From: Mesorhizobium sp.
GTDB lineage: Bacteria > Pseudomonadota > Alphaproteobacteria > Rhizobiales > Rhizobiaceae
Assembly: GCA_004017535.1 (NCBI GenBank)
Contig: SAJS01000010.1
Location: 105,797 to 169,796 of the forward strand
DNA: 64,000 bases
Direction: 5' to 3'
Below are positions 1 through 64,000 of the stretch, in pieces. Below the pieces are notes generated by a model that was not told the DNA's origin, made no database searches, and saw nothing but the letters and a program-made list of their open reading frames with translations. Made by a program: the position numbers and the translations under genes. Each line of letters begins with the position of its first letter. Position 1 is the stretch's first letter.

Positions 1-99
1 TATATCTCCCATCGCTAAATAGCCCCGTGGACGCTTCCTGCGCCTTCCATATGCTGTCCGGCTTGGCTATGGTCGCCAGCACAACGATGGAGCTGAGGT

Positions 100-810
100 A
101 TGAGCAAGCAGATCCCAATCGCTGTCGCCGTCTGGTCGCTGCTCACTCTCATTCCTGCCCCTTCGCAAGCCAATCCGCCAAATAGCGCACCTGATACGAT
201 GGAAGCGCGCGTGCAAGCTTGCACCATCTGTCATGGCGATGAAGGCAAAGGGACCAACGATGTCTATTTCCCACGATTGGCTGGCAAGCCGGCGGGCTAT
301 CTCTATAACCAATTGCTCGCATTCAGGACGGGGCGCCGCCACTACCCGCCCATGAACTACCTGCTCGAATTCCTGCCTGAGCCCTACCTGAAGGCGATGG
401 CGGAATATTTTGCCGAGCAGCATCCTCCATTACCCGCGATAGCTCCGCCCGAAGTCTCTCAGGGGGTGCTGGCCCACGGACAGGGGCTGGTAACCCATGG
501 CGATGCCGCGCGCTCTATCCCTGCCTGCGCCAGCTGTCACGGTGCTTCCCTCACCGGCATGGAGCCAGCCATTCCCGGTCTGCTCGGTCTGCGCCCCGCC
601 TACGTGAGCGCTCAACTGGGGGCCTGGCGTTACGGCACCCGGACGGCAAAAGCACCGGACTGCATGCAAGTCGTGGCAGGACATCTGACGGAAGATGACG
701 TCAAGGCCGTTGCGGCGTGGCTCTCCTCGCTCCCCGCGCCTGCAAATGCATCTCCCGCGCCGAAGGGCACTTACACCTTGCCCTTTGACTGCGGAAGCCA
801 GCCCAATTGA
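100..810 (+). CDS. Periplasmic di-haem cytochrome c (c4/c553-like)
   Basis: This 236-residue protein begins with a Sec signal peptide (cut near residue 24, after SQA). Two CxxCH haem c sites follow, CTICH at residues 41-45 and CASCH at 143-147, so it is a two-domain periplasmic electron carrier of the c4/c553 type. It is the first gene of an oxidase operon and ends 10 bases before the tri-haem cytochrome gene. By context it should carry electrons to the ba3-like oxidase encoded downstream; the actual donor is not shown by sequence. A GAGCTGAGG ribosome site precedes the ATG. The haem motifs are certain, the role is inferred. Confidence 0.85.
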   Translation: MSKQIPIAVAVWSLLTLIPAPSQANPPNSAPDTMEARVQACTICHGDEGKGTNDVYFPRLAGKPAGYLYNQLLAFRTGRRHYPPMNYLLEFLPEPYLKAMAEYFAEQHPPLPAIAPPEVSQGVLAHGQGLVTHGDAARSIPACASCHGASLTGMEPAIPGLLGLRPAYVSAQLGAWRYGTRTAKAPDCMQVVAGHLTEDDVKAVAAWLSSLPAPANASPAPKGTYTLPFDCGSQPN

Positions 811-820
811 AAGGTGAGCC

Positions 821-2104
821 ATGCTGAAGGTCAAAATCCTAGTCGGCCTGCTCGCGCTAGCGGGCGCTGTGCCCATCGCACTGGTCGTTGTGTCCAAGCA
901 GACAGCCGCTCAGGCGCAAGAGCAGAAGTCGGTTGCGCCGGCGTCGACAATAAGCAAAGGCGAATACCTTGCACGTGCCGGCGACTGCATCGCCTGCCAT
1001 ACGGCACCTGAGGGGAAGCTGTTCGCGGGCGGACGGGCAATGCCCACGCCCTTCGGCACGCTGTACACGTCAAACATCACGCCTGACCCCGAGACCGGGA
1101 TCGGCAGATGGACGGCAGAAGAATTCTACGGGATGATGCACACGGGCCGGTCGCGTGATGGTGGGTTGATTTATCCGGCGATGCCTTTCGCCTCCTATAC
1201 CAAGGTGACCCGGGAAGACAGCGATGCGATCTACGCCTATCTGAAATCCGTCGAGCCGGTGAAACAGCTGAATCGGCCGCACGACCTCAGTTTCCCCTAC
1301 AATAACCGGTCGCTCATTCTGGGCTGGCGGACCTTGTTTTTCTCCGAGGGCGAATATCAGCCAGACCCGAGCAAGTCCGCGGAATGGAATCGCGGCGCCT
1401 ATCTCGTCGAAGGGCTGGGCCACTGCGGCATGTGCCACACGCCGATCAACGCTCTCGGCGGCAACTCACAATCCGATGCCTTCAAGGGCGGCCTGATACC
1501 GATGCAGAATTGGTATGCGCCGTCGCTCACCTCGAACAAGGAGGCTGGCCTGGGCGACTGGACCATCGAAGACATATCCGACCTGCTGCGTACCGGGGTT
1601 TCCAAGCGGGGTGCCGTCTATGGTCCGATGGCCGAAGTTACGTACAATAGTCTTCAATATCTCAGCGACGAAGACACGCGCGCGATGGCCGTCTACCTGA
1701 AAGGCATCGCGCAGGATGCCGCTCCCGACGTCGCTCAACCTTCCGTGCCGCCAAGCGAAGGAAGCCTGCTGATGAGCCTTGGCAAGACGGTTTACGATCA
1801 GCGCTGCGACAGCTGCCACGGCGCGCAGGGGGAAGGCGCTCCGCCGCATTATCCGCCACTCGCTGGCAACCAGTCGATCCAGATGCAATCGGCGGTGAAT
1901 GCAATCCGCATGGTGCTGAACGGCGGCTACCCTCCTGGTACGGCTGGCAACCCAATGCCCTACGGCATGCCTCCCTTTGCCGGCGTCCTTTCGGACAACG
2001 AGGTCGCTGCGGTCGTCACCTACATCCGCACTTCATGGGGCAATAGAGGGGCGGCGATCAGCGCCTCCGAGGCAAACCAGCTGCGCTCCGCGCAGTTGAA
2101 CTGA
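821..2104 (+). CDS. Tri-haem cytochrome c, alcohol/gluconate dehydrogenase cytochrome-subunit type
   Basis: The 427-residue protein has an N-terminal hydrophobic export or anchor segment (about residues 5-25) and three CxxCH motifs: CIACH 56-60, CGMCH 202-206 and CDSCH 329-333. Spacing and length match the cytochrome subunit of membrane-bound alcohol, aldehyde and gluconate dehydrogenases, which pass electrons from a dehydrogenase to quinone or oxidase. No dehydrogenase subunit lies beside it; the neighbours are another cytochrome c and a ba3-like oxidase, so here it may feed the oxidase directly. Family assignment is firm; the partner is inference. Confidence 0.85.
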   Translation: MLKVKILVGLLALAGAVPIALVVVSKQTAAQAQEQKSVAPASTISKGEYLARAGDCIACHTAPEGKLFAGGRAMPTPFGTLYTSNITPDPETGIGRWTAEEFYGMMHTGRSRDGGLIYPAMPFASYTKVTREDSDAIYAYLKSVEPVKQLNRPHDLSFPYNNRSLILGWRTLFFSEGEYQPDPSKSAEWNRGAYLVEGLGHCGMCHTPINALGGNSQSDAFKGGLIPMQNWYAPSLTSNKEAGLGDWTIEDISDLLRTGVSKRGAVYGPMAEVTYNSLQYLSDEDTRAMAVYLKGIAQDAAPDVAQPSVPPSEGSLLMSLGKTVYDQRCDSCHGAQGEGAPPHYPPLAGNQSIQMQSAVNAIRMVLNGGYPPGTAGNPMPYGMPPFAGVLSDNEVAAVVTYIRTSWGNRGAAISASEANQLRSAQLN

Positions 2105-2112
2105 GAGGCGAA

Positions 2113-2286
2113 ATGATCAACTCCGACCTGCCGCATGGAAATGAATCCGGGGACGAGGCTCTCGAAAGGGTTTTGCGGACTGGCCCGCGCGGCGCGTTTG
2201 TACTCGCCGGCGTAACGACGGCGATAGTGCTTGCTCTTTGGCTGGCCTTCTATTTCCTCGTGTTTATACCGCACGCCAACCCATAA
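2113..2286 (+). CDS. Small one-helix protein, cytochrome c oxidase subunit IIa-like (ba3 type)
   Basis: A 57-codon reading frame fits exactly between the tri-haem cytochrome gene and coxB. The product has a charged, acidic N-terminal half and one membrane helix near residues 29-52, ending in a short polar tail. Subunit IIa of ba3 oxidases is likewise a tiny one-helix protein that supplies the helix missing from subunit II, and it is encoded next to subunit II. Position, size and topology support that role; the sequence itself is too short for certainty. The start is 8 bases after the previous stop, and the next gene starts 18 bases after its own stop. Confidence 0.65.
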   Translation: MINSDLPHGNESGDEALERVLRTGPRGAFVLAGVTTAIVLALWLAFYFLVFIPHANP

Positions 2287-2304
2287 GGCTCAAGGGCAAT
2301 CTCG

Positions 2305-2862
2305 ATGAGCGAGCATCCGACCGACCATGCCGCAACCGCGATACGCGCCGAGAAGAACTGGGCGACGATCGCGGTCTTGATCATAGCCTTTCTTGCCGGC
2401 ATGGCGGCATTCGCGGGCATACATCAAGCAACGATGCCGCAAGCGCGCGTCGAGACGGCTGATCCGACAACACTTCACCTGTCAGGCGAATTCGTAGAGT
2501 CCAACCTTGGCAGCGCGCTCGAGCCGGATGGTTCCGTGACGGTCCGAGCGATCGGGCAACAATATTCCTTCACGCCACAGTGCATCCTGATCCCGACGGA
2601 CACCACGATCAACATCCGCGCGACCAGTGCGGACGTCATCCATGGGCTCCTCATTCAGGGCACGACCGTCAACACCATGCTCGTGCCGGGATACATTTCC
2701 GTGCAGAGCGCACGCTTTCGCAAGCCCGGAGAATACCTGATGCCGTGTCAGGAATATTGCAGCTTCGGCCACGAGGGGATGTGGGGAAAAGTCAAGGTCA
2801 TTGACAAATCCGAGTTCATGGCCATGGCGTCCAAGCAAGAGAGGTTGAGCTGTGTTAAATAG
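2305..2862 (+). CDS. coxB: ba3-type cytochrome c oxidase subunit II
   Basis: The protein (185 residues) has one N-terminal membrane helix (about 19-39) and a periplasmic cupredoxin domain. The dinuclear CuA site is complete: His113, then Cys148, Cys152, His156 and Met159 in the CQEYCSFGHEGMW stretch. The protein is short and has a single helix, as in ba3 (type B) oxidases, instead of the two helices of type A subunit II. It receives electrons from cytochrome c and passes them to subunit I. Its last 11 bases overlap the start of the subunit I gene, pointing to translational coupling. Confidence 0.9.
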   Translation: MSEHPTDHAATAIRAEKNWATIAVLIIAFLAGMAAFAGIHQATMPQARVETADPTTLHLSGEFVESNLGSALEPDGSVTVRAIGQQYSFTPQCILIPTDTTINIRATSADVIHGLLIQGTTVNTMLVPGYISVQSARFRKPGEYLMPCQEYCSFGHEGMWGKVKVIDKSEFMAMASKQERLSCVK

Positions 2863-4474
2863 CCGGCGCCTGATACTCGCTCACTTCTGGTTGGCATTTG
2901 CGGTATTCGGGGTCGCACTCGTGCTGGGTGCCTGGCAGATGTTCATCCGCAGCCCGCTCCATACCTGGATCAGCGACCCGGAATGGTACTACCGATCCCT
3001 GACGGCCCACGGAACCGTCATGGGCTACGTCTTCCCGACGCTCATCGCCATGGGTTTTGGCTATGCGATTTCAGAGAGCTCCCTCAAGCAGCCCCTTATT
3101 GGCCGGCGGTGGGCTTGGGCAGGTTTCGGTCTGATCCTGGTCGGCGCTGTGACGGCGATGGTTCCGGTTTCGCTCGGCCGCGCGTCGGTGCTCTACACCT
3201 TCTATCCGCCGTTGATCGGAAGCGCCTTCTATTACATCGGCGTCGTGCTTGTGGTCGTCGGCTCCTGGATCTGGGTGGCGCTGATGTCCATCAACCTAAG
3301 GATCTGGAAGGGCAACAATCCCGACACGCCGGTGCCTCTGGCAATGTTCGCGAATGTCGCCGGAGCATATCTCTGGGCCTGGACGGCCGTGGGGGCGGCG
3401 CTGGAACTGCTGTTCCAGATATTGCCGGTTGCGCTCGGCCTGAAATCCACCATCGACGCCGGCCTGGCCCGCGTCTTCTTCTCGTGGACGCTGCACGCCA
3501 TCGTCTATTTCTGGCTGATGCCGACTTACATCGCCTACTACACGATCGTGCCGCGAGCCATTGGCGGCAAGCTCTACAGCGACACGATGGGCAGGATTGC
3601 CTTCGTCCTGTTCCTGGTGGTGGCGATGCCAATCGGCATTCATCACGCCTTCGCCGATCCCCAGGTCGGTGCCGGCTTCAAGTTCATCCATTCGGCATTC
3701 ACCGCGATGGTGGCCTTGCCGACTCTGCTTACGGTGTTCACGATCTGCGCTTCGGTAGAGATCGCCGGTCGACTTCGCGGCGGCCGCGGCCCGCTCGGAT
3801 GGATTGCGGCCTTGCCCTGGAATAATCCGATCATGCTGGCCACCGCCTTCTCCTTCGTCCTGCTGGGTTTCGGCGGCGCCGGAGGCCTGATCAACATGAG
3901 CTACCAGCTCGACACCACGATCCATAACACGCAGTGGATCACCGGCCATTTCCATCTCATCTTCGGCGGCGCGATCGTCATCATGTACTTCGCCATCGCC
4001 TATGACCTGTGGCCACATCTGACTGGGCGCACATTCGACAGTTTTCGCCTGATGCGCCTGCAGCTCTGGCTGTGGTTCGTCGGCATGATCATCACGACGT
4101 TCCCCTGGCACTATGTCGGAATCCTCGGCATGCCCCGACGCATGGCCTATTTCGATTACACCGACCCGGCGCTCGCGTCGGAGGCCATGTCGGTGACCAT
4201 GTCGGCCTTAGGCGGCTTTATCCTTCTGATCTCCGGAGCGCTCTTCATCCTCATCCTCATCCGAGGCCAGCGGTCTCCTGCGATGGAAGCTGAAGAGTAT
4301 CGCTTCAGCATGGCGGTCCATCCTCCAGCCTCTGTGCCTGTGGCGTTGAACAGCTACGGCCTGTGGTTGGCGCTGATGATCGGGCTCACAGTGACCAACT
4401 ACGGCTTTCCGATCGCCCAGCTCGCGCTGCGGCAAGGCACTTCAGTTCCGGCCGTCTACATCGGAGCGCAATGA
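2852..4474 (+). CDS. coxA: ba3-type haem-copper oxidase subunit I (GTG start)
   Basis: This 540-residue polytopic protein is the catalytic subunit of a terminal oxidase reducing O2 to water. It has the low-spin haem His53 in TAHGTVMGY, the CuB histidine with HAIVYFW (helix VI), the HH pair in GIHHAF (helix VII) and GHFHL in helix X, all placed as in type B (ba3) oxidases. The GTG start lies inside the end of coxB, and the frame has no better upstream start. Type B enzymes usually have high oxygen affinity, which fits the neighbouring microaerobic and denitrification genes. The assignment to type B rests on motif spacing and the short subunit II. Confidence 0.9.
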   Translation: MLNSRRLILAHFWLAFAVFGVALVLGAWQMFIRSPLHTWISDPEWYYRSLTAHGTVMGYVFPTLIAMGFGYAISESSLKQPLIGRRWAWAGFGLILVGAVTAMVPVSLGRASVLYTFYPPLIGSAFYYIGVVLVVVGSWIWVALMSINLRIWKGNNPDTPVPLAMFANVAGAYLWAWTAVGAALELLFQILPVALGLKSTIDAGLARVFFSWTLHAIVYFWLMPTYIAYYTIVPRAIGGKLYSDTMGRIAFVLFLVVAMPIGIHHAFADPQVGAGFKFIHSAFTAMVALPTLLTVFTICASVEIAGRLRGGRGPLGWIAALPWNNPIMLATAFSFVLLGFGGAGGLINMSYQLDTTIHNTQWITGHFHLIFGGAIVIMYFAIAYDLWPHLTGRTFDSFRLMRLQLWLWFVGMIITTFPWHYVGILGMPRRMAYFDYTDPALASEAMSVTMSALGGFILLISGALFILILIRGQRSPAMEAEEYRFSMAVHPPASVPVALNSYGLWLALMIGLTVTNYGFPIAQLALRQGTSVPAVYIGAQ

Positions 4475-5289
4475 TGCCGACCGAACGCTTGTTCTCCACA
4501 GCCAATCGCTGGTTCAGGTTGAGCGTCGGTATCACAGCAGCGCTGGTGATCCTGACGGCGCTTGGCGGATTTATCCTGCTTCCCTATGCGCAGTCTGACC
4601 TGAAGGTGGCAGGCCTGTGGGACGCAATCTGCAGCGCTGCCGGCATTCCCAAGCTGACATCAAGCGCAAGCTCCGTTCAGCCGACGTTCAAGACCTCCGA
4701 CGTCATCATGACGTCGGCAATGCTGGCCAATCCCTCCAGCGAATCCATCGGGCGAGGAGCAACGCTGGCTCAGCAATGCGCGATCTGCCACGGCCCGACG
4801 GGCGTCAGTCGGGCGGATTCGCCAAATCTCGCTGGCCAATATCCGGCCGTGATCTTCAAACAGCTGAAAGATTTCAAATCCGGCGCGCGCACCAACGCCG
4901 TGATGAGCCCATTCGCGCCGCATCTGACCGATCAGGACATGGTCGATCTCGCGGTCTATTACCATTATCTGCCCCGGTTACCCGCCTACCATCCGACGCA
5001 GAAGATTCCGGCGCCGCGCATCGTCATCAACGGCGCTCCGATGCGAGGTATCGCCCCCTGCGGCTCCTGCCATGGCGGTCTCGACAACAAGACAGGAAGC
5101 CCGTGGCTCGAAGGTCAGTCGGCGGCCTATATGAAAGCGCAGTTGCGCGCTTTTGCCGATGGAGCGCGTCGCAACGACATCAGCCAGCAGATGCGGAACA
5201 TCGCTCGGGCAATGACGGCGGAAGAAATAGAAGAAGCCGCCAACTACTACGCGTCGCAGCCGCCGGATGAATACAGCGCAGCGCGCTGA
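4471..5289 (+). CDS. Membrane-anchored di-haem cytochrome c
   Basis: The frame is open further upstream, but the start chosen here (ATGATG at 4471/4474) overlaps the coxA stop as ATGA, like other joints in this operon. The 272-residue product has an N-terminal membrane helix (about 17-37) and two CxxCH sites, CAICH and CGSCH, in two cytochrome c domains resembling the first gene of the operon. It is the last gene of the oxidase operon and probably acts as a tethered electron donor to the oxidase on the periplasmic face. Confidence 0.85.
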   Translation: MMPTERLFSTANRWFRLSVGITAALVILTALGGFILLPYAQSDLKVAGLWDAICSAAGIPKLTSSASSVQPTFKTSDVIMTSAMLANPSSESIGRGATLAQQCAICHGPTGVSRADSPNLAGQYPAVIFKQLKDFKSGARTNAVMSPFAPHLTDQDMVDLAVYYHYLPRLPAYHPTQKIPAPRIVINGAPMRGIAPCGSCHGGLDNKTGSPWLEGQSAAYMKAQLRAFADGARRNDISQQMRNIARAMTAEEIEEAANYYASQPPDEYSAAR

Positions 5290-5686
5290 GGCCGCATGAT
5301 CATTGCCACTTCAGCGCACTGGCAGAAACTCGTTTCCACAGCCCACTTGCACAGGTTTGACTGGCGCCGCCGCTAAAGCGGCGAAGAACGATAGATCAAG
5401 CGAAGGCAGGCAATACAACACGCGACTCAATGCGCCTGGCGAATTGGTCCCGGCGCAACCGCACTTCCCCCGGAGCGAAGGCAGCTGGAAAGCGTTGGGC
5501 GACTTCACCGTGAAGCGCAAGGCAGAGAGCGGCGGCGATTCTGCCGATGACGCGACGAGATGGCGGCATGGCGGCAGCTTCGTCGGGAGCCAGCTGCCGG
5601 CAGCGACCGAAAACCATCGCGCCGCCCAGGTCAATATTGCGGCGATAGACTGAACAAGGAGCGACTGGACCGGCTTGCTTGGCGGG
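5290..5686. other. Intergenic stretch between convergent operons
   Basis: About 400 bases separate the oxidase operon from mog. Reading frames exist on both strands, but none has a recognisable domain, signal or good ribosome site, and they overlap one another. A short hairpin (CGCCGC / GCGGCG around 5365-5383) follows the last cytochrome gene and could end transcription, but no T-run follows it. Confidence 0.4.
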
Positions 5687-6190
5687 TCATCCCGAAGAGG
5701 AATTCAACACGATCGAGCCCGCGCCAATGAGCTCGAGACAGTAGGGCACGGCCGGAAAGACGGCGCTGAGGCACACGTCGATGGAGGACGGCTTTCCGGG
5801 CAAATTTATGATCAGCGATCGGCCGCGCACCCCCGCGGTCTGGCGTGAAAGGATGGCGGTGCGCACATGCTGCAGGCTTGCCTGCCGCATGAGCTCGCCG
5901 AACCCGGGCAGTTCCTTGATGATGACCTGCCGCATAGCTTCCGGGGTGAGGTCCCTTGGCGAGGGACCGGTTCCGCCGGTCGTCAGGATCAGGTCGGCTC
6001 CTGCCCGGTCGCAAAGCTCGATAAGCACGTCGCGGACACCCTCAAGGCCGTCGGGCACGATGCGGCGAACAAAGTCGCAGGGTTGCGCCAGGACAGGCCG
6101 AAGCCAGCGCTCGATCGCCGGTCCGCCGAGATCTTCGTACTCGCCGCGGCTTGCACGGTCGGAGATGGTCACGATCGCGATCCGGGTCAT
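5687..6190 (-). CDS. mog: Molybdopterin adenylyltransferase
   Basis: The 167-residue protein is a MogA/MoaB-family enzyme that adenylylates molybdopterin before molybdenum insertion. Family hallmarks visible are the SDRASRGEYED start, the TTGGTGPSPRDLTPEA loop and the NLPGKPSS segment. It is the last gene of the minus-strand ubiTUV operon, 6 bases after ubiV. Molybdenum cofactor is needed by nitrate reductase and other anaerobic enzymes, so its presence in an FNR-linked operon makes sense. Mog and MoaB are hard to separate by sequence alone; length favours Mog. Confidence 0.85.
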   Translation of the reverse strand: MTRIAIVTISDRASRGEYEDLGGPAIERWLRPVLAQPCDFVRRIVPDGLEGVRDVLIELCDRAGADLILTTGGTGPSPRDLTPEAMRQVIIKELPGFGELMRQASLQHVRTAILSRQTAGVRGRSLIINLPGKPSSIDVCLSAVFPAVPYCLELIGAGSIVLNSSSG

Positions 6191-6196
6191 TTGCAG

Positions 6197-7111
6197 TCAG
6201 GGGGAAGCGATTACCTGCCAACCGGGCCTGGCGTGGGCGCACCCGTCGACGAGGGTGCCCGGCAGATCGAGGCACGACAGGGCGAAGCGGGCGTCTTCGG
6301 GTTCCTCCCTGCCGTCGGCAAGTCTTCTATAGATCCTCGCCACCTCGACCATGTCGCATGTCTGCGGGGACAGACGAAGGCGCCTGATGCCCTTTGAGGC
6401 AAGCGCGTCAGGAGCGGGGCAGAAGGCTTGAACCTGATTGGAAAGGGTCTGCACGCCGTTGATGGCGAGGAACTGCTGGTCGTCGAGCGTATCGACCGCG
6501 AGACCGTCGGGATCCCGTTCGCATGTGAACTGGCACGAATCCTTGTGAAGGCCATGGATTCGCGCATGATAGCAGCGCCCTGACAGAGCGAGCGGCAGCC
6601 GCCCGAAGGCGAAAATCTCGAACTCGGCCTCCGGACATTTCACTGACATGGCGCCGGCCGCCGCAAACGATAATTCCACGGGCGGGCAGATCGTCTGCGC
6701 GCCGAGCTTGATCAGGAATTTCGCGGACGCCTCGTTGTAGACGTTAATAAACGGACCCGTGACGAAGGCTTTGCCGGACCGTGATGGCAAGCCGGATACG
6801 TCATTGATCTCGACCAGCCGCTCGTCTCCGCAAATGTCCTCGAGGCTTTTTCGTTCCCGCACGGTCGCGGGCGCTGCCAGTGTGGACAGAACCACCTGCT
6901 TGCCGCCGCGCTCCAGCCGTTCGATCGCGGCCGGCCATGCGGGATCGGAAAACGGCATTCGTTTTCCGCAGACGACTTCACCGACGTGGACGCGCTCGAC
7001 AGGAGCCTCGTCCGCTATCCTGCGGTAAAAGTCGAGGAGACGGTCGGGGGACCAATGGAAGAAGACCGGCCCAAGCGTCAGCATGGTTTCCGTTCGGGCG
7101 ATTTCGGGCAC
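6197..7111 (-). CDS. ubiV: Oxygen-independent ubiquinone hydroxylation protein UbiV (U32 family)
   Basis: This U32-family protein carries the family opening TLGPVFFHW and cysteines in GRCYHARIHG and DSCQFTC that bind a 4Fe-4S cluster in known UbiV. With UbiU it hydroxylates the ubiquinone ring without O2. The GTG start at 7111 has a GGAG site 7 bases upstream; an ATG at 7084 would start the protein at the conserved opening and is a real alternative. It lies 3 bases after ubiU in the same operon. Confidence 0.85.
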   Translation of the reverse strand: MPEIARTETMLTLGPVFFHWSPDRLLDFYRRIADEAPVERVHVGEVVCGKRMPFSDPAWPAAIERLERGGKQVVLSTLAAPATVRERKSLEDICGDERLVEINDVSGLPSRSGKAFVTGPFINVYNEASAKFLIKLGAQTICPPVELSFAAAGAMSVKCPEAEFEIFAFGRLPLALSGRCYHARIHGLHKDSCQFTCERDPDGLAVDTLDDQQFLAINGVQTLSNQVQAFCPAPDALASKGIRRLRLSPQTCDMVEVARIYRRLADGREEPEDARFALSCLDLPGTLVDGCAHARPGWQVIASP

Positions 7112-7114
7112 CGT

Positions 7115-8113
7115 CTATCTCCATTTCTTCTCGTAAGCGCCGGCCGTCTGCCGGGCCCCTTCCGACTGGCCGGCCAGAAGCCGGCCGATGTCGAGGGGCT
7201 CACCGCCCTTTTCGACCGCGTCGACGGCTTTCCTGAAGGCGCGCACCACCTCGCTTACATAGCCCTTGCCGCGCTGACGCCCCTCGATCTTCAGCGCAGT
7301 CACCCCGGCGGCCTTCAAGCCTGCGATCATGCCGCCGGCATTCAGACTGACGGGATCCTCGAACAGATGGGACGTCCTGCCGTCGGCCTTGAACTTGCCT
7401 TTGCAGAGAGTGGGATAACCGACCGGCTGGCCGCGCTCATATCGGTCGATGGTGAAGCCGGACAGCCGCGCCGTCGTGCCGCCCGGCTCTTCGTCGTAGC
7501 TCACCATCTGCGGCGGCGAGCAGACACCGTTGAGGTTCGGCGATTTTCCCGTGGCGTATGACGAGAGATAGCAGCGCCCCTCGATCATCACGCAAAGGCC
7601 GCCGAAAACGAAGGCTTCGGTTTCCACGTCGATGGCGCGGTTCAGCGCCGCTATCTCCTGGAGCGAAAGTACCCTTGGAAGCACCACACGACGGATGCCG
7701 AACTGAGCCGCATAGAAGCCGATCGCTTCCGGCGTCGCCGCGGCAGCCTGCACCGAAAGGTGAAGGCGGATCTGACTGTGGTTCTTCGCCACATGATCGA
7801 GGACGGCGAAATCCGCGGCTATGATGGCATCCGCGCCGCTTTCGGCCGCCGCGTCGGCAGCTTTCTTCCAGATGTCGACATCGTCGACGCGCGCGAAAGT
7901 ATTAATCGCAACCAGAACCTTGCTGCCATGATCGTGCGCAAAGCGGACACCTTCGGCGAGCTCATCCCTGGAGAAATTGAGCCCGGGGAAATTGCGGGCG
8001 TTGGTCTCGTCGCGAAATCCGCAATAAACCGCATCCGCGCCGGCCTGGACGGCTGCCCTCAACGTAGCGGGCGTTCCCGCCGGACAGACAAGTTCCAAGC
8101 GTGTCATCGTCAT
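7115..8113 (-). CDS. ubiU: Oxygen-independent ubiquinone hydroxylation protein UbiU (U32 family)
   Basis: The 332-residue protein begins with ELVCPAGTP and the GADAVYCGF motif of U32 peptidase-like proteins. Cysteines in FGGLCVMIEGRCYLS and NGVCSPP are placed as the 4Fe-4S ligands of UbiU. It partners UbiV in anaerobic ubiquinone ring hydroxylation. Its start overlaps the end of ubiT by 4 bases. Neighbouring ubiT, ubiV and the FNR-type box upstream of the operon strengthen the name over a generic collagenase-like peptidase. Confidence 0.88.
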   Translation of the reverse strand: MTMTRLELVCPAGTPATLRAAVQAGADAVYCGFRDETNARNFPGLNFSRDELAEGVRFAHDHGSKVLVAINTFARVDDVDIWKKAADAAAESGADAIIAADFAVLDHVAKNHSQIRLHLSVQAAAATPEAIGFYAAQFGIRRVVLPRVLSLQEIAALNRAIDVETEAFVFGGLCVMIEGRCYLSSYATGKSPNLNGVCSPPQMVSYDEEPGGTTARLSGFTIDRYERGQPVGYPTLCKGKFKADGRTSHLFEDPVSLNAGGMIAGLKAAGVTALKIEGRQRGKGYVSEVVRAFRKAVDAVEKGGEPLDIGRLLAGQSEGARQTAGAYEKKWR

Positions 8114-8655
8114 GCTTCCCGTGCTCCGCTGGGGTTCTTGTCGGCCAATCGGCGCGCAATGCTCAAGGCGCCAAGGACACCCGTGTCGACACAGCGGGCC
8201 AGGATGCCGTGCAGTCCGAGCAGGTCTGCAGGGCGAAGCTCGGCATCCTCTATCGTATTCCTCAAGGCAAGCACCGCTTCCGTGCGCCCGCTTATCGAGA
8301 TCACGCGGCTGAAGAACATCGCATCGCCGTCAAGCGTACCGTCAAGCAGTCCCAACAGGGTCAGAAGCGGTCCTTTGATCTGCACGTCCGATCGAGCAGC
8401 CTCGTCCTTGCTCACCACGCGGACGCTGGATCGTTGTCCCTCCGGAACCACACGGAACGCGAATGCGAGGTCGACAGGATCGATACCGAAGCAGGCCGAC
8501 CGGGATTCGCCAAGGCGCTCGAAAAGTCCGGGACGCCGCCTGGCAAGCGAGCGCAAGGACAATGTCAGCAACGGCCCGAGCGGCAGCCCTGCGACCGCCG
8601 GAAACAGCTGGCGAAAAAGTCCTGGCAACATTGGCTCGGCGTTTGGCGGCCGCAT
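8110..8655 (-). CDS. ubiT: UbiT, SCP2-domain lipid-binding factor of anaerobic ubiquinone synthesis
   Basis: The product (about 181 residues) has an SCP2 sterol-carrier-like domain in its middle (roughly residues 50-130), the fold of UbiT, which binds ubiquinone intermediates for UbiU-UbiV. A proline-rich hydrophobic segment near the N-terminus may be the membrane-binding helix. The ATG at 8655 is chosen; a TTG two codons upstream is possible. The order ubiT-ubiU-ubiV, with 4-base overlap to ubiU, is the standard arrangement of this pathway. Confidence 0.8.
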   Translation of the reverse strand: MRPPNAEPMLPGLFRQLFPAVAGLPLGPLLTLSLRSLARRRPGLFERLGESRSACFGIDPVDLAFAFRVVPEGQRSSVRVVSKDEAARSDVQIKGPLLTLLGLLDGTLDGDAMFFSRVISISGRTEAVLALRNTIEDAELRPADLLGLHGILARCVDTGVLGALSIARRLADKNPSGAREA

Positions 8656-8700
8656 CTTCAAGCGCTTTCCGGTCTGGCTTCGATCAGGAGGTCCCGCGAC

Positions 8701-9123
8701 CTAGGCGTCGCATCTCTTGCGGAGCAGCTTCAAGAAGTTCTCGCTGTTAGGGCAGAAATCCCGATAGTGGCCTTCGAAATCGAAGGCCTGCATACGATCG
8801 TGACATTTGCGGCGACGCGGACATGTGATGCAGGTTCGGGACATGAAATGGCTACGCGCGAACTCCAGCGTGTCAAAATCGTCGGGATCGATCCCGACTG
8901 AAAGCATCGCCAACGTGAGCAAATCCTCCGATGCGTAAGGCGGATGCATGGCCTCATCGAACTCGGCGGGCGACATGCCGATATCGTTCAGCATGCCTGT
9001 GCATTCCTCTGGCTCAAGCGCCCAGAACTCCCGCCTGGCGGTCTTGCTCCGGCTGCGATCCTTGAAAAGGGCGACTGCGGCCCGGCATGCGTCCAAAGTG
9101 CCATTGATTAGGTTGTTGGCCAT
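8701..9123 (-). CDS. Small cysteine-containing protein, DUF6455-like
   Basis: This 140-residue soluble protein has four conserved-looking cysteines in its C-terminal half: CITCPRRRKC and a later FCPN. The pattern resembles DUF6455, found in alphaproteobacteria next to anaerobic or denitrification genes. A metal or iron-sulfur site is plausible but unproven. It is the first gene of the ubiTUV-mog operon, so it is directly downstream of the FNR-type box. No enzymatic function can be read from the sequence. Confidence 0.65.
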   Translation of the reverse strand: MANNLINGTLDACRAAVALFKDRSRSKTARREFWALEPEECTGMLNDIGMSPAEFDEAMHPPYASEDLLTLAMLSVGIDPDDFDTLEFARSHFMSRTCITCPRRRKCHDRMQAFDFEGHYRDFCPNSENFLKLLRKRCDA

Positions 9124-9205
9124 CTGAACCCTTCCGACACTGCCTCGACATCGACCAGCCCTCAGGCGATCGAATCTAAGGTATCGTCCGCAAACGGCCC
9201 GTTCT

Positions 9206-9219
9206 TTGATCTAGCGCAA
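9206..9219. promoter_or_regulatory. FNR/NnrR-type box between DUF6455-ubiTUV and ubiDX
   Basis: The site reads TTGATCTAGCGCAA, matching the TTG-N8-CAA palindrome of Crp/Fnr-family anaerobic regulators. It lies 83 bases from the minus-strand DUF6455 start and 65-80 bases from the ubiD start, so it could serve either or both divergent operons. Confidence 0.65.
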
Positions 9220-9283
9220 CGTTTTCCAGCGGCCGCCGTGAGAGAACAGCATCGCCGACGGTCCGGTCGTGCCGGATTTTGCC

Positions 9284-10792
9284 ATGCATTATCGCCTTCT
9301 TCCGCAGTTTCCCGATCTCGCATCATTTCTTTCGTACCTAGCCGGAAAGGGCCAGCTTCGCGAAATCCGTGCCCCGGTGTCGATGCGGTTCGAGCTGACG
9401 GAGATCCACAAAAGGGTGATCGCGGCGCATGGACCGGCGCTGCGCATGACCATGCCGATGGACGATCGGGGCGGCGGTTCGTCCTTTCCGGCCGTGGCGA
9501 ATATTTTCGGGACGCGGGAGCGTGTCGCCTGGGGGCTGGGCACGGACATTCGCGGATTGGAGAGCCTCGGCGCCCTGCTGGCATGGATGAGGTCCCCTCA
9601 GGCTCCGCAGAACTTGCGTCAGGCTCGGCATATGTTCTCGGCTGCGCGCGGCGCCTTGGCAGCGCGGCCGAAGATCGTTTCGTCGTCAAGACTATGGAGA
9701 GATGCGGAGCCGGACTTCGCAATCCTTCCCATCCAGACCTGCTGGCCGGAGGACGCCGGCCCTCTCATCACTTGGCCGGTGGTCGTCACCCGGCCGCCAG
9801 GTAACGACGATCCCGGCCGATACAATCTGGGTATATATCGGATGCAGGTGATCGCCCCGGACAAGGCGATCATAAGGTGGCTGCCCATGCGAGGCGGCGC
9901 TGCTCACCATCGCATGTGGCAGTCGAGGGGGCTCGAGATGCCCGTCGCCGTCGTCATCGGCGCGGATCCTGCGACTTTGGTAGCAGCGGTAATGCCGGCG
10001 CCCGAAGGCGTATCGGAACTGTCGCTGTCCGGGTTGATCAACGACCGACGGGTTGGACTGTCTCCGTGCAAAAGCATCGAACTCCATGTCCCCGCCAGTG
10101 CCGAGATCGTCCTCGAGGGAACCGTCTCACCCAATGAAACGGCGGAGGAAGGTCCCTTCGGCGACCACACCGGATACTATAACGGCGCAGCACATTTTCC
10201 TGTCTTCAAGCTCAAGCGTATTCGCGTGAGGGACGGCGCAAACTATCTCACCACTTTCACCGGGCGCGCGCCCGATGAGCCGTCCGTCCTCGCCGAGGCG
10301 CTGCTCGACGTCTTCAAGCCCCTGCTGCGCCAGCAGATACCGGAAATTCTCGACGTCTGGCTTCCCCCGGAGGCCTGCTCCTACAGGATCGCGGTCATAT
10401 CGATCGTCAAGAAATATCCAGGACAGGCCCGGCGAGTGATGATGGGGTTCTGGTCGCTGTTGCCGCAATTCTCGATGACCAAGATGGTCGTCGTGGTGGA
10501 CGACGACATCGACATTCGGTCGTGGTCGGACGTGATGTGGGCGGTCGCAACCCGAATGGATTTTTCGCGTGACCTGATGACGCTGGATCGAACCCCTATC
10601 GACACCCTCGACTTCTCGTCGCCCTTGGAAGGGCTTGGCGGAAAGGTCGGGTTCGACGCGACGCGCAAGATTGGGTCCGAGACGTCTCGCGAGTGGGGGA
10701 AGGAACTGAAGATGTCGTCTCACACCGTTGAAAGGGTGTCCGAGCGTTGGCATGAGCTCTTTCCGCAGGCAACCGGCTCGGTGCAGACATGA
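9284..10792 (+). CDS. ubiD: UbiD-family decarboxylase
   Basis: The roughly 500-residue protein is a UbiD-type prenylated-FMN decarboxylase, which removes the carboxyl group from 4-hydroxy-3-polyprenylbenzoate in ubiquinone synthesis. Family features include the N-terminal FPDLASFLSYL segment, the DHTGYYN motif and an ENP-type NETAEEGPFGDHTG region. The ATG at 9284 is used; a GTG 15 bases upstream is in frame. The following gene is its cofactor maker ubiX, overlapping by 4 bases. Related UbiD enzymes act on other aromatic acids, but the adjoining ubiTUV operon favours ubiquinone. Confidence 0.85.
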   Translation: MHYRLLPQFPDLASFLSYLAGKGQLREIRAPVSMRFELTEIHKRVIAAHGPALRMTMPMDDRGGGSSFPAVANIFGTRERVAWGLGTDIRGLESLGALLAWMRSPQAPQNLRQARHMFSAARGALAARPKIVSSSRLWRDAEPDFAILPIQTCWPEDAGPLITWPVVVTRPPGNDDPGRYNLGIYRMQVIAPDKAIIRWLPMRGGAAHHRMWQSRGLEMPVAVVIGADPATLVAAVMPAPEGVSELSLSGLINDRRVGLSPCKSIELHVPASAEIVLEGTVSPNETAEEGPFGDHTGYYNGAAHFPVFKLKRIRVRDGANYLTTFTGRAPDEPSVLAEALLDVFKPLLRQQIPEILDVWLPPEACSYRIAVISIVKKYPGQARRVMMGFWSLLPQFSMTKMVVVVDDDIDIRSWSDVMWAVATRMDFSRDLMTLDRTPIDTLDFSSPLEGLGGKVGFDATRKIGSETSREWGKELKMSSHTVERVSERWHELFPQATGSVQT

Positions 10793-11373
10793 CGAAACGT
10801 ATCATAGTTGGGGTTACCGGCGCATCCGGCTCCGTGCTGGCCCTCGAGACTGTACGCCAACTGGTCAAGGGCGGAGCGGAAACGCATCTTGTCACCTCGA
10901 AAGGCGCGCGCATGACAATTGCTCACGAGCTTGGCCCCGACGGATTGGCACAGCTTGTCTCGCTCGCCAACCACACCCACTCCCATCAGGACCTGGCCGC
11001 GCCCATCGCCAGCGGATCTTTCAGGACCGATGGCATGATCGTCGTGCCATGCTCGATGCGAACCCTTGCGGCGATGGCGCATGGCCTGGGCGACAACCTT
11101 GTTACCAGGGCGGCAGACGTCGTGCTCAAGGAAAGGCGTCGGCTGGTGGTCGTGCCGCGGGAGGCGCCACTGCATGAAGGGCATCTGGATGCGATGCTGA
11201 GGCTGACACGGATGGGAGCGATCATCGCACCGCCGGTGCCGCCATTCTACGTCAAGCCGGCTTCGATCGAGGCGATGATCGTCGAGATGGCGGCACGACT
11301 CGTTAACTGGGCGGGCGTGGACCCCGGCGACAGGCTGACCAGGTGGGGCGAAAAGAACGTCGTAACCCGTTGA
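10789..11373 (+). CDS. ubiX: Flavin prenyltransferase UbiX
   Basis: The 194-residue protein carries the UbiX/Pad1 opening VGVTGASGS, the VVPCSMRTLAAMAHG flavin-binding stretch and the VVVPREAPLHEGHL segment. It makes prenylated FMN, the cofactor of UbiD. Its start overlaps the ubiD stop (ATGA), so the two are co-translated. Confidence 0.9.
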   Translation: MTKRIIVGVTGASGSVLALETVRQLVKGGAETHLVTSKGARMTIAHELGPDGLAQLVSLANHTHSHQDLAAPIASGSFRTDGMIVVPCSMRTLAAMAHGLGDNLVTRAADVVLKERRRLVVVPREAPLHEGHLDAMLRLTRMGAIIAPPVPPFYVKPASIEAMIVEMAARLVNWAGVDPGDRLTRWGEKNVVTR

Positions 11374-11392
11374 TATTTTTACCGAGCCCCCC

Positions 11393-11923
11393 ATGGCAGG
11401 AGATACCCCTGCGAATTCTCTGGAACGAAGAGTTGAGGCGTATGATTTGAAGCGGCTCCATGCGGCGAGGAAGCAGTCGGCGATCATGTCGATGTTCGAT
11501 GGCCTCCAACCGGGGCAGGCATTCTCGGTCCTGTTGGGTTTCGATCCCGGCCGGCTGAAGGGCCAGTTCGAGGCATTTTTCGGTGACGACTTCGCCTGGG
11601 TCTGTCTCGACCCTGGGCCACCGGAATGGCTGATCGAAATCAGGAAACGACGCATATCAGAGCAATTCCAGGAAAAGTGTGAACGGTTTCTGTCCGGAAC
11701 TGCGTCAAAACAAAGAGATAGCGCAGTTCGCCGTTTCCGTGAAACGGTGAAACGCCTAGCGTACAACTGCCGTGAGAGCGGCAAATTGACCAAGCTGCCG
11801 CATCGAAAGCGCGCCGTCCCTTGCGATCGTCGCGATGTCGTCGAAGAGAAGGGCGAAGTCCTGGTAGACACTGCTGTCCCATTCGGCCTCTCCTATCTCG
11901 TCGAGATCCTGCAAGAACAATAG
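11393..11923 (+). CDS. DUF2249-domain protein with a repeat-derived C-terminal tail
   Basis: Residues 31-86 form a DUF2249-like core (GLQPGQAF to WLIEIRKR), a small sulfur-carrier-like fold often found in nitrosative-stress clusters. From residue 89 the frame enters the 103-bp palindromic element at 11657-11759, and everything after that is encoded by the element and by DNA antisense to the next gene. A normal DUF2249 protein would end near residue 86-90. So the 176-codon frame is probably a gene whose stop was lost when the element arrived, or the stable protein is shorter. It starts 19 bases after ubiX and may be cotranscribed. Confidence 0.5.
   Translation: MAGDTPANSLERRVEAYDLKRLHAARKQSAIMSMFDGLQPGQAFSVLLGFDPGRLKGQFEAFFGDDFAWVCLDPGPPEWLIEIRKRRISEQFQEKCERFLSGTASKQRDSAVRRFRETVKRLAYNCRESGKLTKLPHRKRAVPCDRRDVVEEKGEVLVDTAVPFGLSYLVEILQEQ
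11657..11759. repeat. Dispersed palindromic element, copy 1
   Basis: This copy matches 59544-59646 over its whole length. It has two hairpins: an outer one pairing GCAATTCC with its partner after a GGAAAA..TTTCTG inner arm (slightly decayed here), and a second with arms CGCCGTTTC / GAAACGGTG. The right end is CTAG. It supplies the C-terminal codons of the DUF2249 frame and the TAG stop of the converging minus-strand gene. It resembles RIME-type intergenic elements of rhizobia. Confidence 0.8.
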
Positions 11924-12133
11924 AATCGCCTCGATATGCGCGCGTTGATGGCGAGCGTTGGTGAGATGTCCACGTGCCGCCGGCACTATCTCCAAACTAG
12001 CGAAGCGGGACAACGTCTCATCGAGCTTGGAGCGGCACCGGCAGTCCAACCCCGCCTCCTCGATCAGCGCTGCCAGCCGGGCAGCGGTGATCGCCATTTC
12101 CGCGGCGCTGTTTTCGGGAAGGCGGTGCTTCAT
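11756..12133 (-). CDS. Conserved-looking hypothetical protein
   Basis: The 125-residue protein is largely alpha-helical with no signal peptide or membrane segment. No family is recognised. The start MKHRLPENS at 12133 is preferred over an upstream extension that would run through the regulatory region. Its TAG stop is formed by the last bases of the palindromic element, so the original C-terminus may have changed. It is divergent from nnrS and shares the intergenic region holding the FNR-type box at 12297. Confidence 0.5.
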   Translation of the reverse strand: MKHRLPENSAAEMAITAARLAALIEEAGLDCRCRSKLDETLSRFASLEIVPAARGHLTNARHQRAHIEAILLFLQDLDEIGEAEWDSSVYQDFALLFDDIATIARDGALSMRQLGQFAALTAVVR

Positions 12134-12296
12134 AATTCTTCTACTCCCGTCGCAGTCAGCCTGTCTGGAGTCGCTGCGAAGTTGACCTGAGCCTTGGGCA
12201 GCCTGGCCGAGGAGCAAAACACGTCCTCGGCCGGAGCAAGATCGCTGGGGTGCTTCAAGAACAATCTTCAAGATAGTCGATGCTTCCGCGGGATGT

Positions 12297-12310
12297 TTGC
12301 GCTGGAGCAA
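12297..12310. promoter_or_regulatory. FNR/NnrR-type box upstream of nnrS
   Basis: The site reads TTGCGCTGGAGCAA and is identical to the one upstream of the RIC gene at 20003. It is centred about 117 bases before the nnrS ATG and 170 bases before the divergent hypothetical gene. Confidence 0.7.
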
Positions 12311-12419
12311 ACACCAAATCGATCCTCGCACTTATTGCGCCATGCTTGTCCTTCCTGCCAGTCCGTCCATTGGCGGGCGACGCCGGGGGAGACGCATCGC
12401 CATTCCGGAGACTGGTCGC

Positions 12420-13583
12420 ATGGGCGCCGACGGTAATTTCAAGGCCTGTAAAAACAAGCCGGTCCACTTGCCGTTTCGACCGTTCTTTCTCGTGGCTGTT
12501 GTCGATGCCGTTCTCGGCGGCAGCGGCTGGTTGCAGTCGGCGTTCGGACTGCGAGCCTTCGGCCCGACAGGACTCTCTGCCGGCGACTGGCACCGCGACA
12601 TGCTTCTGTTCGGGATGGTTCCGGCGGTGTTGACCGGTTTCCTGCTGACCGCGCTGCCCCGCTGGACGGGACATCGCGCAGTGTCGTCGCACACGACATA
12701 TCTGCTCATTCTCCTGTGGGCCTGCGGCCGTGTCGCCTTCCTGCAGCGGTTGCCGTCGCTTGGGCTTGCGTTCTCGGCGATCTGGGTTCTCGCACTGTTG
12801 TTGATCGCGGCTAAAGCAGTGATCGCCAGTCGGGACCGCCGCAATTTCAAGATACTGCTTCTCCTGGTCGTTTTTTGCGGCAGCAACGGACTCGTTGCGG
12901 CACCATACCAAGTCGAACTTGCCTTGAGACTGGCGCTCGTCTCGATCATCGGTCTGGTCGTCATCATCGGAGGGCGGGTCGTGCCGGCCTTGACCATCGC
13001 CTATGTCGAGAGCGCCGGCGGCCAGATCGTCCTGTCCCGCTCTGTTTCCAGGGAGCGCGCGGCAGCGCTGATGACGATTTGTGCCCTCTGTTCGTGGGTT
13101 GTCGCGCCGGCGGCGCAACTCACCGGTATTGCCTGCGTCCTTGCCGCTTTCACCCAGGCGATGCGGGCCGCGCAATGGAAAGGCTGGCGCAGCCTGTCGT
13201 CGTCGACGGTGCTTGGCCTTCACATCGGATACGGCTGGATCGTCGTAGGTTTTGCATCACTCGCGGTCCATATCTTCGCCCCGGCAATGCTGGGCCAGGC
13301 GACCGCTGTTCATGCATGGACCATTGGCGCCATCGGAACCATGGCCCTCGCCATCATGGCGAGCATGATCCGCAAGCATAGCCGGCTCGCCTTCATGCCA
13401 TCGAGGCCTGCGACCGGTGCGCTCGCGGCGATGACGACCTGCTCCCTATCACGCCAGCTGATCGAAGCGCTGCCTGGCTATTTCGGCGTGCTGGCTAGCC
13501 TTTCAGGCGCTTTGTGGATAGTCGCGTTTGCCCTGTTTATGATGGCCTATGTCAGAGCGCTGTTCCTGGTGAGCGAGAAATAG
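12420..13583 (+). CDS. nnrS: NnrS-family membrane protein
   Basis: The 387-residue product is a polytopic haem-copper membrane protein of the NnrS family (about 12 helices), which protects against NO-derived stress in denitrifiers. The opening FRPFFLVAV and histidines in WHRDMLLFG, VHIFAPAM and HAWTIGAIG are typical of the family. The ATG at 12420 is chosen because upstream sequence is not hydrophobic and crosses the regulatory site. Regulation by NO through an NnrR-like regulator is expected from the box upstream. Confidence 0.85.
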   Translation: MGADGNFKACKNKPVHLPFRPFFLVAVVDAVLGGSGWLQSAFGLRAFGPTGLSAGDWHRDMLLFGMVPAVLTGFLLTALPRWTGHRAVSSHTTYLLILLWACGRVAFLQRLPSLGLAFSAIWVLALLLIAAKAVIASRDRRNFKILLLLVVFCGSNGLVAAPYQVELALRLALVSIIGLVVIIGGRVVPALTIAYVESAGGQIVLSRSVSRERAAALMTICALCSWVVAPAAQLTGIACVLAAFTQAMRAAQWKGWRSLSSSTVLGLHIGYGWIVVGFASLAVHIFAPAMLGQATAVHAWTIGAIGTMALAIMASMIRKHSRLAFMPSRPATGALAAMTTCSLSRQLIEALPGYFGVLASLSGALWIVAFALFMMAYVRALFLVSEK

Positions 13584-14061
13584 CGTGGCCCGACCAAATA
13601 CCCCAGCATCGTTGTTGTGGTGACCATCATAGTTACGATGAGAAACGTCGCTGGAGCGAACGGCTCATTTGCCCGATCTTCACATAAGCAAGATGGCCAT
13701 TGACCGCGAGCTCTTGGAGGTTTCGCCATGGGAAGGCCAAAGCGCGCCGCGAAGGGGGTAGAATTCATATTTGGCTGTCCCACACGCGTGGGCGATGTCA
13801 CCCACCAAAACTGTTCACGCTAGCAAGGTATCCTGACCGCACCGGCTTGCCCGGCTCGGTCAACCAGCTTGCGTTTGAACAAAGATTGGAAAGTCGGGAC
13901 GGCTCACAATTTCAAGATATGTTGTCGTTCAGCGCAGTCACATCGATGCTTCCCTCCATTAACATTTTGCGCCCTGACCCGCAGAAACACCGGCCAACAG
14001 AGGTGCTTCGAATGAATGCGGCTCGGACATTGAGCATTGGCAACGCGGCACGGAGCGACCC
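13584..14061. other. Intergenic stretch, no confident gene
   Basis: No family-level match was seen in these 478 bases. The only candidate is a 31-codon frame at 13728-13823 (plus strand) with a GGAGG site 9 bases upstream; its product is basic and unlike anything recognised. No terminator or FNR-type box was found. Confidence 0.35.
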
Positions 14062-15414
14062 ATGATGCACTCCGCGCTATCGCGCTGGACGATGTCTTAC
14101 TTTGCCGCGGCGCTGTTCTTTTTTGTCGGGGCGCAGGTGCTGATGGTCGTCGGCTATGGTTTCCCATCGGTGGCGGCGGAGGCTCCCGAAACGCTGGTGG
14201 TCGTGCATATGGTGACTATCGGGTGGCTTAGTTTGTTGATGTGCGGGGCGCTGTTCCAATTCGTGCCCGTGCTGATAGCCCGGCCATTGCGCGGCGAAGG
14301 ATTAGTATTGCCCGCCCTGTTGTGCCTTCTGGCCGGCCTTGGATGCCTGCTCGGTGGCTTCATTGAGCTTTCGGGGGCTTTCGAGACGGGCGTTCCGCTG
14401 CTTGCCTTCGCCGGCGTGTTGCTTCCCGCCGGTTTTGTGTTGGCGGCGTACGTGCTCGGCGGCACGCTTTGGGGCGCTCGCCTACCGCTTCCAGCGCGTT
14501 TCGTCACGGTTGGACTGCCGAGCATGCTCGTTACCGCCCTCCTCGGCGCGCTGTTTGCCCTCCTGCTCTCTGGCTACCTTCCAGCACTGGCCGAGTTCGA
14601 CTTTCGAGCGCAAGCGCTTCCTGTTCACATCGCGATCGGGCTTGGAGGCTGGCTGAGTTTTTCCGCGATCGGCGTCTCCTACCGGCTATTGCCGATGTTC
14701 ATGCTGTCGCCGGACAAGGAGCGGCGGAGCAGCAAGATTGTCTGGTGGGCGGGCGCGATTGCGTTGCTGCCCGTGGCTCTGGCAACGCCTCTTGCGAGCC
14801 TGTTCGGAACTCCCGATGTGGCGCCCTCGGCACGGGTGGTCGCGGTTCTGCTTGGCGGCATATCGCTCGTCTTCTACGGCGTCGATCTGGCTTTCTTTTA
14901 CCGCCATCGAAAGCGCCGCGCGGTCGAACTCAATAGCCACGCTGCGAAAGGAGCCTTTCTGGCACTTGTCCTGTCGGCTACCCTACTGCTCGCCTTGCTG
15001 GCGAGCGGGACAGTCGAGCAGCACGCCGGCGCCCTGCTCTATTTGGTCGCGTTCGGCTGGCTTAGCGGCCTTGGCCTTTCGCAACTTTACAAGATCGTGC
15101 CGTTCCTGACCTGGCTTGAATGCTATGGTCCCGTGATGGGAAAGAAGCCCACGCCGCGCGTGCAGGACCTCGTCGCAGAACCGCGTGACCGTATCTGGTT
15201 CGTAGCCTATTTTCTTTGCGTGACGGTCGGTGCCGCCGCATTGCTTGCCGAGCAGCCCGGCCTTTTCCGCATCGCCGCGGGTGGGACGCTGCTCGCAACG
15301 CTGGCCATCGTGACGGAACTCGTTCTGGCCCGTCGCCTCAAGAATGTGCCCTACGCCCAGCGTGCGCCGGAAGGCGCGTTGCCGCCGCGCCTTTTCCTGC
15401 CAAGAACGCATTGA
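14062..15414 (+). CDS. Polytopic haem-copper-oxidase-like membrane protein
   Basis: The 450-residue protein has about 12 membrane helices. Histidines inside helices (VVVHMVTIGWL and LPVHIAIGLGGWLSF) and the LYKIVPFLTW motif resemble a widespread uncharacterised branch related to haem-copper oxidase subunit I and NnrS. The usual CuB histidine triad is not complete, so oxidase activity is unlikely. Between nnrS and DUF2249/regulator genes, a role in NO handling or haem/copper sensing is likely but inferred. A DUF2249 gene follows 22 bases downstream. Confidence 0.6.
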   Translation: MMHSALSRWTMSYFAAALFFFVGAQVLMVVGYGFPSVAAEAPETLVVVHMVTIGWLSLLMCGALFQFVPVLIARPLRGEGLVLPALLCLLAGLGCLLGGFIELSGAFETGVPLLAFAGVLLPAGFVLAAYVLGGTLWGARLPLPARFVTVGLPSMLVTALLGALFALLLSGYLPALAEFDFRAQALPVHIAIGLGGWLSFSAIGVSYRLLPMFMLSPDKERRSSKIVWWAGAIALLPVALATPLASLFGTPDVAPSARVVAVLLGGISLVFYGVDLAFFYRHRKRRAVELNSHAAKGAFLALVLSATLLLALLASGTVEQHAGALLYLVAFGWLSGLGLSQLYKIVPFLTWLECYGPVMGKKPTPRVQDLVAEPRDRIWFVAYFLCVTVGAAALLAEQPGLFRIAAGGTLLATLAIVTELVLARRLKNVPYAQRAPEGALPPRLFLPRTH

Positions 15415-15436
15415 ACCAAGCAAAAAGGAGGCTGCA

Positions 15437-15952
15437 GTGACCCAGCCAGACTATGAACTCGATGTCCGCCCGATCATTGCCAAAGGCGGCGAGCCATTCG
15501 GCGCTATCATGGAGGCGGTGGCCACGCTCGCTCCCGGCCAGGGCCTTCGCCTGCTTGCCCCGTTCAAGCCGGTCCCTCTGTTTCACGTCTTGGGCCAGCG
15601 CGGGTTCGAACCCACGGCACGCGAGATCGGCAACGGTGACTGGGAAGTGACCTTCAGGCCGGCTACCGGGGAGCAGAATTCAGGGGCAGAAGTTTCGGCT
15701 CCGGTCCAGAGCGTCGACCCCAGTACCTGGCCTGAACCGGCGGTTGAACTTGATAATCGCGGTCTCGAACCGCCTGAGCCGATGGTGCGGACGCTCGAAG
15801 GTGTCGAGGCGCTGACGTCGGGGCAGACGCTGGCCGCCCTGTTGCCACGCGAACCCCTCTTCCTCTTCGAAGAGTTGGAGGCGCGTGGCCACCTGTGGCG
15901 AGGATCCTTCGAGCCGGAAGGGCACTATCGCATCCTGATCCGACGGGGCTGA
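15437..15952 (+). CDS. Tandem DUF2249-domain protein
   Basis: The GTG start at 15437 has a strong AAAGGAGG site and lies 22 bases after the membrane-protein gene. The 171-residue product holds two DUF2249 domains: residues about 5-75 (ELDVRP..) and about 98-170 (ELDNRGLEPPEPM..). DUF2249 proteins are small, often metal- or sulfur-related, and recur in denitrification and NO-response clusters. Exact chemistry is unknown. This is one of three DUF2249 genes between 11 and 18 kb. Confidence 0.75.
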   Translation: MTQPDYELDVRPIIAKGGEPFGAIMEAVATLAPGQGLRLLAPFKPVPLFHVLGQRGFEPTAREIGNGDWEVTFRPATGEQNSGAEVSAPVQSVDPSTWPEPAVELDNRGLEPPEPMVRTLEGVEALTSGQTLAALLPREPLFLFEELEARGHLWRGSFEPEGHYRILIRRG

Positions 15953-16059
15953 GCGAACAAGCGGCGTATTCGGCGCCGATGCTGATGGACCTTGTCGACG
16001 AGTGAGTCGTCACCTCGCGGATCGCCAGGCGGTTTGGGAACTGCGCTCGGCTCGCATGT

Positions 16060-16770
16060 TCAGCCGGCAGTTCTTGGGACACGGCCTTCTGCAAGCAGGA
16101 GCAGGCGGTGCGGTTCAACGACGGTCACTTTCTGGCGTCCGCTTCTCACCAGCCCCTCCTCTTCCCAAGCCGACAGAAGACGGCTGACCGTGTGCAGCCT
16201 CGTGCCCGTCATCTCAGCGATGTCCTGGCGCGAAAGCGGGAAGTCTATCAAAAAGCCTTCATCAGTCTTCCTGCCCGTCTGCTTAACCAGCTTGAGCAGG
16301 GCATGAGCCACTCGTCGGTCTACCTGCTCGGTTGACATTTCGATCACGCGCGCATGGGCATCCTGCAGACGGCTACCGATCGTCTTGTATGCGTTGGCCC
16401 CGAAACTTGGATAGGAGGACGCGAATTTCGACCAGAGGCTGCTAGGCCACGCCAGCACCACGCAATCGGTGACGGCGATGGCGCTGGCCGGATAAGAGGT
16501 GATCCCAAGCGCGTTGGCAATTCCCATCAATTCTCCGGGGCTGATATACCGCACGATCACATCGTCGCCGTCCGCAGTGGTCTTGACCACGCGTACATGG
16601 CCGTCCAGCAACAAGAAGAAGGAGTGCGCCTCCAACTCCTGCTCGAAGACCGGCTGTTCCTTCGCGATGCGCAGCGCCCGCGCCTGACCGATCATGTCGT
16701 CGAGTTCCCTGGAATTCAGCCCTTGGAATGGCGGCAAGTCGGCAATAAGCGAGCGGTCGAGACGACTCAT
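16060..16770 (-). CDS. nnrR: Crp/Fnr-family regulator, NnrR-like
   Basis: This 236-residue protein has a cNMP-binding-type sensor domain (about 15-130) and a winged helix near residues 180-215 containing LSRQDIAEMTGTRLHTVSRLL. It lacks the N-terminal cysteine cluster of FNR, which favours the NO-responsive NnrR/DNR branch over oxygen-sensing FNR. TTG-N8-CAA boxes at five places in the window are the expected targets of such a protein. No clear box lies in its own promoter. Confidence 0.7.
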   Translation of the reverse strand: MSRLDRSLIADLPPFQGLNSRELDDMIGQARALRIAKEQPVFEQELEAHSFFLLLDGHVRVVKTTADGDDVIVRYISPGELMGIANALGITSYPASAIAVTDCVVLAWPSSLWSKFASSYPSFGANAYKTIGSRLQDAHARVIEMSTEQVDRRVAHALLKLVKQTGRKTDEGFLIDFPLSRQDIAEMTGTRLHTVSRLLSAWEEEGLVRSGRQKVTVVEPHRLLLLAEGRVPRTAG

Positions 16771-16981
16771 GTTGTTTCTCCGCTACGCGACATCTCGCCT
16801 CTATATGGGCTTTCTCTTCCGATCCACCATGTAGTGTCTGCGCCGTTGCCGCAAGCTCCTTATGGGGACACCTCCGACGTCGATCGGTTGCTGCTGTCAG
16901 TCCTTAGTGTGCTCAATGTCATTGCGGCGATCAATCACAACTCTGGCCGAACGACCAGATGAAGCGGCGGCAGATGGACGT

Positions 16982-17410
16982 TTAGGCTGCCGGCTGAACC
17001 CCGAAGTCTTCGGGGCGGAGCAGAAGATCGGCCAAGGTGTAGCGGTCGAGCGTCCCCGCGAAGGCTGCGAGCGCCTCCTTGAGCGCTCTGCGCAGGCGGC
17101 AACGAGGAGTGATCAGGCAATGGTTGTCGCTCCTGAAACATTCGACCAGAGCAAAATCGGGTTCCGTGGTGCGCAGGACGTCGCCCAATCGGATCTGTGC
17201 CGGTGCCTTGGCAAGCGTCAAGCCGCCGGAACGACCTCGAACCGCCCTCAAAAAACCGGCACGGGTCAATTGGTTGGCCACCTTCATCAGGTGCGCCCGC
17301 GAAATCCCATAGACCTTGGAGGTTTCCTCGATGGTGATCAACTGACCGTCCCTGGCCGCGGCGTACAAGAGTACGCGAAGCGAGTAGTCGGAAAAATTCG
17401 TCAGTCTCAT
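16982..17410 (-). CDS. nsrR: Rrf2-family NO-sensing repressor, NsrR-like
   Basis: The 142-residue protein has the Rrf2 winged helix (YGISRAHLMKVANQLTRAGF) and the three cysteines of iron-sulfur Rrf2 regulators, Cys91, Cys98 and Cys104, in the ECFRSDNHCLITPRC stretch. This spacing matches NsrR better than IscR. The cluster would be destroyed by NO, releasing repression. It is divergent from the DUF2249-DUF59 operon, and a near-perfect palindrome sits between them (17514-17540), a likely operator for both directions. Confidence 0.8.
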   Translation of the reverse strand: MRLTNFSDYSLRVLLYAAARDGQLITIEETSKVYGISRAHLMKVANQLTRAGFLRAVRGRSGGLTLAKAPAQIRLGDVLRTTEPDFALVECFRSDNHCLITPRCRLRRALKEALAAFAGTLDRYTLADLLLRPEDFGVQPAA

Positions 17411-17513
17411 CCAAAAATCCCTTTGCTGGCCACAAGTGAAATGTCGCCCATCCAGTCGCTCCTGAAAGGTGCGCGACCGCTATATGTTTTGCAAGATTGC
17501 GCAGTTGAACGAT

Positions 17514-17540
17514 AAAACATACATTGACAATGTATATTTT
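17514..17540. promoter_or_regulatory. Near-perfect palindrome, probable Rrf2/NsrR operator
   Basis: The core ATACATTGACAATGTAT (17519-17535) is a perfect 8-1-8 inverted repeat. It extends to 13-base arms with one mismatch (AAAACATACATTG on the left, CAATGTATATTTT on the right). It lies 104 bases upstream of nsrR and 98 bases upstream of the DUF2249 gene, in an AT-rich pocket. Confidence 0.65.
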
Positions 17541-17637
17541 AGTGCCGACTATCGCAACGGGAACGAAGCCCGACGTACGCCGCTGGCGGCGAGCGAATGG
17601 GGTTGCCCGCTGGTCAACGCAACCGAAAGATGAACCG

Positions 17638-17889
17638 ATGCCGCATGCGGCCGTACCAAGTGAAATCGATGTCCGCACGCTCGTGCCTATGCAGCGGCAC
17701 CAGAAGATCTTCCAGCTTGTCGATGAGCTAGCTCCTGGCGGGAAGTTCGTTCTCATCAACGACCACGATCCCAAGCCGCTCTATTACCAGCTCGAGGCGG
17801 AACATCCCCAGCAGTTCTCCTGGGCCTATCTCGAAAGCGGGCCGGAGCTCTGGCGTGTCGAGATCTGCCGCCTGTCGAAGGCAGCGTGA
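17638..17889 (+). CDS. Single-domain DUF2249 protein
   Basis: The 83-residue protein is one DUF2249 domain, from EIDVRTLVPMQRH to WRVEICRL. The ATG at 17638 is preferred; the frame runs open upstream into the palindromic operator, which cannot be coding. It is first in a likely operon with the DUF59 protein and small proteins that follow. Placement opposite nsrR suggests it is NO-induced. Confidence 0.75.
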   Translation: MPHAAVPSEIDVRTLVPMQRHQKIFQLVDELAPGGKFVLINDHDPKPLYYQLEAEHPQQFSWAYLESGPELWRVEICRLSKAA

Positions 17890-17930
17890 GCCGAGCAGCG
17901 GGTTGCAGCGAGGCGGCGGAAGGTGTGGAC

Positions 17931-18269
17931 ATGAGTGCTGGAGCGAAATTGCAGCTGGACGACGAGAGGGTCAAGGAAGCGCTTCGAACCGTGATCGATC
18001 CGGAGCTCGGCTACAACATCGTCGATCTCGGGCTGGTCTACGCTGTCCTGGTCAACGACGGCGGTGTCGTCAACATAGTGATGACCACGACGACACGCGG
18101 CTGCCCAGCCGCCAATTACCTGAAAGAGGGAGCTCGCGACGCGGCTTGGAGTGTACCAGGCGTCGAGTTCGTCGACGTCACCCTAGCCTACGAGCCGGCC
18201 TGGTCGCCACAGAGGATGAGCGCGGCCGCCAAGGAGCACCTGGGCATTTCCGACCGCGATGAGTGGTGA
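17931..18269 (+). CDS. DUF59 (MIP18/SufT-like) iron-sulfur assembly protein
   Basis: The 112-residue protein has the DUF59 signature: DPELGYNIVDLGLVY near the N-terminus, TTRGCPAANYL with the key cysteine, and a C-terminal amphipathic tail. DUF59 proteins help mature iron-sulfur clusters. A role in repairing clusters after NO damage fits the neighbouring nsrR and RIC genes. The ATG at 17931 follows a GAAGGTG site; a GTG at 17886 overlapping the previous stop is also in frame. Confidence 0.8.
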   Translation: MSAGAKLQLDDERVKEALRTVIDPELGYNIVDLGLVYAVLVNDGGVVNIVMTTTTRGCPAANYLKEGARDAAWSVPGVEFVDVTLAYEPAWSPQRMSAAAKEHLGISDRDEW

Positions 18270-18270
18270 C

Positions 18271-18507
18271 ATGGGCGCGGACCGGATAGAGGCGGAACCT
18301 GGTATCGCAACCTTCAGCGGCGGTCATACGGTGTCTGTCCTGACGGATATCCTGGTCACGAGTCTCGAAGCATTGGCGAAGGCCGGACATGCTGACGCGG
18401 CCTGCCGGCAGGCTGGAAAGGCTTGTGCCGCATTGCGGGCCTCGAACCTTGCCCAGTGGCGAAAACTCAACGCGTTGCTGCATCGTTTGAGCAGGCAAGC
18501 GCCGTGA
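18271..18507 (+). CDS. Small helical hypothetical protein
   Basis: A 78-residue, mostly helical protein with two cysteines (ACRQAGKACAAL). No family is recognised. ATG 18271 follows a GTGGTG site; an ATG at 18259 that overlaps the DUF59 stop is the alternative start. The close packing with the DUF59 gene argues for one transcript. Confidence 0.5.
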   Translation: MGADRIEAEPGIATFSGGHTVSVLTDILVTSLEALAKAGHADAACRQAGKACAALRASNLAQWRKLNALLHRLSRQAP

Positions 18508-18579
18508 AGTGGAACGTGAAATGCGGTGGCGTTCACTGAGAGCCACCGCATCGAGAACCAACACAGGAGTATTCTTGAC

Positions 18580-18702
18580 TTGAGCGGCTTCGATCAGGAG
18601 AGCAAGCTGGATGCCCGGCACGAAAGCTCCTTGCTGCCCATGCTTGTCGGCGGCCTTGTGCTCATCGTGGTCGGGATGCTCGTCGTTGCCTGGCTCGTCT
18701 GA
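18580..18702 (+). CDS. Small one-helix membrane protein (TTG start)
   Basis: A 40-residue frame starts at TTG with an AGGAG site 10 bases upstream. Residues about 19-40 are a continuous hydrophobic helix (LLPMLVGGLVLIVVG..), after a polar N-terminus. It lies in line with the NO-related operon. The TTG start and small size make it a tentative gene, but the clean helix to the stop codon argues for it. Confidence 0.45.
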   Translation: MSGFDQESKLDARHESSLLPMLVGGLVLIVVGMLVVAWLV

Positions 18703-18732
18703 CTTCGTTGCGAACCTTTCGGGAGCCTTGAA

Positions 18733-19035
18733 TTGTCCGATCGCTGCCACAAAATCGAGATGAGCGACGGCGAAATAGTGGTCCATGCCGAACTGCTTGG
18801 CCCGCTGCTCGGTCTTGAGCCGGCGGCAATTCCGTCGCTATTGAGGGACCGGACAATCACATCATTTTGTGAACGTGGGTCCGGCGCCGACGAGGGCCGA
18901 TATCGTTTGACCTTTTTCCACGCCAATCGCCGTGCCCGCCTCGTCGTCGACTGCGCCGGAATGATCGTGAGCCGCTCGACGATCAACTTCGGGGAGAACA
19001 GCTTGCCGCGGCAGTTGCACCGCGCCGGCACCTAG
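18733..19035 (+). CDS. DUF6522-family small protein
   Basis: The protein (about 91-100 residues) has the DUF6522 pattern: GEIVVHAELLGPLLGL, then ITSFCERG and YRLTFFHANRRARLVVD. The family is found in alphaproteobacteria near denitrification genes; its function is unknown. The start is TTG 18733 or ATG 18760; the second gives the conserved beginning. It is last in the plus-strand NO-related gene string and converges on the RIC gene. Confidence 0.65.
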   Translation: MSDRCHKIEMSDGEIVVHAELLGPLLGLEPAAIPSLLRDRTITSFCERGSGADEGRYRLTFFHANRRARLVVDCAGMIVSRSTINFGENSLPRQLHRAGT

Positions 19036-19173
19036 CTTGGGCACGGCAGTTCCACCGCTGCTTTCTGCTGCACCTCACATCTTGTTTTTCGAAACCGCCC
19101 TACGCTTGGGCGATATGCAAAGGCCGAAGGTCTCGCAAACGCTGCCGCTGACGTTCCGGTCTCAGTCTTGCCG

Positions 19174-19869
19174 TCAGGGCCGGCCTTGCGCCGCAGCGAA
19201 GCGCGGGAAAAGAACGTTGTTCTCCAAGTGGATGTGCTCGACCAAATCCTCGGCGAGTTGCGCAACGCCCACGTAGAGCGCTTGCCATGACCGGCACGCC
19301 CCTTCGGGCACGGTGAAGTTGTCCGTTAGCGTTTCAAGCAGCCGAAGCGTAGTGCCCTGGTCGTCGTGCTCGTGCCGCAGTTCCGAGATAGGAATATCAT
19401 ACTTGCCCTCGGTCCACTGCAGCATTGCCGGAAACAAGATAGCCTCTTCCTTGGCCATATGCGGCTCCAACTCGCTGCGGAGCAGCCGCAATGCCTCGGA
19501 AAGCCCGGCCGGCACCTTCGCATGCTCCCGATGCACTGCCTCTACCTTTCGCGACAGCGCCATCAGTTCAGGTAAGGCATGCCGGTGAGCCTCGTGGTAG
19601 CAGGCCTGAATATGGTCGATCAGAACCTCGTTGCTCATTGCGGCAGCCGCCGTGCCAGCGCCATCGCGGGCGCCCAGGGCCACCAACGCGCTTTCGAGCT
19701 CCGCTGGATCGACCCCTCTCCTGTGGGCTGCGCTGTCGAGGGTTAGATCGCCGCCGCAACAGAAATCAATCTTGAACTTCCTGAAGACCGCGGTAGCGCC
19801 GGGCAGCGTGGTGGCTATGTCGCCGACGGTACGCTTCCAGAGTTCTGGGCCTGGAAATTGGTCTTTCAT
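19174..19869 (-). CDS. ytfE: Di-iron iron-sulfur repair protein (RIC/YtfE/ScdA family)
   Basis: The 231-residue protein has the short N-terminal DUF542 domain with vicinal cysteines (FCCGG, residues 36-40) and a hemerythrin-like four-helix domain with repeated histidines (HIQACYHEAHRH, EPHMAKEE, LRHEHDDQ, EHIHLENN). RIC proteins repair iron-sulfur clusters after NO or oxidative damage. An FNR/NnrR-type box lies 134 bases upstream. The start MKDQFPG is used because the upstream extension lacks family sequence. Confidence 0.9.
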   Translation of the reverse strand: MKDQFPGPELWKRTVGDIATTLPGATAVFRKFKIDFCCGGDLTLDSAAHRRGVDPAELESALVALGARDGAGTAAAAMSNEVLIDHIQACYHEAHRHALPELMALSRKVEAVHREHAKVPAGLSEALRLLRSELEPHMAKEEAILFPAMLQWTEGKYDIPISELRHEHDDQGTTLRLLETLTDNFTVPEGACRSWQALYVGVAQLAEDLVEHIHLENNVLFPRFAAAQGRP

Positions 19870-20002
19870 CGAGTTCTCCTTACTTGCTCGCCAGATAAGC
19901 CAGAGACCCAAAAGAGGGTTCATCCGCTTTGATGCAGGCCCAAGACTAGCCAACCATTGTCAGCGGCTGGGTGACAAATGGCCGATATCTGAGGTCAGTT
20001 CT

Positions 20003-20016
20003 TTGCGCTGGAGCAA
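20003..20016. promoter_or_regulatory. FNR/NnrR-type box upstream of the RIC gene
   Basis: The site is TTGCGCTGGAGCAA, identical to the nnrS site. It lies in the 308-base gap between the RIC start and the nosX 3' end; nothing else was recognised in that gap. Confidence 0.65.
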
Positions 20017-20177
20017 TCAGATCCAAACCGTAGCTCGGGGCGCAGCGGCTGGGACATGGGCCGAATATCTGCCACGCCTCATCGGCTTTGTTGTTTGTTC
20101 AGCGACGGTTATTTGCACTGCAGTGGCGTCGGCCGAGCGACATTGGAACGCTGTCACAACCCGATGCTCCGCCCGAG

Positions 20178-21227
20178 CTAGCTGCTCCGGTCGACGACGC
20201 GACCGTCAGGAAGCACGAAATAAGCTCGCGTCGCTCCAGCCTCGGCGAGAGCCGAAGCGGCGCGGTCTATGGGCATAGTGGAAAGGGCGGTCGAAAGCGC
20301 GTCGGCGCAGGTCGCGGTCGGCGCGACGACCGAGACGCTGAGATAGCGCCTCGCGCACAAACCCGTCGAGGGATCGAAGATGTGATTGAACCTTCCGGCC
20401 GGGTCGAATTCAGTGCCGTAGCCGCCCGACGTGGAAACAGCCTGGTTGTCGAGAGCTAGCGTTGCGACGAGGCGGTCCTCGGCACGCGGATCCTTTAATC
20501 CTATCGACCATGGCCGCCCCGCCGGGTGAGCGTCGAGCGCGCGCGTCTCGCCCATATCGACCAAAGTATGCGTGACCCCCCGGGCGCGGAGAAGCTCGGC
20601 CACGCGGTCGGTAATGTAGCCTTGTGCGATGCCGTTGAGGGTAAGCGCCATGCCGGGCTGCCCGAACGCCACTTTTCCGCCGTCGACGATTACTCGCTGG
20701 TATCCGCATTTGGCCACTGCGCCTCCGATCTCGTCTAGTGAGGGCCCATTCGGGTCCGCCTCGGCCGTGCCGAAATGATTGGCGTAGAGCATCCAGAGCG
20801 GCTGCACCGTTGGGTCGAAGGCACCGCCGGTCGCGCGGGCATAGCGCGCACTTGTCGCCAGAAGCTCGACGAGTTCTTGAGGCGGGTCGGCGAGCTCGCC
20901 ATCACGATTCAACCGGGAAAGCGCGGAGGTGTTGTCGTAGAGGCTGAATACGCGCTCCAGCCGGCGCACCTCGGCAAGCGAATCCGCGATCAGGCGCTCG
21001 GCTTCGGCGGCATCGGGATGGTAAAGCTGCAGCGAAGCATCGGCGCCGAGTGCGACGCCATGCCATTCGTGGAACAGGGGCGACACCCGGCCCGGCCACG
21101 CAGAACCTGCCCCAAGCGCCGCAATGCCCACGCCTGCCACGGCGCCGCTGACGCGGATGAAGCGGCGTCGTGTTAGCCGGCCCGCCAACACGCCCTCCGG
21201 ATTGATTCCACTGATAAGGATCGTCAT
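20178..21227 (-). CDS. nosX: FAD:protein FMN transferase NosX (ApbE family)
   Basis: The 349-residue protein starts with a Tat-type signal (RRRFIRVSG) and has ApbE features: FSLYDNTSALSRLNRDG, GGAFDPTVQPLW, GIAQGYITDRV and a C-terminal TCADALSTALS segment. It attaches FMN covalently to the threonine of NosR, matching the SGAT motif seen in the NosR encoded here. It is the last gene of the nos operon and overlaps nosL by 4 bases. Confidence 0.9.
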   Translation of the reverse strand: MTILISGINPEGVLAGRLTRRRFIRVSGAVAGVGIAALGAGSAWPGRVSPLFHEWHGVALGADASLQLYHPDAAEAERLIADSLAEVRRLERVFSLYDNTSALSRLNRDGELADPPQELVELLATSARYARATGGAFDPTVQPLWMLYANHFGTAEADPNGPSLDEIGGAVAKCGYQRVIVDGGKVAFGQPGMALTLNGIAQGYITDRVAELLRARGVTHTLVDMGETRALDAHPAGRPWSIGLKDPRAEDRLVATLALDNQAVSTSGGYGTEFDPAGRFNHIFDPSTGLCARRYLSVSVVAPTATCADALSTALSTMPIDRAASALAEAGATRAYFVLPDGRVVDRSS

Positions 21228-21796
21228 TGGATCACCGCGGTCTTTGGCATCAAGTAGGCGACCGAGAAGTCGACGACGTGGTCGCTGCTCAAATCGCTTT
21301 CCAGGACGTAGTTCTCAGGGATGTCGTCGAAGCGCACGACCGTTCCGCCGTGCGTCGCCGTGAACGATTGGGCGGCCTTTTCGTCAGAGAAGGGCACGAC
21401 TTCCTTGCCGCCCATACCAGCGTTGTAGTCGCTTTGAATTGCATACCAGGCGTCGTGAGCCTCAACCCAGGCTCCTGCCTCGGGGCGATCCCAGTTTTTG
21501 GCCTTCGCCATGTCGTTGACATAGATGGCGATGACGTCCTTCGGCTCTCCCGGCAGTATCGAGAAGGCGACCGCATCGCGGACGGACGAGAACCAGAGCG
21601 GCTCGGATTTGCCGACCCGAAAGGCCTGAGCCTTCGGGCCGCCGTGCTCGAGCAAGCCCATAGAGCAGAAGTAAGCGACGGATGTAGCGGTCGGCTCCTG
21701 CGGCGGCGGCTTGGACAGGCCGGCCAGGTCCCGATTGCAGCCGGCGAGCAGGAGGACAGCGGCGGCAACCCCGCCGAGAACCGTTGCACGTATCAT
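21224..21796 (-). CDS. nosL: NosL copper-chaperone lipoprotein
   Basis: The 190-residue protein has a lipoprotein signal with lipobox LLAGC (Cys20) and a NosL domain with the copper-binding CSMGLLEH motif. NosL delivers Cu(I) for the CuZ centre of nitrous oxide reductase with NosDFY. It overlaps nosY and nosX by 4 bases each. Confidence 0.93.
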   Translation of the reverse strand: MIRATVLGGVAAAVLLLAGCNRDLAGLSKPPPQEPTATSVAYFCSMGLLEHGGPKAQAFRVGKSEPLWFSSVRDAVAFSILPGEPKDVIAIYVNDMAKAKNWDRPEAGAWVEAHDAWYAIQSDYNAGMGGKEVVPFSDEKAAQSFTATHGGTVVRFDDIPENYVLESDLSSDHVVDFSVAYLMPKTAVIQ

Positions 21797-22623
21797 GGCT
21801 CTTTCCTTGAAAAGACGAAGGCGGCCAGCGCTAGGGGAACCGCCACCCAGGCCGCCAGGGCGGTGAGCAACGTCGCGCGACCGAACTGCACTTGCTCGGC
21901 AAGGCCGGCCATTCCGGCGAACAGGCTGGTCTTCGAAAGCCCGGCAAGGTTGAGGAGGCGGAAGATGTCGGCGGGATCGAGAAGCAGCAGCCAGTTGAAG
22001 GCGGCGGCGCTGATCGTCCTGCCCTGATCCGCAACCAGAAGCCCTAGCAGCGCCATGTCATAGAGAAGGACCAGAACCAGCCAGATGCCGATGGCAAGCC
22101 CCGCCGCGGTCGCGCGCTCGCGCACGGTCGCGCTGATCAAGTATCCGAGCGCGACGAAGACGGCGCCGAGCAGGACCGACGAGCCGACCATCCGCGCGAA
22201 GCTGCCGAGGCTGTCGGCATCGAACTCGCCGGCCGCGAAGGCAAGAGCCATTCCGGCGGCGCCGTAGCCGAGCACGGTCGCCACCGTCAGGATCGAGAGA
22301 TGCCCGAGGAACTTGCCGAACAGGATCTGCCAGCGCGAGAGCGGATAAGAGAGAAGAAGAAGCAGCGTGCCGCGATCCCGTTCGCCGACGATTGCGTCAT
22401 GCGACAGGAGGAGCGCGATCAGCGGCACAAGGAAGATCGTTAGGCTCGACAGGCTGACGACCGTGACTTCTAGCGGGCTCGCGCCGACCACGCCGGTGGG
22501 AGCGCTGCCGAGAAATGAAAGCGTCAGCGCCAGGCCGGCCATCAGCAGGACCGCGCCAAGGGCCCAGCGGTTGCGCAGGCCGTCGCGTATCTCGCGGCCG
22601 GCAATCGTTGCTATGGCGTTCAT
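21793..22623 (-). CDS. nosY: NosY, ABC permease for nitrous oxide reductase maturation
   Basis: The 276-residue protein has six predicted membrane helices and the ABC-2 type opening GREIRDGLRNRWALG. With the ATPase NosF and the beta-helix protein NosD it forms the NosDFY complex for CuZ assembly. The ATG at 22623 overlaps the nosF stop by 4 bases; the longer upstream frame is antisense-like and rejected. Confidence 0.92.
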   Translation of the reverse strand: MNAIATIAGREIRDGLRNRWALGAVLLMAGLALTLSFLGSAPTGVVGASPLEVTVVSLSSLTIFLVPLIALLLSHDAIVGERDRGTLLLLLSYPLSRWQILFGKFLGHLSILTVATVLGYGAAGMALAFAAGEFDADSLGSFARMVGSSVLLGAVFVALGYLISATVRERATAAGLAIGIWLVLVLLYDMALLGLLVADQGRTISAAAFNWLLLLDPADIFRLLNLAGLSKTSLFAGMAGLAEQVQFGRATLLTALAAWVAVPLALAAFVFSRKEP

Positions 22624-23528
22624 TCCGCGGCCTCCCGTGTCAGCTCGTCGCAAAGATCGACCAATGTCGGCGGCATCACTTCGATGTCGGAGACGCCTTC
22701 CAGCAGCGAGACGCTGCGGATCGTCTCGATCTTGCCGTCGTCGGCGCAGGTCATCTCGAAGCGCAGATCGTCGAGCCACTGCACGCCACGCCGGGCGGTG
22801 AATTCCCGCGCCGCAGTCCCGTCGACGACATGGACCCGTATGCGAAGCGGAAGGTCCGCCTGGCGGCGGAGTTCCGGAAGCGCGCCGCATGCGACCATGC
22901 GGCCGGCCTTCATGATGGCTATGCGGTCGGCCTGCTCGATGTCGCTAAGCGCGTGCGAGGAAAGCAGCAGCGTCGCGCCGCCATCGCGCAACTCCGCCAT
23001 GACGTCGTAGAACATCTGGCGCGACTCGATGTCGAGGCCGGTTGTCGGCTCGTCGAGAAAGAGGACGCGCGGCTCGCCGAGCAGCGCCTGCGCCAATCCG
23101 AGGCGCTGGCGCATGCCCTTCGAATAGGTGCCGACGCGGCGGTGCGCGGCGGCGGCAAGCCCGACGCGTTCCAGGAGACGGTCGGCGACGGCGAGCGGCA
23201 CTTGCTTGAGGCGCGCGTAGAAACGCAGCACTTCGCGGCCGGTCATGGCCGCGGAGAAGGCGACGTTCTCGGGCAGGAAGCCGATCCTGCGCCGGAATGC
23301 CATGGCCTGGCGCCCCGCCGGATTCTCGCCAAGCAGCGCGATGCGCCCGGCGGTCGGCGTGATGAGGCCGAGCGCCATCTTCACCAGCGTGCTCTTGCCG
23401 GCGCCATTGTGCCCGACGATGGCGACGCACTCGCCCGGCGCAACCGAGAGGTCGACGTCGCGGACGACAAAACTCTCCCCGTATCGCTTCGATACGCCTT
23501 CCATGAAAATTGTAGGCGACGTGGTCAT
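22620..23528 (-). CDS. nosF: NosF, ABC ATPase for nitrous oxide reductase maturation
   Basis: The 302-residue protein has Walker A GHNGAGKST, signature YSKGMRQRLG, Walker B VLFLDEPT and the switch histidine in LLSSHALS. A C-terminal extension of about 80 residues follows the ATPase core. It powers NosDFY. The ATG at 23528 overlaps nosD by 4 bases. Confidence 0.93.
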   Translation of the reverse strand: MTTSPTIFMEGVSKRYGESFVVRDVDLSVAPGECVAIVGHNGAGKSTLVKMALGLITPTAGRIALLGENPAGRQAMAFRRRIGFLPENVAFSAAMTGREVLRFYARLKQVPLAVADRLLERVGLAAAAHRRVGTYSKGMRQRLGLAQALLGEPRVLFLDEPTTGLDIESRQMFYDVMAELRDGGATLLLSSHALSDIEQADRIAIMKAGRMVACGALPELRRQADLPLRIRVHVVDGTAAREFTARRGVQWLDDLRFEMTCADDGKIETIRSVSLLEGVSDIEVMPPTLVDLCDELTREAAE

Positions 23529-24796
23529 GGCTTCACCTCCAGCACAGGTGGAACGGGCGCCATCAACGGCGCGCTGTCGATGACGCCGCCCGGATGAAGC
23601 GCGGGGAATTCCGCTTGAGCCCTCCGAATGACCTGCACGGCCGGGCTGTTGATGAGGAGCTTGGCCGTCGGGTAGGTCCACACGACCTTGTCGAAGATAT
23701 CGTTCGGACGGTAAGCAGTGTCGGCTATGCCGTCGCCATTCAGGTCGAACGCCGGATTGTCGCTCCAGTAATTGCCGCGTCCGTCCGCCGACCAGTCGAG
23801 CGATCGGGTGCCCACGTAAACGACCTGCGAGCGATTGTGGACGAAAGCGTTGCCGGTCATCCGGTTGCGCTCGGAACCCGCGGTGAAATGGATGCCGACG
23901 GCGCAATCCTCGAACCAGTTGTGGGCGAACAGGTTCTTGTTGGCGTTGTAGATGAAGACGCACTGGTCGCTCCGCCGCACGATGTTGCCTTCGATTTCGG
24001 CGTCGTTGGCGTAGTTGAGCAGAAGCCCGTGATCCCCGTCGTCCTCGGACAGATTGCTGCGAACGACCAGGCGGCTCGAATACATGATAACGTAGCCGTC
24101 ATGGTTGTTGCGCGAGACGTTGCCGCTTACCTCGCTGTCGTTTGTGTACATGTAGTGGACAGCGAAGCGGACATTCTCGATGCGGTTGCCACGGAAGACG
24201 TTCTTGCGGCTGGCATTGGTGAAGATGCCGTCGCGTCCGCCCGTGATGTAATTGCCGATCACCTGCGCTCCCGGCGCGTTCCAGACATACACGCCATTGC
24301 CGAGTTCATTGGTCCTGAGATCGGTACGCCCGACGATACGATTGTTTCGCACGATGGCGTTCGCAGCACCATGCACATAGACGCCGACGAGGCTATTCTC
24401 GATCCGGCTGTCCTCGACGATCGCGCCCGTGGCGCCGTCTTCGAGGAACACCGCCGCGTCCATTGGATCGTCGATGCCCGAATTGCGGATCGTGAGGGCA
24501 CGCACGACCACGTTCGGGGCGATCACCTCGATGGTGCGCCCCCGGCCTTGGCCGTCGAGCACGGCGCCGGCCTCGGCCTCGATGGTGAGAGCGTGGTCTA
24601 TCCGGATCGGGCCCTGGTGTACGCCGGCGGCGAGTTTCAGCGTATCGCCGGGTTGCGACGCGGCGATCGCTTGCCGAAGACCGTCACCCGCAGGGACGGC
24701 CAGGGTTTCCGCCCGCCCCTCCCCAGGAAGAAGGAAGACGCAGGCGGCGACGATGGCCGCCGCGACTGCGCTCCGCTTATGCCGTTGCCAGATCAT
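23525..24796 (-). CDS. nosD: NosD, periplasmic beta-helix copper-maturation protein
   Basis: The 423-residue protein has a signal peptide (cut after GRA near residue 29) and repeated parallel beta-helix turns (NNRIVGR, GNYITGG, GNVSRNN and others) of the CASH/NosD type. It docks with NosFY and hands copper from NosL to NosZ. The start at 24796 overlaps the nosZ stop; an upstream in-frame extension would lie inside nosZ. Confidence 0.93.
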
Positions 24797-26715
24797 GCCG
24801 GCTGCGGCTCCACGATCATGCGCCCGGCCATTTCCATGTGCAGGGCGTGGCAGAACCACTGGCAATAGTACCAGTGGACGCCGGGGCGGTCGGCTACGAA
24901 AGTCACGGACGCGGTCTGCTGCGGCCCGATCTCCATGGCGACCCCGTGGCGCACCATGGTGAAGCCATGGGTCAGGTCCTCGACATCGTCCATGTTGGTC
25001 ACGATGATGGTGACTTCGTCACCCTGCTTCACCGTGAATTTGTCTAGGCTGTAGGCAGGTGCCACGGAATGCATGTAGACACGCACCTTGTTGCCGTCGC
25101 GGATCACGTTGGCGGCTTCCTCTAGCTTGACGCCATCCTTCGCCGCCTGCTGTCGCGCTTCCTCCCACATCGGGTCGTCGCGCTTCCACACGATCTCCGG
25201 CCGGACCTTCGAACGATGGACCAGGCAGATATCATGCGGCTCGGCGAAGCTCGGACCGTCATGGATCAGGCGCATCTCGTCGCCCGAGATGTCGATCAGC
25301 TGGTCGTTCTCCGGATGCAGCGGCCCCACCGGCAGGAAGCGGTCCTTGGAGAATTTGTTGAGCGACATCAGCCATTTGCCGTCCGCCTCCTTGGTCTCGC
25401 CCATTGAGGTGTGGTTGTGGCCAGGCTGATAATGAACATCGAGCTTCTGGATGATCGGGTCGACCTTGGCGCCGCCGTAAGCCTCGATCGCCTTATCGAT
25501 GCTCCATTTGACGATCTGGCTGTCGAGGAACAGAGTGGTGTAGGCATTGCCCTTTCCGTCGAATGCGGTGTGAAGCGGGCCGAGCCCCAGCTCAGGCTCT
25601 GCGACGACGACGTCGCGTGGCTTGATCTTGTCGTCGAACAGGTCGTCGAAGCGGCGCACGTCGAGAAGCGTGACGGTCGGCGAGAGCTTGCCGGCGATCG
25701 CAACATGGATGCCATCGGGTGCTGTATTGCAGCCGTGCGGATTGTTGCCGGCCGGGACGTAGCGCGTGTAGCGCGAGCCGTGGCGGCCGTCGACCACTGG
25801 TACGCCATTGATCTCCTTGTAGTCGCCCTTCTTGACCGCATCTTCGATGCGCTTGAGGTTGAAGATCACCACCCAGTCGCGGTCCGCTGACGTCATGTCG
25901 GCGAGCGTCACGCCCCGCTCGGAGTTGTAGCAGGTCGAGAACGCGTACTTGCCCTGGTAGTCGGCATCGGTGTTGTCGAGATTGCCGTCGACCAGCACCT
26001 GCCAGGCAATCTTCATGGTATCGCCATCGATCGCCGTGAAGACCGACCAGTACTGCTTGGGGTCGTCGAGCACCTTGCCATCGTTCGGGATCGGGATGAT
26101 GTGCTCGCTGTTGGCGAACACGTAACCGGTTCGCGGATATTTCTGCAGGCGCAGCCCGTGAATGTCCGATGCGTTCGGGATCTCGATGATCTTGTCGCAC
26201 TTCATCACGTCGCAGCGGATGCGCCCGACTCGGCAATTGGCCTTGTCGTTGACGAACAGATAGCGTCCGTCATAGGTGCCGTCAGTGAAAGACATGTGCG
26301 GATGATGCAGGTCGCCGTTGAGGTATACGCCACCGCGCTTGGCGAGGAACTCCTGTGTGGTCGTCATCAAGCCTTCGGTCATGATCTTCCGGCTCTCGTT
26401 GGTGAGCCCCCAACCTGTGGCGCTGCAGCGGTTGAACACCGGAATGCGCATCAATTCGCGCATCGATGGCAAGCCGATGACGCGAACCTCGCCGCACTGG
26501 CCGCTTGAACTGAAGCCGTAATACTCGTCCAGGTCGCCGGGGCGGATCTCGCTGGTCGCCTCCTTGGCATGGGCGGGTCTGGTGAACCCGGCTACGCCGA
26601 CGGCACTGCCGCCGGCCGCGCTGGCGAGGCCGGCCAATATGGCGGCCTTGCCGCTTCCGGTCAGAAGCGTGCGGCGGCTTACCCCCGCCTCCTCCGGCCT
26701 GTCATCGTCTCTCAT
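24793..26715 (-). CDS. nosZ: Nitrous oxide reductase NosZ, clade I
   Basis: The 640-residue enzyme reduces N2O to N2 in the periplasm. It has a twin-arginine signal ([10 protein letters not shown]), marking the Tat-exported clade I form. The beta-propeller carries the CuZ histidines ([47 protein letters not shown]) and the C-terminal cupredoxin domain has CuA ligands in [12 protein letters not shown]. No key residue is missing. It lies between nosR and nosD with 4-base overlaps. Confidence 0.97.
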
Positions 26716-29027
26716 TGGTTCTCTCCTTCAGTTGACGCGGCCTGGCTGGCCGCAGGCTTCCGTTCCACGGATTGTTCGCGACCGTTGACGGTCACCAGGA
26801 CCCTCGGCTTGCGCTTGGGCTCCGGCACCATCGACGGCGACTGCAGGGCCAGGAATTTCTCACGCTTGATGCGCTTCTGGATCACCACCGGACAGCGCTG
26901 GTCGTCGTGGTAGAGCACCTGGCAGTTGAGGCACTGGATGCATTCGTTTGGATTAATGGTCCCCTCGGGATGGATCGCCTGGACAGGACAATCATTGGCG
27001 CAGCGCTGGCAGGGCGAGCCGCATTCCTTGTACCGTTTCAGCCAATCGAACATTCTCACCCGTGCAGGGATTGCCAGGGCGCCGCCGAGCGGACACACGT
27101 AACGACAGTAGAAGCGTTCGATGAAAAGGCCGGGCGCCAGGCAGCCGACGGCGAACAGCACGAACCACCATTCGCGCGCGAAATGCAGGATGATGGCGGT
27201 CTTGAACGGCTCCACCTCGGCCATCTCCTCGGCAAGTCCGAGCGATCCGAAGGACAGGCCGAAAAGCGCGAGAAAAATGATGTATTTGAAGGGCCACAGG
27301 CGCTGATGCAGCCAGAACGGGACGCGCACCTGCGGGACATGCAGCCAGCGGGCCACGCGGTTCGTCCACTCTTGCAACGCACCGAACGGGCAGAGCCAGC
27401 CGCAATAGGCGCCGCGCCCCCAGAACAGCAGCGCCGCGGCGATGGCCGACCACAGGATGAAGACGAGCGGGTCGCGCAGGAAATACTCCCAGCGGAAGTC
27501 GCCCCGCAGCGAGTTGAAGAACGTGAGGATGTTCACGACCGACAGCTGCGCGTGTTCGTACCAGCCGAGCCAGACGAGCGTGAACGCGAGGTAGCCAAGC
27601 CGGATGCGTTCGAAGGCGCGAGGCCACTTCACCAGGAAATCCTGGAAGAAGAAGATGGTGGTGAGCACGCCGATGGCCGCGAGCATGATGGCGATGTCGA
27701 GCTTGCGCGCCTGCCACATGCGCTGCCAGAGCGGCGGTTCGGCTTCTCCGGTTGCCGCCGGTTGAGTGGCAGCCGGCGCTGGCGCGGCGGCCACTGGCGG
27801 CGCAACCGCCGCCGGTGGCGAAACCGGCGCTGATAGAAACTTTTCCGGGGTCGCGTAGTCGAGCCCCGTCGTGACGAATGCCTTATCCAGCGCGCCGGTC
27901 GCCCGCTGCACGAGAAGCTGGAACCGCCACGACGCACCGGGATCGAGGTTCGAGCCGTCAGGCGTGACGAAAACACCGATCTCGGGAAAGTCCGGCGCGC
28001 CCTCGGCAGAAAGCGCGCCGATCCGCCTGTAGTTGCGATCGCGGAAGCGTATGCTGCTCTCGCTCTGGATCACCTCGATGCGATCGAAAATGCCGCCGCG
28101 CACATAGCCGGAGCCGCGAAAGGAATAGGGACCATCGCCGGCCACGAGGATCGCCTGCTGGCCCGGCTTCAGATCCTGGCGAAGGCGATCATATTCGGCG
28201 TCTCCGAGCAGCGATCGGCCGATCGTCGGCACGCTCGCCAGCGCAACATAGACGTCGACGAAGGAGGCGTTCGGGTTCCCTTGCTGCGGGCGAGCGATCG
28301 CCGCGGCGTTGCCCGTCCGCTGAAACAGATCGTCAAGTTCCCTGTTGGTGATCTGAAGTCTGCGGACCGATCCGTCCCCGAGCAAGGCTTGCCAGCTTTC
28401 GAGGGCGCTGCCAGTCTGATCGATCGTGCGGTGAGCCGGCTCGGAAGCGACGCTCACAGCGCCCGCGTCTAGGCCGCGCGATCGCGCGATCTTGACCGCC
28501 GACTGGGTCATGCTGTCGGCGATGACCATCATGGTGACCGTCGCGCCGCTGACGATGTCGACCGGCATGCGGGTCGCCTCGCTCGGGTCGAGGACGCGGC
28601 GGTCGGCGAAACCGTTGATGTAATGTTCGATCTTGGCCTGGGGGATGCCTACTAGAACGATCGGTTCGTGATGCTCGACGAGCTTTGCGCCGGTGATCCT
28701 GCCTTCGAGATCGATGCCGACAACAATGTTGATCGGTTTGCCGGAGTAGCCAGTCGAGTCGACGACGTCGCCCGTCACGAACACGTAGCCGACAAGCTGA
28801 CCGCCGTTGAGCAGCTTCGCCGCTGGCGGGTTGCCCTCGACTTCCCCGAAGCTGTCGGCGGCCGGGTTAACGTCAGCCGCCTTCATCCCGGCCAGAAACT
28901 CGCCGAGGCGGCCGGCGGCATTTGCTTCACAGGGCAGCCACAAAACGGCGAGAAGGACGACGAAGATGGCCGCCAGTCGGCGTGTCCGTGCCCGTCCATA
29001 TTCGATGCGTGATTTCATTGTCGCCAT
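26712..29027 (-). CDS. nosR: NosR, flavo-iron-sulfur membrane protein of N2O reduction
   Basis: The 771-residue protein has a signal peptide, a periplasmic FMN-binding domain with DIVSGATVT (FMN attached at Thr163), a long variable periplasmic part with a Pro/Ala-rich stretch around residues 395-430, several membrane helices, two cytoplasmic CxxxCP motifs (CGWLCP, CRYVCP) and a ferredoxin-like end with CxxC clusters. NosR feeds electrons to NosZ and is needed for nos expression. It is the first gene of the operon, 67 bases after an FNR-type box. Confidence 0.95.
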
Positions 29028-29094
29028 CTGCTCAGGCCCGGTCGACTGCTGACCGAGCGAGCGCCACCCTTAGATGGCCGAGGGGAGCCGCTCT

Positions 29095-29108
29095 TTGATC
29101 CAGCGCAA
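29095..29108. promoter_or_regulatory. FNR/NnrR-type box of the nos operon
   Basis: The site reads TTGATCCAGCGCAA, a good match to the rhizobial anaerobic box. It lies 67 bases upstream of the nosR ATG. Confidence 0.75.
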
Positions 29109-29663
29109 TAAGATGCATCTTTGATGGATGTTTTTGCCTGCCGAAGGCATGTCAGTGAGGCAGTTGCTGTGAGTCGCCCTACAGCGCTGCTTGGCCGTCA
29201 CGGTCTGGGGAAGCTCGCCAAGGGACAAATCGCCCGGAGTCTGGGCGCACACGCGCTGAGCGGATCGCAGCGCTGAACGAAAGCACGCGTCCCGGTGGTA
29301 GTGGTCGACAGGCGCTCGCACAGCCGCGCCACTAGGGCGCAGGGAGCAAGGTGCAGTTGCATGGCGACTGGGCTCAGCCCGCAGACATCCTCGGCGGGCG
29401 CCGACCAAATAGAACGCGAGTCGGGCACTTGGCTGTTTATCAGCTGCCAGTGTTTTGCCTCAGTCGGCTGGTAACCAAGCTTCACACAAAGGCGGGAGTG
29501 AGTGGTCCGTCTCCCTATCAAAATGCGTGCCGCTCTCACTCGCGTCCAACCTCGTCGCTCGACAGGCAGCGGCACGGGCCAGTTTGAGCCTGTCGGCGAT
29601 CGCGACGATGTCGCGCTCGATCAGCAACGGCCAGTACGCCGTGCGAGCGGCTTGCCTGCTGGA
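29109..29663. other. Long intergenic region upstream of nosR
   Basis: No gene is supported in these 555 bases; short frames on both strands lack signals or domains. A perfect 12-base palindrome, AAGATGCATCTT (29110-29121), abuts the FNR-type box and resembles an NsrR-type half-site pair. A decayed gene is possible but cannot be named. Confidence 0.4.
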
Positions 29664-30107
29664 TTATTGACCAACCTGCTTGAAGAGCTCGTCAAAGACC
29701 TTCTTGGCCTTACCGGGCTGGTTGACCGACTTCGCTGCCTTTAGGTTGCTGCTCGGATCGCCGACCACGATAAGCGCAACCATGCCCATGCCGTAGTGGG
29801 GATTGCACTTGACGCCGTAGACGCCCGGCTTGGCAAAAGTGACTGAGACATCCTTGTTCATCTCGCCCTTGAACGGCTGGGCCCCATCCGGCATCATTCC
29901 GGCAATGGATTCGACGTCATGGCCCTTGTCCTTGGCAACGAAATGGACGGTGTCGCCGGGCGCAATCTTGAGAAAGGACGGCTCTAGCTGAAACATGCCG
30001 TGCTTGCCCATGTTCATCATGTTGACTTCGACCTCTGCGGCGTGGGCAGCACCAGCTGTGATCAGCGTTGCTGCCGCGACTGACAGCACAAGTTTCATCA
30101 TACGCAT
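29664..30107 (-). CDS. Pseudoazurin, blue copper electron carrier
   Basis: The 147-residue precursor has a signal peptide (cut after AHA near residue 23) and a cupredoxin domain. The type 1 copper ligands are present: His in KDKGHDV, then Cys, His and Met in VKCNPHYGMGM. Pseudoazurin donates electrons to nitrous oxide reductase and copper nitrite reductase. It lies upstream of the nos operon on the same strand, with its own FNR-type box 75 bases upstream of the start. Confidence 0.93.
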   Translation of the reverse strand: MRMMKLVLSVAAATLITAGAAHAAEVEVNMMNMGKHGMFQLEPSFLKIAPGDTVHFVAKDKGHDVESIAGMMPDGAQPFKGEMNKDVSVTFAKPGVYGVKCNPHYGMGMVALIVVGDPSSNLKAAKSVNQPGKAKKVFDELFKQVGQ

Positions 30108-30181
30108 TTTTCCTGTCCTTATGTCTGGATGATCGCTGACACGATCCGCTCGTGTAATAGACGAAGCTCGGCACCGGAGTT

Positions 30182-30195
30182 TGCGCTAGCTCAAA
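30182..30195. promoter_or_regulatory. FNR/NnrR-type box upstream of pseudoazurin
   Basis: The site reads TTGCGCTAGCTCAA and is a near-match to the other four boxes in the window. It is 75 bases upstream of the pseudoazurin start. Confidence 0.6.
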
Positions 30196-30552
30196 TTCAC
30201 GACTGGTTGTGCCAGTAGGCGCTCTCTGTTCATCATGTCGGATATTACTTGGCGGTTCGCGGGATCGAGGAGAATCATGTTTCCGGAGGGCAGAGTGGTT
30301 CGGGGCTCGATCGGCGCGAGCCGACGCCCCAAGGTTTTTGCAGCCGCAACATCTAAAGACTTCGTGAAATCGGAACAGATCGTGAGCACCAATTCACCGC
30401 TCGAAGGCAGCTCGGATCGGGACCGGCCGCGACGTCCACGAGAGGCGTGAAGAAATGGAATGGATCCGGGTGACCGACGAGACCGACGCTGCTGTGTCGT
30501 GGTTCGCTTTCGAGTGATCTGGGGCAGCAACAAGGTAAGGCTCCGATTACAA

Positions 30553-30586
30553 AAGAGCCCGCACCGAGGAAACGATGCGGGCTCTT
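30553..30586 (-). terminator. Terminator-like hairpin
   Basis: Arms AAGAGCCCGCA and TGCGGGCTCTT pair perfectly over 11 bases around a 12-base loop. On the minus strand the stem is followed by a short T-run, so it would end leftward transcription before the pseudoazurin promoter. Confidence 0.5.
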
Positions 30587-30718
30587 GTCGGGGGAGCAAT
30601 AACCCGACGCGACGCTAGCACAGCCTAGCCAAAAGACGCGTCGCCACTATCCGAACCGCCACTCGGCTGGAATGTTCCAGGCATAAAAAGCCAGGCCGAA
30701 ACCGAGGAGCTGTGCAGT

Positions 30719-30744
30719 GGACCTGATCTGTTCAGATCAGGTCC
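30719..30744. repeat. Perfect 12-base inverted repeat
   Basis: Arms GGACCTGATCTG and CAGATCAGGTCC are separated by only two bases. It may be a protein-binding operator or a cruciform-forming element; no gene is close enough to assign it. Confidence 0.5.
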
Positions 30745-30855
30745 GGCGGCGGAGGCCCGCGCTATCGCTGGTTGCCAATCTGACAAAAGGCGCAACTCAA
30801 CCAACAATGGAATCCTGGCGGTCGGAATTGTTGTCGGTTCACAGAGGGCCAGCCA

Positions 30856-31094
30856 ATGTCCATCATTGAGAGCATCACCGGCATATTTTCTCGTCAAAGG
30901 AAGAACCGAGGAAGGCGCGTGATAGAAAAGCTGCGCCGAAGAGCGACACCTCGAAAAATGCGTCTGCTGGATCGTCAGCTGGCAAGAAGACTGATGCCGC
31001 TCCGGCGATGTCGGCCCACTCGAACGACACTGCTTCAAAGGGCGAGTCGAGACGCCCGGGGCGCCGGCGCGGGGAGCGCCAACTCATTCCTTGA
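30856..31094 (+). pseudogene. Small gene broken by a frameshift at a T-run
   Basis: The frame begins at ATG 30856 (MSIIESITGIF). Just after the TTTT run at 30886-30889, the sensible reading continues in another frame as a Lys/Ala/Ser-rich hydrophilic protein (SSKEEPRKARDRKAAP... to stop 31094). Adding one T restores a single frame of about 79 codons. In the uninterrupted frame the composition turns into an Arg-rich string typical of out-of-frame GC-rich DNA. It may be a decayed gene, a slippery site or a sequencing error. No family is recognised. Confidence 0.4.
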
Positions 31095-31116
31095 AACGAT
31101 ATTCCGTGCCAGACGC

Positions 31117-31141
31117 GGAACCAATTCCACGCGCCAAAGTT
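31117..31141 (+). promoter_or_regulatory. EcfG-type general-stress promoter
   Basis: GGAAC and AGTT are separated by 16 bases, matching the sigma-EcfG pattern GGAAC-N16-CGTT at all but the first base of the -10. The ATG of the next gene is 26 bases downstream. Confidence 0.55.
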
Positions 31142-31166
31142 AGGAAGCGCTTATGGGGACTCTGCT

Positions 31167-31448
31167 ATGCTCCTTGCCTTGGACGATGCGATCTCGTCGG
31201 CTGTTTTGGCCGGCAGAGGGAGAGATGCGGAAATCTTTGGTGTCATTGATCTCACCACCAAAACCGAAGCCAGGTTCAGCACCCTCAGCTTGGGACATGC
31301 TATCCAATTTGTCGCTAACGCGTCAGTGCTGGGCTACGATGTTCGCGGTGCGATGGTCCTCTACGGATTGCAAGCAAAGCCGAGCCTGAGAAAATGGGAC
31401 TGCGACCGGCTATGGGCACAATACGGCGGCGCCTTGCTCCAACCATAA
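31167..31448 (+). CDS. Small hypothetical protein with a stress-type promoter
   Basis: The 93-residue protein has balanced composition, mixed helix and strand character and no membrane segment. No family is recognised. The EcfG-type promoter directly upstream supports it as a real gene. It converges on the small membrane-protein gene at 31467-31619. Confidence 0.5.
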   Translation: MLLALDDAISSAVLAGRGRDAEIFGVIDLTTKTEARFSTLSLGHAIQFVANASVLGYDVRGAMVLYGLQAKPSLRKWDCDRLWAQYGGALLQP

Positions 31449-31466
31449 GATGCCGATTCACTTTGT

Positions 31467-31619
31467 CTAAAGGCCGAGTTCCTCCCGGCTGCGTGCCGAT
31501 GGCCGCCGCTCGTAGTCCACCGGGCCACTGAACAACATCCGAGCCTCACCGCGCCCGACATCCCTGCCAAGTCTGAAGGCAGCATACACCGCACCGAGGG
31601 CGATCAGAAATCTAAGCAT
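31467..31619 (-). CDS. Small membrane-anchored hypothetical protein
   Basis: The 50-residue product begins with a hydrophobic segment (LRFLIALGAVYAAFRLG) followed by a polar, arginine-rich tail. The ATG at 31619 is used because the frame upstream passes through hairpin-rich DNA and a promoter. GGAAC-N17-GGTT is present 30 bases upstream. Function unknown. Confidence 0.5.
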   Translation of the reverse strand: MLRFLIALGAVYAAFRLGRDVGRGEARMLFSGPVDYERRPSARSREELGL

Positions 31620-31644
31620 GTACTCGTTCTCCGGTTTTGAGGGG

Positions 31645-31799
31645 GAGGAACCGCCAACCATCCCGGTTGGTTCCGGCGTGCCCCGAAAGGGAAACCCGCG
31701 CCCCTCGGCGAGGACGCGGGCCGGTGTTTCCACCATTCTGCGACCGCTTGAGGGGGACAGTCGCAGACCTTCTCAACATGGCAACCTGCAGCTTGTTCC
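31645..31799 (-). other. Hairpin-rich region: structured leader or small RNA
   Basis: Three successive inverted repeats occur: TCTGCGAC/GTCGCAGA (31737-31767), a CCCGCG..CGCGGG stem (about 31695-31720) and GGAACCGCCAACC/GGTTGG-TTCC (31647-31674). A GGAAC-N16-TGTT promoter-like pair at 31775-31799 (minus strand) would start RNA almost exactly at the first hairpin. Not a tRNA: no T-loop or anticodon arm. It may be the leader of the 31467-31619 gene or a separate RNA. Confidence 0.35.
31649..31674 (-). promoter_or_regulatory. EcfG-type promoter, 17-base spacer
   Basis: On the minus strand GGAAC and GGTT are separated by 17 bases, 30 bases upstream of the ATG at 31619. It overlaps an inverted repeat, so one of the two readings may be fortuitous. 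Confidence 0.4.
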
Positions 31800-31867
31800 G
31801 AGCTGCAAAAAGGAAAGCCGCCGAACAACGTTGACCGTCCGAACTCATGATCGCATCACGCGCGCAG

Positions 31868-31993
31868 TCACATGCAGTGGCAAATCCTCACGAGGAAAAA
31901 CGCGCCCACTCCATAAGGGATGAAGAGAAGACCGAGGGCAATCCAATAACCCGGCTGCGCCATTGCCGCGAAGTCTGAAAGAAGCTGTTTCAT
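31868..31993 (-). CDS. Small membrane protein, likely leaderless and stress-induced
   Basis: The 41-residue product has one strong membrane helix (GYWIALGLLFIPYGVGAFFLV) after a short polar start. A perfect EcfG-type promoter (GGAAC-N16-CGTT) ends 9 bases before the ATG at 31993, so transcription should begin at or just before the start codon. No ribosome site is visible, consistent with a leaderless mRNA. No family is recognised. Confidence 0.55.
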   Translation of the reverse strand: MKQLLSDFAAMAQPGYWIALGLLFIPYGVGAFFLVRICHCM

Positions 31994-32001
31994 CGCAACC
32001 G

Positions 32002-32026
32002 AACGAAAGGTGATCATCATTGTTCC
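32002..32026 (-). promoter_or_regulatory. Perfect EcfG-type promoter
   Basis: GGAAC and CGTT on the minus strand are separated by exactly 16 bases. It drives the 41-residue membrane protein gene. Confidence 0.7.
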
Positions 32027-32075
32027 AAGGGGCAGCGGTCCGAGGGGCATGTTGCCTGCGATTTTTGCGGGCAAG

Positions 32076-32100
32076 GGAACATGTTCTTGAACTTTCAGTT
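32076..32100 (+). promoter_or_regulatory. EcfG-type promoter of the HTH gene
   Basis: GGAAC and AGTT are 16 bases apart on the plus strand. It lies 33 bases upstream of the GTG at 32134 and is divergent from the promoter at 32002-32026. Confidence 0.6.
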
Positions 32101-32133
32101 CGAGATACCATCAAGAAGCAGTGGAGATGTTTG

Positions 32134-32436
32134 GTGGCTCCTCTAACGCCAGAGCAGGTAATGGCAGCCCGAGCCTTGTTGAACTGGCCCCGGGTACGGC
32201 TTGGAGCAAAATGCGATTTGAGCGAAGCAAGCATTCGCGAATTCGAGCGCGGGGTCCGGATGCCCTCGGCGGAAAAACTGCTTGCCATGCGCCAGGTATT
32301 GCAGGCTGCCGGCGTCGCGTTCTTTGGACAGGACAGCTCCGGCAAGCCTGTCGTTCGATTACACGCTTCGAAGGCTCCGCACGTCACCAATCTCGCCGAA
32401 GGCGAAGCCGGGATAATCGGCAACAGCGAAATGTAA
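32134..32436 (+). CDS. XRE-family helix-turn-helix protein
   Basis: The 100-residue protein has an XRE-type HTH: LTPEQVMAARALLNW, then GAKCDLSEASIREFERG and a MPSAEKLLAMRQVLQAAGV segment. The longer open frame crosses the promoter at 32076-32100, so the start must lie downstream of it; GTG 32134, with GGAG 7 bases before, is the best choice. It is a candidate transcriptional regulator of unknown targets, itself probably under general-stress control. Confidence 0.7.
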   Translation: MAPLTPEQVMAARALLNWPRVRLGAKCDLSEASIREFERGVRMPSAEKLLAMRQVLQAAGVAFFGQDSSGKPVVRLHASKAPHVTNLAEGEAGIIGNSEM

Positions 32437-32442
32437 CCAAGG

Positions 32443-33549
32443 TCAAGGAAGCTGCGCCAGTTCTTTGCGTGACAAGCTGCGGTCGTTCGGCAGAAGGGGC
32501 GCAGGCGGACTGCCCAGATGACGCGACAATGCCTCGACTGTTGGGGCATAGCGCTTTCTGAGCGATACCAGTCGTCCCAAGCCATGCGGCTTTGGCGTTC
32601 CGTAGCCTGCCCTAGCCGCACGTTCCAGGACCTGCTGTAGGGCCTCTCTATCGGTTGTCGGGCGGTCGATGTCGAGCCGAAGCAACTTGCTCAGCTCGTC
32701 TGCAAGGTGGGTGCCTTCCTCACGCAGCAGGATAGCCTTGCCGCGCAGTTTGGGCTCATCGATCGCCTCGATGACGGCAGCAAGGTCCAACAACGCGGCG
32801 AGAGTGGCAGGCCACCCCGCACCCGTTTCCAGGGATCGGAAATAGATCAGGAACGGGTGCGATGCATGGCTCTGCAGGACCTCGGCGCACCAGTCCCTGC
32901 CCTTTACGAGCACCTGCTCCAACTCATCCTTGCAACCGAGTGAAGCATAGCGTTCCAGCAGCGCGACCGCGGATGGCGGATCGCCTGACGCGGTGGTGAT
33001 CTTCAGGATGCCGGAGTCACGCCTGCCGATGCTGGTCTGCACCTGAAGCAGATAAGTGACGGCCATCGTCATGACGGACAGGCCGCAGAATCCCGCCGCG
33101 ATGTTGACCCAACGGGCAGGACCGGTGGCATCCGTCTCGCTCAGGCCAACCGTCACCAGGCTGCTTCCGGCAACGAACACCGACTGGGAGAAGGTCGGCA
33201 CCGCAGGCCTGTACCAACCGCTCAGAGCAGCCACCATCAGCCCGAAACCGAACACGAGAAGCAGCATCCAGCCGGTGAAGGACGCTACCAGCACGAAAGG
33301 CGCGAACGCCGCCGGAATGGCGGCGCCGCGTCTGCGAGCATGCCGCAGTCCGAACAAGCCGGCGAAAACCATCCGGCTTGCGAGACGCAGGGACGCCCGG
33401 CTCTCGCCCGGCACAACGACGGTGTCAAAGACATCGCGAAGCGTGAGCCAGACCACAAGGGCTCCGACGACGAATTGCAGGATATCGACAAACATCTCGT
33501 GTAACGCCCAGACCGGACTTGTGTTCAGAAACCTGGCCTCCTGCTGCAT
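32443..33549 (-). CDS. Two-helix ion-channel-like membrane protein (K+-channel fold)
   Basis: The 368-residue protein has several N-terminal membrane helices with a pore loop SSLVTVGLSETD (residues 129-140) in the place of a potassium-channel filter, then a long cytoplasmic helical domain (about 180-368). The filter TVGLS differs from the canonical TVGYG at its last two positions, so potassium selectivity is uncertain. The second methionine at residue 19 (33495) is a possible alternative start. It converges on the XRE gene 7 bases away. Confidence 0.7.
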   Translation of the reverse strand: MQQEARFLNTSPVWALHEMFVDILQFVVGALVVWLTLRDVFDTVVVPGESRASLRLASRMVFAGLFGLRHARRRGAAIPAAFAPFVLVASFTGWMLLLVFGFGLMVAALSGWYRPAVPTFSQSVFVAGSSLVTVGLSETDATGPARWVNIAAGFCGLSVMTMAVTYLLQVQTSIGRRDSGILKITTASGDPPSAVALLERYASLGCKDELEQVLVKGRDWCAEVLQSHASHPFLIYFRSLETGAGWPATLAALLDLAAVIEAIDEPKLRGKAILLREEGTHLADELSKLLRLDIDRPTTDREALQQVLERAARAGYGTPKPHGLGRLVSLRKRYAPTVEALSRHLGSPPAPLLPNDRSLSRKELAQLP

Positions 33550-33774
33550 CGGACTCGCAGGGAAGCCGAAAGGGGTAAAGCTCGCCGCCGATCGGTCATC
33601 TCAGCCCGGAGCCGGCAAGATCGCAAACCGGCGACAGTCATAAACGGCCGTGCGTATCAAGCAGGCGTGATGGGACGAAGCGATCTGCTGCGGATTCGGC
33701 TTCGTGCGATTCCTCCTCCGCTCCGGCAGCCTCGGCCAGCCAACCTCGCCAGTGCAACCCTTCGCGATGTTCGA

Positions 33775-33799
33775 GGAACAAAGCGGCCGGTTGTCAGTT
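33775..33799 (+). promoter_or_regulatory. Candidate EcfG-type promoter of the quinoprotein-oxidase operon
   Basis: GGAAC and AGTT are separated by 16 bases, 29 bases upstream of the first ATG of the operon. The first -10 base departs from consensus; a chance match is possible. Confidence 0.45.
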
Positions 33800-33827
33800 C
33801 GGTAACATCAACAAACGTTTTCGGGTC

Positions 33828-34610
33828 ATGGCTCATCGTCGGTTCTTGTCACTAGCTCTGGGCCTGCTTGTCTTGGCATTTAGCTCGATGCAGCAAGGCA
33901 CTGCTCGGGCCGAGGCGCCCTGCCCGGCCGATCACGACAAGCTGCTCTCGGCCTTGAAGTCCAATGTCAAGGCGAGCGGCGGCCCCGCGAATGGCGGCTT
34001 CGAGACCAATGAATGGGCAGCGATCGTAGCTCGCGACGGCACCGTCTGCGCGGTTGCCTTCAGCGGACCCACGGTTGATGCGCAGTGGCCGGGCAGCCGG
34101 CTAATCGCGGCCGAGAAAGCGAACACGGCCAATGGGCTTAGCCTTGCCAACATGGCGCTTTCGACAGCCAACCTCTATGCCGGGGTGCAGCCCGGTGGGC
34201 CGCTGTTCGGCCTGCAGGCGACCAACCCCGTCAACGAAGCAGCGGCTTACGCAGGCGACCCCAAGACGTTTGGCAGCGCCAGCGACCCGTTGATCGGCAA
34301 GCCGATCGGAGGCGTCGTCGTGTTCGGCGGAGGCCTGGCTCTGTACGACGGAAAGACAATTGTCGGCGGCGTCGGTGTCAGCGGCGATTCCTCCTGCGCC
34401 GATCACAATATCGCCTGGCGGGTGCGCGCAGCCCTCGGCTTCGACAAGGTCCCGGCGGGCGTCAATCCCAACCGCAAGGACGCCATCATCTACGATCTCG
34501 ATCCCGGCGGGAAAAGCGCCTCCGGCTGGGGGCATCCGCTTTGTGCCGGCCACGAGGCCGACATCGCGGCGGAAATCGGTTCCGGCGTCGGAGGTTCGAC
34601 GCCCAAATGA
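33828..34610 (+). CDS. Secreted GlcG/HbpS-like (DUF336) protein
   Basis: The 260-residue protein has a signal peptide (cut near residue 28, after ARA) and a GlcG/HbpS-type domain with repeated glycine-rich turns (GGFETNEWAAIV, GGVVVFGGGLALYDG, GGVGVSGDSS). Members of this family bind haem or small ligands and recur beside PQQ-dependent alcohol dehydrogenases. It is first in a 10-gene operon and overlaps the dehydrogenase start by 4 bases, so a role with that enzyme is likely. Confidence 0.75.
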   Translation: MAHRRFLSLALGLLVLAFSSMQQGTARAEAPCPADHDKLLSALKSNVKASGGPANGGFETNEWAAIVARDGTVCAVAFSGPTVDAQWPGSRLIAAEKANTANGLSLANMALSTANLYAGVQPGGPLFGLQATNPVNEAAAYAGDPKTFGSASDPLIGKPIGGVVVFGGGLALYDGKTIVGGVGVSGDSSCADHNIAWRVRAALGFDKVPAGVNPNRKDAIIYDLDPGGKSASGWGHPLCAGHEADIAAEIGSGVGGSTPK

Positions 34611-36481
34611 AGCAAGCGCACCCAGCACGATCCAGGGATCACGCCTCACTGGCCGGGTACCCGTCGGCACTCCAAAGATATTCTCCAAGCATCTTTCCGA
34701 CCCTGCTGCTGGCCTGCGCTACGTTGCTGATGGCCGCTTCACAGCCTCCGCCAGCACCGGCGATTTCTCCGCCTGCCGCGGCCGCGCCGCCCGATGACGG
34801 GCAATGGACGATGCCGGCCAAGAACTACGCCTCGACGCGCTTTAGCGAGCTCGCGGAAATCAACGAAGGCAACGTCAAGAACCTGCAGGTCGCCTTCACC
34901 TTCTCGACCGGAGTGAACAAGGGCCAGGAAGCGGCGCCGCTGGTCGTCGGCAACACGATGTATATCGTCACGCCCTTTCCGAACATCGTCTACGCGCTCG
35001 ACCTCTCCAAGCCCGGCGCGCCGATAAAATGGAAATACGAGCCCAATCCCGAGCCGGCCGCGCAAGGGGTCGCGTGCTGCGACGTCGTCAACCGCGGCGC
35101 AGCCTTCGCGGACGGGCGCGTCTTCTTCAACACGCTGGACGGCCACACCATCGCGCTCGACGCGAACAGCGGCCAGCCGATCTGGAACGCCCATATCGGC
35201 AACATCAATATCGGCGAGACCATCACCATGGCGCCGCTCGTGGTGAAAGGCAAAGTGCTGGTCGGCAATTCCGGCGGCGAGATGGGCGTGCGCGGCTGGG
35301 TCAAGGCGCTCGACGCCGGCGACGGTCATGTCGTGTGGACGGCTTACAACACCGGGCCCGACAAGGACGTGCTGATCGGCCCGGACTTCAAGCCGCATTA
35401 CGACATGGACAAGGGCAAGGACCTCGGCGTCACGACATGGCCGCCCGAGGCGTGGAAGATCGGCGGCGGCAACATGTGGGGCTGGATTTCCTACGATCCC
35501 GACCTCAACCTGATCTTCCACGGCACCGGCAACCCCGGCCCGTGGAATCCCGACCTGCGGCCTGGCGACAACAAATGGACGTCGGGAATCTTCGCGCGCG
35601 ACCCCGACACCGGAGCGGCGAAATGGTTCTATCAATGGACCCCGCACGATCTCCACGATTATGACGGCATCAACGAACAGGTCCTGCTGGACATGAACTG
35701 GCAGGGCAAGCCGCGCAAGGTGCTGGTCCGCCCGGAACGCAACGGCTATCTCTACGTCCTTGATCGCACCACAGGCGAGGTCCTGTCTGCAAAAACTTAT
35801 GGCCCCGTTAATTCCAGCAAGGGCGTAGACCTCAAGACCGGCCGCCTGGTCGAAAACCCCGATAAGCTGACCGGCACCGGCAAGGTCGTCCGCGACATCT
35901 GTCCGACCGCGTCGGGCCTCAAGGACTGGCAGCCTTCAGCCTTTTCGCCGAGGACCGGCCTGCTCTACATCCCGCACAACAATCTGTGCATGGACGAAGA
36001 AGGCGTCGAGGTGAACTACATCGCCGGCACGCCCTATGTCGGAATGAACGTGCGCATGATCCCCGGGCCGGGTGGCAATCGCGGCGCCTTCACGGCCTGG
36101 GATATCGCCGCCGAGAAACCAGCCTGGAGCCTCAAGGAGAATTTCCCGGTGTGGAGCGGCGCGGTCGTGACCGCCGGCGATGTGGTTTTCTACGGAACGA
36201 TGGAAGGCTGGTTCAAGGCGGTAAGCGCCAAGACCGGCGAGCTGCTCTGGCAGTTCAAGACCTCGTCCGGTATCATCGGCCAACCCATCACCTATCGCGG
36301 CCCTGACGGCCACCAATATGTCGCCATCTTATCCGGCGTCGGCGGCTGGGCGGGCGCCATCGTGTCGGGCGACCTCGACCCGCGCGATGCCACCGCCGCG
36401 CTCGGTTTCGTCAATGCGATGAAGGACCTGAAAAACGCAACCACGGCGGGAGGCACGCTTTATGTGTTTCGTCTGCCCTGA
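34607..36481 (+). CDS. xoxF: PQQ-dependent methanol/ethanol-family dehydrogenase, XoxF-like (lanthanide type)
   Basis: The 624-residue quinoprotein is an eight-bladed propeller with W-motif repeats. The vicinal disulfide pair Cys157-Cys158, Glu225 in GNSGGEMG, Asn309 in GTGNPGPW and the catalytic Asp351 are in place. Asp353 follows two residues later (HDYDGINE); this second Asp marks lanthanide-dependent XoxF/ExaF enzymes and is Ala/Ser in calcium MxaF. It oxidises methanol or other alcohols in the periplasm. The first 65 residues are a poorly conserved leader. XoxF is the best name; substrate preference is unproven. Confidence 0.82.
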   Translation: MKQAHPARSRDHASLAGYPSALQRYSPSIFPTLLLACATLLMAASQPPPAPAISPPAAAAPPDDGQWTMPAKNYASTRFSELAEINEGNVKNLQVAFTFSTGVNKGQEAAPLVVGNTMYIVTPFPNIVYALDLSKPGAPIKWKYEPNPEPAAQGVACCDVVNRGAAFADGRVFFNTLDGHTIALDANSGQPIWNAHIGNINIGETITMAPLVVKGKVLVGNSGGEMGVRGWVKALDAGDGHVVWTAYNTGPDKDVLIGPDFKPHYDMDKGKDLGVTTWPPEAWKIGGGNMWGWISYDPDLNLIFHGTGNPGPWNPDLRPGDNKWTSGIFARDPDTGAAKWFYQWTPHDLHDYDGINEQVLLDMNWQGKPRKVLVRPERNGYLYVLDRTTGEVLSAKTYGPVNSSKGVDLKTGRLVENPDKLTGTGKVVRDICPTASGLKDWQPSAFSPRTGLLYIPHNNLCMDEEGVEVNYIAGTPYVGMNVRMIPGPGGNRGAFTAWDIAAEKPAWSLKENFPVWSGAVVTAGDVVFYGTMEGWFKAVSAKTGELLWQFKTSSGIIGQPITYRGPDGHQYVAILSGVGGWAGAIVSGDLDPRDATAALGFVNAMKDLKNATTAGGTLYVFRLP

Positions 36482-37331
36482 TGTGTTCGGCTTGATCCAC
36501 AACGCGGCACGGAAGCTGTTCCCGCAGGTCGCGCCCGGCATCGCCGCGCTCGCCTTGCTGGTCTCGCCGGCGACCGCCGTCGTTCGTGAGCTCAGGGTAT
36601 GCGCCGACCCGAACAACCTGCCCTTTTCCAACGCGGCCGGCCAGGGCTTCGAGAACAAGATCGCGCAGATCATTGCTGACGATCTCGGGGCCAAGCTGAC
36701 CTACACCTGGTGGGCGCAACGCCGTGGCTTCGTGCGCAACACGCTGAAGGCGGGGCTGTGCGACCTCGTGCCCGGCACGCCGGCCAATCTCGAAATGCTG
36801 CGCACCACCACGCCCTATTACCGGTCGTCCTATGTCTTCCTGACCCGCCAGGACAGCCCGGACGTCACCTCCTTCAATGACCCGCGGCTGCGCGACTTGC
36901 GCATCGGCGTTCAGCTCATCGGCGACGACGGCGCCAACTCGCCTCCTGTCCAGGCGCTTGGCCGTCGCGGCATCGTCGGGCATCTCGTTGGCTACCCCGT
37001 CTATGGCGATTACTCCGCTCCCAATCCGCCGGCGCGCATCGTCGACGCGGTGGCGAGCGGCGAGATCGACGTCGCCGTGGTGTGGGGTCCGCTTGCCGGC
37101 TATTTCGCCCAAAAGCAGAGGGTGCCGCTGCGCATCACGCCGGTCACGCCGCGCATAGACGGTCCGCAACTGCCTATGATTTACGATATCTCCATGGGCG
37201 TTCGGCGTGAGGACGATCCGCTGCGTGGCGATGTGAACGGCGCCTTGGCCAGGCATAAGGCCGACATAGACGCCCTGCTGGTTCAATATGGCGTGCCGCG
37301 CCTCGATGCCTCCGGGAGTCCGGTGCGATGA
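36462..37331 (+). CDS. xoxJ: Quinoprotein-associated periplasmic binding protein, XoxJ/MoxJ-like
   Basis: The 289-residue protein resembles solute-binding family 3 proteins of the type found beside quinoprotein dehydrogenases: LRVCADPNNLPFSN, LCDLVPGTPANLEML and AVVWGPLAGYFAQK. In methylotrophs XoxJ/MxaJ helps activate or mature the dehydrogenase. Its start overlaps the dehydrogenase 3' end by 20 bases, so the same transcript is certain in practice. No transporter permease adjoins it, which fits a chaperone role. Confidence 0.82.
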   Translation: MCFVCPDVFGLIHNAARKLFPQVAPGIAALALLVSPATAVVRELRVCADPNNLPFSNAAGQGFENKIAQIIADDLGAKLTYTWWAQRRGFVRNTLKAGLCDLVPGTPANLEMLRTTTPYYRSSYVFLTRQDSPDVTSFNDPRLRDLRIGVQLIGDDGANSPPVQALGRRGIVGHLVGYPVYGDYSAPNPPARIVDAVASGEIDVAVVWGPLAGYFAQKQRVPLRITPVTPRIDGPQLPMIYDISMGVRREDDPLRGDVNGALARHKADIDALLVQYGVPRLDASGSPVR

Positions 37332-37861
37332 GGCCGATCGTCCTGCTGCTCCTGTTCACCTTGCTGGCTCTCGCTGCCTGCCAGCGCGAGGAGCGGGACA
37401 CACGCCCGCAATCGGCGCTCGGCTCCGGCGAGCAGCCGACGCCGGTGACAACGCTGGAACCCGGCGGGCAGCGCCCCTCCCCCACGGACAACAAGGCGGC
37501 GAGCTTCGAGGCCAACGCCTTTCATCTCAGCGAAGGCAAGCGCCTGTTCGGCTGGTTCAACTGTTCGGGGTGCCATGCCAATGGCGGCGGCGGCATGGGC
37601 CCCGCGCTGATGGACCAAAAATGGATCTATGGCAGTTCGATGGAAAGCATCCATGCCACGATCCGCGACGGCCGTCCGAACGGCATGCCGAGCTTCCGCG
37701 ACAAGATCCCCGACGACCAGATCTGGGAGCTTGCGGCCTTCGTTCGCTCGCTTAGCGGCAACGCGCCCTCCTCCGCCGCGCCGTCGCGCAACGACGACAT
37801 GATGGCGCATCCGTCCGAAAACCGCATGCCGGATGCCGCCACGCTGGGGAAGTCGCCGTGA
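37328..37861 (+). CDS. Mono-haem cytochrome c lipoprotein, XoxG-like electron acceptor
   Basis: The 177-residue protein has a lipoprotein signal (LALAACQR, Cys18) and one haem motif CSGCH at residues 79-83, with a methionine ligand probable in GMPSFRDK. Position right after XoxF and XoxJ and before the oxidase subunits makes it the likely electron shuttle from the dehydrogenase to the oxidase. Starts and stops overlap by 4 bases on both sides. Confidence 0.83.
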   Translation: MRPIVLLLLFTLLALAACQREERDTRPQSALGSGEQPTPVTTLEPGGQRPSPTDNKAASFEANAFHLSEGKRLFGWFNCSGCHANGGGGMGPALMDQKWIYGSSMESIHATIRDGRPNGMPSFRDKIPDDQIWELAAFVRSLSGNAPSSAAPSRNDDMMAHPSENRMPDAATLGKSP

Positions 37862-38871
37862 AACGCCTCGCCTCGATTGCGTTCGCCACGGCAATCGTCC
37901 TGTTTCTTCAGGGATGCGCAGGCTGGCAATCGGCGCTTGACCCAAAAGGTCCGGCGGCGAGCGAGCTCGCATGGCTGATCTGGTTCTTCGCCGGCCTGTG
38001 CGCGGTGGTGTGGGTGCTGGTGATGGCCGCCCTTGCCGTGCCGTTGATGATGCGGTCGCGGCAACATGCCGAGCCGCTTGCGCTGGACGCGGGCGCCGAC
38101 AGCCGCAAGCTGCGCGTGGTGATGATCGCTGTCGGGCTGACCGCCGTGATCCTGGTCGGACTGACCTTGCTCAGCTTCTTCGCCAACAGGACGCTTGCCG
38201 CGATCGGTTCGGATGCCGCGCTGACCATTCGCGTCACCGGTCATCAATGGTGGTGGGAGGTGCGCTACGAAGACGCCACGCCGAGCCGCATCCTGACCAC
38301 GGCCAACGAGATCCATATTCCCGCCGGCGAACCCGTGCGGCTTCTTCTCACCTCGACCGACGTTATCCACTCCTTCTGGGTGCCGAGCCTTTCCGGCAAG
38401 CTAGACCTCATTCCCGGCCGAATGAATGTGCTCGATATCAAGGCCGACAAGCCCGGCGTCTACCGGGGCCAATGCGCCGAGTTCTGCGGCGCGCAGCACG
38501 CGAATATGGGCACCTTCATCATCGCCGAGCCGCGCGCGAAGTTCGATGCCTGGTGGAACGACCAGTTGCAGCCGGCCGCCGCTCCAACAGGCGACGAGGC
38601 CAAGGCCGGCGAGAACCTCTTCCTGAAACGCCCCTGCGTGATGTGTCACAAGATCGGCGGCACGCCGGCGGGCGGAACGGTCGCGCCCGATCTTACTCAT
38701 GTCGCCAGCCGGCAGACGCTCGCGGCCGGAACATTGACGATGAGCCGTGGCAATCTCGCCGCGTGGATCGCTGACCCGCAAGGCGTCAAGCCCGGGGCGC
38801 ACATGCCGGTGGTCGATTTGAGCGGCGACGAGCTCAATGACATCGTCGCCTATCTCGAGGGGCTGAAATGA
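37858..38871 (+). CDS. ctaC: caa3-type cytochrome c oxidase subunit II with fused cytochrome c
   Basis: The 337-residue protein has a lipoprotein-like start (LQGC, Cys20), two membrane helices and a CuA domain with His171, Cys206, Cys210, His214 and Met217. A C-terminal cytochrome c domain carries CVMCH (residues 260-264). This fusion is the mark of caa3 oxidases, which accept electrons directly from a donor without a separate soluble cytochrome. The GTG start overlaps the previous stop by 4 bases. Confidence 0.92.
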   Translation: MKRLASIAFATAIVLFLQGCAGWQSALDPKGPAASELAWLIWFFAGLCAVVWVLVMAALAVPLMMRSRQHAEPLALDAGADSRKLRVVMIAVGLTAVILVGLTLLSFFANRTLAAIGSDAALTIRVTGHQWWWEVRYEDATPSRILTTANEIHIPAGEPVRLLLTSTDVIHSFWVPSLSGKLDLIPGRMNVLDIKADKPGVYRGQCAEFCGAQHANMGTFIIAEPRAKFDAWWNDQLQPAAAPTGDEAKAGENLFLKRPCVMCHKIGGTPAGGTVAPDLTHVASRQTLAAGTLTMSRGNLAAWIADPQGVKPGAHMPVVDLSGDELNDIVAYLEGLK

Positions 38872-40844
38872 GCAGCGCGGATCTCACCAACGAACGCGAT
38901 CTGCCGCCGGGGCGCGAAACGTCCGCCACAGGCGATATAGCACCCGAGCGTGACGGACCGCGCGACACCGGCATGGACGATGCCAGCCTGCACCGCTGGC
39001 TGGCGCGGACATGGCGGACGCCTCCCGGCATCATCGGCGCGCTGTCGAGCGTCGATCATAAGGTCATCGCACGCCGCTACCTGATCACGGCCTTTCTTTT
39101 TCTGTGTCTGGGCGGGCTCAACGCCGTGGCGATGCGCGTCCAGCTCTCGGGCCCGCAGCGCGGGCTGATCGGCCCGGATCTCTACAATCAGCTGTTCACG
39201 ATGCACGGCGTCACCATGATGTTCCTGTTCGCCGTGCCCATCGTCCAGGCGACCGGCATCTATCTGGTGCCCTTGATGGTCGGCACCCGCAACATCGCCT
39301 TCCCTCGCCTCAACGCGTTCGGCTATTGGGTCTATGTCTCAGGCGGCCTCTTCGCCTGGGTGTCCTTCGCCCTCTCGATGGGGCCCGACGTCGGCTGGTT
39401 CGCCTATGTGCCGCTGTCCGGACCGGAGTTCGGTCCAGGCAAGCGCGCCGACGTCTGGGCGCAGATGATCACCTATACCGAAGTGTCCTCGCTGGCCGTC
39501 GCCGTCGCGACCATCGTGACCGTGCTGAAGCAACGCGCACCCGGCATGTCGCTCGACAAGATTCCGCTCTATGTCTGGGCACTCCTGGTGACGTCCTTCG
39601 TCGTCGTCTTCGCCATGCCGGCGGTGATGATCACCTCGACCTTCCTGATCCTCGACCGTCTCGTCGGCACGCATATCTTCAACCCGGCCGAAGGCGGCGA
39701 CGCGCTGCTGTTCCAGCATCTGTTCTGGTTCTTTGGCCATCCCGAAGTCTACATCATCTTCCTGCCGGCGACCGGGATGGTATCCTCCATCATCCCAGCC
39801 TTTGCCCGACGCCCGGCGTTCGGCCATCTCGGGCTGGTCCTGTCGCTGATCGCGGTCGGCTTCCTGTCGTTCGGCCTCTGGGTCCACCACATGTTCGCGA
39901 CCGGGCTGCCGAAGCTCGGCGCGAGCTTCTTCACCGCATCCAGCATGTTGATCGCCATCCCCAACGGCGTTCAGATCTTCTGCTGGCTGGCCACTCTCTG
40001 GGAGGGCAGGCCGGTGATCCGCACGCCGCTGCTGTTCGTCTTCGGCTTCTTCTTCACCTTCGTCATCGGCGGCCTCACCGGCGTCATGCTCGCCTCCGTG
40101 CCGCTCGACCTGCAGGTGCACGACACCTATTTCGTCGTCGCCCATTTCCACTATGTGCTGATTGGCGGTTCGGTCTTCCCGCTTCTGGGAGCCGCCTATT
40201 TCTGGTTTCCCAAAATCACCGGCCGCATGATGAGCGAGCGCCTCGGACGCTGGCATTTCTGGCTGGCAATGATCGGGTTCAACGCGGCATTCTTCCCGAT
40301 GCACATCGTCGGGCTGTGGGGCATGCCGCGCAGGGTCTACACCTATCCGGCCGAGCTCGGCTGGGGGAACATCAATCTCTTCATCAGCGCCGGCGCGGTG
40401 CTCTTCTTCGTGAGCTTCGTGCTGTTTGCGTTCAACCTCGTTCATGGCGCATTGCGCGGAACGCCCGCGGGCGATAATCCCTGGGATGCCGGCACGCTTG
40501 AATGGGCGACGTCCTCGCCACCGCCCAGCTATAATTTCGCCCGCATTCCGGTCGTGACGAATGTCGAACCGCTCTGGGCCGAGCGCGAGGCGCTCCCTGT
40601 CGCCGCCGGGCTTCGGGTCGACGCACGCGAACTCATAGTCTCGACGGTGGCGGAAGCCCATCCCGACGTCCGCGAAAAATCGGCGACGCCGTCGATCTGG
40701 CCGCTGTTGGCGGCCATCGCCGTCGGCGCCACCTTCCTCTACTCGATCTTCACGCCCTGGGCGATCATCTGGGGCGCCGCGCCGATCGCCGTCACCCTGG
40801 TAGGCTGGTTCTGGCCCAAGGGCGATCCGGAGGACGAGGAATGA
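38868..40844 (+). CDS. ctaD: Cytochrome c oxidase subunit I (caa3 type)
   Basis: The 658-residue protein carries the type A oxidase motifs: low-spin haem His in FTMHGVTMMF, the Tyr-linked HPEVYI, the HH pair in VHHMF, and HFHYVLIGG. About 12 core helices are followed by extra C-terminal helices (SIWPLLAAIAVGATFLYSIF and more) typical of fused subunit I/IV forms. It is the catalytic subunit reducing O2 and pumping protons. Confidence 0.95.
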   Translation: MSSADLTNERDLPPGRETSATGDIAPERDGPRDTGMDDASLHRWLARTWRTPPGIIGALSSVDHKVIARRYLITAFLFLCLGGLNAVAMRVQLSGPQRGLIGPDLYNQLFTMHGVTMMFLFAVPIVQATGIYLVPLMVGTRNIAFPRLNAFGYWVYVSGGLFAWVSFALSMGPDVGWFAYVPLSGPEFGPGKRADVWAQMITYTEVSSLAVAVATIVTVLKQRAPGMSLDKIPLYVWALLVTSFVVVFAMPAVMITSTFLILDRLVGTHIFNPAEGGDALLFQHLFWFFGHPEVYIIFLPATGMVSSIIPAFARRPAFGHLGLVLSLIAVGFLSFGLWVHHMFATGLPKLGASFFTASSMLIAIPNGVQIFCWLATLWEGRPVIRTPLLFVFGFFFTFVIGGLTGVMLASVPLDLQVHDTYFVVAHFHYVLIGGSVFPLLGAAYFWFPKITGRMMSERLGRWHFWLAMIGFNAAFFPMHIVGLWGMPRRVYTYPAELGWGNINLFISAGAVLFFVSFVLFAFNLVHGALRGTPAGDNPWDAGTLEWATSSPPPSYNFARIPVVTNVEPLWAEREALPVAAGLRVDARELIVSTVAEAHPDVREKSATPSIWPLLAAIAVGATFLYSIFTPWAIIWGAAPIAVTLVGWFWPKGDPEDEE

Positions 40845-41446
40845 ACCAGCGGCCCGTCTTAGATATTTCCGACCTCCCGACCTTTGGGCATGGCCCGCGC
40901 AGCCCAACCTGGTGGGGTACGCTCGGCTTCATGGCGCTGGAAGGCACGGGTTTCGCGCTGGCCGCCGGTGCCTATCTCTATCTCGCGACCTTGTGGCCCA
41001 ACTGGCGCCTCAGCGCTCCGGTGCCCAACCATTGGCCGGGAACGATCGTGACCCTGCTTCTCGTCGTCAGCCTGGTGCCCAACCACATCCTCAACGGCTA
41101 TGCCAAGCGATGCGCAATGGGGCCGGTCCGGATCGGCATGGTGGTGATGTCCCTGCTCGGCCTCGCACCTCTTGTCGTGCGCTGGTTCGAGTTTCCGGCG
41201 CTGAACATCTACTGGGACACGAACGCCTACGGCTCGATGATCTGGGTGCTGCTCGGTCTCCACACCACGCATCTGATCACCGATGTTGGCGATACGATTG
41301 TCCTGACGGTGTTGATGTTCACGCACCATGGCTATAGCGGCCGGCGCTTCGGCGATGTCGGCGACAACGTCTTCTACTGGGACTTCGTGGTCCTCACCTG
41401 GATTCCGATCTACCTCCTCATCTACTGGCTACCGAGGTTAGGCTGA
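40841..41446 (+). CDS. ctaE: Cytochrome c oxidase subunit III
   Basis: The 201-residue protein has five membrane helices and subunit III features (WWGTLGFMALEGTGFAL, LGLHTTHLITDVGDTIVL, FYWDFVVLTW). Several positions expected for proton-channel support are present. It overlaps ctaD by 4 bases. Confidence 0.9.
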   Translation: MNQRPVLDISDLPTFGHGPRSPTWWGTLGFMALEGTGFALAAGAYLYLATLWPNWRLSAPVPNHWPGTIVTLLLVVSLVPNHILNGYAKRCAMGPVRIGMVVMSLLGLAPLVVRWFEFPALNIYWDTNAYGSMIWVLLGLHTTHLITDVGDTIVLTVLMFTHHGYSGRRFGDVGDNVFYWDFVVLTWIPIYLLIYWLPRLG

Positions 41447-41447
41447 G

Positions 41448-41789
41448 ATGCGCGCGCTGCGGCTGGGCACGTCCTGGGGAGGTTTGGTGTCGGGCCCCTT
41501 GGCCTGGGCAATCTCGACGCAGCTGAACTACGCCCTCGTGCATTGGCAGTGCAATCGTCAGGTGCAGGTGGTGCTCCCGGTGGCGCTTTTGCTCGCGGTG
41601 TTTTCGCTGCTCGGCGGCGCGCTGTCATGGCGGGCGAAGCGACAAGGCGGCGCGGCATTCAAACCGGAGCGCACGCGAGACACCGAGTGTTTCGTCGCCG
41701 ATCTCGGCATTCTCGCCGCATTGCTGTTCGCCCTCGTCATCATCATGCAGGGCAGCGCCGCGCTCATTCTCGATGAGTGCCTGCGATGA
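41448..41789 (+). CDS. Small three-helix membrane protein of the oxidase operon
   Basis: The 113-residue protein has three predicted helices and a polar loop between the second and third (RAKRQGGAAFKPERTRD). It starts one base after the ctaE stop. Position between ctaE and ctaG suggests a small accessory subunit or assembly factor; no family name can be supported from sequence. Confidence 0.6.
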   Translation: MRALRLGTSWGGLVSGPLAWAISTQLNYALVHWQCNRQVQVVLPVALLLAVFSLLGGALSWRAKRQGGAAFKPERTRDTECFVADLGILAALLFALVIIMQGSAALILDECLR

Positions 41790-42664
41790 GCTTCGACGCC
41801 TTCTTCTCGACCTCGATCTGCTACGGCGCCGGTACGCCGGAGGCCGGGTGGACATTGGCGCTTCCCATCACCCTTCCCCTGGCAGCGATCGCTATGATCT
41901 ATGGGATCGGCGCGGGCCGTCTATGGCGTCGCAGCGGCCGAGGCCGTCCCGAACGGCTGCGGCAAGCTCTGTTGTTCGCGGCCGGCTGGAGCGTGCTGAC
42001 CGTTGCGCTGGTCAGCCCGATCCATGCGCTCGGCGAGCGGGTGTTTTCTGCCCATATGATCGAGCATGAATTGCTGATGGCCGTGGCGGCGCCGCTTCTT
42101 GTCGCCGCCTCACCCGGCGCGGCCTTGATGTGGGCATTACCCGCTGCACTCCGCCGAGGGACGGGAAAGCTCACCCATGGCAAGGTGCTGCAGGCGCTCT
42201 GGGCCTTCGCCGCTCGCCCGCTCAGCGCGACGATCCTTCATGGGATAGCGATCTGGATCTGGCATGTCCCGGTGCTGTTCGAGGCAGCGCTGCAGCAGGG
42301 TATGCTGCATTATGCGCAGCATGCGAGCTTCCTCGGCACCGCCCTGCTGTTCTGGTGGGTGCTTCTGCCGCGTTCCGGCCGACAGCAGACCTATGGCATT
42401 TCCGTCATGCATCTTTTCTTCACCTCGCTTCACACCGGCTTGCTCGGCGTCCTGCTGCTGGTTTCGCCAAAACTCTGGTATCCGGAGAATGCCTCCGGCG
42501 CCGCGCTCTGGCGCCTGAGCCCGCTCGAGGATCAGCAACTCGCCGGGCTTGTGATGTGGGTGCCGGCTGGGCTCATCTACGGCGGAGCCGCCCTGCTGCT
42601 CGCCGGCCTTTGGATAAGCAACAGCGGAACCAGGGAGGCGGTCCATGCGCTCCGACCTGGTTAG
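41786..42664 (+). CDS. ctaG: CtaG-like assembly factor of caa3 oxidase
   Basis: The 292-residue protein has about seven helices and the CtaG_caa3 pattern: HMIEHELLMAVAAPLLV with histidines, a WIWHVPVLFEAAL segment and HASFLGTALLFWW. It is unrelated to Cox11-type CtaG and is the copper/assembly factor usually encoded with caa3 oxidases. ATG 41786 overlaps the previous stop by 4 bases. Confidence 0.85.
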   Translation: MSFDAFFSTSICYGAGTPEAGWTLALPITLPLAAIAMIYGIGAGRLWRRSGRGRPERLRQALLFAAGWSVLTVALVSPIHALGERVFSAHMIEHELLMAVAAPLLVAASPGAALMWALPAALRRGTGKLTHGKVLQALWAFAARPLSATILHGIAIWIWHVPVLFEAALQQGMLHYAQHASFLGTALLFWWVLLPRSGRQQTYGISVMHLFFTSLHTGLLGVLLLVSPKLWYPENASGAALWRLSPLEDQQLAGLVMWVPAGLIYGGAALLLAGLWISNSGTREAVHALRPG

Positions 42665-43061
42665 GCTGCTCGGGGGCGTCCTCGTCGCGATCGTGCTTCT
42701 GGTGGTCGTAATCGCGGCGACGACCTTGTGGCTCGACCGGCGCGAGCGGGTCCAACACGAGTCGGACGTGGCGACCGGCGGCGTGGGCGCGCGCGCCATT
42801 CCGATCATGACCGCGAATGGCTGCTCAGGCTGCCATACGATTCCCGGGGTGCCGGGGGCGCAAGGTCAGGTCGGGCCCCGGCTCGACGGCAGCCTCGCCG
42901 GACGCGTCTATATCGGCGGTCTGCTGGCGAACAATCCGGAGAACCTGATCCGCTGGATCCGCTCGGCACGGGAAATCAATCCGCACACCGCCATGCCCTC
43001 GACAAGGGTGACAGAGCAGCAGGCGCGCGACATCGCGGCCTATCTCTATGCCCTCAGATGA
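42645..43061 (+). CDS. Membrane-anchored mono-haem cytochrome c
   Basis: The 138-residue protein has one N-terminal helix (about 8-30) and the haem site CSGCH at about residue 60. A methionine ligand is probable in HTAMPSTRV. It overlaps ctaG by 20 bases and closes the operon. Its stop abuts the stop of the convergent ABC permease gene with no base between. A possible second electron donor to the oxidase. Confidence 0.82.
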   Translation: MRSDLVRLLGGVLVAIVLLVVVIAATTLWLDRRERVQHESDVATGGVGARAIPIMTANGCSGCHTIPGVPGAQGQVGPRLDGSLAGRVYIGGLLANNPENLIRWIRSAREINPHTAMPSTRVTEQQARDIAAYLYALR

Positions 43062-43868
43062 TCAGCCTTCGCCGCCACGCCGGGACCACAGGCCGCGACC
43101 GGGATCATAGCCGGCCACCGCCGCCAGGAAGAATGCCGCGAGACAGGCAACAACAACCAGCATGGAAACCATGTCGAAGCGCAGGTAGAGCGCAAAGCGG
43201 ATCAACTCCACCGCCGAGCTGAATGGGTTCCAGGCGGCGATCGTTGCCAGCACCGGACCGGCTTCAGCGAGGCGCCAGATCGGATAGAGCGCCGTCGAGG
43301 CGAAGAACATCGGGAAGATGACGAAATTCATCACGCCGGCGAAGTTTTCCATCTGAGTGGACATCGAGGAAACCAACAGGCCGAACGCGCCGAGCATCAA
43401 GCCCGACAGCACGAGCGCCGGGAGGACGGCGACATAGCCCATGATCGGCGGCCGCACGTCCCAGAAGCGGGCCACGAAAAGAAACAGATAGACGAGCGGC
43501 AGGCCGACAATCACGCTGGCAAGCAGGCGCGCGGCAAGCAGGTACCAGCGCGGCAGCGGGGCCGTCAACAAAAGGCGCATGCTGCCCATCTCGCGGTCAT
43601 AGACCATGGCCAGCGAACTCGCCATGGCATGGAACAGCAGCATCATGGCCGCCAGCCCGGGTACTACATAGACCTCGTAAAGAACATAGGTCTGGTAGGG
43701 CGGTGTGATCGACAGGCCGAGAACGGAGCGGAACCCGGCGGCGAAGATCGCCAGCCAGACCAGCGGCCTTACCATCGCGGAGAAAAGGCGCGCGCGCTGC
43801 CGCAGCGAGCGCAGCATTTCCCGCCGCAAGATGCCGTCGAGCGCCCGTAATGCGTGATCGACTTTCAT
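43062..43868 (-). CDS. ABC-2 type permease, quinoprotein-associated
   Basis: The 268-residue protein has six helices and ABC-2 features (REMGSMRLLLTAPLPRWYLL, NFVIFPMFFASTALYPIW). It pairs with the ATPase encoded upstream (4-base overlap). Similar ABC sets sit beside PQQ-dependent alcohol dehydrogenases. Substrate unknown. Confidence 0.85.
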   Translation of the reverse strand: MKVDHALRALDGILRREMLRSLRQRARLFSAMVRPLVWLAIFAAGFRSVLGLSITPPYQTYVLYEVYVVPGLAAMMLLFHAMASSLAMVYDREMGSMRLLLTAPLPRWYLLAARLLASVIVGLPLVYLFLFVARFWDVRPPIMGYVAVLPALVLSGLMLGAFGLLVSSMSTQMENFAGVMNFVIFPMFFASTALYPIWRLAEAGPVLATIAAWNPFSSAVELIRFALYLRFDMVSMLVVVACLAAFFLAAVAGYDPGRGLWSRRGGEG

Positions 43869-44590
43869 GGCGAACCCGTCAGCAAGGCGAATGCTTCAGC
43901 GACGCTTCCTACGCCGAGTTCGGGCGCGATGCGGTCCGCGGGGCCGGCCCAGCAAACCCTACCCCGATCCAGCACCACGACGTCATCGTCGGCCGCTACT
44001 TCTTCGAGAAAATGCGTCGCCCATAGGACGGCGATGCCACGTTCTCGGCAAAGGTCCCTTACATGCTGCTCGAGCGCGCGCCGTCCCGGCACGTCAAGCC
44101 CGGTGGTCGGCTCGTCGAGCAGCAGCAGGCGCGGGCCGTGCATCAGCGCCCGCGCAATCTCCACGCGCCGGCGCTGGCCGCCGGATAGCGCGCAGGTCCG
44201 ATCGTCGATCCTGTCCAGCACCTCGAGGCGGCTCAATTCCTCCCGTGAGCGCGCCTTGCTCAGTTTCGTCGGAAGTCCGTGCAGCGCGGCGTGGTAGCGC
44301 AGGTTCTCGCCCGCCGTCAGATCGAGATCGAGCGTCGGCAACTGGAAGACGACGCCCATTTGCGCGAGCGCGGCGGACGGGTTCGCCTGCATCGCCATAT
44401 CGAACACACGCACCAGCCCGGTGCGCGCGTAGTAGAGACCGGTGATCAGCGAGAACAACGTTGTCTTACCGGCGCCGTTACGGCCAAGCAGGATACACAT
44501 TCTGCCTTCAGCCACGGTGAACGAGACATTCTGGAGAACCTGCCGGGTTCCGAAGCTGTGGCTAAGATTCTCGATCGCCAGGGCGTTCAT
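43865..44590 (-). CDS. ABC transporter ATPase, quinoprotein-associated
   Basis: The 241-residue protein has Walker A GRNGAGKTT, signature LSGGQRRRVE, Walker B LLLLDEPT and the switch His in WATHFLEE. ATG 44590 overlaps the stop of the beta-propeller gene by 4 bases. It acts with the permease at 43062-43868. Confidence 0.9.
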   Translation of the reverse strand: MNALAIENLSHSFGTRQVLQNVSFTVAEGRMCILLGRNGAGKTTLFSLITGLYYARTGLVRVFDMAMQANPSAALAQMGVVFQLPTLDLDLTAGENLRYHAALHGLPTKLSKARSREELSRLEVLDRIDDRTCALSGGQRRRVEIARALMHGPRLLLLDEPTTGLDVPGRRALEQHVRDLCRERGIAVLWATHFLEEVAADDDVVVLDRGRVCWAGPADRIAPELGVGSVAEAFALLTGSP

Positions 44591-45546
44591 GGGCCGATCA
44601 CGACGCCCCATGGACCGCGCCCCACCGGCAGCGACTTCACGACCTCCTGGTTCTCCACGTCGATGAAGGAGATATCGCCGGAGTTGCCGTTCGCGCTGAT
44701 CAGTTGCTTCTGGTCGTCAGAGAGCGCGACATGCCAGGGCCGCTGGCCGACGAGATAGAGGCGCCTGACCGTGAACGTCTTCGTGTCGACTTCGGCAATC
44801 CTGTTGGCTGGGCCGAGCGCGACATAGGCAGTCGCGCCGTCGCGTGACATCTCGATGCCGACCGCTTGCACGCCCTCACGCCGGATTCCAGGCACCTCGA
44901 ACTCGATCTTGCCCGTTTGAACGCGTGTCGCAGTGTCGAAGACCGTGACGGTGCCTCGGATTTCGGACGACACCCATAATTGCTTGCCGTCCACCGAGAA
45001 CGCCGCGGCGCGCGGCCGCGTGTCGACGAGCAGATTGTCGATAAGTTCGAGCGTAGCGGCGTCGATGAGATGGACCATGCTCGTCGTCTCCGACGTGCAG
45101 GCGACGGTTCGGCCATCGGCGCTGATCGCCATCCCCTCCGGCTCGACGCCGACATCGACTGTGCCGATGATTTTCGCGCCAGCTATATCCACCACCGAGA
45201 CCTGGTTGTCGTTCTCATTGGCGACGAAGAGCCGCTTGCCGTCCGGATGCACGACAAAGAATTCCGGATCGGCGCCCGAAGGCAGCTGACCGACGACCTG
45301 CCGCTTGGCGAGATCGACCACGTCGATGCGGTTGTCGTCGCCTTCGGCAACGAACAGCGTCTTCTTGTCAACCGAAAGCGCCATGCCGCGCGGGCGCCGG
45401 CCGACATCGATCGCCGCCTGCAGTGTCATGGTCGCCCCGTCGACGACTGCGACAGTGTTGTCCTGCTCGTTGGAGACGTAAATCGTCTCGGCCGCCGCGG
45501 GAGGCACAAGGACCAACACCAGCAGGAGCGTGATCAGAATTTGCAT
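44587..45546 (-). CDS. Secreted YVTN-type beta-propeller protein, quinoprotein-associated
   Basis: The 319-residue protein has a signal peptide (cut after AAA near residue 19) and repeated YVTN-type blades (IYVSNEQDNTVAVVDGAT, LFVAEGDDNRIDVVD, LFVANENDNQVSVVD). Such beta-propellers commonly accompany PQQ-dependent alcohol oxidation. The ATG at 45546 overlaps the 3' end of the binding-protein gene by 13 bases. Confidence 0.85.
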   Translation of the reverse strand: MQILITLLLVLVLVPPAAAETIYVSNEQDNTVAVVDGATMTLQAAIDVGRRPRGMALSVDKKTLFVAEGDDNRIDVVDLAKRQVVGQLPSGADPEFFVVHPDGKRLFVANENDNQVSVVDIAGAKIIGTVDVGVEPEGMAISADGRTVACTSETTSMVHLIDAATLELIDNLLVDTRPRAAAFSVDGKQLWVSSEIRGTVTVFDTATRVQTGKIEFEVPGIRREGVQAVGIEMSRDGATAYVALGPANRIAEVDTKTFTVRRLYLVGQRPWHVALSDDQKQLISANGNSGDISFIDVENQEVVKSLPVGRGPWGVVIGP

Positions 45547-46754
45547 GCGCTCTCCTCCAGATCGATGCCCAGAGTGTCGAGCGGGGTGCGCTGATGCAGA
45601 AAACCCGGTTGTGGCGAACTGGAAACGAGCAGCCGAGGGCCTGCGATCAAAATGGGCTGGCGCATCTGCCCGTCCCACGGACGGAAACTCAGCCCTTGCC
45701 CCTTGAAGCCGGCGAGCAGGAAATCGTCGCTGCGCAGATACTTTGCGATCGCGGCCGGATCGAGGCTGTGGAGCCGCGTTGCCGCCTCGCCGATGCTTCT
45801 GACCGCCAGCCAGGCGGCGTAGTCGCTGGGCAGCATCCAGCGTCCGGACTGCTTGTGAAAGCGGTCCTGGAGCTGTGTGGCGCCCCATTCTTCGTCGACC
45901 GCGCTCCAGCCGGTTGCGACCAGCCCTTGCGTCCCGGCCACCGTCCTCGGCAAGGCGGTGCGCCCCTCGAGATAAGCGCCGAATTCGTCGGCCTCGTCGG
46001 CGACGACCAGAACATCATAGTCGCCGACCTGCGTTGCAGCAGGGATCTCTGTCTGGAGCGTGACATGCCCGGTGTCGGCGCGGCCGTTGGCGGGCCGGAA
46101 CGTCCAGGGCTTGTCGACGGTGATCTGTGCCCCGAAACGCGTCGCTGCCCGACGAAAGGCCGCCGCCATGGCCAGGTCGTCGGGATGCGGACCAGTCAGC
46201 AGGAACCAGTGCTGCCAGCCTTTCCAGACCAGATATTGCGCCAGGGCGTCGGCCAGCATGGCGCGGCTCGGAACGGTGTGCAGAACGTTTCTTCGGCAAT
46301 TCTCCTGACGCAGGCCGTCATCAGGGTCGCGGCTGTTGAACAGCGTCATCCGCTGGGCACCAGGCGCTGCACTCGCCTGCAGCAATTGCGCGGCATCGAG
46401 ATCGGCAACGACGAAGCTGATGCCGGCGGCTGCGAACGCGTTGACAGCTTCGGCAGGTGCTTCGCCCGGCTTGAGTATCCTTTCTTTCAGACGAAATTGC
46501 TGGCCGAGAAAGCGGCTCGTTCCGGCATCGTCAGCGATTCCCAGCCTAGCGCCCTGCAGGCCATCGTCGGTGACGGCCTCGTCCAACGGCCCAAGGGGTA
46601 GAGGCAGTTTGCGCTGTTCGCCGAGATAGCCGATCACCATCGTCTGCGGCTCGGCAAGCGTGGGGACGGCGATGGCGAGCAGACCGACAACCGCCAGCGC
46701 GAGCCGCATCAGGCTCAGGTCGAGCAAGCCAAGTTGGATGTTCGAAATCGCCAC
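45534..46754 (-). CDS. Periplasmic ABC-type substrate-binding protein, quinoprotein-associated
   Basis: The 406-residue protein has a signal peptide near its N-terminus (LALAVVGLLAIAVPTLA) and the type I periplasmic-binding layout seen in branched-chain-like proteins (VIGYLGEQRKL, VGDYDVLVVADEADEFG). It is first of a four-gene minus-strand operon (binding protein, beta-propeller, ATPase, permease) that converges on the xoxF-caa3 operon. The ligand is unknown. Confidence 0.8.
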   Translation of the reverse strand: MAISNIQLGLLDLSLMRLALAVVGLLAIAVPTLAEPQTMVIGYLGEQRKLPLPLGPLDEAVTDDGLQGARLGIADDAGTSRFLGQQFRLKERILKPGEAPAEAVNAFAAAGISFVVADLDAAQLLQASAAPGAQRMTLFNSRDPDDGLRQENCRRNVLHTVPSRAMLADALAQYLVWKGWQHWFLLTGPHPDDLAMAAAFRRAATRFGAQITVDKPWTFRPANGRADTGHVTLQTEIPAATQVGDYDVLVVADEADEFGAYLEGRTALPRTVAGTQGLVATGWSAVDEEWGATQLQDRFHKQSGRWMLPSDYAAWLAVRSIGEAATRLHSLDPAAIAKYLRSDDFLLAGFKGQGLSFRPWDGQMRQPILIAGPRLLVSSSPQPGFLHQRTPLDTLGIDLEESACKF

Positions 46755-46823
46755 GGGAACTCCAGGACGGCAGCGACCCTAATGATTTTCGCCAAGGAAT
46801 GTTCCTGGACGGCAAACCGAGTC

Positions 46824-46856
46824 GAGCCCGCCCCGCTGCAAAAGCGGGGCGGGCTC
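46824..46856. terminator. Very strong GC hairpin
   Basis: Arms GAGCCCGCCCCGCT and AGCGGGGCGGGCTC pair perfectly over 14 bases with a 5-base loop. No T-run follows on either strand, so it may act as a barrier hairpin between the binding-protein promoter and the YciF gene end. Confidence 0.5.
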
Positions 46857-46931
46857 GGCGCCTAGACTCGTGGTGGGAGGACAGACCCCGGCCCCAACTT
46901 GTGGAACCTCCGATTGTTCCTGCTTCCGAAG

Positions 46932-47441
46932 TCAGCGTTTCGCGCTGTCGCTGTCCATGTCTGCGCGCGCCAGGAATTGTTCTGCAACCTGCGGCAGGTT
47001 GCTCTTCAGCCACTCGGCCATCGCTTCCTCCTCACGCAGGTTCTGTTCGCACACGCGGGCAATCTCGGCCTCGCCCGCGGCATTCGCCGCGGCGATGAGG
47101 ATCGTGTAGGAGGCGATTTCCATATGTTCGAAAGTGTAGCTCGCCAGCGAGCCCTTCATGACTTCGTCGCCGGCGAACACGCCGCTGATCGACTGCGCCG
47201 TGGCGGTCAGCTTGCCGCCTGCATCCTTCAGCATGGACGACCCTTCGTCGAGGCCGTCCAGGCAGCTCTTCAGCCGCCTCGCCTGCTCTTTCGTCTCTTC
47301 CAGATGAGCGCGAATTCGCTCGCTAAGCTGAGGGTAACTCTCGATCCGACTCAATTGTCCCGACAGCATTGTCTCTGCCTGCTCCTCCATGGCGTGAGCG
47401 TCCCTCAACCATTGGACAAGCCATTCGCGCGATTCAGCCAT
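46932..47441 (-). CDS. Ferritin-like stress protein, DUF892/YciF family (copy 1)
   Basis: The 169-residue protein is a four-helix ferritin-like DUF892 protein (YciE/YciF type) with carboxylate/histidine pairs (HAMEEQAE, LEETKEQ, YTFEHMEI). The family is linked to general stress. The ATG at 47441 follows an EcfG-type promoter 32 bases upstream. A second family member is at 55611. Confidence 0.82.
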   Translation of the reverse strand: MAESREWLVQWLRDAHAMEEQAETMLSGQLSRIESYPQLSERIRAHLEETKEQARRLKSCLDGLDEGSSMLKDAGGKLTATAQSISGVFAGDEVMKGSLASYTFEHMEIASYTILIAAANAAGEAEIARVCEQNLREEEAMAEWLKSNLPQVAEQFLARADMDSDSAKR

Positions 47442-47472
47442 TTTAGTGTCTCCATCGATCCTCCGCCGCCCG

Positions 47473-47497
47473 AACCGTCGGCGGCGTGCATTGTTCC
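47473..47497 (-). promoter_or_regulatory. EcfG-type promoter of yciF-like gene
   Basis: On the minus strand GGAAC and GGTT are separated by 16 bases. The ATG at 47441 lies 32 bases downstream. Confidence 0.6.
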
Positions 47498-47514
47498 TTG
47501 AATGTGAGTTCCGA

Positions 47515-48381
47515 TTACGATTCCCGCGAGGAGAACGGATCGGAATCGGAGAGCTTCTCGCGCACCGACTCGTCGGCCTTGTCGGCAGTGGCCTTGACGA
47601 CACCGCCGACCTTGTCGGCCAGCGTCCCCTCGTTTGACGCCAGCCGTCCGGCTTCGTCGCTCGCCGTCTGGTAGGCTTCAGCCGCAACTTGCTTTGCAGC
47701 GTCGAGGCCTTCTTTCAAAGTCTCTCCGGCAGTGTCCCGAAGCTTCTCGCGATAGCTGCCCAATTGCTCGTCTTCGAGTTCCGTGTGGGGCAGCATGGCA
47801 CCGATCGCAGCTCCGATGGCGAGGCCGACGGCGGCCGCAGCGAGAGGCTGGTCCTGAAGCAGATTGTGCGCGGACCGGCCGGCGCTCGTCGCCAAATCGG
47901 CTGTCGCTGCCGCCGAGCTCGCAAGCGTGTCCGCAGCGCTGCTCGCCATGTCCGACACTGTGCCGGCTGCTTCGCTTGCCATTCCCGAGACGGTTGCGGC
48001 CGCTCCACTGGCCGCTTCGCCAACAGAGCCTGCCGCATTCGAGGCCGTCGAACTCATTCCAGCCCCGAATGCTCCGTGATCGGGCCCGGAACCGCGCCGC
48101 GTCACGCGATCGGCACCAGTCGACACGCTCGAAGCGCCACTGCCCAACATCAGCCAGGCCACACCCGCGCCGATCATGGTCAGAGGTAACGGATTGTCCC
48201 GAACCTGGACCTTCAGGTTGTGGAGCATGTCGGAGCCTGTGCCATTCCTGAAAAGCCCCGTGAACTCGTCGAAGAGCTGGCCGGGGGTCATCTTGTCGCG
48301 AATGGAGTCGGCGGTCGCCGCCACCCTTGCGCGCGTGGCTTCCGCCTCGCGTTCGAGCTCGGCTGCGGAATTCTCGGTCAT
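47515..48381 (-). CDS. DUF3618-type membrane protein with Ala/Ser-rich repeats
   Basis: The 288-residue protein has an N-terminal DUF3618 region (ELEREAEATRARVAATADSIRDKMTPGQLFDEF), a membrane segment (LPLTMIGAGVAWLMLG), an Ala/Ser/Gly-rich helical repeat (residues about 110-170), a second hydrophobic segment (AAAAVGLAIGAAIGAML) and a charged tail. It is cotranscribed with the holin-like gene (4-base overlap). Probably a stress-related envelope protein. Confidence 0.7.
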   Translation of the reverse strand: MTENSAAELEREAEATRARVAATADSIRDKMTPGQLFDEFTGLFRNGTGSDMLHNLKVQVRDNPLPLTMIGAGVAWLMLGSGASSVSTGADRVTRRGSGPDHGAFGAGMSSTASNAAGSVGEAASGAAATVSGMASEAAGTVSDMASSAADTLASSAAATADLATSAGRSAHNLLQDQPLAAAAVGLAIGAAIGAMLPHTELEDEQLGSYREKLRDTAGETLKEGLDAAKQVAAEAYQTASDEAGRLASNEGTLADKVGGVVKATADKADESVREKLSDSDPFSSRES

Positions 48382-48770
48382 CTCGCTTGTTCCTTGATCA
48401 CGTTCACGTCACGCTTGAGCTGTTCTTGTGTACGGTCCGGCGCGAGCTCGGAGGGCGCCATGCTTGCCATGCCCGTCCGCAACAGGATCACGCCCAGAAC
48501 GGCAACCACCACGCCGACGAGCAAGGCGGACCAACCAGCGCCCAGACCAAGGCGAGCCAGGGCGATGACCAGCGCCTGCAACAAGACCAAAAGCGCCGCG
48601 AGCAGGCATATCGCGCCGCCCAGCACCTCGACGGCGCCTGCGCCAGCCTTGGTCGCGTTCTCCGAGATTTCCGCCCTTAGGAGCCTGGCCTCCGTTTGCA
48701 CGAGCCTGCTTACCTGTTGCGCCAGATCGGCGACCAATGTGCCGAGACTTGGATTATCCTGAGTGCTCAT
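48378..48770 (-). CDS. Phage-holin-3_6-like two-helix membrane protein
   Basis: The 130-residue protein has a charged N-terminal helix (LVADLAQQVSRLVQTEARLLRAEI) then two membrane helices (about 50-100). This is the Phage_holin_3_6 (DUF1469) layout often found with DUF3618 in rhizobial stress operons. It is not evidence of a prophage. It overlaps neighbours by 4 bases. Confidence 0.7.
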   Translation of the reverse strand: MSTQDNPSLGTLVADLAQQVSRLVQTEARLLRAEISENATKAGAGAVEVLGGAICLLAALLVLLQALVIALARLGLGAGWSALLVGVVVAVLGVILLRTGMASMAPSELAPDRTQEQLKRDVNVIKEQAR

Positions 48771-49381
48771 TTCTTCAGCTCCGCTGCGTTCCCCGGTATG
48801 CCGCCGTCAGAACCCCAGTTGACCGGAGATTTATCCCGGCCGGCGCTCGTTTCCGTGCCGGTTTGGCTGAGAGATCCAGGCGTGGCCGCGCCCTGGGTCG
48901 GGCCGCGGGTTCCGGGCGGTGAAGCCTTGATGAATCGGCCAAGCGCCAGTCCTGCCAGAACCGAACCGGCAAGGAGCGTTCCAGGATTTTGGTGGCCAAA
49001 AGACTGGACATCTTCGAGCACCTGCCCGAACGGCTTTTCCTTCAACGAGGAGGACAGCCTTTCCAGCCCGCTCGCGGCCTCCTGCATGAATTGCGAGGCC
49101 GCGCTCTGGTCGCTATCGGCCAGATGATCGCTCGCGGCGCGCAGGGCGCCGCCGAAAGCGGACAGGCTCGATCCGATATCGCGCTGCGTCTGCTCGGCTT
49201 TTTCCGTGGCGGCCTGCCGGGCTTCGGCCGCATATGCGCCGGCCCTGCGGGCGACCTCGTCGCGGGCATCGTGGAGCGCTTCGCCGGCGCTTTGCGTTTC
49301 TTGCTGGATCCTGTCGGAAACTTCGTCCTTTGCCCTAGCAAAGTCGGCCGGCTCGCGGCCCCGATCGTTCTCGCGCTGCAT
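48767..49381 (-). CDS. Helical membrane-associated stress protein
   Basis: The 204-residue protein has a long charged helical part (residues about 10-125, heptad-like) and one hydrophobic segment (TLLAGSVLAGLALGRFI), then a Gly/Pro-rich tail. This suits a DUF883/DUF3618-like nutrient-stress membrane protein. The ATG at 49381 follows a small peptide gene by 8 bases. Confidence 0.6.
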   Translation of the reverse strand: MQRENDRGREPADFARAKDEVSDRIQQETQSAGEALHDARDEVARRAGAYAAEARQAATEKAEQTQRDIGSSLSAFGGALRAASDHLADSDQSAASQFMQEAASGLERLSSSLKEKPFGQVLEDVQSFGHQNPGTLLAGSVLAGLALGRFIKASPPGTRGPTQGAATPGSLSQTGTETSAGRDKSPVNWGSDGGIPGNAAELKK

Positions 49382-49389
49382 GGTGCCTC

Positions 49390-49464
49390 CTAGTGAAAAC
49401 CGAGGAAGGAAAGCACCGCGAGCACGACGACGATCAGACCGATGAGATAGATGACACTGTTCAT
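49390..49464 (-). CDS. 24-residue hydrophobic membrane peptide
   Basis: The frame encodes MNSVIYLIGLIVVVLAVLSF plus four residues (LGFH), a single membrane helix. A GGAGGAGG ribosome site is just upstream, and an EcfG-type promoter ends 25 bases before the ATG. It is first in the DUF3618/holin stress operon. Peptides of this kind are common leading genes in rhizobial stress operons. Confidence 0.65.
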   Translation of the reverse strand: MNSVIYLIGLIVVVLAVLSFLGFH

Positions 49465-49489
49465 GGCGCAGCCTCCTCCATGCGAATCC

Positions 49490-49514
49490 AACTTCGCGCA
49501 GCCTGCTATGTTCC
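49490..49514 (-). promoter_or_regulatory. EcfG-type promoter of the membrane-stress operon
   Basis: On the minus strand GGAAC and AGTT are separated by 16 bases. The 24-residue peptide starts 25 bases downstream. Confidence 0.6.
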
Positions 49515-49546
49515 CCCACGCGGACAGCTTTTTAGCGAATTGTCAT

Positions 49547-49873
49547 TTACCTTCGGGCTGCGCCTTGGAAAGCGGCAAGCTCCTCGTCGCGACAGAGCAG
49601 CCTGGGGCGCGTCGGATCGGAAATATCGAGCTTGTCCCAGGGAATGCGATAAAGGCCTTCACGCCGCCGCAGCGCGAAGAAGTCAAGCAAGGCGGTGCCG
49701 ATGGTCGAAGCGGACAAGCGCTCGAACGCGGCGAAGAGCCCCACATGGAATTCGGTCACGACAAGGTCACTGCCGTCCCGCTCGGCGATGATCTCCTCGA
49801 TATAGCCGATGCTCCTGCCGTGCTCCGAGAACACGCGCCTGCCGGCAAGATGATCGAGGTGCACAGTCGCCAT
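49547..49873 (-). CDS. PRC-barrel-like protein (1)
   Basis: The 108-residue protein has a PRC-barrel-like beta-rich start (LDHLAGRRVFSEHGRSIGYIEEII) with a helical tail. The family binds other proteins or RNA, and PRC-type domains regulate some transporters. It overlaps the frame layout of the next gene by a 1-base gap and forms an operon with the Nramp-like transporter upstream. Confidence 0.6.
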   Translation of the reverse strand: MATVHLDHLAGRRVFSEHGRSIGYIEEIIAERDGSDLVVTEFHVGLFAAFERLSASTIGTALLDFFALRRREGLYRIPWDKLDISDPTRPRLLCRDEELAAFQGAARR

Positions 49874-49874
49874 C

Positions 49875-50237
49875 TCACGCTCCCGGGATTCGCCCGACAA
49901 CATGATCACGCAGCCAGTCCTGCCAGGCGAAGATCCTGGTCCGGCGCACGTCGATGTCAAATTCGATGTCGACGCCGATATCGCGCACCTTGTTCCACGT
50001 GATCCGGTGCGGCCGTGCCTGCTGTTTGCCGCTCAGCCCTGCCGCGAGCTTCGCGGTCCATCTTGCGGGCGTCGAGCCAAGCCGTCGCGCCAGCGCAATC
50101 GAGCCGAGTTCAACGGCGCTTACCCTGGGCGGCTTGCCCGGCTTCAGCTCGGCGACAATGCTATCCACCTTGCCGATCTTGACCTGCTCGCGATCGACGA
50201 CCTGCTTGTCCAGTATGTCGCGCAGCAACTGCATCAC
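49875..50237 (-). CDS. PRC-barrel-like protein (2)
   Basis: The 120-residue protein resembles the first PRC-like protein (VVDREQVKIGKVDSIVAELK and a C-terminal ITWNKVRDIGVDIEF block). The MM start overlaps the transporter stop by 4 bases. A role as partner or regulator of the Nramp-like protein is inferred from the joint alone. Confidence 0.6.
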   Translation of the reverse strand: MMQLLRDILDKQVVDREQVKIGKVDSIVAELKPGKPPRVSAVELGSIALARRLGSTPARWTAKLAAGLSGKQQARPHRITWNKVRDIGVDIEFDIDVRRTRIFAWQDWLRDHVVGRIPGA

Positions 50238-51454
50238 GTGCCTCCGAATATCTGCAGCGGAATGGACACCACCGCCAGCACGAAGCCGAGCGCGATGACG
50301 AAGATCACGGCCGCGTTTGAAACGACGCCATTGCGGTGCTCGCCGACATAGCGGTCGTCATTCAGCAGGAAAAGGAAGGGCACGACCGTCAGCGGCAGGC
50401 TCGCCGCGGTCAGCGCCATCGAGAAGATGGTGAGCTTCAACGGGTCGAGACCGAGCGTGATCGGAACGGCGGCAAGGAAGAGCGTCAGCGTGTAGACCAG
50501 GCTGAAACCGGGATCGTCGCGGGGCTTGAGATCCTCGCCCCAGTTCCAGCCGAACCCTTGTGCGACGAGATAGGCCTGCTGCAAGGCCACTTCGAGCGCG
50601 GCGCCGAAGCAGGCGATTGCCAGCGAAGCAACGAAAAGGACAAAGCCCCAGAAGCCGAATATCGGGATCAGCATCAATGGCAGCTGGTTATAGTCGTCCA
50701 CTTCGGTAACCCCATGAGCGCCAAGCACGAGCGCGGCCACGATGAGAACGCCCACGGAAATCGTCCCGCCGAAACTCATGCCGAGGCCGGCAATCGCCCG
50801 ATTGGTGCCGAGATAGCTTTTGTCCCACTGATCCTCGATCGCGCCCGAGGAATAGAACATGAATAGGTAAGGCGAGATCGAGGCGCCGAGAATGCTGACG
50901 GCCATGAACCAATATTTCGCCGTGTCGTGGCGCGGCAGGCTGGGCACGGCGCCGACAGCCACTTCTTTCCATTCAGGCCGGAGCATCACGGCCGCGACGA
51001 CGAAGCTGAGCGTGACGAGGCCAAGCATCGACACCCCTTTCTCGATGAGGCCAAACGTTCCTTTCCAGAGCAGCAGCCACGCCAGGAAAGCCGCCGGCAA
51101 GGCCCACCATTGGAAGCCGATACCCGTTGCAAGTTCGGCGGCAATGGCAACACCGCCGATCTCGGCGGAAAGCACCAGGAAATTGACCAGCAGGGTTGCA
51201 ATCAGCGGCCAGATGAACGCGTTGAAGCCGAACCGTTCGCGGATGCCGTCAGCGATGGTGTGATGACTGACCGCAGCGAAGCGGCCGGCCATCTCGACCA
51301 GGAAGATGATGCAGATGGTGCCAAGCACGACCGCCCAGATGAGCTGGAAGCCGAACAGCGCGCCGGCCTGTGCCGCCGTCGCCATCGACCCGACCTCCAG
51401 GAAGCCGCCGACGCTGGTGACGACACCGAGCGAGATCTCCAGCAACTTCTTCAT
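50234..51454 (-). CDS. Atypical Nramp-family transporter
   Basis: The 406-residue protein has about 11 helices of the Nramp fold (TSVGGFLEVGSMATAAQAG, PLIATLLVNFLVLSAEIGG). The metal-binding DPGN of helix 1 is replaced by EVGS, and the helix 6 MPH-type motif by SISPYLFMF, so normal divalent-metal binding residues are absent. It may carry another ion or act as a sensor. It overlaps the lipoprotein gene upstream and the PRC-like gene downstream by 4 bases. Confidence 0.7.
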   Translation of the reverse strand: MKKLLEISLGVVTSVGGFLEVGSMATAAQAGALFGFQLIWAVVLGTICIIFLVEMAGRFAAVSHHTIADGIRERFGFNAFIWPLIATLLVNFLVLSAEIGGVAIAAELATGIGFQWWALPAAFLAWLLLWKGTFGLIEKGVSMLGLVTLSFVVAAVMLRPEWKEVAVGAVPSLPRHDTAKYWFMAVSILGASISPYLFMFYSSGAIEDQWDKSYLGTNRAIAGLGMSFGGTISVGVLIVAALVLGAHGVTEVDDYNQLPLMLIPIFGFWGFVLFVASLAIACFGAALEVALQQAYLVAQGFGWNWGEDLKPRDDPGFSLVYTLTLFLAAVPITLGLDPLKLTIFSMALTAASLPLTVVPFLFLLNDDRYVGEHRNGVVSNAAVIFVIALGFVLAVVSIPLQIFGGT

Positions 51455-51885
51455 CGGCCCGGCGAGAAATACTGTCGATAGGCGGTGGTGAGGTCGCCTT
51501 GCGCGGTGCGAAGCTCCTGCTGCGCCTCGCTGGTCCCGGCGTGCTGTTCGGTCTCGACCGCGTGCTTGGCCCGCTTTGCCGCGTTCGACAATCGGCTGAC
51601 AGCCGCTGCCAGCGTATCTCGCTTTGTGGGTTCCCCCGTAGCTGCGGATCCAACTTGCCGGCTGGCGTCGGCGAGTGTCTCGGCAAAGGATTGCAGGGCA
51701 GAGGATGCATAGCGGGACGGCGCGGCGCCGGAGAGCCAGGCATCGCTCACCAGAACCGCCGCCTGGGCCATCGAGGCTGCAAGCTTCGACTGCTCGTCCA
51801 CGGTTTCAGACGAGGAGCAGGAGGCGAGCGCCAGCGCCAGCAGGGGCAGGAAGGCCCGGCTCGGCGGGGCAACGGTGGGCAACAT
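51451..51885 (-). CDS. Small lipoprotein
   Basis: The 144-residue protein has a lipoprotein signal (LALALASCSSS, Cys23) and a charged, helix-rich mature part. It is first in the operon with the Nramp-like transporter. No family name is supported. The ATG at 51885 is used; the longer frame lacks signal-like sequence. Confidence 0.6.
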   Translation of the reverse strand: MLPTVAPPSRAFLPLLALALASCSSSETVDEQSKLAASMAQAAVLVSDAWLSGAAPSRYASSALQSFAETLADASRQVGSAATGEPTKRDTLAAAVSRLSNAAKRAKHAVETEQHAGTSEAQQELRTAQGDLTTAYRQYFSPGR

Positions 51886-52096
51886 CTTCCCCTCTTTGCA
51901 ATCGCTTGAAATCACGAGGGATAAAGCCGCACCCACGGGAAAGTTCCTCCGCGTTCGGGATTTGCGCCACCGATTGCCTGCTGCAGCGCGCGCGAAGACA
52001 GGGTTCGGCTTTTCCACCCTGGCCGGGAATTGCAATTTCTTGTCGGCAAAAAACGCGGCTGGTTCTACGTTGGAAGCCCGCCGAACCTCGGCCGTA

Positions 52097-53107
52097 TTAC
52101 TTTGTTCCGCGGGCCGCGCACTTAATCATGTCGTACGAGCCCGGTTGCTTCGCCATGTGACCAATATTGGCAAGAGCCGCAACCTTGTCGATCATCGCTA
52201 GGATCGCCTTCGGATTGCTTTGATGCACCATATGTCCGGCACCCGGGACGATATCCAGAAGTGAATGGCTTATCTCGGATTGCAAGCGCAGCGCCTCGGC
52301 CTTGGCATCGAACAGCTGGTCGCCCGCGCCGGCAACGATCCCGACAGGGACGGCGATGTCGGCATATCGGCGATTTGGCAAAAGTGCCGATGCCAGCATC
52401 AGGAAGGATTCAGCGGAGATGGATCGCAGTTGCGAGGGCCGGCTCGCCAACTCTCTTGTCATCGCGGCGAAGGGCACAGCGATTGTTGCCGGATGAAAAA
52501 TCTGCTTCATCGCCCAGCGCCAGTTCAGCCTGACCAGCGAAGGTAGCACCGCGTGGCGCATCACCGTCCCGATCAGCGGAACCGCTGGCAGCGCGGAGAT
52601 GGCAAGGGCAAGCCTTGGCGACGGGTAATGATAGCCGGCGACGACAACGACGCCGGCAACCGACCGGGGATGCCGGCGCGCCATCTCGAGCGCCACCGCT
52701 GCCCCCCAGGAATGGCCGACAACCATGTAGCGCTCGATGCCGAGTTTCGCGACCGCGGCATCGATGAGGTCGGCCTGGGCAGCTGCGGTCCAAGGCCTGC
52801 CGGCCGGGCGTGGGCTCATGCCAAAGCCGGGCCTGTCGAAGGCAAGTACGCGATATCTGGCGGCGGCTCTGTCGAAGATGCCGCTTGTCGTGAAGTCTTC
52901 GGCCGAGGCGCCATTGCCGTGCAACAGCAGAAGCGGTTGCCCGTGGCCCGCCTCCAGGAAATGCAGCTTCGTTCCCCGGAGATGGATGAAGCGCCCGAGC
53001 GGACGTGCGGCCAACGCCCGTCGCGCGAGCCGATTGTTGTAGAGCGCCAGCCCGATCGTTGCAGCCGCAAGGACCAGAAACAGGTTTCGCCTGGGCTTTG
53101 CTGTCAT
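52097..53107 (-). CDS. Alpha/beta hydrolase, membrane-anchored
   Basis: The 336-residue protein has an N-terminal helix (LFLVLAAATIGLALY) then an alpha/beta hydrolase domain with the oxyanion HGNGAS, nucleophile elbow GHSWG, and a catalytic His in GAGHMVHQ. It could hydrolyse an ester or epoxide near the membrane; substrate unknown. ATG 53107 is chosen because residues upstream are not conserved-looking. Confidence 0.75.
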   Translation of the reverse strand: MTAKPRRNLFLVLAAATIGLALYNNRLARRALAARPLGRFIHLRGTKLHFLEAGHGQPLLLLHGNGASAEDFTTSGIFDRAAARYRVLAFDRPGFGMSPRPAGRPWTAAAQADLIDAAVAKLGIERYMVVGHSWGAAVALEMARRHPRSVAGVVVVAGYHYPSPRLALAISALPAVPLIGTVMRHAVLPSLVRLNWRWAMKQIFHPATIAVPFAAMTRELASRPSQLRSISAESFLMLASALLPNRRYADIAVPVGIVAGAGDQLFDAKAEALRLQSEISHSLLDIVPGAGHMVHQSNPKAILAMIDKVAALANIGHMAKQPGSYDMIKCAARGTK

Positions 53108-53161
53108 GATCGAATTTGGAGAGTAGGCGGCGGAAGGAGGCAATGACAGCGCTGGTTGCTA

Positions 53162-53407
53162 TCAGGGCGACCCTTTCTGGGGCAGCGCGGTCTCTTCCTC
53201 GACTTGGTCCCGCAGGCTCTGCTCGGGCTCCTTGTTATCAGCCCCTGCCGACGGATTTTGCCGGGCGAGCTCGCGATCGACAACCTTGCGCGAGCCTTCA
53301 ACCGGATCTTCTTGCGGCGAATCCCTGTCCGCTCCTGTTTGCTGGCCGGTCCTACCACTGCTTGGAGTCGGTCGCACAGGATCTTCGTTTTGGCGGGTCT
53401 TCGTCAT
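53162..53407 (-). CDS. Small acidic hydrophilic protein
   Basis: The 81-residue protein is very polar (rich in Asp, Glu, Arg, Pro, Gln) and probably disordered. Its ATG lies 63 bases downstream of a GGAAC-N17-GGTT pair. Function unknown. Confidence 0.45.
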   Translation of the reverse strand: MTKTRQNEDPVRPTPSSGRTGQQTGADRDSPQEDPVEGSRKVVDRELARQNPSAGADNKEPEQSLRDQVEEETALPQKGSP

Positions 53408-53469
53408 TGGCACCTTCTCCGCTTCGGTCGGATGTCTGCTGGCTTCCGAGCAGGTTGGAAGCAGGGCCA

Positions 53470-53495
53470 AACCTCTGTGGGCGGCCCTTTGTTCC
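53470..53495 (-). promoter_or_regulatory. Weaker EcfG-type promoter
   Basis: GGAAC and GGTT on the minus strand are 17 bases apart, one base wider than the other sites. It precedes the small acidic protein gene. Confidence 0.35.
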
Positions 53496-53649
53496 GTGCG
53501 CGGCGCGACCGGCCTCGCCACCGCTCCGCAACTGGGCAGAACCAACGGCTGCTTACTGCAACAAATGTGGTTGAGGCTGAACCGCTGCACTTCTACGACT
53601 GCGGCAAGCGTCCGGTTGCCTCCCGCGTCCGCCTCGCGATGGAGGAACC

Positions 53650-53844
53650 ATGACGCGCCACTCTCCACTCAGCCTTTTGGAATTCGAAGCGCTCACGCAA
53701 GCAGCTTCGAAACTGTCGAAGGATCATAGCGGAACGCTAGAGAGTTTGGTGGTCTCTTTGTTCGAAGCCTTGCGCGAAGGAGAGACCTGTCCCACGGCGG
53801 TTCTGGAGGCGGTGGTCGCGACGCTGACCAAGGAGAACCGCTAG
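53650..53844 (+). CDS. Small hypothetical protein
   Basis: The 64-residue protein is helical and acidic. A GGAGG site lies just upstream of the ATG. Its stop overlaps the stop of the convergent DUF768 gene by 4 bases, which fits two real genes. Confidence 0.5.
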   Translation: MTRHSPLSLLEFEALTQAASKLSKDHSGTLESLVVSLFEALREGETCPTAVLEAVVATLTKENR

Positions 53845-54170
53845 CCAGCCGGCTTCCCCGAGCCAGCGACATTATTCTGTTCAGGCTCGACAGCCTCCAA
53901 AGCATCAACGACAGGCGCCAATGAATTCTCTTTCTCGGGACTGGACTCTCCTCCTCCACTGTTATCTTCGCCGATTTTGTCGAGCGCACGTTGAATGGCG
54001 TCTTCAATGTTGCCGATCTCCTGCTCCCGCACCTCGCGACCGTAGCCGGCGGCGTCGGCGTCCTGTTCGAATTGCTGCGCCAGCATCGGGACGCTGATCT
54101 CGGTGTCGGTTGGCAAGTTGCCGACATTCTCTTCCAGCCAGCTGCGCAGGAATTCCTTGGTCGCGTTCAT
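53841..54170 (-). CDS. DUF768-like rhizobial protein
   Basis: The 109-residue protein resembles DUF768 of rhizobia: ATKEFLRSWLEENVG, ISVPMLAQQFEQDADAAG and a short acidic helical end. Function unknown. It has a GGAAC-N16-GGTT promoter 24 bases upstream, divergent from that of the ClpP-like gene. Confidence 0.6.
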   Translation of the reverse strand: MNATKEFLRSWLEENVGNLPTDTEISVPMLAQQFEQDADAAGYGREVREQEIGNIEDAIQRALDKIGEDNSGGGESSPEKENSLAPVVDALEAVEPEQNNVAGSGKPAG

Positions 54171-54193
54171 AGAGTTCCTCCTCGACGCCAGAT

Positions 54194-54218
54194 AACCGGA
54201 CTATCGCACCGAGGTTCC
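54194..54218 (-). promoter_or_regulatory. EcfG-type promoter of the DUF768 gene
   Basis: On the minus strand GGAAC and GGTT are separated by 16 bases. Confidence 0.6.
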
Positions 54219-54237
54219 CGTAAATCCGAAACCGCGA

Positions 54238-54262
54238 GGAACGAACGGACCCACGGGCGGTT
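54238..54262 (+). promoter_or_regulatory. EcfG-type promoter of the ClpP-like gene
   Basis: GGAAC and GGTT are separated by 16 bases. It begins 19 bases after the oppositely directed site, and it overlaps a possible TTG start, which excludes that start. Confidence 0.65.
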
Positions 54263-54291
54263 TGGAGTCCGAAAATCCGGTGAGGCATTCC

Positions 54292-54900
54292 ATGGCTTTC
54301 CACGACGACAGCGTTTCACACGAACGCGACGGTTCCGCCCCAGGCCGGGACAAGCTCCTGTTCCAGCCCAACATCTCCATCAACGGACTGATCGATGATG
54401 AGACGCTCAGCTTCTTCTTGGGTCGCCTGGAGACCGTGCGAAAAAACGGTCAGGACATGATCATGGAGTTGAACACGAGCGGCGGCGATGCGGACGCCGC
54501 GCGCCGCATGGCGCTGGAGGTCCGGCTCTTTCGCCGGCATTCCGGCAGGGATGCATTTTGCGTCGGAAAGACGAAGGTCTTTTCGGCGGGAGTGACAATC
54601 TTCGCCGCCTTCCCGAGGCAAGACCGCTTCCTTACCGAGGATGCCGTTCTTCTCGTGCATGAGCGGCGCATGGAAACAAGCATTGTGCTCAACGGCCCGA
54701 TTCGATCCTGCATCCAGATCGTTCGCGAGCAGCTTGCCTTGCTCGAGACATCGCAACGTCTGGAGATGGAAGGCTTCAGGGAACTTGTCGAAGGCAGTTC
54801 GCTCAGCGCGGACGAGCTTTACCGGCGCGCGACGGAGAATTGCTACATCAACGCCGCCGAGGCGCTCAGTCTTGGGATGATAGGCGGGATTCTGCGTTAG
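54292..54900 (+). CDS. ClpP-like serine protease
   Basis: The 202-residue protein has a ClpP fold with the nucleophile in FSAGVTIFAAF (Ser98) and the catalytic His in LVHERRM (His123), plus ELNTSGGDADAA for the substrate-binding loop. No ClpX or ClpA gene adjoins it, so it may be a stand-alone stress-induced ClpP-like protein. Start ATG 54292 is used because the upstream TTG at 54262 falls in the promoter -10. Confidence 0.8.
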   Translation: MAFHDDSVSHERDGSAPGRDKLLFQPNISINGLIDDETLSFFLGRLETVRKNGQDMIMELNTSGGDADAARRMALEVRLFRRHSGRDAFCVGKTKVFSAGVTIFAAFPRQDRFLTEDAVLLVHERRMETSIVLNGPIRSCIQIVREQLALLETSQRLEMEGFRELVEGSSLSADELYRRATENCYINAAEALSLGMIGGILR

Positions 54901-55030
54901 AATAGCACATTCGGGGCCGCACTTTCCTGTCGGACAACTTGCGGCCGAAGGACGAAGAGAGTCGCCAAAGTGGGGGTGGCGACATGCCGATCGCTGCGCA
55001 TGGCACCTCGCGCACCAAGCCGACCTGGTG

Positions 55031-55055
55031 GGAACCCGGGTTGCTCTGAGCCGTT
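55031..55055 (+). promoter_or_regulatory. Perfect EcfG-type promoter
   Basis: GGAAC-N16-CGTT matches the consensus exactly. Its -10 ends 8 bases before the next ATG, pointing to a leaderless transcript. Confidence 0.7.
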
Positions 55056-55062
55056 CGCAGGC

Positions 55063-55392
55063 ATGGCAACATTGCAGCTTCGAGAAGCGCTGACCAAGGT
55101 CGGCACACTGACGTCCCGACCGGCGGCCTTTCTGATCTTGGGCGGTTACACTGTCTCCTGGTTTCTCTTCGAGCGGGACACGCTTGACTGGCACGGCGCC
55201 GCGACACTGATCACCTGGGCGATGACGCTGCTTATCCAAAGGGCGGAGCATCGCGACACCCAAGCCCTTCAGGCGAAACTTGATGAGCTGATCAAAGCGA
55301 ACGACAAGGCTCGCAACGAGATCGCCGAGATGGACGACAAAGAGCCGGAGGAGATTGAGCGAATACGCGATGGCGGGCAAAGCAGGAGTTGA
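55063..55392 (+). CDS. Low-affinity iron-permease-like small membrane protein
   Basis: The 109-residue protein has two membrane helices (PAAFLILGGYTVSWFLF, AATLITWAMTLLIQ) and a charged C-terminal tail, resembling the Fet4-like low-affinity iron permease family. The ATG at 55063 lies 8 bases after a perfect EcfG -10, and no ribosome site is visible, so the mRNA is probably leaderless. It could be a stress-related ion transporter or anchor. Confidence 0.65.
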   Translation: MATLQLREALTKVGTLTSRPAAFLILGGYTVSWFLFERDTLDWHGAATLITWAMTLLIQRAEHRDTQALQAKLDELIKANDKARNEIAEMDDKEPEEIERIRDGGQSRS

Positions 55393-55538
55393 CATCTCGC
55401 CTCGACCTCAACCGGACTCCGTTCGAAGCTAAGTCGTTGTGAGCACGGCGCCAGCGATGATCGGTATTCCTGGAACAAGCGCCGAAGCAGTTTGCGGCGC
55501 CCACTCCGACCGCGCTGTTCCAACATGGCGATCTCCTC

Positions 55539-55563
55539 GGAACTTCAGGCCTCCCGGCGGATT
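55539..55563 (+). promoter_or_regulatory. Weak EcfG-like promoter
   Basis: GGAAC and GATT are separated by 16 bases, upstream of the second YciF-like gene. The -10 differs at two positions. Confidence 0.35.
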
Positions 55564-55610
55564 AGGATGAGTGCCGCAGGCATATCACCACACCGCAAGG
55601 AGGACCTAAA

Positions 55611-56129
55611 ATGCCGAAGAAAGCCTCGTCCGCGACCTCGAACGGCTTGGAAAGCCTGTTCCTGGACGGACTGAAAGACATCTACTACGCGGAAAAGAAG
55701 ATCCTGAAGGCTTTGCCAAAGCTGGCGAAAGCAGCACAGTCTGAAAAGATAAGCGCCGCTTTCGAAAAGCACCTCAAGGAAACTGAAGACCAGGTGGATC
55801 GCCTGGAGCAAGTCTTCGACATGCTCGGCAAGCCGGCCAGGGGCAAGACCTGCCCGGCCATTGACGGCATCATCGAGGAGGGCTCGGAAATCCTCGAAGA
55901 GTACAAGGACGAGCCGGCGCTCGACGCAGGACTGGTGGGTGCTGCCCAAGCGGTCGAGCACTATGAAATCGCGCGCTACGGTACGCTGATCGCATGGGCT
56001 GAACAGCTCGGTCTCAAGGATGCTCTTCCGCTCCTCCGGCAGACTTTGAAGGAAGAGTCGGCAACCGACGAGGCGCTCAACACTCTTGGTGAGAGCGACG
56101 CCAACCAACGTGCTTTGCAGGCGGCTTAA
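55611..56129 (+). CDS. Ferritin-like stress protein, DUF892/YciF family (copy 2)
   Basis: The 172-residue protein is a ferritin-like DUF892 protein: LFLDGLKDIYYAEKKILKALPKL, HLKETEDQVDRLE and VEHYEIARYGTLIAWAEQLG. It is closer to the YciF/YciE consensus than the copy at 46932. An AAGGAGGA site precedes the ATG. Usually stress-induced; enzymatic role unproven. Confidence 0.88.
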   Translation: MPKKASSATSNGLESLFLDGLKDIYYAEKKILKALPKLAKAAQSEKISAAFEKHLKETEDQVDRLEQVFDMLGKPARGKTCPAIDGIIEEGSEILEEYKDEPALDAGLVGAAQAVEHYEIARYGTLIAWAEQLGLKDALPLLRQTLKEESATDEALNTLGESDANQRALQAA

Positions 56130-56193
56130 CAACGCCCAACACTTTGCATCGGCGGCGCCGTCGCTCCGTGCGGGCTGCAGAAAGGAGAACTCG

Positions 56194-56289
56194 ATGAAGA
56201 AGACCTGGAAGAAACCAACCATGTGTCAGGTGGCGGCGGGCTTCGAAATTTCGCGATATCTGCCTGCTGAAATCCGGCGGAAAAAGTAG
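56194..56289 (+). CDS. pqqA: PqqA, PQQ precursor peptide
   Basis: The 31-residue peptide has the Glu and Tyr cross-linked by PqqE: Glu18 and Tyr22 in the GFEISRYLPAE segment. A strong AAAGGAG site precedes the ATG. It is followed by a 13-base stem hairpin before pqqB. The peptide is the substrate of the whole pathway that serves the XoxF enzyme. Confidence 0.9.
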   Translation: MKKTWKKPTMCQVAAGFEISRYLPAEIRRKK

Positions 56290-56294
56290 CCCGT

Positions 56295-56329
56295 GAATTG
56301 CATGCCCTGCTCAACGGGGCATGCAATTC
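56295..56329 (+). terminator. Attenuator-like hairpin between pqqA and pqqB
   Basis: Arms GAATTGCATGCCC and GGGCATGCAATTC pair perfectly over 13 bases around a 9-base loop. There is no T-run, so partial termination or RNA processing is likely, raising pqqA over pqqBCDE. Confidence 0.65.
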
Positions 56330-56414
56330 CTTACGATATCAGAAGACGCGGACGCAAATCGACCGCAGCCGCAAAAGTGGCGCCGGTCAGTTGGCCCGCT
56401 GGGCATGCATTGCC

Positions 56415-57353
56415 ATGCGCGTGAAGATCATCGGATCGGCGGCGGGAGGCGGCTTTCCGCAATGGAACTGCAATTATCGCCTGAGCCGCGCGGCCCGCGC
56501 CGGGGTGCCCGGTCTGCGCTCCCGAACTCAATCGTCCGTCGCCGTATCGGCGGACGGAACAGGTTGGGTTCTCTTCAACGCGTCGCCCGACATTCGTCAG
56601 CAGATTGCGCAAACGCCCGAGCTGCAGCCCGCGGCGGACGCACCGTTGCGCTCGACACCTATCCGAGCGGTGATGCTGACCAATGCCGACGTGGACCATG
56701 TCGCCGGCTTGCTGAGCCTTCGTGAGCGACAGCCTTTCGCGATCTATGCGACCGCGCAGGTGCTGGCGACTCTGGAGGCCAATTCGATCTTCAATGTTCT
56801 CGATCCGGCGATCGTGCCGCGGCGTCTCTTGGCGCCGATGGAGGAGACGGCGATTTGCGGCGCGGACGGCCACCCGACCGGCGTGGTCGTCGGCAGCTTC
56901 CCGGTGCCTGGCAAGGTCGCGCTCTATCTTGAGCAAGGACGCGATCCCGGCGCCGATTTCAGCTCCGACACGGGCGACACGATCGGCGTCCGTATCAGCA
57001 AAGCCGATGGTCGCGGCGCGATTTTCTACGTTCCGGGCTGCGCGCGCATCGACGCAGCGCTGCGCGCGCGGCTGGCCGATGCCGCCTGCCTTCTGTTCGA
57101 CGGCACCGTCTACACGGACGACGAGATGATCACGGCAGGGGTCGGCCCGAAAACCGGCGCACGCATGGGGCACATTGCAATGTCGGGTGAAGCGGGTTCG
57201 ATCGCCAGCCTGGCCGATGTGAAGATCGCGCGCCGTATCTTCATCCATATCAACAACACCAATCCTGTTCTGGACGAGAATTCCGCCGAGCACGCGGCGA
57301 TCAAGGCGGCTGGTTGGGAAGTCGCCTTCGACGGCATGGAGATGGAATTTTGA
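56415..57353 (+). CDS. pqqB: PqqB, PQQ pathway beta-hydroxylase-type metallo-protein
   Basis: The 312-residue protein has the metallo-beta-lactamase-like PqqB features: KIIGSAAGGGFPQWNCNY, TNADVDHVAGLL and the GHIAMSGEAGS segment. It acts on the cross-linked PqqA-derived intermediate. ATG 56415 begins with the conserved MRVKIIG. Confidence 0.92.
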   Translation: MRVKIIGSAAGGGFPQWNCNYRLSRAARAGVPGLRSRTQSSVAVSADGTGWVLFNASPDIRQQIAQTPELQPAADAPLRSTPIRAVMLTNADVDHVAGLLSLRERQPFAIYATAQVLATLEANSIFNVLDPAIVPRRLLAPMEETAICGADGHPTGVVVGSFPVPGKVALYLEQGRDPGADFSSDTGDTIGVRISKADGRGAIFYVPGCARIDAALRARLADAACLLFDGTVYTDDEMITAGVGPKTGARMGHIAMSGEAGSIASLADVKIARRIFIHINNTNPVLDENSAEHAAIKAAGWEVAFDGMEMEF

Positions 57354-58108
57354 GCGATTTCCACGATGCGGCCCGAGGCGGCCTGTCAAAGCGCGGGCTC
57401 GAAGCCGTGCTGCGGCGGATCGGCGACGAGCGCTACCACAACCGCCATCCTTTCCATCACAGGATGACCGGCGGCGCCCTGTCGAAGGCCGAGATGCAGG
57501 CCTGGGCGCTGAACCGCTATTGCTACCAGGCCATCATACCGCGCAAGGACGCCATGATCCTGGCTCGTGCCGAGGACCCGGCGTTCCGCGCCGCCTGGCG
57601 CAAGCGCATCGAGGACCATGACGGCGAGGACGGCTGGAGCGGCGGCATCGCGCGCTGGCTGCATCTGGCGACCTCGCTCGGCCTCGATGCCGAAGCAGTC
57701 AAGAGCGAAAGGCTGGCGCTGCCGGCGACCCGTTTCGCCGTCGGCGCCTATCTCTCCTTCTGCACGAATCGGACGCTGCTCGAGGCGGTCGCGTCCTCGC
57801 TGACCGAGATGTTCTCGCCGGCCATCATCGGCGAGCGCGTGCCGGCGATGCTGGCCAGATATGATTACATCACCGAGGATACGCTGGCCTATTTCACGCA
57901 ACGGCCTGAACAGGCATCGCGCGACGCCGACTTCGCCCTCGCCTATGTGCTCGTCCACGCCGACACGCCCGAACGCCAGCAGCAGGCGATCGATGCGCTG
58001 GTGTTCAAATGCGATATACTCTGGGCCATGCTCGATGGGCTCCAGCATGCCTATGGCGCGCCACGAAACGTACCGCCAGGCGCCTTCCGCCCGGAGACGG
58101 CTTCATGA
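57350..58108 (+). CDS. pqqC: PqqC, pyrroloquinoline-quinone synthase
   Basis: The 252-residue protein is the final oxidase that makes PQQ. Conserved blocks include RYHNRHPFHHRMTGG, ALNRYCYQAIIPRKDA and YLSFCTNR. The TTG start at 57350 overlaps the pqqB stop by 4 bases; no ATG is better placed. Confidence 0.92.
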   Translation: MSDFHDAARGGLSKRGLEAVLRRIGDERYHNRHPFHHRMTGGALSKAEMQAWALNRYCYQAIIPRKDAMILARAEDPAFRAAWRKRIEDHDGEDGWSGGIARWLHLATSLGLDAEAVKSERLALPATRFAVGAYLSFCTNRTLLEAVASSLTEMFSPAIIGERVPAMLARYDYITEDTLAYFTQRPEQASRDADFALAYVLVHADTPERQQQAIDALVFKCDILWAMLDGLQHAYGAPRNVPPGAFRPETAS

Positions 58109-58401
58109 CGGTGCTGCGCGAAAGAGCCATCGTGTCGCTGCGGTCCGCGCCATCACTGCCCAGGCATGTGCGCATCCAGTACGACCCCGTGCGACTGGCC
58201 TTCGCCGTGCTTTTGCCGGAGAAGGTGTTCTGGCCGAATGACATCAGTCTCGACATACTGCGCCGCTGCGACGGGCAATCCACCGTAGAGCGCATTATCG
58301 CCGATCTTGCGGCCGATTACGACGCGGATCCGCAAGACGTGGCGGACGATGTCATTGCTTTCCTGCAGGAATGGTCGGACAAGCTTTTGGTGAAGCTATG
58401 A
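58105..58401 (+). CDS. pqqD: PqqD, PqqA-binding chaperone
   Basis: The 98-residue protein has the PqqD/RRE fold: LPRHVRIQYDPVR, VLLPEKVFWPNDISLDILRRCDGQ and a helical end. It presents PqqA to PqqE. ATGA overlaps join it to pqqC and pqqE. Confidence 0.9.
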   Translation: MTVLRERAIVSLRSAPSLPRHVRIQYDPVRLAFAVLLPEKVFWPNDISLDILRRCDGQSTVERIIADLAADYDADPQDVADDVIAFLQEWSDKLLVKL

Positions 58402-59498
58402 GTGCCCCCCTCCTGCCCCCGATCGGCGTGCTGGCGGAACTGACGCATCGGTGCCAGCTTCAGTGCCCCTATTGCTCCAATCCGCTCGAACTGCTGAAGG
58501 CCAACCGCGAACTCGACACGCGGACCTGGCTCGATCTCTTCTCGCAGGCCGCCGATCTCGGCGTCCTGCAGGTCCATCTGTCCGGTGGCGAACCGACGCT
58601 GCGCCGCGACCTCGAGCAGTTGATCGCAGGGTGTTCGGCGCGCGGCGTCTACACCAACCTCATCACCGCCGGCGTCGGCATTGCCGAGGGCCGCATCGAG
58701 GCCTTTGCCGAAGCCGGGCTCGACCACCTGCAACTGAGCTTCCAGGGCGCCCGCCCAGTGACCACCGATCGTATCGGCAACCATCGGGGCAGCCATGAGA
58801 AAAAGCTGGAGACGGCGCACCGCGCCCGCGCGGCCGGGCTGCCGCTCACCATCAACGCGCCGGTCCATCGGCACAACATCGAGGAAGTGCCGGAATTCAT
58901 CGACCTAGCCCTAACCCTGGGTGCGGAGCGGCTCGAGATCGCCAATGTCCAATATGCCGGCTGGGCGCTTGCCAATCGCAGTTTGCTGATGCCCGACCGT
59001 GCCGCGGTCGACCGGCAGGCGGACATCGTTGCGGCTGCCCAGGAACAGCTAGTCGGCATCATGACCATCGATTTCGTCACGCCGGATTACTTCGCCATCT
59101 ACCCCAAGCCATGCATGGGCGGCTGGGCACGCGACGCCTTCATGGTGGCTCCCGACGGCACCGTGTTGCCGTGCCATGCCGCCCAGACAATTCCCTCGCT
59201 CCGCTTCGAGCGCTTCGGAGAACGCAGCCTCGCCGAAATCTGGACCGACTCCCCGGCCTTCAACGCCTTCCGCGGCACCGACTGGATGCTGGAGCCGTGT
59301 CAAAGCTGCGAGCGCCGCGAGGTCGATTGGGGTGGCTGCCGGTGTCAGGCATTAGCGATTGTCGGCGATGCCGCCGCAACAGATCCAGCCTGCATCAAGT
59401 CGACAGTACACGCCCGCATGGCCGCCTTGGTCGATGAAACGCGGCCCAGCAATACCGCCGCATACGATGCTTTCATGTATCGCCGGATAGGATCGTGA
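58398..59498 (+). CDS. pqqE: PqqE, radical SAM PqqA-peptide cyclase
   Basis: The 366-residue enzyme has the radical-SAM cluster CQLQCPYC (Cys19, Cys23, Cys26) and a C-terminal SPASM-type cysteine set (CMGG, LPCHAAQ, CQSCERREVDWGGCRC). It forms the Glu-Tyr carbon bond in PqqA. It closes the pqqABCDE operon; pqqF is not present. Confidence 0.95.
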   Translation: MSAPLLPPIGVLAELTHRCQLQCPYCSNPLELLKANRELDTRTWLDLFSQAADLGVLQVHLSGGEPTLRRDLEQLIAGCSARGVYTNLITAGVGIAEGRIEAFAEAGLDHLQLSFQGARPVTTDRIGNHRGSHEKKLETAHRARAAGLPLTINAPVHRHNIEEVPEFIDLALTLGAERLEIANVQYAGWALANRSLLMPDRAAVDRQADIVAAAQEQLVGIMTIDFVTPDYFAIYPKPCMGGWARDAFMVAPDGTVLPCHAAQTIPSLRFERFGERSLAEIWTDSPAFNAFRGTDWMLEPCQSCERREVDWGGCRCQALAIVGDAAATDPACIKSTVHARMAALVDETRPSNTAAYDAFMYRRIGS

Positions 59499-59543
59499 TT
59501 TTGACGGTAGCAACAATCGCCGCCGATACGGTCCCGGCTTCGG

Positions 59544-59646
59544 CTAGAGCAATTCCAGGAAAAGTGTGAGCGGTTTTCCGTCCGGAATTGCGTAAAAAAA
59601 CAGATAGGGCGTTTCGCCGTTTCTATGAAACGGTGAAACGCACTAG
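59544..59646. repeat. Dispersed palindromic element, copy 2
   Basis: The element is flanked by CTAG at both ends and has two hairpins: GCAATTCC..GGAATTGC with an inner GGAAAA..TTTTCC, and GTTTCGCCGTTTC..GAAACGGTGAAAC. It is better preserved than the copy at 11657-11759. It lies in the gap between pqqE and a convergent unknown gene. Confidence 0.85.
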
Positions 59647-59711
59647 CAGCGACGGTCCATCTCGGCCGTTGATATACTCTTCGCTTGGAAGCACGCTGGC
59701 GGGCAATTCTC

Positions 59712-60344
59712 TCAGCGCAAAAGGCCGTCGATATCGAAGTCTTCCCAGCCTCTCAGGCGGGGCGCATCGTCCCGGCTCTCGTCGGTTTTAGTTGCGGCCC
59801 CGCCGCGCTTCTTTTGGGAGCGTTTGAGAGCCGCCCTTGCGGCGGCGCGTCTCCGGTTCTCGGCGGCTGTCGCCGCGTCTACATCACGCCAGACGGTGAC
59901 CAGATCGCGGTCGAGCACATCCTCGATGTGGCGCGGGTCGAACACGTGGAAGGTGATTTTCCTCGCCCGGCCGCGAAGTTTCACAGTTCGCGTCCCGGCG
60001 CTCTGAAGCCGACCGTCCTTCAACCAGCGGTGCCGCTCGCCGGACGAGATCGTCAGGACATCCTCGACCTCGCGAGGGATGACCGGCAGATCTTCGATGT
60101 CGCGCATAGCTTGGGATACGATCGCCGCGGCCGCCTTAACATCGGCATCCGAGCCCTCTGGCAGGCGCAAGGTGAGCACCCGGGATTCGATGTGGAGAAG
60201 CTTTCGAAGCTGCGCAGGAAGGCGAGCGCGTATCTCGAGGAAGATGCCCCTCGCCCGCATCGATGATCCCAAGGTGGCCGCCGGCGAAAGCGGCCACTCA
60301 GCTATCAGCTTCCCAACTGGGTCACTCTTTCGGCGGGCGGACAT
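59712..60344 (-). CDS. Unrecognised soluble protein, conserved-looking
   Basis: The 210-residue protein has a mid-part rich in basic and hydrophobic residues (RHRWLKDGRLQSAGTRTVKLRG) and a C-terminal Arg/Lys helix (ENRRRAAARAALKRSQKKR). No membrane segment, signal or named domain is recognised. It is flanked by a repeat and exonuclease III, so it might be a nucleic-acid-related protein, but that is guesswork. Confidence 0.55.
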   Translation of the reverse strand: MSARRKSDPVGKLIAEWPLSPAATLGSSMRARGIFLEIRARLPAQLRKLLHIESRVLTLRLPEGSDADVKAAAAIVSQAMRDIEDLPVIPREVEDVLTISSGERHRWLKDGRLQSAGTRTVKLRGRARKITFHVFDPRHIEDVLDRDLVTVWRDVDAATAAENRRRAAARAALKRSQKKRGGAATKTDESRDDAPRLRGWEDFDIDGLLR

Positions 60345-60475
60345 ACCTCTAGATGAGCCTCCGATCGAGTCAGCTCAAGGCGAAACGCCGCCGAATCCCG
60401 CTTGGTTGCCAAAATTGTTGAACCCACCGACGGCCCTTGCGTTGCAAGCAAGTTAAAGCCACGCGGGAGAACAGG

Positions 60476-61246
60476 ATGACCCGGATCGCGACCTTCAACG
60501 TCAATGGTGTGAACGGCCGACTCCCCGTGCTCCTGAGGTGGCTTCGCGAGACCGATTATGACGTTGTCTGCCTCCAGGAGCTGAAAACGTCCGACGAGAA
60601 CTTTCCCATCGAGGCGTTACGGGACGCCGGGTTCGGCGCGATCTGGCACGGCCAGAAATCCTATAACGGGGTGGCGATATTGGCGCGTGGGAGGGATCCG
60701 GTCGAACGCCGCCGTGGCTTACCTGGCGATCCCGACGACACGCATAGCCGCTATCTCGAGGCGGAGATCGACGGTCTCATCGTCGCCTGCATCTACCTGC
60801 CGAACGGCAATCCGGCGCCAGGCCCCAAATTCGATTACAAGCTCCGCTGGTTCGACCCTCTCGTCGACTACAGCAAATCTCTGCTGGGCGAGCGCGCCGT
60901 GCTTTGTGGTGATTACAACGTGGTCCCCGCTGAGATAGATGCTGCAGTGCCTAAGCGTTGGCTGGGCGACGCTGTCTTCTTCCCCGAAAGCAGGAAAGCC
61001 TATGCCCACATGCTGAGTTTGGGCTGGGTGGATGCGATGCGCCATATCCATCCGGACAAGGGCATATACACCTACTGGAATTTTTCTTATCGCGGCGGCT
61101 ACGACCGAAGCTCAGGCCTGCGGATGGACCATCTGCTCGTTAGTCCGTCACTTGCGGAAGGCCTTCTGGCCGCGGGTGTCGATGTCGAGACTCGTGGGTG
61201 GGAAAAGCCAAGCGATCACGCCCCCGCCTGGGTCGAGGTCGGCTGA
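60476..61246 (+). CDS. xth: Exodeoxyribonuclease III
   Basis: The 256-residue protein has the exonuclease III (AP endonuclease) motifs: ATFNVNGVNGRLP, LQELKTSDENFP, YLPNGNP, LCGDYNVVP and SDHAPAWVE. It nicks DNA at abasic sites in base-excision repair. The start is ATG 60476 after a GGGAGAACAGG site. Confidence 0.93.
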   Translation: MTRIATFNVNGVNGRLPVLLRWLRETDYDVVCLQELKTSDENFPIEALRDAGFGAIWHGQKSYNGVAILARGRDPVERRRGLPGDPDDTHSRYLEAEIDGLIVACIYLPNGNPAPGPKFDYKLRWFDPLVDYSKSLLGERAVLCGDYNVVPAEIDAAVPKRWLGDAVFFPESRKAYAHMLSLGWVDAMRHIHPDKGIYTYWNFSYRGGYDRSSGLRMDHLLVSPSLAEGLLAAGVDVETRGWEKPSDHAPAWVEVG

Positions 61247-61331
61247 ACCTTTGCGCTGTCGCAGTTGCAGAAAACCTGCTTGGCAGCGGTCGCCCACGCT
61301 TCAATGTCAACCTCTGAAAGGAGGCCTCAAG

Positions 61332-61424
61332 ATGCCAAGGTTTGTTACGGATATATACCGCAAGGCCTCGGCCCGTCAGGTCCCTGTGCTGTCGCGCACG
61401 GCGTCGTCGAGGTGTGGCCTCTGA
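61332..61424 (+). CDS. Possible 30-residue peptide
   Basis: A short frame (MPRFVTDIYRKASARQVPVL and ten more residues) follows a near-perfect AAAGGAGG site at the correct distance. It ends at a TGA beyond which another frame continues sensibly, so it may be part of a frameshifted gene. No family is recognised. Confidence 0.25.
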   Translation: MPRFVTDIYRKASARQVPVLSRTASSRCGL

Positions 61425-61738
61425 GGCAATATCCAGCGCAGCCTCGCCTGATATGATCCGGTCGATGAAAGCGGCTTTCGTGATGACGTTCCGCGAGGAG
61501 ACATGGCTAGAAAGCAGACGGGTCCGACCGAACTTCACTCCCTTATCGTACCAACCCAGGCAGCTCGGGCTGGAGAGCGACCAGAAAGAGGCAAGTTGGG
61601 GCGCTCAACGCGCAAAAACGCCCAACGGATCCGCGGCGAACGTGCGCGATTGAGCGCTCATATATTGCCGCCAAAAGAGGGTCCGATAGGGCCGACGGCG
61701 GCCGTGTCGTGGGAACGAAAAAAGAAAAGAAGCAGAAC

Positions 61739-61765
61739 TGTCGTGTGCGATTTTTGCACACGACA
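61739..61765. repeat. Perfect 10-base stem hairpin
   Basis: Arms TGTCGTGTGC and GCACACGACA pair perfectly around the loop GATTTTT. It resembles a terminator or RNA element and sits inside a doubtful frame. Confidence 0.5.
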
Positions 61766-62278
61766 TCTCGTAATTGGATGGTTTCGCTTAAGCATCCGTC
61801 CCATCCATCATAGGTGGTACGGCAATCGACTTCTTCATGGGCCTATTTCATCGCTGGCGCAGCGATCGTTGTCAAATTCTCTAGCGCGATCTATCATATT
61901 CTCGTTTGATTTCAAAGAGTTCGGGAAAGAGGGACAAAAGTCCCTCGCAAGAAGGGACCTTCTTCCCATTCACACTTTTTGTTAAAAGGCAACAGTCCCA
62001 TTTGAAATTTCCACAAATAAGCGTAAAATTTTTCTTGCTCATGTTTTGAGCGGGAGGCGTACAGGCAGTCAATGCCTGTTGGAGAGGGGCGGGGTTAAGT
62101 ATGCCCTCATTTTCGATCCTTGGTGCCCGCCGTTGGTGGGTCACCGATGCGCGTAGGACGCATCCGCCTAGAATTGCCTGACGGGGCAAGGAGCGGAGGA
62201 CCAGCGGCGGCTCCTCCCAACCCCTCTACCCCCTGACTCGATTCAGAACTCTAGTTTCCTTTTAACGATGGCGCGCAG

Positions 62279-62296
62279 CGCCGGCCCGGGCCGGCG
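62279..62296. repeat. Perfect 18-base palindrome near the adhesin start
   Basis: The sequence CGCCGGCCCGGGCCGGCG is fully self-complementary and lies 73 bases upstream of the adhesin ATG. It may form a hairpin in the leader or be an operator. Confidence 0.45.
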
Positions 62297-62369
62297 GATG
62301 GTGCGCCCATGCGTCCGGTTGCCAGCGTTGGGGCTGAGACAGCGCCGGTCGCATTGAACGGAGGCGATC

Positions 62370-64000
62370 ATGACCACTATCGACATCAACGGCACACTGA
62401 CCCTCGACCAAACATCGGGACTCCAGGACGACGATATTGCCATCAGCAACGATCTCACCGGGCTTTCAACGCCCTTCAGGAGCTTCCTCAATGGATTGAC
62501 GGGAGACCTGCAGCTATCCGCGGCTCAGCTCAGCTTTGCCGACGACGTCGAGGCCGCTGCCAGCGGCGCCAGCTTCGTCACTGTCAATCCGGACGGCGCC
62601 ACAATCAGCAACCTGTTCTTCTCCGATGGCAGCGGCAATGCGTTCGACGGCGACCAGGTCATCTACAATGGCAATGCCCTGCAGACAATCAATGGCGAGA
62701 ACATCTATCTCCATTCCTATGCGAACGGGACGATAGTGCTGGCCACCACTAGTGCCACCGAAGGCGTAGGCGATGTCGTCGCAGCATTCTACCTGAACAC
62801 GGCCGCCGACAGTCTCAGCGCCAGCATCGAGATGGTGACCTTCGAGGCAATCGCGCATCCGGATAGCACCAATTCCGACGACAGCATCGACTGGACCAAT
62901 CTCCTCAACGTCTCCACCACAGGTTCAGTATCTTTCAATTTTGATGGTCTTGCCTCCGGCAACAATTTGTTTGTGGCTGTAGGCACGTCCGGTGCGGGAA
63001 TGGTGGTGAGCGGCATACATCCGGTCATCAAAGCCGACGGAACGCTCGATAACTCTGGCGACAACATCAAGACCAGCCAGGGCGGCATCGGGGCCACCAT
63101 CGGCGTCAACAACCAGATGTTCGACCCGGGCGAGACGGCGGTGTTCAGTTTCGTCAAAGGGCAAGCACCAGGCACATACAACGACCTGGACAATATGAAC
63201 TACAACGACTTCATTGATGTCAAAGACGCCACGCTCTTCATCTCCCAGACAGAGGGCAGTCCCGGCACCAACTTCACGGTCAAGATCGGCGCGTTCAGCG
63301 CCGGCGGCGCATCGACCAATCCCGAAAGTGGCCGCAGCTATCTCGACAACAATCTGGCCAGCGGCGCCAATCTCGGCAATGACGCCGGACAAAGCGCGCT
63401 TACCGACGATACGGCGGTGGCCATCGTTCGCGTCGTCATCAAGGATGGCAACGGGCAGCTCGTCACCGACACGACGGTGACGAACGGGTTCGTCACCTTC
63501 AACGCGGATGGCACCATTACCGCGCAGCACCTCAACGATGCCTACACGGTGCAGTGGTTCACCGACAACAGCGGCACCCAGGCCATTGAGACCTTTAATC
63601 GCTTCCAGGCGACGGCGGTGGTCGGCAAGTTCGACGTCGGGCGGGTCGACCTGTCGCAAGGCGTGACGGTGACCCAATCGGTAGGCGATAAGCTCCACAC
63701 CGATGACGACGGGCCGCACATCTCCACGACTGGCACCGAGCCGACGCTGACCGTCGACGAGACGGTTCTTGCGACTAACGACACCAAGAGTTTTGCCGCC
63801 AACTTCAGTTCCGGCTACGGTACCGATGGGGCTGGCACCCTGACCTATGCGCTCAGCATCGCCGCAGGCTCAACCGGCCTTGTTGACACCGCGACCGGCC
63901 AAGCGGTTGTCCTCTCGGTGAACGGCAGCGGCGTTGTCGAAGGCCGCACCGCCACGAGCAACGATCTTGTCTTCACGGTCTCTGTCAGCAGTACTGGCAG
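62370..64000 (+). CDS. Very large repeat-type secreted adhesin, truncated by the window end
   Basis: The frame stays open from ATG 62370 (after an ACGGAGG site) to the window end, 543 codons so far. The product is Asp/Asn/Gly/Thr-rich with no signal peptide and very few cysteines. From about residue 455 it enters a repeat of the DUF5801/T1SS-143 type (TEPTLTVDETVLATND, then LTYALSIAAG, then GRTATSNDLVFTVSV). Such proteins are type I-secreted RTX-like surface adhesins, often thousands of residues long. The C-terminal secretion signal and its ABC exporter lie outside the window. Confidence 0.75.
   Translation, partial: MTTIDINGTLTLDQTSGLQDDDIAISNDLTGLSTPFRSFLNGLTGDLQLSAAQLSFADDVEAAASGASFVTVNPDGATISNLFFSDGSGNAFDGDQVIYNGNALQTINGENIYLHSYANGTIVLATTSATEGVGDVVAAFYLNTAADSLSASIEMVTFEAIAHPDSTNSDDSIDWTNLLNVSTTGSVSFNFDGLASGNNLFVAVGTSGAGMVVSGIHPVIKADGTLDNSGDNIKTSQGGIGATIGVNNQMFDPGETAVFSFVKGQAPGTYNDLDNMNYNDFIDVKDATLFISQTEGSPGTNFTVKIGAFSAGGASTNPESGRSYLDNNLASGANLGNDAGQSALTDDTAVAIVRVVIKDGNGQLVTDTTVTNGFVTFNADGTITAQHLNDAYTVQWFTDNSGTQAIETFNRFQATAVVGKFDVGRVDLSQGVTVTQSVGDKLHTDDDGPHISTTGTEPTLTVDETVLATNDTKSFAANFSSGYGTDGAGTLTYALSIAAGSTGLVDTATGQAVVLSVNGSGVVEGRTATSNDLVFTVSVSSTG

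Follow-up and report, generated by a model that had tools for sequence, protein, structure and literature searches.

Operon architecture

Within the window, a 64,000-nt stretch of a Mesorhizobium sp. contig (SAJS01000010.1), ten consecutive forward-strand genes at positions 33828–43061 are joined by junctions that all overlap or abut (gaps, in order, −4, −20, −4, −4, −4, −4, +1, −13 and −20). They encode an HbpS/GlcG-like protein, XoxF, XoxJ, a lipoprotein cytochrome c, caa3 subunits II, I and III, a small membrane protein, CtaG and an anchored cytochrome c (Table 1). A first-pass annotation of this DNA had described the same gene content and tight coupling, and coordinates, gaps and family matches bear it out. 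We infer from the sequence that the ten genes form one transcript; the 33400–43400 region holds one promoter-like site, against a mean of 1.6 in shuffled sequence. The opposite-strand ABC/beta-propeller genes converge on the operon, and pqqABCDE lies 13 kb downstream of it.

Table 1. Coordinates of the operon genes and of PQQ-related genes in the window
Feature	Position	Strand	Evidence or remark
HbpS/GlcG-like secreted protein	33828..34610	+	PF03928 40.9 bits; operon gene 1
XoxF3-clade PQQ methanol/alcohol dehydrogenase, 624 aa	34607..36481	+	TIGR03075 644 bits, cut-off 480
XoxJ-like periplasmic binding protein	36462..37331	+	TIGR03871 MoxJ_2 306.7 bits, cut-off 212
Lipoprotein monohaem cytochrome c (class I)	37328..37861	+	lipobox LAAC at residue 15, CSGCH at 79
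caa3 oxidase subunit II (CoxII), CuA and haem c domains	37858..38871	+	TIGR02866 CoxB 174 bits, cut-off 147.7
caa3 oxidase subunit I (CoxI), 658 aa, C-terminal extension	38868..40844	+	TIGR02891 CtaD 700.7 bits, cut-off 670.75
caa3 oxidase subunit III (CoxIII), short form, 201 aa	40841..41446	+	PF00510 (COX3) 25.3 bits, cut-off 23.8
Small membrane protein, 113 aa, three predicted helices	41448..41789	+	two near-invariant cysteines
CtaG (Caa3_CtaG), caa3 copper assembly factor	41777..42664	+	PF09678 176.8 bits
Membrane-anchored monohaem cytochrome c	42645..43061	+	PF00034 32.2 bits; hydrophobic helix 5–23, CSGCH at 60
PQQ-alcohol-dehydrogenase-associated ABC permease, ATPase, beta-propeller and binding protein	43062..46754	-	TIGR03861, TIGR03864, TIGR03866, TIGR03863, all over cut-off
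pqqA, pqqB, pqqC, pqqD, pqqE, PQQ synthesis	56194..59498	+	TIGR02108, TIGR02111, TIGR03859, TIGR02109 over cut-off
pqqA	56194..56289	+	by eye

The XoxF3-clade dehydrogenase

The best solved relative of XoxF is the methanol dehydrogenase 4mae, and alignment to it places Glu225, Asn309, Asp351 and Asp353 at what we take to be the metal-site positions. The Asp351-Tyr352-Asp353 motif, noted earlier as a lanthanide-type DxD site, is present when counted from the ATG at 34607. Its second member, Asp353, is the extra aspartate two residues past the catalytic Asp and is conserved in 83 of 83 clade members, a count that retains, as do all others, the Microvirga calopogonii sequence (L089) that differs at three metal-site positions in the alignment. 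The sequence suggests that the cofactor metal is probably a lanthanide ion. XoxF3 is reported to rise with cerium in M. trichosporium (log2 7.66; PMC12482762, excerpt) and to be barely expressed, with no La response, in Methylocella silvestris (PMC9291206, excerpt).

A tree outgrouped with MxaF 4tqo, and containing no XoxF4 reference, separates the clade of the window protein from references that are presumably XoxF1, XoxF2 and XoxF5 (32 rows on one side of the branch, SH-aLRT 99). The tree holds no labelled XoxF3 sequence, and the name rests on organisms with a reported XoxF3, namely Methylobacterium C2 and Microvirga (PMC8561711) and Acidobacteria (PMC10875860, excerpt). XoxF3 is the only XoxF/MxaF-type dehydrogenase of the host genome; two other matches are partial, at 34–36%, and lie close together.

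Cytochrome, oxidase and accessory proteins

The lipoprotein cytochrome has CcoP haem domains as its nearest solved relatives. Against the cytochrome cL/XoxG family TIGR03872 it scores 33.9 bits, under the cut-off of 147.8, and its assignment as a cL-type XoxG was rejected on this score. Genome-wide, nothing exceeded the cytochrome cL cut-off, the operon's own cytochrome being the best match. Among the best 80 of at least 578 confirmed XoxF3 stretches, 69 loci have a CoxII match, and in 63 of these a homologue of this cytochrome precedes CoxII by no more than 900 nt. Taken together, this placement and the lack of a cytochrome cL over cut-off indicate that a dedicated carrier is at hand, and the lipoprotein cytochrome is the probable route, judged by sequence, for electrons from XoxF3 to the oxidase. 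In the same best 80, XoxJ is matched in 67 loci (some with short flanks), and HbpS/GlcG anywhere in the stretch in 16; it stands directly before XoxF in 11 of the 80 named loci, all Mesorhizobium, and this leading gene is a local trait.

CoxII carries CAEFCGAQHANM at 206 and CVMCH at 260, confirming the fusion of CuA with a C-terminal haem c domain that had been read from it before. CoxI contains GHPEVY, HHMF and HDTYFVVAHFHY, the motifs expected of a type a-II enzyme, which we take to be its haem and CuB ligands. Its 658 aa fall inside the 630–670 aa COX1–COX4 fusion class (PMC4013037, excerpt), and the 201-aa CoxIII shows three clear helices in a simple hydropathy scan, where type a-II would lead one to expect five.

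The 113-aa membrane protein matched no Pfam or NCBIfam family; across 44 members of its family, six Pfam families were each matched by a single member. A homologue occupies 51 of 52 CoxIII–CtaG gaps, and in the 52 sequences including that of the window Cys35 is kept in 50 and Cys111 in 51. Its best solved-structure match is 6m6z TMH4C4 (E 0.0016), and its AlphaFold model is helical with low confidence (pLDDT 62). A likeness to vesicle transport has been reported for the small protein between CoxIII and CtaG (PMC10875860, excerpt). This two-cysteine protein and the anchored cytochrome travel with the oxidase module, not with XoxF.

The host genome encodes nine COX1-family proteins over cut-off, eight besides the operon's CoxI, so other oxidases could serve. 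One COX1-family gene, at 2852–4474, was considered as NorB; its neighbour at 2305–2862 has a CoxB-like match (60 bits), which makes a second, divergent oxidase more likely.

Recurrence of the XoxF3–oxidase pairing

The surveyed XoxF3 loci, the best 80 of at least 578 confirmed stretches, are skewed to close relatives and include several Mesorhizobium; 28 with a flank shorter than 9.5 kb were excluded (CoxI was seen in 14 of them). CoxI, at any identity and on the same strand, stands beside XoxF3 in 49 of the 52 well-flanked loci of this set, which span several phyla, and is missing from that strand in three (L076, L110 and L140). By comparison, CoxI is absent within about 9 kb in 20/20 XoxF5-type control loci, drawn from 39 matches at 46–54% identity as one each from 20 of 25 genomes. 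The first-pass annotation had proposed a search for the gene order in other genomes and had called the pairing unusual: the pairing recurs, XoxF3 usually has an oxidase next to it in the surveyed loci, and the association is already in print (PMC4013037 and PMC10875860, excerpts). The XoxF3–caa3 arrangement is already known from many soil bacteria.

Across 61 genomes of the genus, XoxF3 and CoxII orthologues occur in the same 18 and are both absent from the other 43. A further comparison, built on this CoxII search, was limited to matches above 300 bits (13 of 25); the cut was set after the list was inspected and excludes an XoxF3 genome (G059) in which 4 kb separate an FdhF/YdeP gene from a 226-bit CoxII.

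In eight stretches, two of them from the same record, XoxF3 is adjoined by a more distant caa3 oxidase. XoxF3-linked CoxI falls into two lineages, A, which includes the window, and B, whose nine rows comprise Sphingomonas, Caulobacteraceae, Methylocella and others. The best tree groups lineage A with XoxF-less rows (support 70); the trees were computed after the long-branch own-genome oxidases L183 and L186 had been removed following a first tree and near-identical genus rows had been thinned. AU tests kept both A and B as one clade (p 0.52) and B with XoxF-less caa3 rows (p 0.57). Neither grouping is rejected, and the idea that XoxF3 recruited caa3 twice, independently, was dropped.

Oxidase modules without XoxF

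Close relatives of the oxidase and the lipoprotein cytochrome also stand together without XoxF, so the pair is not exclusive to this dehydrogenase, as the earlier idea of a dedicated pairing would have it. Fourteen such loci were examined (CoxI at least 65%, among the stretches covered, which took in 15 of 25 XoxF-less CoxII places), and an FdhF/YdeP-family molybdo-enzyme adjoins the module in 12. The best CoxI tree contains three switches between XoxF3 and FdhF/YdeP partners. No export signal was seen by eye in a few FdhF/YdeP sequences, and a search of open-licence papers found no description of an FdhF/YdeP–caa3 gene cluster. Fdh4A shares 59% identity with P. putida FdhF/YdeP proteins (PMC10308882, excerpt), and fdh4 and xoxF1 of M. 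extorquens both increase with lanthanum (PMC6414531, excerpt).

The exchange hints at a general link between the oxidase and one-carbon oxidation. More specifically, and tentatively, the module (cytochrome, CoxII-I-III, two-cysteine protein and CtaG) may be a dedicated C1 oxidase whose partner has been repeatedly exchanged in alphaproteobacteria between XoxF3 and FdhF/YdeP. If so, either the methanol or the formate end of C1 oxidation can own a terminal oxidase.

Proposed electron path and alternatives

We favour, with a probability of roughly 75%, a XoxF3-type methanol (alcohol) oxidation system that uses a lanthanide and PQQ and passes electrons through the lipoprotein cytochrome to caa3; its metal use, substrate, electron path and proton pumping are predictions. 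Weighing against it are the published statement that XoxF3 lacks biochemical data (PMC10875860, excerpt), the low, La-insensitive xoxF3 expression in Methylocella silvestris, the XoxF-less modules beside FdhF/YdeP, the three well-flanked loci without same-strand CoxI, the eight stretches with a more distant caa3 oxidase and the other COX1-family genes of the genome. XoxF3, with PQQ from the nearby pqqABCDE and probably a lanthanide, would oxidise methanol in the periplasm, with XoxJ as an accessory protein. The lipoprotein cytochrome c would take up the electrons and feed them into subunit II (haem c, then CuA); haems a and a3/CuB in subunit I would then deliver them to O2, a path that skips both the quinone pool and bc1. 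CtaG would load copper. The chain from periplasmic alcohol to O2 proposed in the first-pass annotation is plausible; the supercomplex that it considered would be a further prediction. No match to Fae was found in the genome, so formaldehyde would probably be handled by a glutathione-dependent dehydrogenase, which the genome encodes (600 bits).

Alternatively, the oxidase could be co-regulated with C1 oxidation and not wired to XoxF3, whose electrons would enter the general cytochrome c pool; an alternative oxidase would then be made during methanol or formate oxidation, a possible reason being that ordinary cytochrome oxidases are sensitive to formate. Inhibition by formate is stated to be possible for bacterial cytochrome c oxidases (PMC10308882, excerpt), modules of this type adjoin the formate-dehydrogenase-like FdhF/YdeP at 12 of the 14 XoxF-less loci, and a cytoplasmic enzyme could not pass electrons directly to a periplasmic cytochrome. 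Nevertheless, the cytochrome gene so regularly placed before CoxII in the surveyed XoxF3 loci and the genome's lack of a cytochrome cL over cut-off make this account unlikely.

The dehydrogenase might also be a general alcohol dehydrogenase with a main substrate other than methanol. No biochemical data on XoxF3 exist according to a 2024 paper (PMC10875860, excerpt), Fae is unmatched, and the neighbouring ABC/beta-propeller genes are members of families from PQQ alcohol-dehydrogenase systems; yet both the best solved match, 4mae, and the nearest tree references, 7o6z and 4mae (support 86 and 91, neither starred), are methanol dehydrogenases, which leaves methanol the better candidate and a different main substrate improbable. 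That the operon genes are chance neighbours in the host genome is refuted by the survey, with CoxI at 49 of the 52 well-flanked loci across several phyla, and by the joint presence and absence across the genus, and we dismiss it.

Comparison with known systems

XoxF3 occurs widely among soil bacteria. A genome that has a sole XoxF3 along with pqq genes, and in which nothing passes the cytochrome cL cut-off, offers a simple test case for lanthanide use and electron acceptors. The caa3 oxidases of Thermus and Bacillus likewise combine CuA and haem c in subunit II and have CtaG; CoxI and CoxIII are fused in Thermus 2yev, whereas they are separate genes in the Mesorhizobium operon. The XoxF5–XoxG–XoxJ system of M. 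extorquens AM1 shares the lanthanide-type DxD site and XoxJ, but the 20 XoxF5-type control loci lack the neighbouring CoxI found here, and the cytochrome of XoxF5 systems is presumably of the cL type, in contrast to the CcoP-like lipoprotein of the operon.

Type a-II COX operons of alphaproteobacteria share the 630–670 aa CoxI, the short CoxIII and short hypothetical proteins; they often include a PQQ-dependent dehydrogenase, termed MxaF-related in a main text in which 'XoxF' does not appear, and Mesorhizobium is among the named carriers (PMC4013037, excerpt). Also close are the systems reported for XoxF3 in Acidobacteria, Gemmatimonadetes and Verrucomicrobia, which have the same xoxF3, XoxJ, cytochrome, CoxI–III, CtaG and CytC, together with a protein of about 110 aa between CoxIII and CtaG and a YncE-like beta-propeller nearby, and for which NRAMP, TonB-receptor and MscS genes are also reported (PMC10875860, excerpt). 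Relative to the systems in that excerpt, the present operon differs in its Mesorhizobium host and in its leading HbpS/GlcG gene.

Operon structure and clade of the dehydrogenase

The operon comprises HbpS/GlcG, XoxF, XoxJ, a lipoprotein cytochrome c, caa3 subunits II, I and III, a small membrane protein, CtaG and an anchored cytochrome c. Its ten genes lie where the first-pass annotation had placed them, all on the forward strand, and overlap or abut (successive gaps of −4, −20, −4, −4, −4, −4, +1, −13 and −20), and the names it gave them agree with Pfam and NCBIfam matches. The operon is probably a single transcript; a promoter scan of 33400–43400 returned 1 site versus 1.6 expected. XoxF (624 residues from the ATG at 34607) carries Asp351-Tyr352-Asp353, and subunit II combines a CuA motif at 206 with CVMCH at 260, bearing out both the aspartate motif and the CuA-plus-haem fusion described earlier. 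Subunit I contains GHPEVY, HHMF and HDTYFVVAHFHY, and the lipoprotein and anchored cytochromes hold one CSGCH each.

The top solved relative of this XoxF is 4mae. In a 57-row tree rooted on MxaF (4tqo), which took in no XoxF4 sequence, a branch with SH-aLRT 99 sets the window's XoxF and 31 relatives apart from 4mae, 7o6z, 6oc5 and 6dam, which we take to be XoxF2, XoxF1 and, for the last two, XoxF5; all 20 control dehydrogenases group with the XoxF5 references (support 99). Cys157, Cys158 and Asp353 are present in all 83 XoxF3-clade members, and Glu225, Asn309 and Asp351 in 82. The exception, locus L089 of Microvirga calopogonii, has three metal-site positions altered in the alignment and gave no match for XoxJ or CtaG; this locus is possibly decaying or misassembled. 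Between the two aspartates, 67 members have Tyr, 9 Trp, 6 His and 1 Arg. Methylobacterium sp. WSM2598 and four Microvirga loci are among those with Trp, in line with the Trp300 that PMC8561711 ascribes to XoxF3 of these genera.

Prevalence of the XoxF3–oxidase pairing

From a collection of one genome per species (84,980 species), we kept the best 80 of 578 confirmed stretches, spanning Alpha-, Beta- and Gammaproteobacteria, Acidobacteria, Verrucomicrobia, Gemmatimonadetes and Rokubacteria. The gene-order search that the first-pass annotation had proposed found CoxI, at any identity, on the XoxF strand in 49 of the 52 loci whose flanks reach at least 9.5 kb in each direction, the exceptions being L076, L110 (cox genes on the opposite strand) and L140. 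CoxI was present in 14 of the 28 shorter-flanked loci, and on the XoxF strand in 62 of all 80, always within 3.1 kb of XoxF. By contrast, none of 20 XoxF5-type control loci (phylum-wide sample, ~9 kb either side) had a CoxI nearby. The pairing, already in print, is thus the usual arrangement in these loci and not the unusual one that had been supposed. Within the genus, XoxF3 and oxidase are co-inherited: an XoxF3 orthologue (at least 89% identity) and a CoxII orthologue (at least 78%) occur in the same 18 of 61 genomes, and the other 43 have neither, with a top CoxII of 54%.

XoxF is plasmid-borne in six Mesorhizobium records among the matches listed, one of which (L068, NC_014918.1) carries the full XoxF3–caa3 unit. 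Sinorhizobium medicae pSMED03 (L150, NC_009622.1), typed as conjugative, also carries the unit, with the last cytochrome not annotated and IS66-family genes on both sides of the stretch. At L042, L043, L044, L088, L092, L095, L113 and L114 (L043 and L088 being the same record), XoxF3 adjoins a more distant caa3 oxidase (CoxI 45–48% to the window's), and in most of these the cox genes precede xoxF.

Surroundings and the small membrane protein

Features around and within the operon
Feature	Position	Strand	Matches
Divergent haem-copper oxidase pair	2305-4474	+	CoxB-like, 60 bits; COX1 family (2852-4474), 275 bits in Pfam; neither over NCBIfam cut-off
NosZ, NosR-like protein, plastocyanin/azurin-family blue copper protein (few kb upstream of operon)	24796-29027 and 29664-30107	-	NosZ TIGR04244, 1142 bits; NosR-like 836 bits, below cut-off of 1000
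Ion-channel-like protein, divergent from operon	32443-33549	-	PF07885, 20.3 bits, below cut-off
Small membrane protein	41448-41789	+	no family; 51 relatives
ABC permease, ATPase, beta-propeller and binding protein of PQQ alcohol-dehydrogenase systems	converging on operon	opposite to operon	TIGR03861, TIGR03864, TIGR03866, TIGR03863
PqqA-like peptide	56194-56289		
pqqB, pqqC, pqqD, pqqE	56298-59498		

A homologue of the small protein fills 51 of 52 CoxIII–CtaG gaps. Its Cys35 (50 of 52 sequences, the window's included) and Cys111 (51 of 52) are near-invariant, which makes a periplasm-facing disulfide or metal site plausible; the structure prediction, of low confidence (pLDDT 62), is helical. 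As to the ion-channel-like protein, PMC10875860 describes an MscS channel near xoxF3 in Verrucomicrobia.

Across the genome (6.86 Mb, 73 contigs), the only other XoxF matches are two partial ones (34–36%), near each other on one contig. Nine COX1-family genes exceed the cut-off, the operon's own counted; another of them is the gene at 2852–4474 of the window, preceded by the CoxB-like one. No cytochrome cL exceeds its cut-off, the top score being the operon's own cytochrome (34 bits); Fae gave no match in the genome search, and one glutathione-dependent formaldehyde dehydrogenase is over cut-off (600 bits).

Sister oxidases beside FdhF/YdeP

Close relatives of the window's oxidase also stand without XoxF, both in Mesorhizobium and in a single genome from a different family. 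Among 14 such loci with CoxI identity of at least 65% (L173–L179, L188–L190, L218, L219, L236 and L240), all except L177 and L240 have a gene of the FdhF/YdeP family, formate-dehydrogenase-like molybdo-oxidoreductases, near those of the oxidase (8 on the same strand, 3 divergent, 1 convergent). TIGR01701 scores are 1104–1121 bits in L175, L179 and L190 and 894 in L173; the remaining genes are tblastn matches only. At E ≤ 1e-30, FdhF/YdeP is found in 0 of 98 XoxF3 stretches (the 80 loci, 28 of them short-flanked, 17 genus stretches and the window, some genomes entering twice).

Searching 347 genomes sampled across the order with CoxII alone gave 16 places: 8 with XoxF of 59–100% identity nearby, taken as XoxF3 by identity (that of genome G625 on the other strand), 5 with FdhF/YdeP, 2 with neither and 1 cut short by the end of its contig, where XoxJ and the cytochrome are present. 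On a 90-row CoxI tree the FdhF/YdeP label changes 4 times; XoxF3 versus FdhF/YdeP alone takes 3 changes on the best tree, several forks of which are weak. In the genus sample, FdhF/YdeP lies no more than 10 kb away, judged by coordinates, from 10 of 13 XoxF-less CoxII matches above 300 bits; this bit-score cut was chosen after seeing the list and leaves out G059, a genome holding both XoxF3 and FdhF/YdeP. The remaining three (G030, G035 and G057) all lie in genomes that also hold XoxF3, versus none of the ten; relatedness may explain part of this split. FdhF/YdeP occurs at E ≤ 1e-150 in 22 of 61 genus genomes and within 10 kb of a CoxII match in 12 of those, so the family is not always placed beside an oxidase.

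Proposed electron path and relation to known systems

Electrons would pass from XoxF3 through the lipoprotein cytochrome to haem c/CuA of subunit II, then to haem a3/CuB and O2; the enzyme would use a lanthanide, with methanol its likely substrate. That relatives of the same cytochrome and oxidase adjoin FdhF/YdeP argues against an exclusive pairing with XoxF3. No export signal was seen by eye in the FdhF/YdeP protein, so handing electrons directly to a cytochrome in the periplasm would be difficult there; co-regulation, or need for a formate-tolerant oxidase, could instead explain that neighborhood. Published expression data are mixed: M. trichosporium XoxF3 is strongly up with cerium (PMC12482762), and M. 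silvestris xoxF3 is very low without La response (PMC9291206).

This is a genuine, well-formed operon of the kind usual in its clade; what makes it interesting is its use as a test system and the change of partner by the oxidase. According to PMC4013037 (2014), COX operon type a-II, with a subunit I of 630–670 residues, is often accompanied by a PQQ dehydrogenase, methanol dehydrogenase for example, and Mesorhizobium is named among its carriers; PMC7065363 mentions Mesorhizobium xoxF3. Together with PMC10875860 (2024), these sources make the pairing already known, and the window's operon is one more member of this XoxF3–oxidase arrangement.
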